From assembly GCA_009930115.1 (NCBI GenBank), contig RZYY01000020.1, positions 1-32,316 of the forward strand: DNA of 32,316 bases, given 5' to 3'. Below, in pieces: positions 1 through 32,316 of the stretch. The position numbers and the translations under genes were made by a program. The DNA is from Sphingobacteriia bacterium (GTDB lineage: Bacteria > Bacteroidota > Bacteroidia > Bacteroidales > 4484-276). Numbering within the stretch: the stretch's first letter is position 1; every line of letters starts with the position of its first letter. The notes beneath the pieces were generated by a model that saw nothing but the letters and a program-made list of their open reading frames with translations, was not told the DNA's origin and ran no database searches.

Positions 1-50
1 GATACTTTGAAATTTTTATCCGATCTGAAATAAATTTTTTCATTGCATTG

Positions 51-80
51 TTGTTTTTATCTCAAAAGATAGTAATTTTG
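51..80 (+). promoter_or_regulatory. Bacteroidota-type promoter of the L31 gene
   Basis: A TAATTTTG box at 73-80 matches the Bacteroidota -7 consensus TAnnTTTG exactly. A TTG at 51-53 lies 19 bases upstream, the spacing expected for the -33 element. Transcription would start near 87, giving a leader of about 22 bases before the ATG at 109. This is the best two-part promoter match in the window. Confidence 0.7.
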
Positions 81-108
81 CACCCCCAAATAGTAACAGA
101 TTTTTATC

Positions 109-372
109 ATGAAAAAAGACATTCATCCAAAAGAATACAAGTTTGTAGTTTTCCAGGACATTTCAAACGGTTATTCCTTTTTAAGCAAATCAACTGCTAC
201 AAGTAAAGAAACCATAAAATGGGAAGACGGGAAAGATTATCCCCTGATAAAACTTGAAATTTCACACACCTCTCATCCTTATTTTACAGGTAAGATGAAG
301 CTGATTGACACAGCCGGACGTGTTGACAAATTCAGAAACAGATACAAAAAACATTTCGACAGCAAAGGTTAA
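109..372 (+). CDS. rpmE2: 50S ribosomal protein L31, type B
   Basis: This is a structural protein of the large ribosomal subunit. The 87-residue product is full length for type B L31. It carries the family hallmarks: the MKKDIHP start, the SNGY segment near residue 20, the LEISHTSHP stretch near residue 50 and TAGRVDKF near residue 70. It lacks the zinc-binding cysteines of type A L31, as expected for the zinc-independent type B. The ATG at 109 is the only sensible start, preceded by a strong promoter and an A/T-rich leader without a Shine-Dalgarno sequence. The gene is single-cistron, because a strong terminator follows 28 bases after the stop. Zinc-independent L31 paralogues are often induced by zinc limitation in other bacteria. 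No zinc-regulator site was recognised here. Confidence 0.97.
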
Positions 373-400
373 TCCAGCCTATAATATTCAATACCCATTG

Positions 401-429
401 GCCTTCATTTTTGAAATGAGGGCTTTTTT
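401..429 (+). terminator. Rho-independent terminator after the L31 gene
   Basis: A 10-bp stem (401-410 with 414-423, one G-T pair) closes a TTG loop and is followed directly by six Ts at 424-429. This is a textbook intrinsic terminator on the + strand. It separates the L31 gene from the next gene, which has its own promoter box. Confidence 0.9.
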
Positions 430-499
430 GTTATGCTTTATTTCAAATACCATTTTTGATTTTTGCACCCCTGCAAATGATTGCCTTGCGAAAAAATCC

Positions 500-507
500 T
501 ACATTTG
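500..507 (+). promoter_or_regulatory. -7 promoter box of the GlmU-like gene
   Basis: TACATTTG matches the Bacteroidota TAnnTTTG element exactly. It ends 17 bases before the ATG at 525, implying a very short leader of about 11 bases. No well-spaced -33 TTG is visible. The box also helps to fix the start codon: an upstream in-frame ATG at 456 would lie before the promoter and is therefore unlikely to be used. Confidence 0.6.
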
Positions 508-524
508 CAAAAAATATTCATTCT

Positions 525-1712
525 ATGAATTATGTACTTTTTGATGATTATTCCCGCAATCATCTTTTGCCGCTTACCTTTACCAAACCTGTAGCTGATC
601 TGAGAATAGGAATTCTTACTGTCAGAGAAAAATGGGAAAAAATGCTCAGGGAACAAACATCAAGTCTAACTGAGGATTATCTGAGCACTAAATTTCCGGT
701 AAAAACATCCAAAAACACGATTCTTATCAACGGGTCTGTTCTTCCTTCCCGTGAACTGGTCAGAAAAATCAAAAGACTTGGTGAAAATGAATCTTTGATA
801 AAAGAAGAATATATCATTGCCCAGCATATCAACACCGAAAACCTGGAAGGTTCTTTGGAACAGGATTCCGACAAAATCAAAACGCTGGAACTAAAAGATA
901 AATGCCTCAAGCTGAATTATTGCTGGGACATTTTTACTCACAATCACGAAGCCATAGTAAACGATTTCCCTCTTGTAACCAGGGGACAAAAATCTCAGAA
1001 ACCTGATTCATCCAACACTGTTATAGGAAAGGGGAAGCTTTTTATTGATAAATCAGCAAAAGTTAATGGTGCAACACTAAATACTTCCACAGGTCCGATT
1101 TTTATTGGAAAAGATACTGAAGTAATGGAAGGTGCCATGATCCGTGGACCGTTTGCCTTATGCGAAGGAGGAGTAGTAAAAATGGGAGCTAAAATCTATG
1201 GTGCAACTACTGTGGGTCCCCATTCAAAAGTAGGTGGAGAATTAAATAATGTTGTAGTGACAGGGTATTCCAATAAAGCACACGACGGGTTTCTTGGCAA
1301 TTCAGTCATTGGTGAATGGTGCAACATAGGAGCTGATACCAACTCATCCAACCTGAAAAATACCTATGATGAAGTAAAACTATGGGACTATCCCGGGCAA
1401 ACTTTCATTCCTACCGGACTTCAGTTTTGCGGCCTGATCATGGGAGACCATTCGAAATGTGCCATCAATTCAATGTTTAATACGGGAACAGTGGTCGGAG
1501 TCAATTCAAATATTTTTGGAGCTGGTTTTCAACGAAACTTTATTGCTTCTTTCTCCTGGGGCGGAACATCAGGTTTTACTCACTTTGACATTGACAAAGC
1601 ACTTGAAGTGGCCAGACTGATGTACAAAAGACGTAACATGGAATTTACAGCATATGATGAATCAATCCTCCGCCACATACACAAACTAACCAAAATTAAC
1701 CGAAGATATTAG
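525..1712 (+). CDS. GlmU-like UDP-GlcNAc diphosphorylase / GlcN-1-P acetyltransferase (Bacteroidota type)
   Basis: This is a predicted bifunctional enzyme of UDP-N-acetylglucosamine synthesis, supplying peptidoglycan and lipopolysaccharide precursors in the cytoplasm. The 395-residue protein starts MNYVLFDDYSRN and has LLPLTFTKPVADLRIGILT at about residues 13-31, typical of the alternative bacterial GlmU family of Bacteroidota. It does not show the canonical LxxGxGTRM nucleotidyltransferase signature. From about residue 170 on, it shows isoleucine/valine-rich hexapeptide repeats of a left-handed beta-helix (for example IGKGKLFIDKSAKVNGATL and IYGATTVGPHSKVGGEL), as in acetyltransferases. The open frame extends upstream to 456, but the ATG at 525 is chosen because the conserved family start and the promoter box sit there. 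The assignment to this family is firm. The exact sugar substrate is inferred from the family. Confidence 0.85.
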   Translation: MNYVLFDDYSRNHLLPLTFTKPVADLRIGILTVREKWEKMLREQTSSLTEDYLSTKFPVKTSKNTILINGSVLPSRELVRKIKRLGENESLIKEEYIIAQHINTENLEGSLEQDSDKIKTLELKDKCLKLNYCWDIFTHNHEAIVNDFPLVTRGQKSQKPDSSNTVIGKGKLFIDKSAKVNGATLNTSTGPIFIGKDTEVMEGAMIRGPFALCEGGVVKMGAKIYGATTVGPHSKVGGELNNVVVTGYSNKAHDGFLGNSVIGEWCNIGADTNSSNLKNTYDEVKLWDYPGQTFIPTGLQFCGLIMGDHSKCAINSMFNTGTVVGVNSNIFGAGFQRNFIASFSWGGTSGFTHFDIDKALEVARLMYKRRNMEFTAYDESILRHIHKLTKINRRY

Positions 1713-1967
1713 GCAACCGACTTTTCAAAATCAATCACAGTTGAAATCAAATCAGGGCATAACAATTATTTTCTTTGGTTACCAACTGTGTCATTTTTTT
1801 CATTTTCCCTTCTGGCATATTATTTGGCAGGATAGTTCCCTTTAAAGAAAATAATCAATTGTATTTCAATGTATTACCGATGAAAAATTTTTGTTTACAA
1901 TCAAAATCGATCTTTTGAATCATTCTTACATTATTTATTGACAATTTGACACCTTATTAAATACTAT

Positions 1968-4427
1968 ATGTTCGGACAATCAGGAAACGACAAAATTATT
2001 CTCAGTGACATCATCGAAGGAGAAACAGAATTTATTCCATTACTCTCACAGGAAGACGAAGACATTATCAATTCCGAAGAATTACCGGAAGCACTGCCAA
2101 TTCTTCCACTGCGAAATACAGTGCTTTTCCCCGGTGTCGTCATACCCATCACTGTTGGTCGCGATAAATCAATAAAGCTGGTAAGAGAAGCATACAGCAA
2201 AAAGAAACCAATAGGAGTTATTGCCCAAAAAGAAGCAGAAATAGAAGAACCAAAAGCCAGTGATCTTTTCAACATCGGATCAGTGGCCTCCATTATGAAA
2301 GTGCTCCAGATGCCTGACGGCAACACTACGGTAATCATTCAGGGCAAAAAGCGGTTTAAACTTGATGAAATGATGGCCGAAGAACCTTATTTTATTGCAA
2401 AAGTTTCTTCGTATGAAGCAAAAAACCGATTTGTTCAGGACAAAAACTTTCAGGCTCTGATTTCCTCTCTAAAAGATCTTTCCATAAAAATCATCACGCA
2501 ATCACCTAACATTCCGAGTGAAGCAGCTTTTGCCATTAAAAATATTGAAAGCCCGGTTTTCCTGGTAAATTTTATAGCAAGCAATCTGAATGTTACAACT
2601 GCTGAAAAACAAAACCTGCTCGAAATATCAGACGTTAACCAGAGGGCAACAAAAGTGCTGGCTACACTATCCAAAGAATTGCAGATGCTTGAACTGAAAA
2701 ACCAGATTCAGGATAAAGTAAAACTTGAACTTGATAAACAGCATCGCGATTTTATCCTTAACCAGCAACTGAAAACAATTCAGGAAGAGCTCGGCGGCAC
2801 CGGACAGCAACAACAGATTGAAGAACTAAAAAAACTGGCTGAAACAAAAAAATGGTCAAAAGACGTTCAGGATGTTTTTGAAAAAGAAGTAAACAAACTT
2901 TACCGGATAAATCCCAATTCCATGGATTATTCGATACAGGTAAATTACCTTGAAACCCTTGTTGAACTTCCATGGAATGAATATACCACCGACAATTTTG
3001 ATCTTGTACATGCACAAAAAGTGCTGGACAAAGACCATTTTGGTTTAGAAAAAGTAAAAGAGCGAATCATTGAGCACCTGGCAGTCCTTAAACTAAAAAA
3101 AGACATGAAGTCCCCAATTATATGCCTCACCGGGCCTCCCGGAGTCGGAAAAACTTCATTGGGCAAATCCATTGCAACTGCAATTGAGCGAAAGTACATC
3201 CGCATGTCCCTGGGTGGACTGCGAGATGAAGCCGAGATCAGAGGTCACAGAAAAACCTATATTGGAGCAATGCCCGGAAGAATCATTCAAAGTCTGAAAA
3301 AAGCCAGGTCGTCCAACCCTGTTTTTGTGCTGGATGAGATTGATAAAGTAATAGGTGCAAATATAAATGGAGATCCTTCCGCAGCTCTTCTCGAAGTTCT
3401 TGATCCTGAACAAAACACAACTTTCTACGATAACTTTCTGGAACTGGAATTTGATCTTTCAAGGGTACTCTTTCTGGCCACTGCCAATACACTTAGTACC
3501 GTACATCCTGCTTTGCGCGATCGTATGGAAGTTATCGAAATCAGCGGTTATCTGCTCGAAGAAAAAATTGAAATTGCAAAACGTCATCTGGTACCCAAAC
3601 AACTTAAAGAACACGGTATCAAATCATCCCAGCTATCATTCACCAAACAAGCCATTCAGACAATTATCGAAGACTACACAAGGGAATCCGGAGTAAGACT
3701 TCTTGAAAAAAACATCGCTAAAATCATTCGCAGTCGGGCAAGATTTATTTCCGAAAATCTGGAATATAACAAAAAAATCACTCCATCAGAGGTTTCTCAA
3801 ATACTCGGAGCACCAAAATATCAAAAAGAGCAGCATATTTCAAATGACGTCGCTGGTGTGGTTACCGGACTTGCCTGGACTGCCGTCGGTGGCGAAATAT
3901 TGTTTGTCGAAGCCAGTCTGAGTCGCGGAAAGGGATTGTTAACCATGACAGGTAATCTTGGAGACGTAATGAAAGAATCAGCAACTATTGCCTACGAATA
4001 CTTAAAAGCACATGCAGAAACCCTGGAAGTCCCCGCTGACATATTTCAAAAGTACAACCTGCACATACACATCCCCGAAGGAGCCACCCCAAAAGATGGA
4101 CCATCAGCCGGAATCACCATTTTCACGGCTATTGCTTCCATTTTCACCCAACGAAAAGTGCGTTACAAAATCGCTATGACCGGCGAAATTACCTTACGGG
4201 GAAAAGTTCTTCCGGTTGGTGGAATAAAAGAAAAAATCCTCGCAGCAAAACGAGCTAAAATAGGAACAATTATTCTTCCCCGCGATAACGAAAAGGATAT
4301 CCTGGAAATTCCTGAAAAATATATCAAAGGGCTTTCATTTGTTTATGTTGATACAATGACAGACGTTATGAATTTCGCTCTGCTCAGCGAACAAGTGAAA
4401 AACCCTGTAAGGATTTTCGAAAACTAA
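1968..4427 (+). CDS. lon: ATP-dependent Lon protease
   Basis: This is a cytoplasmic AAA+ serine protease that degrades misfolded and regulatory proteins. The 819-residue length is normal for LonA. Domains in order: an N-terminal LON substrate-binding domain from about residue 46 ([14 protein letters not shown]), a coiled-coil helical region around 240-330, an AAA+ module with Walker [10 protein letters not shown] at 389-397 and Walker [11 protein letters not shown] at 451-460, and a C-terminal protease domain. The catalytic serine is Ser713 in PKDGPSAG. Lys756 in [13 protein letters not shown] lies 43 residues later, the spacing of the E. coli Ser679/Lys722 dyad. The ATG at 1968 gives the expected acidic N-terminal extension seen in Bacteroidota homologues. 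It is followed after 11 bases by a small membrane-protein gene, so the two are probably co-transcribed. No heat-shock operator was recognised upstream. Confidence 0.98.
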
Positions 4428-4438
4428 AAACACGAAAG

Positions 4439-4831
4439 ATGAAACGACTGCTGATGATGATTAAATACAGGCAATACCGATGGGCTGCAAGGCTTTTGGG
4501 TTTACTTGGTTTTGTTTTCTTTGTTTCCTATTTCACTGCCGACGGCCTTGCTGATATCAAAATACATCAACCATCATCAGATCTTACTTTAATTCTGATT
4601 TTCGTACTTCTCTGCTTTACAGGATATCTTTTGGGTTGGGTAATCGAAATCGCAGGTGGAATTCTGCTCACCATTTCCGCAATTCTTCTTTCCTTTTATT
4701 TGCATTATTTTGTAAACTTCTCAATCATCACCTCGATAATTTACTACGGACTGCCATTTTTCATCCCGGGAATATTGTTTATTACCGCATGGAGGATCAA
4801 AATTTTAAGAAAAAGCGAATTACCCTGTTAG
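4439..4831 (+). CDS. small integral membrane protein, function unknown
   Basis: This 130-residue protein has a basic N-terminus (MKRLLMMIKYRQYRW) followed by about four hydrophobic segments, near residues 17-35, 48-70, 72-92 and 100-120. It is therefore almost certainly an inner-membrane protein with both termini probably in the cytoplasm. No enzymatic motif or known family signature was recognised. The gene starts 11 bases after lon and has no visible promoter of its own, which suggests co-transcription. The hydrophobic pattern and codon use look like a real gene. A functional link to Lon is only suggested by position. Confidence 0.75.
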   Translation: MKRLLMMIKYRQYRWAARLLGLLGFVFFVSYFTADGLADIKIHQPSSDLTLILIFVLLCFTGYLLGWVIEIAGGILLTISAILLSFYLHYFVNFSIITSIIYYGLPFFIPGILFITAWRIKILRKSELPC

Positions 4832-4884
4832 CGATTTAGCCTTTCAATCGGATCGCGTCCACCATAAATGTTCAATTTCGGAAC

Positions 4885-5418
4885 TCAGGATATTTTTTCT
4901 CCGATAAACTGATCTCCTTTATACTTGAAAAGTACATTAAAAGTAGTCAGACTTCCGTAAATTCTGGTGATATATTGCTGAAGATTGAGTTTTTCTTCAT
5001 CGGACAGGTTGCTGCTATTGATCCGCTGTTCCATTACCCGAAGGCGGTCGCGAACCATCACAATCTTGTGAAAGAAAGCCTCAACAGGAATCTCTTTGGA
5101 AGTCAGATCATTTCGACCGGGTTCCAGAATTATTTTACCTCCCGACCATTTATCAGCCATTTCAACGGTTTCCTGAATATCAGAAAAACGCCTTAAAACT
5201 TTGATGAACATACTCTCAACCTGCTCAAGGCTTACCAGATCAAGATCAGGTTCCATGATATCTATTATTTCAAACTCATCTGACTCACGCCTGATGCGGC
5301 GCCAGCCATGTTCTGCAAAAACAATCTCGAAATATTCTGAAGAAACCTGAATCACAACGCCAATACCAAAATCAGGATGTTTAACCCTTGATCCTATCCC
5401 TAAATTTTTATTTTCCAT
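4885..5418 (-). CDS. Tudor/CarD-like domain protein, function unknown
   Basis: The 177-residue protein begins MENKNLGIGSRVKHPDFG and contains a small beta-barrel-like segment at about residues 7-50, with GIGVVIQVSSEYFEIVFAEHG. It resembles the SH3/Tudor-like modules of CarD or the UvrD C-terminus. The remainder is predicted to be helical, with charged heptad-like stretches. It has no signal peptide. A role in binding nucleic acid or RNA polymerase is possible but is inference from the fold alone. The open frame allows an upstream ATG at 5448. The ATG at 5418 is preferred because the conserved-looking domain begins right there and the extra ten residues are low-complexity. The gene diverges from the lipoprotein gene. 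A near-match to the -7 box (TAAAATTG, one mismatch) lies upstream. Confidence 0.7.
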   Translation of the reverse strand: MENKNLGIGSRVKHPDFGIGVVIQVSSEYFEIVFAEHGWRRIRRESDEFEIIDIMEPDLDLVSLEQVESMFIKVLRRFSDIQETVEMADKWSGGKIILEPGRNDLTSKEIPVEAFFHKIVMVRDRLRVMEQRINSSNLSDEEKLNLQQYITRIYGSLTTFNVLFKYKGDQFIGEKIS

Positions 5419-5455
5419 ACTTTTTAAATGTTTTTGTTGGGTTTGCAATTTTAAA

Positions 5456-5479
5456 GGAAATTCTTTAATCCAGAATTCC
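5456..5479. promoter_or_regulatory. imperfect inverted repeat in the divergent promoter region
   Basis: GGAAATTCT (5456-5464) and AGAATTCC (5472-5479) form 8-bp arms with one bulged A and a 7-base centre. The element sits between two divergent genes and 17 bases upstream of the -7 box of the lipoprotein gene. That position would suit an operator for a dimeric regulator. The assignment rests on symmetry and position only. Confidence 0.25.
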
Positions 5480-5496
5480 GGTTTCGATAAAAAAAA

Positions 5497-5504
5497 TATT
5501 TTTG
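5497..5504 (+). promoter_or_regulatory. -7 promoter box of the lipoprotein gene
   Basis: TATTTTTG matches TAnnTTTG exactly and lies 62 bases before the ATG at 5567. No good -33 TTG is present at the usual spacing. Confidence 0.5.
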
Positions 5505-5556
5505 CGACAGTTTTATAACCATAAGGTTTTTTGAATCAAATCAATAATAAAAAATC

Positions 5557-5562
5557 AGGAGG
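5557..5562 (+). promoter_or_regulatory. strong Shine-Dalgarno sequence that fixes the lipoprotein start
   Basis: A perfect AGGAGG lies 4 bases upstream of ATG 5567. Bacteroidota genes usually lack such sites, and the other genes here show only A-rich leaders. It decides in favour of ATG 5567 over the upstream TTG at 5531. Confidence 0.7.
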
Positions 5563-5566
5563 AAAC

Positions 5567-6133
5567 ATGTTGAAAAACTTTCTTTTTATGGCTTTTGTTG
5601 CCATTATTTTAGCCTCATGCGGAGGGAATACCAACCAAACACAATCTCAGGCCGAAGCTGAAGCTACCGAAATTATTACACTGACAGTTGATGAATTTTG
5701 GGCCAACCCTCAGGAATTTGTTGCAAAAGAAGTTGCTGTTAAGGGGATGGTGGTTCATGTATGCCATCATTCAGGCAAACGTATGTTTATCGTGGGCAAC
5801 AATCCGGACGAACGGTTTCAGGTTAAAGCTGGAGATGAAATTGGTACTTTTCCCATTGAGCTTGAAGGTAGTATGGTCGAAGTTAAAGGCCTCGCAGAAG
5901 AACTGAGAATCGATGAAGCCTATCTGCAAAACTGGGAAAATGAACTTCGTGCAGATAACCCGGAATCAGAACTTAAAATCCACAGAGGTGAAGAGGGTCA
6001 TGAACATGGTGAAGAAGACCCTCAGTATGAATGGGATCAAATTGCCCAATACCGTGAGATGCTCGCCGAAACCGAAGATGATCATCTCTCTTTTTATTCA
6101 CTGGCTGCATCGAGTTTTGTTGAAATTAAGTAA
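5567..6133 (+). CDS. OB-fold-like exported lipoprotein with Cys/His motif
   Basis: The 188-residue protein starts MLKNFLFMAFVAIILASCGG. This is a lipoprotein signal peptide with lipobox LASC and Cys18 as the predicted lipidated residue. The mature part (about residues 40-130) alternates short beta strands in a pattern suggesting an OB-fold: VAVKGMVVHVCHHSGKRMF at about 56-74, then FPIELEGSMVEVKG. The VCHHSGKRMF motif and a later HRGEEGHEHGEED stretch offer clustered Cys and His side chains that could bind a metal. It is followed by a gene for a PepSY-associated membrane protein, a family often linked to iron or haem reduction. A shared role in metal handling at the cell envelope is inference. 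No specific function is known to me. Confidence 0.8.
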   Translation: MLKNFLFMAFVAIILASCGGNTNQTQSQAEAEATEIITLTVDEFWANPQEFVAKEVAVKGMVVHVCHHSGKRMFIVGNNPDERFQVKAGDEIGTFPIELEGSMVEVKGLAEELRIDEAYLQNWENELRADNPESELKIHRGEEGHEHGEEDPQYEWDQIAQYREMLAETEDDHLSFYSLAASSFVEIK

Positions 6134-6155
6134 ACAAACCCAGCGTTTTTCAATT

Positions 6156-6307
6156 CAAACTGTCTCAAAAATCAGATTTCAGACAAATCTTAAAAATAAT
6201 TTTCAGTGCTGTTCACAAGCAGGTTGAAAACCAGTTTGTGATCTGATTTCTTTCAGTTTATGGGTTTTTCTTTGAAAAACCAAAAGAAAATATTTTGAGA
6301 CAGTTTG
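6156..6307. repeat. 152-bp nested inverted-repeat block (possible MITE-like element)
   Basis: The block is bounded by an exact 15-bp inverted repeat: CAAACTGTCTCAAAA at 6156-6170 and its complement at 6293-6307. Inside are a second pair, ATCAGAT 6171-6177 with ATCTGAT 6241-6247, and three local hairpins. These are AGATTT/AAATCT at 6174-6190, a 13-position stem with GAA loop at 6213-6241, and GGTTTTTC/GAAAAACC with a TTT loop at 6263-6281. There is no open frame and no obvious target-site duplication. It could be a miniature inverted-repeat element, an IS remnant, or a structured mRNA spacer between the two flanking genes. Confidence 0.55.
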
Positions 6308-6327
6308 CTTTTAAAAAGCTCATCACT

Positions 6328-6888
6328 ATGACAAAAATCAAATGGCGCAGGTGGAACAGAGCCATTCACCGTGATCTTGGATATTTTTTCGTGGCAATGT
6401 GCATCATTTACGGACTCTCCGGCATTGCCATCAATCATATCAACGATTGGAATCCCAACTATATTTACATCAGCAAAAACATCGATTTCGGGCAGCCTGT
6501 TCCTTCATCTCCTTCAAAAGAACTGGTAAAAGAAATACTGCAGACAGCAGATGAGGGAAACAATTACAAACACCACATCATGACCGGCGAGGAAACGCTG
6601 AGGGTTTTTCTAAAAGACGGCAGTGCTTTTATCAATATTCATACGGGAAAAGGAGAAATCGAACGAGTAATCAGGCGCCCGGTTTTTCATGCTGTAAATT
6701 ATCTTCATTACAATCCCCAAAAATGGTGGATATGGTTCTCCGACGCCTTTGCCATAGGGCTGATTGTTCTGGCAATTACAGGATTATTTATTTTAAAAGG
6801 TAAAAATGGAATCACCAGGCGCGGTGCCGTTATCACGATTGCCGGAATTATCATTCCCGTAGTTTTTCTCCTTTTATACTATCGGTAA
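6328..6888 (+). CDS. PepSY-associated transmembrane protein
   Basis: The 186-residue inner-membrane protein begins MTKIKWRRWNRAIHRDLGYF. A hydrophobic helix follows at about residues 18-36, with the SGIAINH segment typical of PepSY-associated TM helix proteins. The central part (about 50-125) is soluble and PepSY-like. Two further hydrophobic segments lie near 132-152 and 160-182. Histidines in the first helix region (RAIHRDLGY and AINHINDWNP) are of the kind that coordinate haem in related iron-uptake or reductase proteins; that is family knowledge applied by analogy. ATG 6328 is chosen over an upstream in-frame TTG at 6295, because the conserved basic start is there and the TTG lies in the inverted-repeat arm. 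The gene is 46 bases upstream of hyuA, so read-through is possible. Confidence 0.8.
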   Translation: MTKIKWRRWNRAIHRDLGYFFVAMCIIYGLSGIAINHINDWNPNYIYISKNIDFGQPVPSSPSKELVKEILQTADEGNNYKHHIMTGEETLRVFLKDGSAFINIHTGKGEIERVIRRPVFHAVNYLHYNPQKWWIWFSDAFAIGLIVLAITGLFILKGKNGITRRGAVITIAGIIIPVVFLLLYYR

Positions 6889-6934
6889 AAACTAAAGGTT
6901 TTTTCTCTCTTTTTCCAAACAACACATCAACCAC

Positions 6935-8326
6935 ATGAAAACAACCCTGATAACCAACGGACTCATTCTCACTGCACGCGAACTGTTTCACGGAAGCATC
7001 CTCATCGAAGACGGGTTAATCAGTCAGGTAATCAGGTCAAACCAGAAAAATGGTGCAGATGAAATCATTGATGCAAATGGCAGTTATGTTATTCCTGGTG
7101 CGGTTGACCCGCATGTTCATATGGAACTGGATACGCCATCAGGTACCTCAAGCGACGATTTCTTCAGCGGGAGTAAAGCTGCCATCGCCGGAGGCACGAC
7201 AACCATCATTGACTTTATCACTCCGGAAAGAGATGAACCGATAACTAATGCATTAATAAACCGCAAACTTGCAGCAAAAAAATCACTGACTGATTATGGC
7301 CTCCATGCAAGCATTGTTAACTGGACCGACAACACTACCCGGGAAATTGAAGATTGCATCAATACCGGAGGCATTACCTCTTTTAAACTGTACCTCGCTT
7401 ATCAAAAATCCGTCGGGATTACCGATCAACAGCTTGCACATGCACTGGAAACCATCGGAAAAGCAGGAGGAATAGCAATGATACATTGTGAAGATGATGC
7501 TTTGATTGCCCATTTGCAAAAATTCTTTATCAATAATGGAAATTCTTCTCCTGCTTTTCATCCGAAATCCAGACCTGTAGAAGCTGAAGCTGTCGCAGTG
7601 TTAAAAGCTATCAGTTATGCGAAAATCTTCAATTGTCCGCTTTATATTGTCCATGTCTCTTCAGCCGATTCAGTTCAGTTGATCTCGGAAGCTCAGGAAA
7701 AAGGAATCATGGTAACCGGAGAAACCTGCCCTCAATATCTTCTTCTGGATCAGGACAATTATGAAAAACCTTTTGCCGAAGCTGCCAAATACGTTATCAG
7801 TCCGCCACTGAGAAGTAATTTTGATCGGTGGAAACTTTGGAAAGCATTAAGAAACAACATACTAAGCGTAGTTTCCACAGATCATTGTCCATTTAACCTG
7901 GAAGGCCAAAAAAGTGCCGGAGCTGACAATTTTACGCTCATTCCAAATGGTGCAGGTGGTGTGGAATTCAGACCAGCTTTGCTTTACACTTATGGGGTTT
8001 TGAGCAAACGTATTACGCTCAATCAATGGGTGGCTCTCATTTCAACAAATCCTGCAAAGATTTTTGGCATCAGCCACAAAAAAGGCGACATTCAGCCGGG
8101 GCTGGATGCTGACCTGGTAATCTGGAACCCCGACAGAAGTACAGTCATATCTGCCAAAAACCATTATCAACATTGCGATTCGAATATTTACGAAGGAATG
8201 ACCACACGCGGAGCACCTGATTATGTAATTAAAAGAGGGGAAATTGTTTTTCGGAATAATAATTTTTTCCTGTCCGGAATTCAGGGCGAGTATCTCAAAA
8301 GACAATCCCCGATTTTTCAACTTTAA
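6935..8326 (+). CDS. hyuA: hydantoinase/dihydropyrimidinase, HyuA (YgeZ) type
   Basis: This is a cytoplasmic binuclear metal amidohydrolase that opens cyclic ureides or hydantoins. The 463-residue length matches E. coli HyuA/YgeZ (461) and dihydropyrimidinases. All expected metal ligands are visible: His60 and His62 in DPHVHME, the carboxylated Lys151 in SFKLYLAYQ, His184 in MIHCEDD, His240 in YIVHVSS and Asp316 in VSTDHCPF. The strings SFKLYLAYQ and GETCPQYLLLD are closer to E. coli HyuA, as I remember it, than to classical pyrimidine-catabolic enzymes. HyuA belongs to the anaerobic purine/urate gene set with YgfK, SsnA and Xdh, which are encoded about 4.4 kb downstream on the other strand. 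It therefore probably acts on a ring-opened purine intermediate. The substrate is inferred. No promoter was seen, and it may be read from the PepSY gene. Confidence 0.9.
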   Translation: MKTTLITNGLILTARELFHGSILIEDGLISQVIRSNQKNGADEIIDANGSYVIPGAVDPHVHMELDTPSGTSSDDFFSGSKAAIAGGTTTIIDFITPERDEPITNALINRKLAAKKSLTDYGLHASIVNWTDNTTREIEDCINTGGITSFKLYLAYQKSVGITDQQLAHALETIGKAGGIAMIHCEDDALIAHLQKFFINNGNSSPAFHPKSRPVEAEAVAVLKAISYAKIFNCPLYIVHVSSADSVQLISEAQEKGIMVTGETCPQYLLLDQDNYEKPFAEAAKYVISPPLRSNFDRWKLWKALRNNILSVVSTDHCPFNLEGQKSAGADNFTLIPNGAGGVEFRPALLYTYGVLSKRITLNQWVALISTNPAKIFGISHKKGDIQPGLDADLVIWNPDRSTVISAKNHYQHCDSNIYEGMTTRGAPDYVIKRGEIVFRNNNFFLSGIQGEYLKRQSPIFQL

Positions 8327-8360
8327 TAAATGATGGGGTAAATGTAACGGAGGGTTTATT

Positions 8361-8368
8361 TACCTTTG
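8361..8368 (+). promoter_or_regulatory. -7 promoter box of the PASTA/T9SS gene pair
   Basis: TACCTTTG matches TAnnTTTG exactly, 94 bases before ATG 8463. It lies between the end of hyuA and the PASTA gene, so the pair probably has its own transcript with a leader of about 85 bases. Confidence 0.5.
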
Positions 8369-8462
8369 CCGCCAAAACTGCAATAATTAAATACGTTTAC
8401 AGTTAATAAAACAGTAAATCCAATCGCTTAAATTGGTTAATATAACAAAGCATCAGGCTTTA

Positions 8463-9317
8463 ATGGGACTTAGAAATTTTTTAATCAGCCGGACTTTTCT
8501 CAAACACCTCTCAATAGCAGTGGCAGGAATAATTGTTTTAGTTTGGGTTGCAATCAAAAGCCTGGCAATCTACACCAATCATGGAGAAGAAATAGAAGTA
8601 CCTGATTTAATTGGTTTACATTACCTGGAACTTAAACATTTTGATTCTGATCACAACTTCAGATTTCTTGTAACAGACTCTATTTTTAATGACAGTTTTC
8701 AGAAAGGTTCTATAGTTCTTCAAGATCCTCCGGCTGGTTCGAAAGTTAAGATCGGACGAAAAATTTACCTTACAGTTGTTACCTCGCAACCGGAAACGGT
8801 ATTGATGCCAAATCTGGTTGATCTCTCCCTGCGTCAGGCCATTGTTAACCTGAAAGCTTCCAATTTGAAGGTCGAAAAACTCAGTTATACCGAAAATATG
8901 GCTGTAAATGCTGTACTTTCCCAAAAATTTAAAGGCGAAATCATCGAACCGCGAACCGAAATCCTCAAAAATTCCTCCATCGAACTTGTAGTAGGCAAAG
9001 GGCTCCGGGAAGCAAAAAATTCTGTTCCCAATCTCATTGGCAAAACCGAAGAACAGGCCATTGAACTTGTTCTCCAGTCGGGTTTTAACAAAGGATATTT
9101 AACATTCCCCGGCACTCGCGACACTGGAAAATACAGGGTTTATAAACAGCAGCCTTCATGGAATTATGAAAAAGCAGCTGAATTTGGATCACACATTGAC
9201 CTGTGGTTTCGATCAGATCTTCAGTTCAATTTCGATTCGCTGCTCCAAACCCTGACCGCTGATACACTGAAAATTCAACAAGAGTCAACAGAACCGCAAT
9301 TATTACCAGAACAATGA
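8463..9317 (+). CDS. PASTA-domain membrane protein
   Basis: The 284-residue protein has a short basic N-terminus, one hydrophobic helix at about residues 16-38, and three extracytoplasmic PASTA repeats. The repeats begin near residue 46 (EVPDLIGL), 113 (LMPNLVDLS) and 187 (SVPNLIGKTEEQA). PASTA modules bind peptidoglycan or beta-lactam-like ligands in Gram-positive kinases and penicillin-binding proteins. Here no kinase or transpeptidase domain is attached, so the protein is a membrane-anchored PASTA protein of the kind common in Bacteroidota. ATG 8463 is preferred to an upstream in-frame TTG at 8433, since the TM helix then has a normal N-terminal flank. The stop overlaps the start of the next gene by 4 bases (ATGA), suggesting translational coupling. 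An rluD-type gene follows next, a neighbourhood I recall from other Bacteroidota. Confidence 0.88.
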   Translation: MGLRNFLISRTFLKHLSIAVAGIIVLVWVAIKSLAIYTNHGEEIEVPDLIGLHYLELKHFDSDHNFRFLVTDSIFNDSFQKGSIVLQDPPAGSKVKIGRKIYLTVVTSQPETVLMPNLVDLSLRQAIVNLKASNLKVEKLSYTENMAVNAVLSQKFKGEIIEPRTEILKNSSIELVVGKGLREAKNSVPNLIGKTEEQAIELVLQSGFNKGYLTFPGTRDTGKYRVYKQQPSWNYEKAAEFGSHIDLWFRSDLQFNFDSLLQTLTADTLKIQQESTEPQLLPEQ

Positions 9318-11473
9318 AAAAGTATTTCCTGCTTCTTATCCTGATAATTTTGAGTTTTGCTACCACCGTTGGACAGGAAATTCTTACTGGTTTGTCCGAA
9401 AATCCGGCCATAAAGCAAAGCAACCAAAGACCGGTATCTTTTAAATCCTCAGTATATCAATCACCTGCTCCGGTTCTTCTTCCTTTTTTTGACAATTTCA
9501 AGCAAAAGAGCATATACCCTGATACCTCTCTTTGGATGGACAATAATGTGTTCATCAACAATGATTTTGCAGAATTTCCCCCTACCTGGAACGTAGCTAC
9601 CTTTGATGCTATCAATGCCAGCGGGGACATTTATCCGGATGCTAATTTTCTTCAGTTTCAGGCCGATTTTCTCACGTCAAAACCTATCCGTCTCGACTCT
9701 GTTTTTTCACCACAACCTGCAGCCTTATCGCCCGCTGATTCAATCTACCTGAGTTTTTATTACCAGCCACAGGGACGCGGAAACGATCCACAATTACAGG
9801 ACTCACTGGTGCTGGAATTTGGTCAATATACCGGCCAGTGGATTTTTACCCGTGTGGATTCTATAACCGTATCAGCCGGCATTTACGGTGCAGATACTTT
9901 ATTTCCGGGAGATATCCTGATTTCGCCCTGCGACGAAACTTGGGAATACACCGTTACCGACACACTTTACCCTGACAGTTTTGTAACACTTCCCTGTGAT
10001 TCTGTTTTTACACCGGAAAGCAACTGGAAACGGATATGGGCAACCAAAGGAATGCCTCTGGATACTTTCCTGGTAAAAAACAACGATTTCTACTTCAAGC
10101 AGGTAATGATTCCAATAACAGATACTACTTTTTTCAAAAATGATTTTCAATTCCGCTTTTTTAACTTCGCCAGTATTTCGAACGATAACCTGCAAAGCTG
10201 GCAAAGCAACTGCGATCATTGGAACATTGACTACGTGTATCTGAACAAAGGCCGAACAAGAGCTGATTCCACACATGAAGCCATCTCATTTGCCGGCAAT
10301 GCACCTTCTTTCCTAGTGAATTACCAAAGCATGCCATTTTATCAGTATAAAAAGGGCAATCCTTTTGAACTGATGAGGCTTGGGCTTGAAATGTATATCA
10401 GTAATCTTGACAATAGTAACCAAACCGCTCATTATTACTATGAAGTGAGAGATGATCTGGGTAACCTTGTCTTTAGCTGGGACGGAGGCAGTGGTGACCT
10501 GCAACCTTTCAACCAATCGGGATACACTACTATTTCCTCCTTTGCATTTCCTCCGGTAAACGGCACATTCCCACCATTCGGCAACCGTGACAGCATTCAT
10601 TTCGACATCACCCATTACCTCGAAGGAGACCTTCAGTTGGGACTCACCGATACATTGCGTTTCAGACAAAACTTCCACAACTATTTTGCCTATGATGATG
10701 GTACGCCGGAATTCGGCTACGGGCTTACACCTGCCGGCGCAAAACTTGCCTATCGTTTTGATCTGATCGAACGCGACACACTCAGAGCCTTACAGATGTA
10801 CTTTAACAAAACACTGACCGGTGCCAACGATCAATTTTTTGATCTTGTAGTCTGGAAAGACCTGAACGGAAGGCCAAACGACACAACCCCTGATGGTGTT
10901 CTTTATTATCAGGAAAGATTAAAACCGGTTTTTACCAACAATTTGAATGAGTTTGCAACCTATTTTCTCAACGAACCGGTACCTGTGCAGGGAACATTTT
11001 ATGTAGGCTGGATACAACGCACAGGCCACAATCTTAATCTGGGCTTCGATGCAGGCAATGATGCCAGTAGTTTTATTTATTATAAAGTTACAAATAACTG
11101 GGCAAAAACAAGTTTCAAAGGTGCTTTGATGATAAGACCTCTACTGGGCGAATCTCTTGCCAATGCACCTCAACCAGAAATTTTATCAGCAAAGTTTCTG
11201 ATTGCTCCGAATCCAACAAAAAATGGCATTGTCAACCTTAAATACAATGCCTATGGAAATGAAAATTCTCCGCATTGGTTCATTGAACCCGATGAAGAAA
11301 CCACCCGAAATTTGCTCATCGAAGTATTCAGCATAATGGGACAAAAAGTTTTTGAAGGAGATTACGCTCAACAGATAGACCTCTCCCATCTTAATAATGG
11401 TATCTACATCGTTTGTATAACAAATATCAGCAACCGATCGTCAAATATTCAAAAACTGATAATCAGAAAGTAA
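9314..11473 (+). CDS. secreted T9SS cargo protein, function unknown
   Basis: The 719-residue protein has a signal peptide (residues 1 to about 20, MKKYFLLLILIILSFATTVG). A long beta-rich body carries many Asp/Asn/Tyr residues and at least two Cys pairs near residues 198-230. The C-terminal domain (about 626-719) is typical of T9SS sorting: it starts LIAPNPTKNG, contains a VFSIMGQKVFEG segment, and ends with LNNGIYIVCI and KLIIRK. It should therefore cross the outer membrane by type IX secretion and be surface-attached or released. No catalytic motif was recognised in the body. It is translationally coupled to the PASTA gene by a 4-base overlap, so both are probably made together at the envelope. 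Confidence 0.85.
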   Translation: MKKYFLLLILIILSFATTVGQEILTGLSENPAIKQSNQRPVSFKSSVYQSPAPVLLPFFDNFKQKSIYPDTSLWMDNNVFINNDFAEFPPTWNVATFDAINASGDIYPDANFLQFQADFLTSKPIRLDSVFSPQPAALSPADSIYLSFYYQPQGRGNDPQLQDSLVLEFGQYTGQWIFTRVDSITVSAGIYGADTLFPGDILISPCDETWEYTVTDTLYPDSFVTLPCDSVFTPESNWKRIWATKGMPLDTFLVKNNDFYFKQVMIPITDTTFFKNDFQFRFFNFASISNDNLQSWQSNCDHWNIDYVYLNKGRTRADSTHEAISFAGNAPSFLVNYQSMPFYQYKKGNPFELMRLGLEMYISNLDNSNQTAHYYYEVRDDLGNLVFSWDGGSGDLQPFNQSGYTTISSFAFPPVNGTFPPFGNRDSIHFDITHYLEGDLQLGLTDTLRFRQNFHNYFAYDDGTPEFGYGLTPAGAKLAYRFDLIERDTLRALQMYFNKTLTGANDQFFDLVVWKDLNGRPNDTTPDGVLYYQERLKPVFTNNLNEFATYFLNEPVPVQGTFYVGWIQRTGHNLNLGFDAGNDASSFIYYKVTNNWAKTSFKGALMIRPLLGESLANAPQPEILSAKFLIAPNPTKNGIVNLKYNAYGNENSPHWFIEPDEETTRNLLIEVFSIMGQKVFEGDYAQQIDLSHLNNGIYIVCITNISNRSSNIQKLIIRK

Positions 11474-11573
11474 CAAAATAAAAGAAATCACCATTTATCT
11501 GTCTGAATTTTATAATAATTACTTCTAAAAATTTAGTTTGATTTTATAGTACTGAGTTTAGTTGACCTTTTAG

Positions 11574-12635
11574 ATGAAGCAGCCCTTATCCGAAAATACA
11601 GAAGAAAATTATCCGGATTTACCCGAAGATCAGGACGATCTTTACGAACATTATCGCATTGCTGTTGATCCGGGGCAAAGTCTGCTACGGATAGATAAAT
11701 TTCTTTTTAACCGAATTGAAAATGTTTCGCGGAATAAAATTCAGGCTGCTGCCAAAGCAGGAAATATTTTGGTAAACAACCAACCGGTTAAGCCAAATTA
11801 TAAAATCAAACCGAATGATATTGTTTCTGTTTTATTACCGGGTCCAGTACACGAATTCGAAGTTGTCCCCGAAAATATACCGTTTGAGATTTTGTATGAA
11901 GATCAGGATATCCTGGTCATTAATAAAGCAGCCGGTATGGTAGTGCATCCCGGACATGGCAATTATACAGGCACCTTGCTTAACGGACTCGCTTATTACT
12001 ACCGCAACCAGCCACAGGTTCAACCATTTCTTCTCCACCGGATTGACAAAGATACTTCAGGTGTGTTGCTGATCGGAAAAAACGAAATAGCCCAGACAAT
12101 TCTTGGAAAGCAGTTTTTCGATCATTCTATCGATCGTAAATACACCGCTCTGGTTTGGGGAGATATAAAAGAAAACAACGGAACTATTGAAGGTCACATT
12201 GGCCGCAATCCCTCCGACCGGCTTCAGATGTATGTTTTTACTGATGGCTCTCAGGGCAGACACGCCATCACTCATTACAGGGTTTTAGAAAGATTTGGTT
12301 ATGTAACTCTGGTTGAGTGTAAACTTGAAACCGGCAGGACTCATCAAATAAGAGCACATTTCCGGCATATTGGTCATCCCCTTTTCAATGATGAAAAATA
12401 TGGCGGTGACAAAATTCTGAAAGGAACTACCTTTAGCAAATACAAACAATTTATTCAAAACTGCTTCAGAATAATGCCACGACAGGCATTGCATGCCAGA
12501 TCACTTGGCTTCATCCATCCAACTTCACACAAAAATTTACTCTTCGAAACTCCTCTCCCGCCCGATATGATGGAACTCATCAGCAAATGGCGCGAGTATG
12601 CCCGACACAAAGACACCTTCGACGAAGAAAGCTAA
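11574..12635 (+). CDS. rluD: RluD-type 23S rRNA pseudouridine synthase (RluA family)
   Basis: The enzyme isomerises uridines to pseudouridine in 23S rRNA; RluD targets helix 69. The 353-residue protein has an N-terminal S4 RNA-binding domain at about residues 38-100 (LLRIDKFLFNRIENVSRNKIQ). The RluA-type catalytic domain follows. The catalytic aspartate is Asp158 in LLHRIDKDTSGVLL, and GRTHQIRAHFRHIGHP comes later. The first 35 residues are acidic and poorly conserved, so the ATG at 11574 is plausible but not proven. RluA-family members are hard to tell apart by sequence alone. The S4 domain and the neighbourhood favour RluD. It converges with ssnA, with only 69 bases between the stops. Confidence 0.9.
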   Translation: MKQPLSENTEENYPDLPEDQDDLYEHYRIAVDPGQSLLRIDKFLFNRIENVSRNKIQAAAKAGNILVNNQPVKPNYKIKPNDIVSVLLPGPVHEFEVVPENIPFEILYEDQDILVINKAAGMVVHPGHGNYTGTLLNGLAYYYRNQPQVQPFLLHRIDKDTSGVLLIGKNEIAQTILGKQFFDHSIDRKYTALVWGDIKENNGTIEGHIGRNPSDRLQMYVFTDGSQGRHAITHYRVLERFGYVTLVECKLETGRTHQIRAHFRHIGHPLFNDEKYGGDKILKGTTFSKYKQFIQNCFRIMPRQALHARSLGFIHPTSHKNLLFETPLPPDMMELISKWREYARHKDTFDEES

Positions 12636-12672
12636 AATCCTGTAAATTAATCTGAATTTTATCTCTTTATAG

Positions 12673-12692
12673 TCAGCTTTTGCAGATTTTTT
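12673..12692 (+). terminator. weak possible terminator after the rluD gene
   Basis: TCAGC (12673-12677) and GCAGA (12682-12686) form a short stem with one mismatch around a TTTT loop, followed by six Ts at 12687-12692. It lies between the convergent rluD and ssnA genes. The stem is short, so this is a tentative call. Confidence 0.3.
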
Positions 12693-12704
12693 GCCGTCAA
12701 TCAT

Positions 12705-13979
12705 TCAAATACCTTTCATTTTCGTCCACAGCTTTCGTCCCATTTCTTTCGAAAATAAAAGTATATCATTTTCATTGGCCAGCGTTAACTGACGATCTTT
12801 TACCACCAGCTTACCGCCAGAAATGACATGTTTGACGTGTGTCGCATCCATTCCGTAAATAAAATGACCACAATAGTTATTGCTGTTTATTTCAGTTGGA
12901 GTATTGTAGTCCAAAACAACAAAATTATTCTCACTATCGCCTGAAAACCGGTTATAGCTGAGATAATGATGCACGTTGCGAAGCCGGTGATAAATAGTGT
13001 CTGGTAACTGCGGATCATTCTGTAAACCTGCAAAATAAGCCCACTGTGCACTACGGATCATATTGCTGTGCATGCCATCAGTACCGAGCATAATCCGGTT
13101 TCCCGTATTCTTCGATTGAAAAATTCCTACCCGGTTATTCAAATTGCTTTCCATATTTTCGACTATCCAGGCGCGACCATCTGACAACCTTTTCGTTTCT
13201 CTATCGTCGAGATGAAGACAATGCACAAAAATACTTTTTGGCATTTGTAAAAACCCAAAACCATCAAGACGATCAATAACAGACATTTGATAATTTGATT
13301 GACAATGTTCTTCATCAAATTGATCCTCAGCAACATGAATATGCACCCCTGATTGAAATTTTTCAGCAAGCAGCGCCGCTTCCTTCATGGTTTGGTCGCT
13401 TACAGTGAATGATGCATGCAATCCAACCAATCCCTGATGATGTTTCAGATATTCTGATGTCAGCTTAAGACCTTCAGCCGCTCTTTCTTTCCCGTCCCGG
13501 TCCGACACTTCATAGCAGAGCAGGTGAGACACACCTACCTTTTCGAAGGCGGTTGCAATTACAGGCAACGAATTTTCGATAGCATAAGGTGAAGCGTGAT
13601 GGTCAATTATAAAAGTTACCCCGGCCTTCAGGCTCATCATGGCAGCATACAAAGCACTGGCCTCTATAATTTCGCTGTCAAGACTTTTATCCAGCTTCCA
13701 CCAGACATACTTCAGTTTTTCATAAAAATTTTTGGGTGGAATATCCGGAGGAGGCATACCCCTTGATAGCGCAGAATAAATGTGATGATGAGCATTGGCA
13801 AAAGATTTTGTAACGAAGAGTCCGCTACAATCAAGCACTTCATGATTTTCAAACTCGTTTGGAATATCATCCGGAAATTCCAGATAAGAACTTGTTCCTA
13901 AGCCGGTAAGAATATTTGTTTGCTTGAACTTTAGTGTTTGCCAGTCAATAAAAGTAGCGTTTTTAAGTAAAACTGACAT
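12705..13979 (-). CDS. ssnA: SsnA-type aminohydrolase
   Basis: This is a metal-dependent amidohydrolase of the SsnA family, related to guanine and atrazine deaminases. The family accompanies selenium-dependent molybdenum hydroxylases and purine/urate degradation. The 424-residue protein has HxH metal ligands His64/His66 in NAHHHIYSALSRGMP, IDHHASPYAI at about 125-134, His213/His215 in HIHVAED, His253 in VHCLHL and Asp301 in GTDGMHSNM. All match E. coli SsnA (442 residues). The segment before VVLDYNTPTE is shorter than in E. coli and lacks the usual glycine-rich turn. It is the last gene of the ygfK operon, 63 bases after xdh, a longer gap than the others. Its likely substrate is an amino- or imino-purine or a ring-opened product. 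The exact reaction is not known to me. Confidence 0.9.
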   Translation of the reverse strand: MSVLLKNATFIDWQTLKFKQTNILTGLGTSSYLEFPDDIPNEFENHEVLDCSGLFVTKSFANAHHHIYSALSRGMPPPDIPPKNFYEKLKYVWWKLDKSLDSEIIEASALYAAMMSLKAGVTFIIDHHASPYAIENSLPVIATAFEKVGVSHLLCYEVSDRDGKERAAEGLKLTSEYLKHHQGLVGLHASFTVSDQTMKEAALLAEKFQSGVHIHVAEDQFDEEHCQSNYQMSVIDRLDGFGFLQMPKSIFVHCLHLDDRETKRLSDGRAWIVENMESNLNNRVGIFQSKNTGNRIMLGTDGMHSNMIRSAQWAYFAGLQNDPQLPDTIYHRLRNVHHYLSYNRFSGDSENNFVVLDYNTPTEINSNNYCGHFIYGMDATHVKHVISGGKLVVKDRQLTLANENDILLFSKEMGRKLWTKMKGI

Positions 13980-14042
13980 CAGATATTGAATTAGAAATGA
14001 TTACCTCAATTGCGAATTTTAATTAAAATCCGTGGAAGACAT

Positions 14043-16583
14043 TTAATCTCTCAGCATGGGCAGCTTGTAGCGCCGTATTTTGTCAAACAGATAAAATGCA
14101 TTGGCAACAGCGGCAGCAGTTGGCACCAGGCCAATTTCGCCAATACCTTTGGCACCATAAGGCCCTACAGGATCAGAAACTTCCACCACACGAACCTCTA
14201 CTTCAGGCATTTCATCAGAGCGGAGTATGCGGCAATCCCGTAGTTTTTCCGAAACAAGCTGACCATCTTTCATGGGCAGGTCTTCGGTAAGTGCATAACC
14301 CAGTCCCATATGCACTGCTCCTTCAATCTGACCTTCAAAAAGCTGACGGTTTAAAAGCTTACCTACATCGTGAGCGGCAATTACTTTTTTTATTTTTCCG
14401 GAATCATTCAGAATAACCATTTGAGTTGCATAACCATATGCAAAATGAGTGATCTGATGGTTATTATTATCAGAAGGTTGAGTCGTCCAGTCGCAGATAA
14501 ATTTCCCATAATAAACATTACCAGCCAGCTGCTCAGGGGTTTTGTGTTTGAGGTCTGATCTTACGGAGGCACAGGCATCGATAATGGCATTTCCCATGAG
14601 TGCGGTAGCTCTGGAAGAGGTCGTCATCCCGGTAACGAGCCGGTCTGCAGTATCCACTACAACTTCAATATTCTCCGGAGATAAACCTGTTTCCCTGCAA
14701 AAAATGTTGATGGCCATAGTGTGCACTCCCTGACCCATTTCAGACCATCCATGCGAAATAGTGATTTTCCCGCTATGATGAAAATGTATTTTCACATAGC
14801 TTTCATCGGTCATTCCATTGCCAACACCCGTATTTTTTATACCACAGGCAAGTCCGGCATATTTTTCATTATAAAAATCTGCTTTGACAGCCATCAAAGT
14901 CTGCTTCACACCTACTCCTTTATCCAGTTTTTGTCCGGTTGCTGTTGACAATCCTACATCAAGTGCATTATCGTACCTGAACTGCCAGCGGTCAAAACCA
15001 CCCTTTTCACAGAGTTCATCAACCAGCGACTCAATGGCAAATGTCACCTGATTTACTCCAAATCCGCGCATTGCACCACATGGGATATTGTTGGTATAAA
15101 CAGTTTTGGAAATCAGATCAACATTCGGAACGAAGTAAGCTCCGGAAGCATGGCCGGCAATTCGTTCCATCACTTTAGTACCCACCGATGCATAAGCACC
15201 TGTATCACCTGTGGCATTTAATTTCAGGGCGGTTAACTTTCCTTTTGCATCACATGCAAGTTTCATCTCCATATATACCGGATGGCGTTTCGGATGCATA
15301 CGAATAGATTCTTCGCGTGAAAGGGTTAATTTGACAGGTTTTTGGAGTAACCATGCAAATAAGCAGCAATGTCCCTGAACCGTCATATCTTCTTTACCAC
15401 CAAAAGCTCCGCCTGTCTGTACCTGTTGTATTCTTATCCTGTCTTCAGGAATACTGAGTAAGGTTGCAATTTGCTGCCGGTCAACATATACACCCTGCCC
15501 CTGACTGAACAGTTTTATTCCATCTCCCTCAGGTTCGGCCAGCGCGGATTCAGGTTCTAAAAAACCATGCTCAATTCGCTGTGTTGTAAAATTACCTTCC
15601 GCAATAAAAGCTGCCTGGCTAAATTCATTATCCGGGTTCCCATGACGAACAATGCATTGTTCTAACAAATTGGGCTGTCCTTCATGTACAAGCGGACTGT
15701 CGTGATGAAGAGCCTTAAAAGGATCAGTAACCGGAGGTAAAATTTCGTATTCGATTTCGATCAGGGTTGCAGCTTTTCTGGCAGTTTTTCTGTCCAGAGC
15801 TACAATACCTGCCAGCACATCGCCAATATAATGGGTGATTTCATTCACCCCTATCATCAATGGCCAGTCCTTCTGAATCAGCCCTGTTTTATGATCACCG
15901 GGAATGTCATCAGCAGTAAAAATTTTAATTACCCCGGGCACTTTTTCAGCTTTTGAAGAGTCAATTTTTACAACTCTGGCACGGGGATGTTCACTAAAAC
16001 GAAGTGCTGCGTGGAGTAATCCTTCTTTGTTCATATCATTCACAAACGGAAGTCTGCCACAGGCTGTCTGAAGTGCTTTATACCGGGGCGAATAACCTGT
16101 ATCGTCAATTTCAGAAATTTCACCTGTCCGCAGATTAAAAAGTGCCAGTTCAACCGCATCAATTATTTTTACATAACCGGTGCAACGGCAAAGGTTCTGT
16201 CGCAATGCTGCAGCTATTTCAGCTCGGGTAGGATTTGGATTTTCCTGAAACAAAATCTTTGTCCGCATTATAAAGCCGGGAGTACAAAAACCGCATTGAA
16301 CTGCACCCTTTTTGACAAAAGCACTGGCAATAACCGTTAAAACCGAGAGTGGAATACCTTCAAGGGTCAAAATGCTGGTTCCGTCAAGTTTTCCAAGTTT
16401 TGTTACACACGAAAGCCGCGGTTTCCCGTCAATTTCCACCATGCAGGCACCGCAAACAGCCTGACCTGAACAACCATCTTTTACCGAAATAATGCCTTGT
16501 TCATCTCTGAGATAATCGAGCAGCGTAACCGATGGATCGCCGTCATAACAGATGCTTTTCCCATTTAAGGTGAAAGTAATCAT
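14043..16583 (-). CDS. fused [2Fe-2S]/molybdopterin hydroxylase, selenium-dependent xanthine dehydrogenase type
   Basis: This molybdenum hydroxylase is predicted to oxidise xanthine, hypoxanthine or a related purine. The 846 residues equal the usual length of the fused selenium-dependent Xdh family. Residues 1-75 form a plant-type [2Fe-2S] domain with Cys38, Cys44, Cys47 and Cys59. The first spacing is C-x5-C rather than the common C-x4-C. Residues 80-150 form the second [2Fe-2S] domain with Cys97, Cys100, Cys132 and Cys134. From about 165 on lies the molybdopterin domain, with GGAFGGKEDM, GAMRGFGVNQ, EMGQGVHT and the catalytic Glu816 in GAKGIGEIG. There is no FAD domain and no separate FAD subunit gene nearby, so electrons probably pass to YgfK. 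There is no in-frame UGA; in this family selenium is a labile cofactor, not selenocysteine. It sits 15 bases after the threonine-synthase-like gene. Confidence 0.92.
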   Translation of the reverse strand: MITFTLNGKSICYDGDPSVTLLDYLRDEQGIISVKDGCSGQAVCGACMVEIDGKPRLSCVTKLGKLDGTSILTLEGIPLSVLTVIASAFVKKGAVQCGFCTPGFIMRTKILFQENPNPTRAEIAAALRQNLCRCTGYVKIIDAVELALFNLRTGEISEIDDTGYSPRYKALQTACGRLPFVNDMNKEGLLHAALRFSEHPRARVVKIDSSKAEKVPGVIKIFTADDIPGDHKTGLIQKDWPLMIGVNEITHYIGDVLAGIVALDRKTARKAATLIEIEYEILPPVTDPFKALHHDSPLVHEGQPNLLEQCIVRHGNPDNEFSQAAFIAEGNFTTQRIEHGFLEPESALAEPEGDGIKLFSQGQGVYVDRQQIATLLSIPEDRIRIQQVQTGGAFGGKEDMTVQGHCCLFAWLLQKPVKLTLSREESIRMHPKRHPVYMEMKLACDAKGKLTALKLNATGDTGAYASVGTKVMERIAGHASGAYFVPNVDLISKTVYTNNIPCGAMRGFGVNQVTFAIESLVDELCEKGGFDRWQFRYDNALDVGLSTATGQKLDKGVGVKQTLMAVKADFYNEKYAGLACGIKNTGVGNGMTDESYVKIHFHHSGKITISHGWSEMGQGVHTMAINIFCRETGLSPENIEVVVDTADRLVTGMTTSSRATALMGNAIIDACASVRSDLKHKTPEQLAGNVYYGKFICDWTTQPSDNNNHQITHFAYGYATQMVILNDSGKIKKVIAAHDVGKLLNRQLFEGQIEGAVHMGLGYALTEDLPMKDGQLVSEKLRDCRILRSDEMPEVEVRVVEVSDPVGPYGAKGIGEIGLVPTAAAVANAFYLFDKIRRYKLPMLRD

Positions 16584-16598
16584 TATTAATTTTCAATA

Positions 16599-17846
16599 TT
16601 ACAAATCAAGATACCTGAGGAGCTTGTCAAGATCGTTTGGGATCGGTTTCGGCAGTGACAGATAGTTTTTTATGGCAGCCATGTCCTTCATGCCTGAACC
16701 TGTAATCATCACCAGATTCACTGATTTTTCTTCGATTTTATTCATTCTGTGCATTTTAAGAAATCCGGCAAGTGCAGCAGCAGCCGAAGGCTCGGCAAAA
16801 ATTCCCGTATTCCGTCCAAGCTGGAGTGAAGCCTGAATAATTTCATCATCACTTACTTTAATCGCTTTTCCGTGATAGGATTTCATGTATTTGGCAGTCA
16901 TGTGAAAATTGCGTGGAACATCCACCGAAATGCTATCGGCGATCGTTTTGGATTTTACTGATTTAAAGACTTCCCTGTCAAGATTATCCACCAGATTGGG
17001 GCTGCCTTCAGCCTGCACGGCGACAATAGTCGGCATGCTCTTCGTAAGATGAAGCTTCATCAGTTCTTCAAATCCTTTATAAATTGCCGAAATAATCACA
17101 CCGTCACCGACAGGGATAAAAATGTTGTCGGGAATTTCACCAAGAAGATCGTCATAGATTTCAAAAGCAGCAATTTTTTTTCCTTCGATGGTAAAAGGAT
17201 TGTAAGCGGTATTACGATTATAAATGCCGGTTTTTTTTGTCAGTTCAACACTCAGGTCAAAAGCATCATCATACGTACCTTTTACAGGTATCAGCGTAGC
17301 GCCGTACATTGCAATCTGAGTCAGTTTTTCAAATGGAGCATTTTCAGGGACAATTACGATGGCTTTCTGACCCTGAGCCGCACAAATCCCCGCCATGGAT
17401 GAACCGGCATTCCCGGTGGAAGCTGTAACAATTGTATCTATTCCTTTTTGTTGTGCAAAAGCTGAAACAATCACTGAAGCCCTGTCTTTTAAAGAAAGTG
17501 TAGGATTTCGCGCATCATTTTTTATATACAGCGCTGCACTTAATGGTTTCCCCTCAAAAGTATCCACCTCATACATCGGGGTATGACCGATCCGTAATCC
17601 GGGAATCGTATCCGATTGTTCAATAGGGAGCAAATCAAGATAGCTGTCGTCTTTAATCACCGAAAACAGACTATCACCGGAAATATCATCGCTAATCATA
17701 TCATAATCGTAAATAACCTTCAGCACACCCCTGAGCGGTTCTCCGGGTTTATTTTTTCTTTCGCAGTCGGGACACAGGTAAATAATTTCATCGGTTACAA
17801 TCTCTTTTTCACATGTTACACACTGATAACGAAATTTTTGGTTCAT
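16599..17846 (-). CDS. threonine-synthase-like PLP enzyme with zinc ribbon
   Basis: This is a fold-type II pyridoxal-phosphate enzyme. The 415-residue protein starts with a zinc-ribbon-like motif, Cys9/Cys12 and Cys25/Cys28, found at the front of some threonine synthases. The PLP lysine is Lys120 in NPTLSLKDRAS. It is followed by TASTGNAGSSMA near residue 141 (substrate/phosphate loop) and by MITGSGMKD near the C-terminus. By sequence it would be called threonine synthase. Here, however, it lies in the middle of a purine-degradation operon, 17 bases from the preceding PLP gene and 15 bases from xdh. A role in beta-elimination or replacement on an amino acid released from purine breakdown, such as 2,3-diaminopropionate, is therefore possible. 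That is inference. It could also be the cell's ordinary ThrC, which would be odd in this operon. Confidence 0.8.
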   Translation of the reverse strand: MNQKFRYQCVTCEKEIVTDEIIYLCPDCERKNKPGEPLRGVLKVIYDYDMISDDISGDSLFSVIKDDSYLDLLPIEQSDTIPGLRIGHTPMYEVDTFEGKPLSAALYIKNDARNPTLSLKDRASVIVSAFAQQKGIDTIVTASTGNAGSSMAGICAAQGQKAIVIVPENAPFEKLTQIAMYGATLIPVKGTYDDAFDLSVELTKKTGIYNRNTAYNPFTIEGKKIAAFEIYDDLLGEIPDNIFIPVGDGVIISAIYKGFEELMKLHLTKSMPTIVAVQAEGSPNLVDNLDREVFKSVKSKTIADSISVDVPRNFHMTAKYMKSYHGKAIKVSDDEIIQASLQLGRNTGIFAEPSAAAALAGFLKMHRMNKIEEKSVNLVMITGSGMKDMAAIKNYLSLPKPIPNDLDKLLRYLDL

Positions 17847-17863
17847 TATACTCTATTTTAAGG

Positions 17864-19336
17864 TTATAAGTATTCTTTAATGACTCCTGTACGCTCGTTG
17901 AACTCCATAATTTTTTCATCCCATTCATCAGCTTTTTCCCATGACTGTTTCCAGTAATTATCATCATACCACTGGGCATTCAGTTCTTCAACAGTTTTAC
18001 CCTGTTGTTCGATCCAGGTAAAATACTTCAGATTATGAATACGCCTTTTGCTGTAGTAATCCAGTTCAGTCATGTGATCAATTTTCAGATTTTGCAAACA
18101 TGCGTAAAAATCAATTGCTGCCTGTCCTGATGAATATTCCCCCTGTTTGTTTTGTTCTTCTGTGATCCTCGTTTTGTACATTTCCATAGAATCGGTTGCC
18201 ACCGTAAAAATAATATCTTTTTCATTCATTTCGTAATATTTTGCCATTTTTATAGTGCCCATCAGATTAGCAATGGATGAAATGCCAAGCAGGTGCAGAT
18301 TTTCGACCAATGCAGGATCAATGCCTGCTTCAGTTTTCAGGAAATTCTTTCCTTCCGGTTCGTTGAACAAACGCATAATATTTATATTCGGATCGTCATC
18401 AATGGCTGCAATCATATCCAGATTTTTAATATTAAAAATCCAGGGAATGTGTTTGTCGCCTATACCTTCAATGCGATGACCACCGTATCCGTTTAACAGC
18501 ATTGTGGGGCATTGAAGAGCCTCTCCGGCACAGATTTTAATAGCGGGAAATACTTCTCTGAGATAATCACCCGAGCCGAGTGTCCCAGCCGAACCCTGCG
18601 TGAGAAACAAAGCGCTTAATCTGGAATCGCCAGTTTTAATCTTGTCAAACACTTCCTGCATTGCCGGTCCTGTAACCGCATAATGCCACAATGAATTCCC
18701 GATTTCACTGAACTGATTCAGGGTAACGATTTCATCACCACGCTCAGCCTCAAGTACTTTTACTTTGTCATAGATTTCCTTGACATTACTCTCGCATCCA
18801 GGAGTAGCAAATACCTCCGCCCCCACTTTGTGCAACCAGTCAAAACGCTCCTGCGACATCAACTCTGGCAGCACAGCTATAGAGTTGCAACCAAGTAAAT
18901 AAGAATCGTAAGCACCTCCCCTGCAATAATTTCCGGTGGATGGCCACAAAGCTTTCTGACGGGTAGGATCGAACCGTCCGGTAATGAGTTTCTCAACCAG
19001 AGGACCAAAAGTTGCTCCAACCTTATGCGCACCGGTAGGAAAATATTTTCCTATCAGCATGATGATTCGGGCTTTAACGCCTGTGAGCTCATGCGGCAAT
19101 TCTATAAAATTCACTTCTCCAAAACCCCCACCAAATTCCTTGGGTTCATTTTTCCAGGTAATCCTGAACAAGTTCAGTGTATTCAAATCCCACAATCCAA
19201 GTCCGGAAAGTTTTTCTTTTATCTTTTCCGGAATCAGCTCAGGATTGCGCATTTGCTTGTATGTTGGGATAATAATGTGTCTTTCGCGACATCTTTCTAT
19301 TGTATTTTCCAGCACTTTCTCTCTTTCTTTGTTCAT
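17864..19336 (-). CDS. 490-residue PLP-dependent enzyme, fold type II, function unknown
   Basis: The protein has the tryptophan-synthase-beta/cysteine-synthase fold. Lys105 in FPTGAHKVGATFG is the likely Schiff-base lysine, with a TrpB-like TGAHK motif. STGN at 133-136 is the substrate-carboxylate loop of cysteine synthases and threonine dehydratases. GSAGT at 248-252 is the PLP-phosphate loop. It lacks the TrpB catalytic-glutamate segment, and at 490 residues it is about 100 longer than most family members, with an aromatic, charged C-terminal tail. It is the second gene of the operon, only 4 bases after ygfK, so tight coupling is expected. I do not recognise a characterised homologue. A lyase or ammonia-lyase acting on a beta-substituted amino acid fits the fold and the context, and it could replace YgeX. 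That is a hypothesis. Confidence 0.75.
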   Translation of the reverse strand: MNKEREKVLENTIERCRERHIIIPTYKQMRNPELIPEKIKEKLSGLGLWDLNTLNLFRITWKNEPKEFGGGFGEVNFIELPHELTGVKARIIMLIGKYFPTGAHKVGATFGPLVEKLITGRFDPTRQKALWPSTGNYCRGGAYDSYLLGCNSIAVLPELMSQERFDWLHKVGAEVFATPGCESNVKEIYDKVKVLEAERGDEIVTLNQFSEIGNSLWHYAVTGPAMQEVFDKIKTGDSRLSALFLTQGSAGTLGSGDYLREVFPAIKICAGEALQCPTMLLNGYGGHRIEGIGDKHIPWIFNIKNLDMIAAIDDDPNINIMRLFNEPEGKNFLKTEAGIDPALVENLHLLGISSIANLMGTIKMAKYYEMNEKDIIFTVATDSMEMYKTRITEEQNKQGEYSSGQAAIDFYACLQNLKIDHMTELDYYSKRRIHNLKYFTWIEQQGKTVEELNAQWYDDNYWKQSWEKADEWDEKIMEFNERTGVIKEYL

Positions 19337-19340
19337 CTCG

Positions 19341-22300
19341 CTAAATCAAATTTGTTACTGCTTTATATATCATTTGCATTTCTGTAATTTCCGGCAACTC
19401 AATGACCCCTTCGTTACCGTCAAAAATGTCAATATGCTCAATCTCAAAAGACTTTTTATCCAGAACAGCCATACAATCATCATTTTCGAAGATCATGGCA
19501 TCCCAGTTTTCCGACATTACTGACAGAGCGCCATTTCTCTTCATGGTGAGTTGTTTGAAATCCCCGTCCCTGGTGAGTAAGAACCCGGAAGTCTCATTTT
19601 TAAATTCATCTTTCGAAAAATAAAGTCTTAGTTTATCTTTATAAGGCTTTCCGGCCGTTGGACAGAAGGTAGTACAGTTTCCGCATTCATTGCACCAGTC
19701 AGCAATATTCAGCACCTGATAAGGCTGATGAATGTCAAGTTTTTTGTCGCTGATTACTGTAAACGTCTCTTCTTTGTACTTTACTGTAGGGTAATAAAGA
19801 TTATCAGGATCTATTTCAAATGGTAAAAATGCATGATTCGGGCACACACTGACGCAAACATTGCAAATCACATCACACTGAAGGCACCTGGAAGCCTCAT
19901 AATTAGTCTGAAGCCTTGTAAGTGTAGGGATTACCAAATCAAAGTTCTTACGCTCATCGCCAGGGAGTAATTTTTGTCTGGGGGCTAATTCACGTTTTGT
20001 CTTTTTTATTTTCAACGTGGTAAGTTCTTCAGGTGTCAGGATTTTCCTGGCTGGTTCTGGCGGGACAATATTTTCACGCTGCATAATTTCAAGTGCAACA
20101 TTCCTGCCGTCACCTATAGCTTTAATAGCCGTTGCAGCTCCACGCATGGCATCTCCGCCTATATATACATTATCTATCAGAGTTTGATACGATTTTTCAC
20201 GGGTTTTGAGCAGCTCTTTGTCCACAAAATCAATGCTCAACTCCTGTCCTATAGCAGGAATAATGGTATCGAATTCATAGGAATGTTCTGAATCCGTCAC
20301 TGCTACAGGTAAAGCTCTTCCCGAAACATCCGGTTCACCCAGTTCCATATCTATACATTCAATACCGATAACTTTTCCGTTTTCCTCCAGAAAACGCAAA
20401 GGTGCAACCAGCTCAATAATATCTATACCTTCATCCTTAACTGCTTTTATTTCACCCTTGTCGGCAGGCATTTCGTTTATTGTTCTCCTGTAAAGAATAG
20501 TTACACTTCCATATTCACCAATCAGCCTTGCAGCAGTTCGGGCTGCATCCATTGCCGTATTGCCACCACCGATCACAGCAACCTGACTTCCTAAAGCGGT
20601 TTCCTGATTGTTTCTTACTTTTTTGAGAAATTCAATCGGATCAAGAATACCAGCAGCATCACAACCTTCGATGTTCAGCTTTTTGGAAGCCTGCGCACCG
20701 GTACTAATGAAAACGTAGTCGTATTGTTCGCGTAGCTTATCAAAGTTTGTTTTATCTACCGGTGAATTCCCAATGATATTTACACCACTTTTTTTAATAC
20801 GCTCAATATCTTTTGCAATATTAACATCAGTAAGCCGAAATGCCGGGATTGCAGCAGAAACCATTCCTCCCGGACGATCTTCCGTTTCATAAACATCGGT
20901 GTGAAAACCAGCAAGATTTAGAAACCATGCACAGGATAACCCTGAAGGTCCGGCACCAATTATAGCTACTTTTTTCCCATTCCTTTCAGCTTTGGTATAT
21001 GCCGGGCTGCCATTTGCATTCTCAGCAACAAAGCGTTTCACTTCACGAATCATTACTGATTCATCATAGTTGATTCGGGTACATTTTGTCTGGCATAAAT
21101 GATCACATATAGTTCCGGTAACAGAGGGGAAAGGATTATCATGCAGGATATATTTAAATGAATTTTCCAGATCATCTTTAGCCGCAAACCACAAATAATC
21201 AGGAATATGTTGATGCGTGTGACACATTTCCATGCATGGTGCAGCAATACAGTCGTATGGTTTGAGCGGACGGTCAGTTTTTATATCCACATCCTGAAAC
21301 AAATCTTTTTGGTAGTCTTTGTTGTTGAGTGTATGGATTGCATAAGCTTTAAGGTGGTCAAGAGCAGCATTGACAACATTAAAATCACTGCTCGTTTTTA
21401 AAATATACTCAAAAGTATTTTTTGCCTGTAATTTTGCATAAGCTTTTGACAACTGTTCGAAATATTGCACCAACCTGGCATATCCGCCCGGTTTTAGAAG
21501 ATCAGAACATACAGTGATGGTCTTAAAACCACAGGTCATCAACTGTGATATATTGAAACAATTAACGCCTCCTGAAAATGACAAATTAAGTGCTCCTTCA
21601 AATTTTGTCTGGAGATTTGCGGCGAGATTCACTGCAATCGGATGAAGAGCGTTTCCGCTAAGGTAAATCTTCTCTTCGTTCCCGGGCAAACGTCCTTTAT
21701 TGTTATAACACTCCAGGGTATTGGAAATCTTGAAACCAAGCTCCAGTTTCATCTCATCAGCAGTTTTCTGCAGGTTTTGTATCAAATTGAGGGCATCCGC
21801 ATATTGCAAGTCATTTTCGAACGAAGAATCCGGAATTTTTATATTGAAGCCACGTTCCTGATTCAAAATTGCCCTGACCGATCTTGATCCCAACAACGTT
21901 GGATTGAACTTTACGGTAGTGTGCAGCTTTTTGTCTACCATTAGATATTTTACAATATATTCGATTTCGCGCGGAGGGCAACCATGCATGGTTGAGAGTG
22001 TTACGCTGTTGGATATCTCTGTGGGAATATGAAGATTTTTAACCTCAGGATAAATATGTTTAATTTCATTTATTTTTGCTTCCAGTTCAACGCTACAATT
22101 CTTCATTTTATCAATGAACCACTGCACTTTCGGGCTTCTTACCTGATCCAGGTTATATCCGATACTCATATTGAAAACTGTTCCTGGTTCCACATCCTTA
22201 CGAAGTTTTGAAAAAAGCCGGTGATGTAAAATATGTATCAGAATCCATGCATTCAGATACTGATCGTAGGATTGCTCAATTTTAAGCTCCTGTGACCATT

Positions 22301-22628
22301 CGCAGTTGTATCCCTCATATTGCATATCAATACAAGGTTTGGTAACGACAATTTCATCATTTTCCTGCACTGTTTTCAACTCAATGAACCTTGCCCCGCA
22401 TAACCAGCCCGTTACAATATTCTGGGCAAGCTGTGTGTGAGGGCCTGCGGCCAGCCCGATCGGGTTATGCAGCATTTTACCGCCTGCCTTTGTGTATAGA
22501 AAATGATACTGCCAGGGTTTATAGAACAACCGCTCGGGAATGTCAAAAATTTCCGATTTGTGCCGGAGATCGTTAAGGATAATCTTAAGCAATTGCTCCA
22601 ATGCAGGAGGATTTAATTTATCAGACAT
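19341..22628 (-). CDS. ygfK: YgfK-type flavin/iron-sulfur oxidoreductase
   Basis: YgfK is a soluble redox protein long labelled putative selenate reductase subunit and now tied to anaerobic purine/urate degradation. The 1095-residue protein (E. coli, about 1030) matches strongly along its length. The N-terminal half looks like dihydroorotate dehydrogenase, with LAAGPHTQLAQNIVTGWL, GARFIELKTVQ and TMHGCPPREIE. A GltD-like module follows: Cys pairs CIAAPCMEMC and CDHLCQTKC, FAD-binding GAGPSG at 558 and NAD(P)-binding GGGNTAMDA at 687. Two C-terminal ferredoxin-like clusters start at Cys915 (CLQCDVICNVC) and Cys979 (CNECGNCTTFCP). It is the first gene of the operon, with a -7 box 27 bases upstream of ATG 22628. 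An in-frame TTG at 22658 overlaps that box and is rejected. It is the probable electron partner of the FAD-less Xdh. Confidence 0.96.
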   Translation of the reverse strand: MSDKLNPPALEQLLKIILNDLRHKSEIFDIPERLFYKPWQYHFLYTKAGGKMLHNPIGLAAGPHTQLAQNIVTGWLCGARFIELKTVQENDEIVVTKPCIDMQYEGYNCEWSQELKIEQSYDQYLNAWILIHILHHRLFSKLRKDVEPGTVFNMSIGYNLDQVRSPKVQWFIDKMKNCSVELEAKINEIKHIYPEVKNLHIPTEISNSVTLSTMHGCPPREIEYIVKYLMVDKKLHTTVKFNPTLLGSRSVRAILNQERGFNIKIPDSSFENDLQYADALNLIQNLQKTADEMKLELGFKISNTLECYNNKGRLPGNEEKIYLSGNALHPIAVNLAANLQTKFEGALNLSFSGGVNCFNISQLMTCGFKTITVCSDLLKPGGYARLVQYFEQLSKAYAKLQAKNTFEYILKTSSDFNVVNAALDHLKAYAIHTLNNKDYQKDLFQDVDIKTDRPLKPYDCIAAPCMEMCHTHQHIPDYLWFAAKDDLENSFKYILHDNPFPSVTGTICDHLCQTKCTRINYDESVMIREVKRFVAENANGSPAYTKAERNGKKVAIIGAGPSGLSCAWFLNLAGFHTDVYETEDRPGGMVSAAIPAFRLTDVNIAKDIERIKKSGVNIIGNSPVDKTNFDKLREQYDYVFISTGAQASKKLNIEGCDAAGILDPIEFLKKVRNNQETALGSQVAVIGGGNTAMDAARTAARLIGEYGSVTILYRRTINEMPADKGEIKAVKDEGIDIIELVAPLRFLEENGKVIGIECIDMELGEPDVSGRALPVAVTDSEHSYEFDTIIPAIGQELSIDFVDKELLKTREKSYQTLIDNVYIGGDAMRGAATAIKAIGDGRNVALEIMQRENIVPPEPARKILTPEELTTLKIKKTKRELAPRQKLLPGDERKNFDLVIPTLTRLQTNYEASRCLQCDVICNVCVSVCPNHAFLPFEIDPDNLYYPTVKYKEETFTVISDKKLDIHQPYQVLNIADWCNECGNCTTFCPTAGKPYKDKLRLYFSKDEFKNETSGFLLTRDGDFKQLTMKRNGALSVMSENWDAMIFENDDCMAVLDKKSFEIEHIDIFDGNEGVIELPEITEMQMIYKAVTNLI

Positions 22629-22655
22629 GTGTATTAATTTGTGGAATACAATGCG

Positions 22656-22663
22656 CAAATGTA
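22656..22663 (-). promoter_or_regulatory. -7 promoter box of the ygfK operon
   Basis: On the minus strand TACATTTG matches TAnnTTTG exactly, ending 27 bases before ATG 22628. It is the only clear promoter box for the five-gene ygfK-PLP-PLP-xdh-ssnA operon. The -33 region is an A/T run without a well-spaced TTG, so an activator may be needed. Confidence 0.55.
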
Positions 22664-23042
22664 ATTATTATTCAGACAAAAAAGTTTTTTTATACTAAAA
22701 TGTTCTAATTTTTATTCATTATAAATTAAAATACATGAAATTTTTTAAAAAAAACATTCAATCATCTGATTAACAGTAACCAGAAAAACCTTTGTCAAGC
22801 CTGAAATGAAAACATCTTTTCGCTTTCTGTTGAACAATACGGAGATATTATCGGTATCCATTCCTTCAAAATCTCCCGAAAATTATTTTACACCATAAGG
22901 AAAAAAAGGGTTAAAGGAACTATACTCAGTTCATTATCATCGGTAGTGTCAACATGAAGAAAATATTTCTTATTTCAAGTTTCTTTAAAGCATTAAAAAT
23001 CATTAAACTATTGAGAAAACAGGCATTTGCCGGATGATTATG

Positions 23043-23050
23043 TAATTTTG
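23043..23050 (+). promoter_or_regulatory. -7 promoter box of the fucose-isomerase-like gene
   Basis: TAATTTTG matches TAnnTTTG exactly and ends 16 bases before ATG 23067. The implied leader is about 10 bases. It also argues against the in-frame TTG at 23058 as the start. Confidence 0.6.
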
Positions 23051-23066
23051 CAAAAAATTGAAAAGT

Positions 23067-24230
23067 ATGATTTCTGCCCGCCTTTCCGCTTTTAAAAATG
23101 CTCCTGAAAAGATATTTTCAGAGGGATACACAAAACTCACCAGGTATTTCAGTGAGTTCGGGTTCGATCTGAAAGCCTCTGATCCACATCTTTTCTTTAT
23201 TCTCAGCGGTGGATCAGAACTTTTTGCCATTGAACAAATGAGTGAAGGAAACTTTTACCTCCTTCTTGCTTCAGGCGAAAACAATTCATGGGCTGCTGCC
23301 ACTGAGATAAAAGCCTGGATGGATGAACACCGCATAGATGGCATGCTGTTCGATCTGGAAAATTACAACGACCTGGCAAAGATTAAAAACATATTCACCC
23401 TGATCGAAGCTCTTGCCGGATTGCAGGGAAAGAGCATTGGGCTGATAGGTGAACCATCTGAATGGCTGGTTGCATCAGATGTTGACATAAAAGCACTGAA
23501 AGCCAGATTCGGTTTGTCTATTCAAAAAGTACAGTGGACAGATATACCGGATTACAAAATATTCGAACCCGATTTAAGGTTCACTGCCAAATATCCGTTT
23601 CATAACAAACAATCGGTCAGTGATGCATCAAAAGTAAAACAGGCTTTGCAATTCATTATTCACAGAAATAAATTTGATGCCATCACCGTGGAATGTTTTT
23701 CATTGGTTCAGGAGAAAGGCGTAACGGCATGTCTTGCATTATCCGATTTCAACGACCAGGGAACCGCAGCCGGTTGCGAAGGTGATCTGACCAGCATTAG
23801 CGGAATGATGTTTCTCGAGGCTGTTACAGGTATCATTCCCTGGATGGCCAATCTGGTGAAAATCAGTAATGATCGTGTCCGGTTTGCTCATTGTACTGCT
23901 CCGGTCAGCCTTCTGGAGCAGTATAAAGTGGACACACACTTTGAAACCGGAAAAGGAACTGCCGTTGCAGGTAAGTTTTCAGGTGAGATCATTACAGTAT
24001 TCAGATGGAACCGCTTACTTACAAGAGCTTTCGTTGCTAAAGGAAAAATTACTGAAAAAATACAAAGTCCAGATCAGGCATGCCGGACAATGATTGAAGC
24101 CTGTCTTGATTCCGAAAAAACTTCACACCTCAAAAATAACCCGCTTGGAAATCACCATCTTATTCTGCCCGGCGACCATACCGAACAAATACAACTGGCC
24201 TGCAGACTAAAAGGAGTTTTAGCAGAATAA
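23067..24230 (+). CDS. fucose/arabinose-isomerase-like protein
   Basis: The 387-residue protein looks like the short L-fucose isomerase-like family. The C-terminal part holds the features expected of metal-binding isomerases: Glu209 in AITVECFSLVQ, the CEGDLTS motif at 237-243 (Cys237, Glu238, Asp240) and His275 in RFAHCTAP. The N-terminal half is an alpha/beta sugar-binding-like region with FILSGGSE near residue 47. Such proteins convert aldoses to ketoses. Many family members of this length have no tested substrate, so the reaction is not assigned. It is divergent from ygfK and 55 bases upstream of the ThiF-like gene, with which it probably forms an operon. A link to purine breakdown, for example ribose release from nucleosides, is only a guess from position. 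Confidence 0.7.
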   Translation: MISARLSAFKNAPEKIFSEGYTKLTRYFSEFGFDLKASDPHLFFILSGGSELFAIEQMSEGNFYLLLASGENNSWAAATEIKAWMDEHRIDGMLFDLENYNDLAKIKNIFTLIEALAGLQGKSIGLIGEPSEWLVASDVDIKALKARFGLSIQKVQWTDIPDYKIFEPDLRFTAKYPFHNKQSVSDASKVKQALQFIIHRNKFDAITVECFSLVQEKGVTACLALSDFNDQGTAAGCEGDLTSISGMMFLEAVTGIIPWMANLVKISNDRVRFAHCTAPVSLLEQYKVDTHFETGKGTAVAGKFSGEIITVFRWNRLLTRAFVAKGKITEKIQSPDQACRTMIEACLDSEKTSHLKNNPLGNHHLILPGDHTEQIQLACRLKGVLAE

Positions 24231-24285
24231 TTTTTTGAAAAAAATAACAGTTTGTTCAAAACCTAAAAAAGCATAAATACAACTG

Positions 24286-24963
24286 ATGAACAGGTATATA
24301 AAAAATCAAAACATGCTGACATCTGAAGAAAATCATCACTTGCAATCTTTCAGGGTAGCAGTCGCAGGTTGCGGCGGTCTGGGAGGATATATTATCGAAA
24401 TGCTTGCCAGACTTGGAATTGGTCACATCACGGCAATAGATGGGGATGTTTTTGATACATCCAACCTCAATCGTCAGTTATTATCACATCCGGGTAATCT
24501 CGGGAAATCAAAAGCTGTTGAAGCAAAACACAGGGTAGAAATCATTAATCCCGATATTTCACTGAAAGCAGTCAGCATTTTGCTGACAGAAGAAAATGCA
24601 GCGGATATCCTCGCAGGGCACCATGTGATCTGCGATGCACTTGACAGTATTAAATCAAAGCTTATTCTTCAGTACACTGCCGAAGGCCTGAAGATTCCAC
24701 TGGTTCATGCAGCTATCGCAGGGTGGTATGCACAGGTGTGCACCATCATGCCCGGTGATCGCACGCTGGAAAGAATTTATGAAGGAAACCCTGAACAAGG
24801 CGAAGAAAACGATCCTGGAAACCCATCTTTCACTCCGGCATTGGCAGCAGCGCTGGAGGTAGCCGAAGTTCTTAAAATCTTACTCGCCAAAGAGGGTATC
24901 CTGCGACACAAGTTATTAACCATTGATACACTTAAGCAGGATTTTAACATTCTGGAAATATGA
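24286..24963 (+). CDS. MoeB/ThiF/HesA-family E1-like adenylyltransferase
   Basis: This family adenylates the C-terminal glycine of a small sulfur-carrier protein (MoaD or ThiS). The 225-residue protein carries the nucleotide-binding motif GCGGLGG at 28-34, Asp52/Asp54 in AIDGDVFD, NRQLL at 62-66 and CDALDSIKSK near 120. All are core E1 residues. The CxxC zinc pairs of E. coli MoeB and ThiF are absent, and the protein is short, so it is a minimal member. The neighbouring molybdenum hydroxylase needs molybdopterin, which makes a MoeB-like role in sulfur transfer attractive, but a ThiF role cannot be excluded. No MoaD/ThiS partner is encoded next to it. It starts 55 bases after the isomerase-like gene and converges with the next gene, with stops 18 bases apart. 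Confidence 0.82.
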   Translation: MNRYIKNQNMLTSEENHHLQSFRVAVAGCGGLGGYIIEMLARLGIGHITAIDGDVFDTSNLNRQLLSHPGNLGKSKAVEAKHRVEIINPDISLKAVSILLTEENAADILAGHHVICDALDSIKSKLILQYTAEGLKIPLVHAAIAGWYAQVCTIMPGDRTLERIYEGNPEQGEENDPGNPSFTPALAAALEVAEVLKILLAKEGILRHKLLTIDTLKQDFNILEI

Positions 24964-24981
24964 TCCAAAAAGGATCGCAGC

Positions 24982-25884
24982 TCACTCTCGCTCCGGAAAA
25001 AGTCCTTTTTCCGGGAGGTGATAATCAGAATGTTTTGTTTTTGGCGCTCTTGCATCAATGTCCTGATGCAGATACCAGAATCCTCGTGTAAAAATCAACG
25101 CATCAAAACGGTCGTAAGAGGGTATCGCAGATTTATAAAATCTGCCAGTCGGAAAATCATTCCCCTGTAAATGATTAAACACAATCATCCATTCACGCTT
25201 ATTGCGTTTACCGGGAAGTAACTGTTTTTCGTAAGCCAGGTGAAACGGGACTTCGGCAGTGAATTCAAAAACCAACCTGTGTTGTAATTCATTGTCGCTC
25301 ATAACAAAAACCGGTTTCCCAAACTTCGGCTTCTGATCTTCGTCAAACCATAGTGTTTCTGCAATTCTTCGGGCTTTCCCATTCTCCACATGCAACCTTC
25401 CAAGCAGAGTATAAAACTGTCCGCTTTTATCTTTATTCTCAATAAGTTCGTAATAAACTGCACCTGGCCATTCCTGGACTCCATAGGTTCGGTTGAGTTC
25501 AGGTTTTCCGGCAAATGCTTTAAGTTCAATTACTTTAAAAGCATTATTTTCAGTTTCGATTTGCAAAAAACCATCATAAAAAGCCTTCTCATCAATACAG
25601 GGTATGGCCCATGTTATCATTCGAAAGCTCAAATCATCGGGAGCTACAGCTTTTAAGAATTTCAGCGAGTCAAAAGGGAAGGTGATCGGGTTGACAGATG
25701 TCAGAAAAACGGCAAGCTCGTGATGAATTAATTCATTTATCCGGAGCCTGACCGAATCATGTCTGTTTGAGTACATTAACTGAGCCAGAGAATCCATTCT
25801 TGCAATAAAAACTGAATCTGAATTTGCAGGTAAAGACTTAGAAAACAGAAGAGCAATCAAAAGGAAAAACAGTACTTGTCGCAT
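24982..25884 (-). CDS. exported protein of unknown function
   Basis: The 300-residue protein starts with a signal peptide (MRQVLFFLLIALLFSKSLPA, cleavage near residue 20). The mature part is a mixed alpha/beta protein. It has recognisable but unnamed stretches such as LQIETENNAFKVIELKAF and GRLHVENGKARRIAETLWFDE, and an aromatic C-terminal part (FTRGFWYLHQDID). No T9SS sorting domain and no lipobox are present, so it is probably periplasmic. I know no function. It resembles uncharacterised Bacteroidota proteins in style. It lies 71 bases after trmD on the same strand and may be its operon partner. The last codons contain the hairpin at 24993-25014. Confidence 0.8.
   Translation of the reverse strand: MRQVLFFLLIALLFSKSLPANSDSVFIARMDSLAQLMYSNRHDSVRLRINELIHHELAVFLTSVNPITFPFDSLKFLKAVAPDDLSFRMITWAIPCIDEKAFYDGFLQIETENNAFKVIELKAFAGKPELNRTYGVQEWPGAVYYELIENKDKSGQFYTLLGRLHVENGKARRIAETLWFDEDQKPKFGKPVFVMSDNELQHRLVFEFTAEVPFHLAYEKQLLPGKRNKREWMIVFNHLQGNDFPTGRFYKSAIPSYDRFDALIFTRGFWYLHQDIDARAPKTKHSDYHLPEKGLFPERE
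24993..25014. terminator. perfect 10-bp hairpin in the convergent gene junction
   Basis: CCGGAAAAAG and CTTTTTCCGG form a perfect 10-bp stem around a 2-base centre. It lies just past the stop of the ThiF-like gene and inside the last codons of the opposing hypothetical gene. A smaller GATCC/GGATC hairpin (24962-24976) overlaps the ThiF-like stop. It may end transcription or protect the mRNA end for the plus-strand gene. No free T-run follows, and a 2-base loop would force the inner pairs open. Confidence 0.35.
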
Positions 25885-25955
25885 GTTTTTTGAATTGTTG
25901 AATGAGGAACGATGACCAGTTACAAATATTTCAGATCAGGGATTTGCAGGCAGAT

Positions 25956-26651
25956 TTACAATAAGGGATTGTCGTTTTCCTGAAGCATTTCCGGACGTCG
26001 TTGCCGGGTGCGTTCAATAGCTTTTTCCATCAGCCACTCATTGATTTTTTTCTCATCTCCCGAAAGCAATATTTCCGGTACTTTCCAGCCGTTGTAGTCA
26101 GCCGGACGGGTATAGACAGGCGGACTGAGCAACCCGTCCTGAAAAGAATCAGAAAGTGCAGAAGTTTCGTCGCCAAGCACACCCGGAATGAGCCTTACAA
26201 CGCTGTCGGTAATCAAAGCAGCTGCCAGTTCTCCCCCCGATAGGACATAATCGCCGATGGAAACCTCCATGGTAATGTAATGTTCCCGGATACGTTCATC
26301 AATACCTTTGTAATGGCCGCAAAGCAGAATGATGTTTTGTAGTGTTGAAAGACGATTTGCAGCAGGTTGTCCGAAAATTTCACCATCAGGTGATAAATAG
26401 ATCACCTCGTCATAACTGCGTTCCTTCCTGAGTTTTTCAATGAGGTCAGCAATCGGCTGTATCATCATCACCATGCCTGCACCATGGCCAAAAGCGTAAT
26501 CGTCCACCCGGCGATGCTTGTTGGCAGCATAATCGCGGATGTTGTGCAGGTGAATTTCAACCAATCCTTTATCCACAGCACGTTTCAGGATAGAATAGCT
26601 GAAAATCCCTTCGAACATTTCAGGGAATATCGTTAAAATGTCAATCCTCAT
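25956..26651 (-). CDS. trmD: tRNA (guanine-N1-)-methyltransferase TrmD
   Basis: TrmD methylates G37 next to the anticodon using S-adenosylmethionine, preventing +1 frameshifting. The 231-residue protein starts [15 protein letters not shown] and has all TrmD hallmarks: the NIRDYA segment, [15 protein letters not shown] near residue 48, [13 protein letters not shown] near 110, [14 protein letters not shown] in the SAM-binding knot and [16 protein letters not shown] with catalytic aspartates. In many bacteria trmD sits with rpsP, rimM and rplS. None of these is next to it here, so the gene stands apart from the ribosomal cluster. Its upstream region (26652-26827) is occupied by a tandem repeat and a G-run array rather than a recognisable promoter. 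Confidence 0.98.
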
Positions 26652-26706
26652 CTTTTCTTAAAAACCAATTATAAAACAATTTCCCAACCCATAACCTCCA
26701 TCTTTT

Positions 26707-26794
26707 CAACCCTTCAACTTTTAAACTTCTAAACCCTTCAACTTCTCAACCCTTCAACTTCTCAACCCTTCAACTTCCCAACCCTTCAACTTCT
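26707..26794. repeat. 16-bp tandem repeat (minisatellite)
   Basis: Five full copies of a 16-bp unit, consensus CAACCCTTCAACTTCT, occur at 26707-26722 and 26731-26794. The first and the remaining copies are separated by an 8-bp half unit (AAACTTCT). The last four copies are contiguous and differ at two positions only. A sixth partial copy starts at 26795. Each unit is itself two related 8-mers. On the minus strand the array is almost pure purine. It lies between gabD and trmD, in the upstream region of trmD. Copy number could vary by slippage. Confidence 0.9.
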
Positions 26795-26797
26795 CAA

Positions 26798-26824
26798 CCC
26801 TTCTCCCCATCTCCCCAAATCCCC
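26798..26824 (-). other. G-quadruplex-type motif just after gabD
   Basis: On the minus strand four G-tracts (4, 4, 4 and 3 Gs) are separated by three 4-base loops (ATTT, AGAT, AGAA). This fits the standard intramolecular quadruplex pattern. It begins 4 bases after the gabD stop codon on the coding strand, so it would form in the transcript or the non-template DNA. It could slow RNA polymerase or stabilise the mRNA end. Whether it folds is not known. Confidence 0.6.
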
Positions 26825-26827
26825 TCT

Positions 26828-28186
26828 CTACTTCGCCCAAATTGTCTTAATATTCACAAACTCTTTAATTCCATAATCAGACAACTCCCTGCCATAACCA
26901 GATTTTTTTATGCCCCCAAACGGCAAACGTGGATCAGATTTCACCATTCCATTTACAAAAACAGCCCCGGATTCAATCTCACGGGCGAAGGCAATCCCTT
27001 TTTCGGTGTTTTTTATCCACACACAGCCGCCCAATCCGAATTTACTGTTGTTGGCAACTCTGATGGCTTCCAGCTCATTATCAACCACGATAATTGCCAG
27101 CACCGGTCCGAATGTTTCTTCTTTAAAAACCGGCATTTGCTCGGTAACACAGGTAAGTATAGTTGGTTCAAAATAGAAACCTTCGCCGCTAATTTTATTC
27201 CCTCCCAATTCAACTTTCGCACCCATCTTCACTGACCGGTCAACCTGCTCTTTCAGATCGGCAACAAGATCAGGACGGGCTAAAGGACCGGAATCGGTAG
27301 CAGGATCAGTGGGGTCGCCGGTTTTCAGCGCTGCCATTTTTTGTTTGACCAGTTCGGTGAATTGATCAGCCACCTCTTTCACCACAATAAACCGTTTAGC
27401 CGCAATGCAGCTTTGCCCGGAGTTGATCATCCGGGCTGTAACTGCTGTTGATGCGCAAAGCTCAAGGTCAGCATCAGCCAGCACAATGAAAGGATCAGAA
27501 CCACCCAATTCGAGGACTGTCTTTTTCAGGTTTCTGCCTGCTTTTTCGGCAACCTTGCTGCCTGCAACCTCGCTGCCGGTGAGGGTTACTGCTTTGATTA
27601 CATCATGCTCAATCACCTTTTCAACAGATGAACCTGGAATCATTAATGTCCGGAAAATATTTTCAGGAAATCCGGCATCGCGAAACACCGATTCGATGGC
27701 CAGTGCGCAACCGGGAACGTTGGAAGCATGTTTCAAAACGCCTGCATTCCCGGCCATCAGTGCCGGGGCGGCAAACCGAAACACCTGCCAGAAAGGAAAA
27801 TTCCATGGCATCACTGCCAGGACTGTGCCGAGCGGTTCAAAAGCTACAAAACTTAAACCCGCATCAGTATCTGTAATTTCGTCAGCAAGGAATTCACCGG
27901 CTTTCTCAGCATAAAAATCACACACCCATGCTGATTTTTCAACCTCTGCTTCCGCTTCACGAATCACTTTTCCCATCTCTCCGGTAATCAATCGGGCATA
28001 GTCAGTTTTCTTCTGCCTTAACAAACGAGCTGCGTTTTTCATCAATGCTGAACGCAGGCTGAAACTACTCTTTTTCCAATGAAACTGAGCATTATCAACA
28101 TTTTGCAGAATCTTTTCCACTTCAAACATTGTATGCTCATTATATTCAGCAATCAATTTTCCGGTAGCAGGGTTAATACTTTTCAT
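26828..28186 (-). CDS. gabD: NAD(P)-dependent succinate-semialdehyde-type aldehyde dehydrogenase
   Basis: The enzyme oxidises an aldehyde, probably succinate semialdehyde, to the acid with NAD(P). The 452-residue length and the MKSINPATGKLIAEY start match the compact GabD/Sad-like family. Catalytic residues are present: Asn129 in MPWNFPFWQ, Glu226 in LELGGSDPF and Cys260 in NSGQSCIAAKR. The coenzyme loop TLTGSEVAGS is at 201-210, and LPFGGIKKSGYGREL lies near the C-terminus. The family includes other aldehyde dehydrogenases with similar motifs, so the substrate is probable, not certain. No gab operon partner (transaminase or permease) is nearby. The upstream gap of 221 bases has no clear -7 box on this strand. 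The G-run array and the tandem repeat follow its stop. Confidence 0.9.
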   Translation of the reverse strand: MKSINPATGKLIAEYNEHTMFEVEKILQNVDNAQFHWKKSSFSLRSALMKNAARLLRQKKTDYARLITGEMGKVIREAEAEVEKSAWVCDFYAEKAGEFLADEITDTDAGLSFVAFEPLGTVLAVMPWNFPFWQVFRFAAPALMAGNAGVLKHASNVPGCALAIESVFRDAGFPENIFRTLMIPGSSVEKVIEHDVIKAVTLTGSEVAGSKVAEKAGRNLKKTVLELGGSDPFIVLADADLELCASTAVTARMINSGQSCIAAKRFIVVKEVADQFTELVKQKMAALKTGDPTDPATDSGPLARPDLVADLKEQVDRSVKMGAKVELGGNKISGEGFYFEPTILTCVTEQMPVFKEETFGPVLAIIVVDNELEAIRVANNSKFGLGGCVWIKNTEKGIAFAREIESGAVFVNGMVKSDPRLPFGGIKKSGYGRELSDYGIKEFVNIKTIWAK

Positions 28187-28287
28187 CGTTGTAAGCTCTG
28201 ATGGTTATTTTAAGCAAGAAAACAACTTAAATCCGATTTTCAAGGATTTTTTTACTCCACCCTAAAGGGAGTAAATCGTTGAAAATC

Positions 28288-28333
28288 TTTGCTCCCGGAA
28301 TTTATCCCAAGACTTCGGGAGGGTTGGAGCAAA
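28288..28333. other. inverted repeat in the gabD / HAD divergent gap
   Basis: TTTGCTCC (28288-28295) and its complement GGAGCAAA (28326-28333) flank a C/G-rich centre that includes TCCC and GGGA arms (28305-28320). The element lies midway between two divergent genes and about 40 bases upstream of the HAD gene's -7 box. It could be an operator or the remains of a dispersed repeat. No function is assigned. Confidence 0.3.
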
Positions 28334-28374
28334 CAATGATTCTCAACAAATATAGTTTTCTTGCTGACACTATT

Positions 28375-28382
28375 TAACTTTG
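28375..28382 (+). promoter_or_regulatory. -7 promoter box of the HAD phosphatase gene
   Basis: TAACTTTG matches TAnnTTTG exactly and ends 25 bases before ATG 28408. A TTG at 28361-28363 is too close to serve as a standard -33 element. Confidence 0.5.
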
Positions 28383-28407
28383 CAAAATTAACACTTTATC
28401 CAATTAT

Positions 28408-29091
28408 ATGGCTTTTAACCTCCTGAACAATATTCGCGCAATCATCTGGGACTGGAACGGAACGCTGCTCGACGACCTGGAAGTGTGCATCAACGCGATG
28501 AACAGGATGCTGAAAAAACGCAATTACCCGTTGCTCACCGAAGCACGGTACAAAGAAATTTTTACTTTTCCGGTGCAGGATTATTATGTGGAAGCCGGAT
28601 TCGATTTTAGTCAAGAAAACTGGGATACAGTGGCCATGGAGTTTATCGCCAACTATAGGGAAAATGTTCACCGGTCGGTATTGCATGGTGAGGTCATCAA
28701 TATTTTGCAGGAGTTCAGGTCAATGGGAAAGCGGCAGTTTATCCTCTCGGCCATGCAGCAGGATTTTCTGATGGAAACCATTACCGCCAGGCTCGATCCC
28801 TTCATTTTCGAAGTGATCGCCGGCCTGAACGACCATTACGCAGCCACCAAAGTTGAAAACGCCCGGCTGCTCGTCCAGGAAATCGGTCTGCCAAAATCAC
28901 AAATCATCATGATCGGCGACACAATCCACGATTTTGAAGTGGCAGAGGAAGCCGGCATTGGCTGCATTCTGGTGTCTAACGGGCATCAGTCAATGGCAAG
29001 ACTCGAACAAACCGGTGCAACGGTCGTAGATAATTTGATTGATTTATTGACAAAACATCCCGACAAATTCCAAGGGATAGGACTGTTGTAA
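28408..29091 (+). CDS. HAD-superfamily phosphatase, phosphoglycolate-phosphatase-like
   Basis: The 227-residue cytoplasmic protein has the four HAD motifs. Motif I is DWNGTLLDD, with nucleophile Asp15. Asn17 stands where most phosphatases have Asp, a variant seen in a subgroup of PGP-like proteins. Motif II is FILSAM near residue 112, motif III is Lys in ATKVENA near 148, and motif IV is GDTIHDFEVA near 170. A helical cap lies between motifs I and II, as in subfamily I HADs. It would hydrolyse a small phosphate ester such as phosphoglycolate. The substrate is inferred from similarity only. The gene is single, with its own -7 box, and diverges from gabD. No terminator was found in the 132 bases that follow. 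Confidence 0.85.
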   Translation: MAFNLLNNIRAIIWDWNGTLLDDLEVCINAMNRMLKKRNYPLLTEARYKEIFTFPVQDYYVEAGFDFSQENWDTVAMEFIANYRENVHRSVLHGEVINILQEFRSMGKRQFILSAMQQDFLMETITARLDPFIFEVIAGLNDHYAATKVENARLLVQEIGLPKSQIIMIGDTIHDFEVAEEAGIGCILVSNGHQSMARLEQTGATVVDNLIDLLTKHPDKFQGIGLL

Positions 29092-29223
29092 AAGGAAAAA
29101 TCCAGAATAAAACCCGGAACAATCCCGAAGTAGCCGTACTATTAAAATGCAAATGCTAAAAGAAAGTTACCAACGGCCTAAATCATGCCAATTACCATGC
29201 ATAATACTCACTGCTAAAAGTCT

Positions 29224-31755
29224 TCATCGTGCTGCATTTCGAATCAGGATTTTACCATTAAAACTTTTCCCACCAGCATTAGCTGTGAAAAAATAGACTC
29301 CATCAGGTAAAACTGAAAGATCAACCATTAATGTTTCATTTATTGCCAACCTCTTGTTTAATTCATAAATGAAGCCGGAAACAGGATTGAAGATTTTCAG
29401 GTTGATCTGACCGTACACCTCCTCAAAATCCAGATACACCACTCCGTCCGAAGGCACTGGAAAGACCTTCAGCCTGGTTTTCTCCGGAATTTCTTCGTAT
29501 CCCAGGCAGTTATCCACCCCGATGTAGTCGTCAATAGTGAGAGTATCGAAGGTGATACCATTGGAAACGATCAGGGTAACGTCAAAATATCCGGGCTCAG
29601 GGTAAAATATAGTCGGATTGGCAAGGGAGGAGGTTTCAGGAACACCTCCTTCGAAAATCCATTCTCTGGAAACAATCATTCCTGCAGAAGAATCAGTAAA
29701 ATAAACGGAATCGCCACTACAGATATTCGGGTTAGCAGCAATGAACCATGCTGTAAGCGTCTCAGTGTAAACCATCACAACAGCTTCATAGCGGTAATGA
29801 TTGGGTTTGGTCACCACAACATCAATGTTATCAGGATAAAACTGCGGAGGTATAGTAATCTGCATCAATTCTCCGGTTCCGGTTGCAGTTGCAATCAATT
29901 CACCATTAACTGACAAGCCTATTAGCGATCCTTCATCAGCAGATATTTCAAAAACTGTATTCCCTCCCATGATTCCCGGGTTATGAGCAATGTTTAGTTC
30001 CTGAGGCATTTCTGAAAACAGAGAGGTAAAAACATCACCAAAATAGTGAAATACGTGGTAAGTCATCTCCTTTTGGGCAGGATTGACGGGGTAGGTACTA
30101 CTGTGAAGGTAATACTTACCAGCAGCATTGGCAATTGCAGGCCGCAAAGCAGCATCTTCGAAATATGTGGGGGTCTGTGGAATAAAATCAGGAAAAATAC
30201 AGTCCAGCACACCTAAAGCAAAAATATCGGAAACAAAATTGTAGGTTACTTCAGAAGCAGCCAGAACACCAATAGCGCCTGAAGGATTTCCGTTGAAGGA
30301 ATGATTCAGGAAATGTTCGGCCAGACAATCATCAACAGTATTGAATTTTCCGGTCAGGCTGCCAAACGAAAGCACCAAAACCGGATCAGCATTGGTCAGG
30401 CTATTGATATCCTGGGAAGAGAATGGCGGTTCAATCCAGCTCTGACCAGCCGATTGGCCTTTGTGCAGCAGCAGAAACGCCCCGCTGTTAATTCCATCTA
30501 TAAAATCAGAAGTGGTACCGGCCCAGTTGCAATTTACCTGACCCGGAGTTTCGGGTATATAACCCAGCCCGTTGGGGCCAAACAAGTTAATGAGCTCCAA
30601 AGCAAAAGGTGATTCCGACCAGACCTCAGGCAGCGGATCAGGAGCAACATTGATCCTGTTGGCCGATTTTGCCTGCACGACTTCGAAAAATCCTGCCAGC
30701 GGTTCGGTAACCAACTGACTGATTCCTGACGGTACAAACTGACATGAGGTAACCGGATGCTGATAAAAAGCAGGGTTTACGGATGGGTTTCTTTCGTAAC
30801 TAATTATTTTTGAAACGATATTTTCAAGTTCCACACCATTTTTTGCTGTAATCCTCGAAATGATGACATCCGGTAAACCATTTCCTGTAACATCGGCATA
30901 AACGTTATCGGAAACGCAGTAATTATCCCAGACCGGTGCTGCAACAGTGTTCATCGCCGTGCTACCATTATCTCCAAGCAGCAGCACACCGGCAGGCGGA
31001 ATCTCCCAGTTGTTGTAAGCATTGTCAATATATGCTTCAATCAGTGCAGGATTGTTTCCTCCAATATCACTCAGGGAAACGACTATGGTGAGAATTCCCT
31101 GCCTGGTCCTGAATTTTTGCAACGAATCGCCCCACTGCCTGAAAACAGGATCATCAGGAGAAATAATCAGGTATTCGGCACCTGTCTCCTTTTGCCCGGA
31201 TACAAATTTGCGTTCAAATGAAATTTGAGGTAATGAACAATAATTGATGATTTGCTGAGCCAAAACAGGATCAAACCAGCGACTGCGAAGACGGTTATTA
31301 CCAAAATTACCATTTCCGTCCTGAAACTCAATTTCAATTAATGCATCTGTAAAAGCTAACTCATCACCATGTAAAGGAGTTTTCAAAAAAGGATTAACTG
31401 ATAGTATGACAACCTGCAAACCCCGGATCACAGTCATTTCTGACAGCCGGAAAAACTGATCTGTTGAAAATTCATTTTCCAACAAAAGAACAGTACCGAA
31501 ATTAACCGCTTTTAGCTTTACTATGGCTCCATCAGGCACAGCAATCATTGTCTGCAAACCGTGTCGAGCTATTCGGGTAGTGTTTTTCAGTGAGAATCCG
31601 ATGACCAAATGATAAGAAGAATAACTGACAAGAGTGAAAATTTCTTTAACCGCGCCATCCTGATCAACACAGGGAACCGGAACGTTTTTAACAGCCTGAA
31701 CAGGGAAACTTACCTGCATAATAAGGCAAAAAAGAATAAGCAGTGTTTTTTTCAT
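29224..31755 (-). CDS. gingipain-family (C25) T9SS protein with Ser at the catalytic Cys position
   Basis: The 843-residue protein has a signal peptide (1 to about 21, MKKTLLILFCLIMQVSFPVQA) and a propeptide-like beta region. A peptidase C25 domain follows (about 190-560), then a PKD-type domain at about 668-748 (CSGDSVYFTDSS, WIFEGG). A T9SS sorting domain occupies about 762-843 (VFPVPSDGVVYLDF to GKILIRNAAR). The catalytic histidine appears as His431 in FLLLHKGQSAG. The nucleophile segment reads LSFGSLTGKFN, where C25 peptidases usually have CLTG. The residue is Ser466, 35 positions after the histidine (33 in gingipains). The codon AGC is one base from TGC. The protein may be an inactive homologue, a serine variant, or a binding protein. 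It follows another T9SS gene by 7 bases and is probably co-transcribed with it. Confidence 0.85.
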   Translation of the reverse strand: MKKTLLILFCLIMQVSFPVQAVKNVPVPCVDQDGAVKEIFTLVSYSSYHLVIGFSLKNTTRIARHGLQTMIAVPDGAIVKLKAVNFGTVLLLENEFSTDQFFRLSEMTVIRGLQVVILSVNPFLKTPLHGDELAFTDALIEIEFQDGNGNFGNNRLRSRWFDPVLAQQIINYCSLPQISFERKFVSGQKETGAEYLIISPDDPVFRQWGDSLQKFRTRQGILTIVVSLSDIGGNNPALIEAYIDNAYNNWEIPPAGVLLLGDNGSTAMNTVAAPVWDNYCVSDNVYADVTGNGLPDVIISRITAKNGVELENIVSKIISYERNPSVNPAFYQHPVTSCQFVPSGISQLVTEPLAGFFEVVQAKSANRINVAPDPLPEVWSESPFALELINLFGPNGLGYIPETPGQVNCNWAGTTSDFIDGINSGAFLLLHKGQSAGQSWIEPPFSSQDINSLTNADPVLVLSFGSLTGKFNTVDDCLAEHFLNHSFNGNPSGAIGVLAASEVTYNFVSDIFALGVLDCIFPDFIPQTPTYFEDAALRPAIANAAGKYYLHSSTYPVNPAQKEMTYHVFHYFGDVFTSLFSEMPQELNIAHNPGIMGGNTVFEISADEGSLIGLSVNGELIATATGTGELMQITIPPQFYPDNIDVVVTKPNHYRYEAVVMVYTETLTAWFIAANPNICSGDSVYFTDSSAGMIVSREWIFEGGVPETSSLANPTIFYPEPGYFDVTLIVSNGITFDTLTIDDYIGVDNCLGYEEIPEKTRLKVFPVPSDGVVYLDFEEVYGQINLKIFNPVSGFIYELNKRLAINETLMVDLSVLPDGVYFFTANAGGKSFNGKILIRNAAR

Positions 31756-31762
31756 GAGTGCT

Positions 31763-32316
31763 TTATTTTACGAAGAGTTTATCGAGCCATCTTTTCTCAA
31801 AAGATTCAATTTTTATAAAGTAGATACCTGCCGGCCAGGGAGATAAATCAATAACCGAAGGCAGATTTATTTTAGTGTTTAGTATTTCCAAACCAAAAGC
31901 ATTTATGATGTTGATTTTTGCCTCCATTCGGTTGCCCGAAATTGTAAACATACCCTCTGTCGGATTGGGAAAAATTTGAATATCCATTTTATCTGATTCA
32001 TCAACTGATATAATTATGTCGAGGAAAACAGGAACAATAAAATGCTGAATGTTCTGGGCATTTGTAGTAATGTCAATAGCAGCATAGTATGTACCTGCCC
32101 GTAAGCCGGCAGTATTAACAGTTAATGCAATGATTTCTGCAGTTTGTCCTGCTACCTGACCACTCGTGGGAGTAACGGTGAGCCATTCTTGAGTTTTCCC
32201 GGCGGACGATTCAGGCGCCGGAAGAATATAACTGATTTCAATAGCGAAATCCATTAAAGTACAAACGTGGCCGGTGTTGGTTATCTGGAACTGATCGGTA
32301 ATTATTTCTCCACCCA
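31763..32316 (-). CDS. T9SS cargo protein, C-terminal part (runs off the window)
   Basis: The reading frame stays open to the right edge, so the start lies outside. The visible 184 residues begin GGEIITDQFQITNTGHVCTL, part of an Ig-like beta-sandwich with TVTPTSGQVAGQTAEI and LRAGTYYAAIDI. Such repeats are common in Bacteroidota surface proteins. The last 80 residues form a T9SS sorting domain: IQIFPNPTEGMFTISG, INAFGLEIL, PWPAGIYFIKI and the basic end KRWLDKLFVK. An internal ATG at 32254 is not the start, because the same domain continues upstream without a stop. It lies 7 bases upstream of the C25-like gene. By analogy it may be another large secreted protease or adhesin, but the catalytic part is not visible. 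Confidence 0.8.
   Translation of the reverse strand, partial: GGEIITDQFQITNTGHVCTLMDFAIEISYILPAPESSAGKTQEWLTVTPTSGQVAGQTAEIIALTVNTAGLRAGTYYAAIDITTNAQNIQHFIVPVFLDIIISVDESDKMDIQIFPNPTEGMFTISGNRMEAKINIINAFGLEILNTKINLPSVIDLSPWPAGIYFIKIESFEKRWLDKLFVK

Follow-up and report, generated by a model that had tools for sequence, protein, structure and literature searches.

The operon described here belongs to a known pathway, the reductive degradation of urate through yanthine, in a variant that is new at its last step, and it is accompanied by a nameless enzyme of wide distribution. We consider it fairly probable that this is a Bacteroidota form of the pathway, in which a threonine synthase-like enzyme, here called P3, is the last-step enzyme in the place of YgeX, and in which a cysteine synthase-like enzyme, P4, acts on the same amino-acid pool. 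The original prediction, made from the DNA alone, had proposed a pathway version not yet described; this holds for the altered last step but not for the pathway itself, which is known.

The window is the whole stretch of 32,316 nucleotides, contig C249 of a 3.78-Mb assembly (G000) in 541 contigs, which is 97.6% complete with an estimated contamination of 8.9%; by kinship it belongs to an order of Bacteroidota (Bacteroidales-type MAGs). The genes of interest in the window are:

19341-22628, minus strand: ygfK, a predicted NAD(P)H-dependent Fe-S flavoenzyme, yanthine (2,8-dioxopurine) reductase; TIGR03315, 893.8 bits (cut-off 835.3)
17864-19336, minus strand: P4, a 490-residue CysK-like fold-type II PLP enzyme; PF00291
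16599-17846, minus strand: P3, a 415-residue ThrC-like PLP enzyme with zinc-ribbon-like cysteines at the N-terminus; PF00291
14043-16583, minus strand: fused XDH, a [2Fe-2S]/molybdopterin hydroxylase without an FAD domain; TIGR03311, 875.8 bits (cut-off 830.5)
12705-13979, minus strand: ssnA, an amidohydrolase with a predicted role in opening the reduced purine ring; its top matches are both SsnA models, both under cut-off
6935-8326, plus strand: hyuA, a D-hydantoinase/dihydropyrimidinase-type amidohydrolase; TIGR02033, 517 bits (cut-off 393)

The first five genes form the minus-strand operon ygfK-P4-P3-xdh-ssnA, with recomputed intergenic gaps of 4, 17, 15 and 63 bases. Thus, the tight operon of YgfK, fused XDH and SsnA with HyuA nearby, as originally proposed, was confirmed by family scores (with SsnA under its cut-offs) and gaps, and its membership in the YgfK/SsnA/XDH urate pathway is supported. 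YgfK is 35% identical to E. coli YgfK across 1051 columns and starts at the ATG at 22628, an in-frame TTG further upstream at 22658 being less likely. SsnA reaches 300 bits against TIGR03314 (cut-off 455.5) and 351 bits against NF005540 (cut-off 444) and is 29% identical to the E. coli protein; it retains the metal-ligand motifs HxH, HIHxAED and LGTDG, and its operon position is conserved among relatives. HyuA, which is 37% identical to E. coli HyuA, lies 4.4 kb from the operon on the opposite strand. In the sister genome G001 (L118), a hyuA orthologue (70% identity) is found inside the same operon, downstream of ssnA, and HyuA is a probable pathway member that stands outside the operon in this genome. 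As the order ygfK-P4-P3-xdh-ssnA was found again in relatives, it is not due to chance.

Elsewhere in the window, the flank at 23058-26651 encodes a hypothetical protein of 390 residues, a ThiF/MoeB-like adenylyltransferase, a hypothetical protein of 300 residues and TrmD, in an order conserved in G001 (L118); a link of the ThiF-like gene with molybdopterin is possible. Large secreted-type proteins with C-termini resembling type IX secretion sorting signals, typical of Bacteroidota, are encoded at 9314-11473 and 29224-31755. An Rfam scan of the window gave no matches.

YgeX, YgeY and YgeW had been described as missing from the window. All three are indeed absent from it and YgeX was not found in the draft assembly, with no match at E 1e-25 in a search that was positive on the E. 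coli YgeX control. However, YgeY and YgeW are encoded on a second contig, C413, at 3010-4167 (494 bits; cut-off 321.5) and 4255-5415 (620 bits; cut-off 500), respectively. The two genes are adjacent, 42 bases apart, and are followed by a gene for a UshA-like 5'-nucleotidase. Given the contamination of 8.9%, a foreign origin of C413 is conceivable; against it stands the sister genome G001 (3% contamination), which carries this ygeY-ygeW pair too, at 79-81% identity. The pathway genes of this organism are split over at least two loci: ygfK-P4-P3-xdh-ssnA with the nearby hyuA, and ygeY-ygeW elsewhere. With both of these genes in the genome, the amino-acid end of the pathway differs in a single step and has not been rebuilt as a whole. 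Their occurrence elsewhere in the genome comes near to one of the two findings that the original prediction had named as refuting it. The UshA-like protein (C413:5503-7278; L005) has a 49% identical homologue downstream of P3 in G021 (L110:6229-7983), and this neighbour suggests a supply of nucleotides to the pathway.

The association of each enzyme with the pathway was assessed in 59 related genomes, this one included, of which 23 have ygfK and 36 lack it, a genome being counted as ygfK-bearing when its match to the family was full or near-full. P3 is present in 18 of the 23 ygfK-bearing genomes and in none of the 36 others (p = 5e-11), and P4 in 18 and one, respectively. The accepted members behave in the same way, with YgeW in 19/23 versus 0/36 and YgeY in 20/23 versus 0/36. 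In contrast, YgeX is not linked to ygfK (2/23 versus 1/36) and was unfound in 21 of the 23. Nor is SelD associated with ygfK (15/23 versus 18/36; p = 0.29). These counts make P3 as tied to the pathway as its accepted members, which YgeX and SelD are not. In a subset of 47 genomes, each standing for a different other family of the order, P3 occurs in 11 of 12 genomes with ygfK and in none of 35 without it (Fisher p 7e-10), and P4 in 11/12 versus 1/35. The Fisher tests on both sets take no account of phylogeny within the order. The conservation of the two PLP genes next to ygfK, which the original prediction had made a test of itself, was therefore borne out, both by the recurring gene order and by the distribution of P3.

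The one P3-less genome among those 12, G037 (L105), has the order ygfK-P4-YgeX, with YgeX in the slot of P3; this YgeX is over the family cut-off and is 42% identical to E. coli YgeX. Within the family of the present genome, G004 has neither P3 nor P4, its YgeX being unlinked, while in G006, G008 and G011 ygfK is present and P3, P4 and YgeX are all absent from the available sequence. This family also contains a second, divergent YgfK paralogue of about 440-626 bits, under cut-off (G004:C36, G008:C396, G011:C898 and G002:C230).

The selenium label originally attached to the operon is not supported: SelD is present in this genome (contig C337) but, as noted above, is not associated with ygfK, and 8 of the 12 ygfK-bearing genomes outside the family are without it. 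In this group, the pathway seems able to do without SelD. The fused XDH is a candidate urate/xanthine enzyme, with 28% identity to E. coli XdhA and 24% to XdhD. Comparison with Glu606 of E. coli XdhD permits no call between urate reduction and xanthine oxidation, as this residue falls in an insert that is absent from the XDH of the window.

P3 would ordinarily be annotated as a threonine synthase and P4 as a cysteine synthase. The former scores 191.6 bits against TIGR00260 thrC (cut-off 167.1), threonine synthase is the nearest fold to its predicted structure (pLDDT 91), and the threonine synthases PDB 6nmx, 2zsj and 1uim are the closest solved proteins in fold and sequence, at 30-36% identity. 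Together with the failure to find a second clear ThrC in three genomes (G000, G035 and G050), this would fit a threonine synthase, ordinary or moonlighting, whose place in the operon is a matter of chance, the YgeX homologue having been missed or being unneeded. This explanation is improbable, as several observations speak against it. The Asn, Ser and Arg of the ThrC motif NSVNPxR grip the phosphate of O-phosphohomoserine. All four bacterial ThrC sequences compared from the PDB carry NSVNP[YHV]R, whereas P3 has NTAYNPFT, and the Arg column is T, L or M in 41 of 41 members. The PLP phosphate loop of P3 is GDG where ThrC has GNAGN. In addition, G001, G003 and G043 have a separate ThrC besides P3, the copy in G043 adjoining a homoserine kinase, and a biosynthetic ThrC would not be expected to be absent from every relative without ygfK. 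A plain ThrC was rejected on account of the motif loss, the separate ThrC paralogues and the co-occurrence with ygfK, and a biosynthetic threonine synthase is thus an unlikely identity for P3.

Instead, P3 is a candidate non-orthologous diaminopropionate ammonia-lyase that would replace YgeX. This is its most economical role because of the slot exchange with YgeX, the neighbouring YgeY and carbamoyltransferase genes, and the absence of YgeX. The YgeX family models (TIGR01747/TIGR03528) are absent from the listed NCBIfam matches of P3, as they are from those of P4, and hhalign shows that P3 and P4 are not closely related to each other. A strict exclusivity between P3 and YgeX was rejected as imperfect: G128 and G182 have P3 in the cluster plus an unlinked YgeX, and P4-P3 stands beside ygeW-ygeY-ygeX in Diplocloster (L162).

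The same neighbourhood is found beyond the order. Twelve further ygfK loci were present in a sample of 296 Bacteroidota, and in eight of these a P3 homologue (39-44% identity) lies beside a carbamoyltransferase of roughly 330-355 residues (one copy is shortened), which is itself beside or near YgeY. In six, P4 is on the HyuA/SsnA side. Across GTDB species genomes, P4 homologues occur in at least 588 places; at 45 of the 75 loci examined, a further pathway homologue lies no more than six ORFs away, and P3 is the commonest gene after P4, in 20 loci. In Cloacimonadota (L137), the cluster reads HyuA-SsnA-YgfK-YgeY-YgeW-P4-P3-XDH, and full or nearly full clusters are also found in Fidelibacterota (L143) and Halanaerobiales (L160). 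The P3 sequences of all these phyla group together in a tree with modest support (87/72). Among 29 genomes with a P4 locus mostly lacking a clear cluster, SsnA of at least 340 bits is encoded elsewhere in 20; four P4 genomes are without any SsnA match.

Further P4 loci were observed outside these groups. In Bipolaricaulota (L163, L158 and L176), P4 is found with an SsnA-like protein, XDH, GntR, carbamate kinase and two carbamoyltransferases, with YgeY, P3 and YgeX not in view; this cluster is a possible further variant of the pathway. Asgard archaea (Hodarchaeota and Heimdallarchaeota; L172, L187 and L196) have P4 homologues of 59-60% identity. In Thermodesulfobacteriota (L191), P4 is accompanied by XDH subunits, an M20-like peptidase and a PreA/UacX-like reductase, so that P4 travels with a UacX-type reductase too. 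No P4 was found in viral contigs.

Conserved and widespread, the P4 family is linked to purine clusters in many phyla and has neither name nor function in the libraries searched. The P4 model (pLDDT 91) has CysK 8sru as the top PDB match (TM 0.83 of target), and its best NCBIfam matches are to cysteine synthase, at 91.8 bits against a cut-off of 344. It has the CysK fold with an extended N- and C-terminus; Lys105 and the STGN and QF motifs are conserved in 49 members, and identity to the window copy is 55-80% across phyla. OrtB (2-amino-4-oxopentanoate thiolase) was considered and rejected, as there was no such NCBIfam match.

Albizziin and 2,3-diaminopropionate (DAP) are formed by reactions of the pathway (PMC12507026). 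Because PLP enzymes need a free amino acid and these two are the only alpha-amino acids of the pathway, the substrate of P4 is probably one of them, and we lean towards a role in handling one stereoisomer. In G037 and L153, P4 is found next to a true YgeX, with P3 absent from both, and hence is not simply a substitute for YgeX. The proposal that the two PLP enzymes take over the amino-acid end was therefore right in identifying conserved partners but too simple in its division of labour.

The roles could also be reversed, with P4 and not P3 being the DAP/albizziin beta-lyase, acting via aminoacrylate in a CysK-type elimination, and with P3 catalyzing a side reaction. P4 does have the CysK fold and motifs for beta-elimination/replacement, and is more conserved than P3 and more widespread in the sample. 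Moreover, it is placed directly after YgeW in L148 and after YgeY and a carbamoyltransferase in L140, and the Bipolaricaulota order SsnA-XDH-P4-GntR-ArcC-CTase-CTase (L163 and L176) has no P3 or YgeX within the retrieved flank. Such a reversal is nevertheless unlikely, as P4 would be a redundant second DAP lyase beside the YgeX of G037 and L153, and in several Bacteroidota it is P3 that is found with YgeY and the carbamoyltransferase, P4 being with HyuA and SsnA.

A role outside the carbon pathway, in which the PLP enzymes would supply the molybdenum enzyme with its cofactor or with sulfur or selenium, is very improbable. It would account for the CysK-like P4 beside XDH in many loci, and for G051, where P4 occurs with XDH, XdhC and 8-oxoguanine deaminase and without ygfK. 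Sulfuration of the molybdenum cofactor is, however, normally carried out by NifS-type fold I enzymes; P3 and P4 repeatedly adjoin carbamoyltransferase, carbamate kinase and YgeY; and SelD does not follow ygfK.

A bolder version of the preferred reading makes P3 and P4 together a two-enzyme amino-acid end of undescribed chemistry. Here, the CysK-fold enzyme would act on D-albizziin/D-DAP, by racemization or direct elimination, followed by the ThrC-fold DAP lyase, and the pair would stand in many phyla in place of a dual-specificity YgeX. This is a tentative idea, more doubtful than the replacement of YgeX by P3; if true, it would settle which stereochemistry the pathway follows.

Gene content and order, co-occurrence, the predicted folds and the loss of the ThrC motif in P3 have been shown here. 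Under the preferred reading, with P3 as the last-step enzyme, we infer every reaction in this organism, and the substrates of P3 and P4, using the pathway of E. coli and C. difficile (PMC12507026) as the model. XDH would reduce urate to yanthine, the ring of which would be reduced and then opened by YgfK and SsnA. HyuA would open the hydantoin to yield 2,3-diureidopropionate, which YgeW and YgeY would strip of its two ureido groups, leaving DAP. The beta-elimination of DAP to pyruvate and ammonia would then most likely be the work of P3, while P4 would probably act on DAP or albizziin, perhaps handling one of the stereoisomers or racemizing them.

These assignments bear on how urate degraders are recognized, for which ygeX, ygeY, ygeW, ygfK and ssnA serve as marker genes (PMC12990295). 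Because most of the ygfK-bearing relatives studied here are without YgeX, surveys based on that gene would miss them. The phyla listed for SsnA in PMC12507026 do not include Bacteroidota. A review of the pathway (PMC12990295) names as open both the stereochemistry of its ureido intermediates and the sequence in which they are cleaved, and P3 and P4 are concrete enzymes with which both could be tested. A literature search that did not reach the first reports, from 2023, of the gut urate cluster gave nothing on P3 or P4 in purine degradation, and an earlier mention of these genes is possible.

Among known enzymes, YgeX (PDB 4d9g) shares with P3 the fold-type II PLP superfamily (hhalign probability 98.9%). 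P3 differs from it in having only about 24% identity over a short stretch, and in its PLP loop, with GDG and ASTGNAGSS versus the TDGNHG of YgeX. P4 is nearest in fold to cysteine synthase and cystathionine beta-synthase (PDB 8sru and 6c2h), with which it has in common the PLP lysine, STGN, QF and the MSxER loop; unlike these, it is about 180 residues longer and is 22-26% identical to them. The characterized cluster of E. coli and C. difficile comprises xdhD-ygfM, ygfK or uacX, ssnA, hyuA, ygeW/yqeA or uacY, ygeY and ygeX (PMC12507026). Like it, the present system has YgfK, SsnA, HyuA and a molybdenum enzyme of the XDH type in a single operon or close to it, and YgeY and YgeW in the genome. 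Unlike it, YgeX was not found here, P3 and P4 stand between ygfK and xdh, the operon has no FAD subunit for the XDH (a trait shared with C. difficile), and the genes are divided between two loci.
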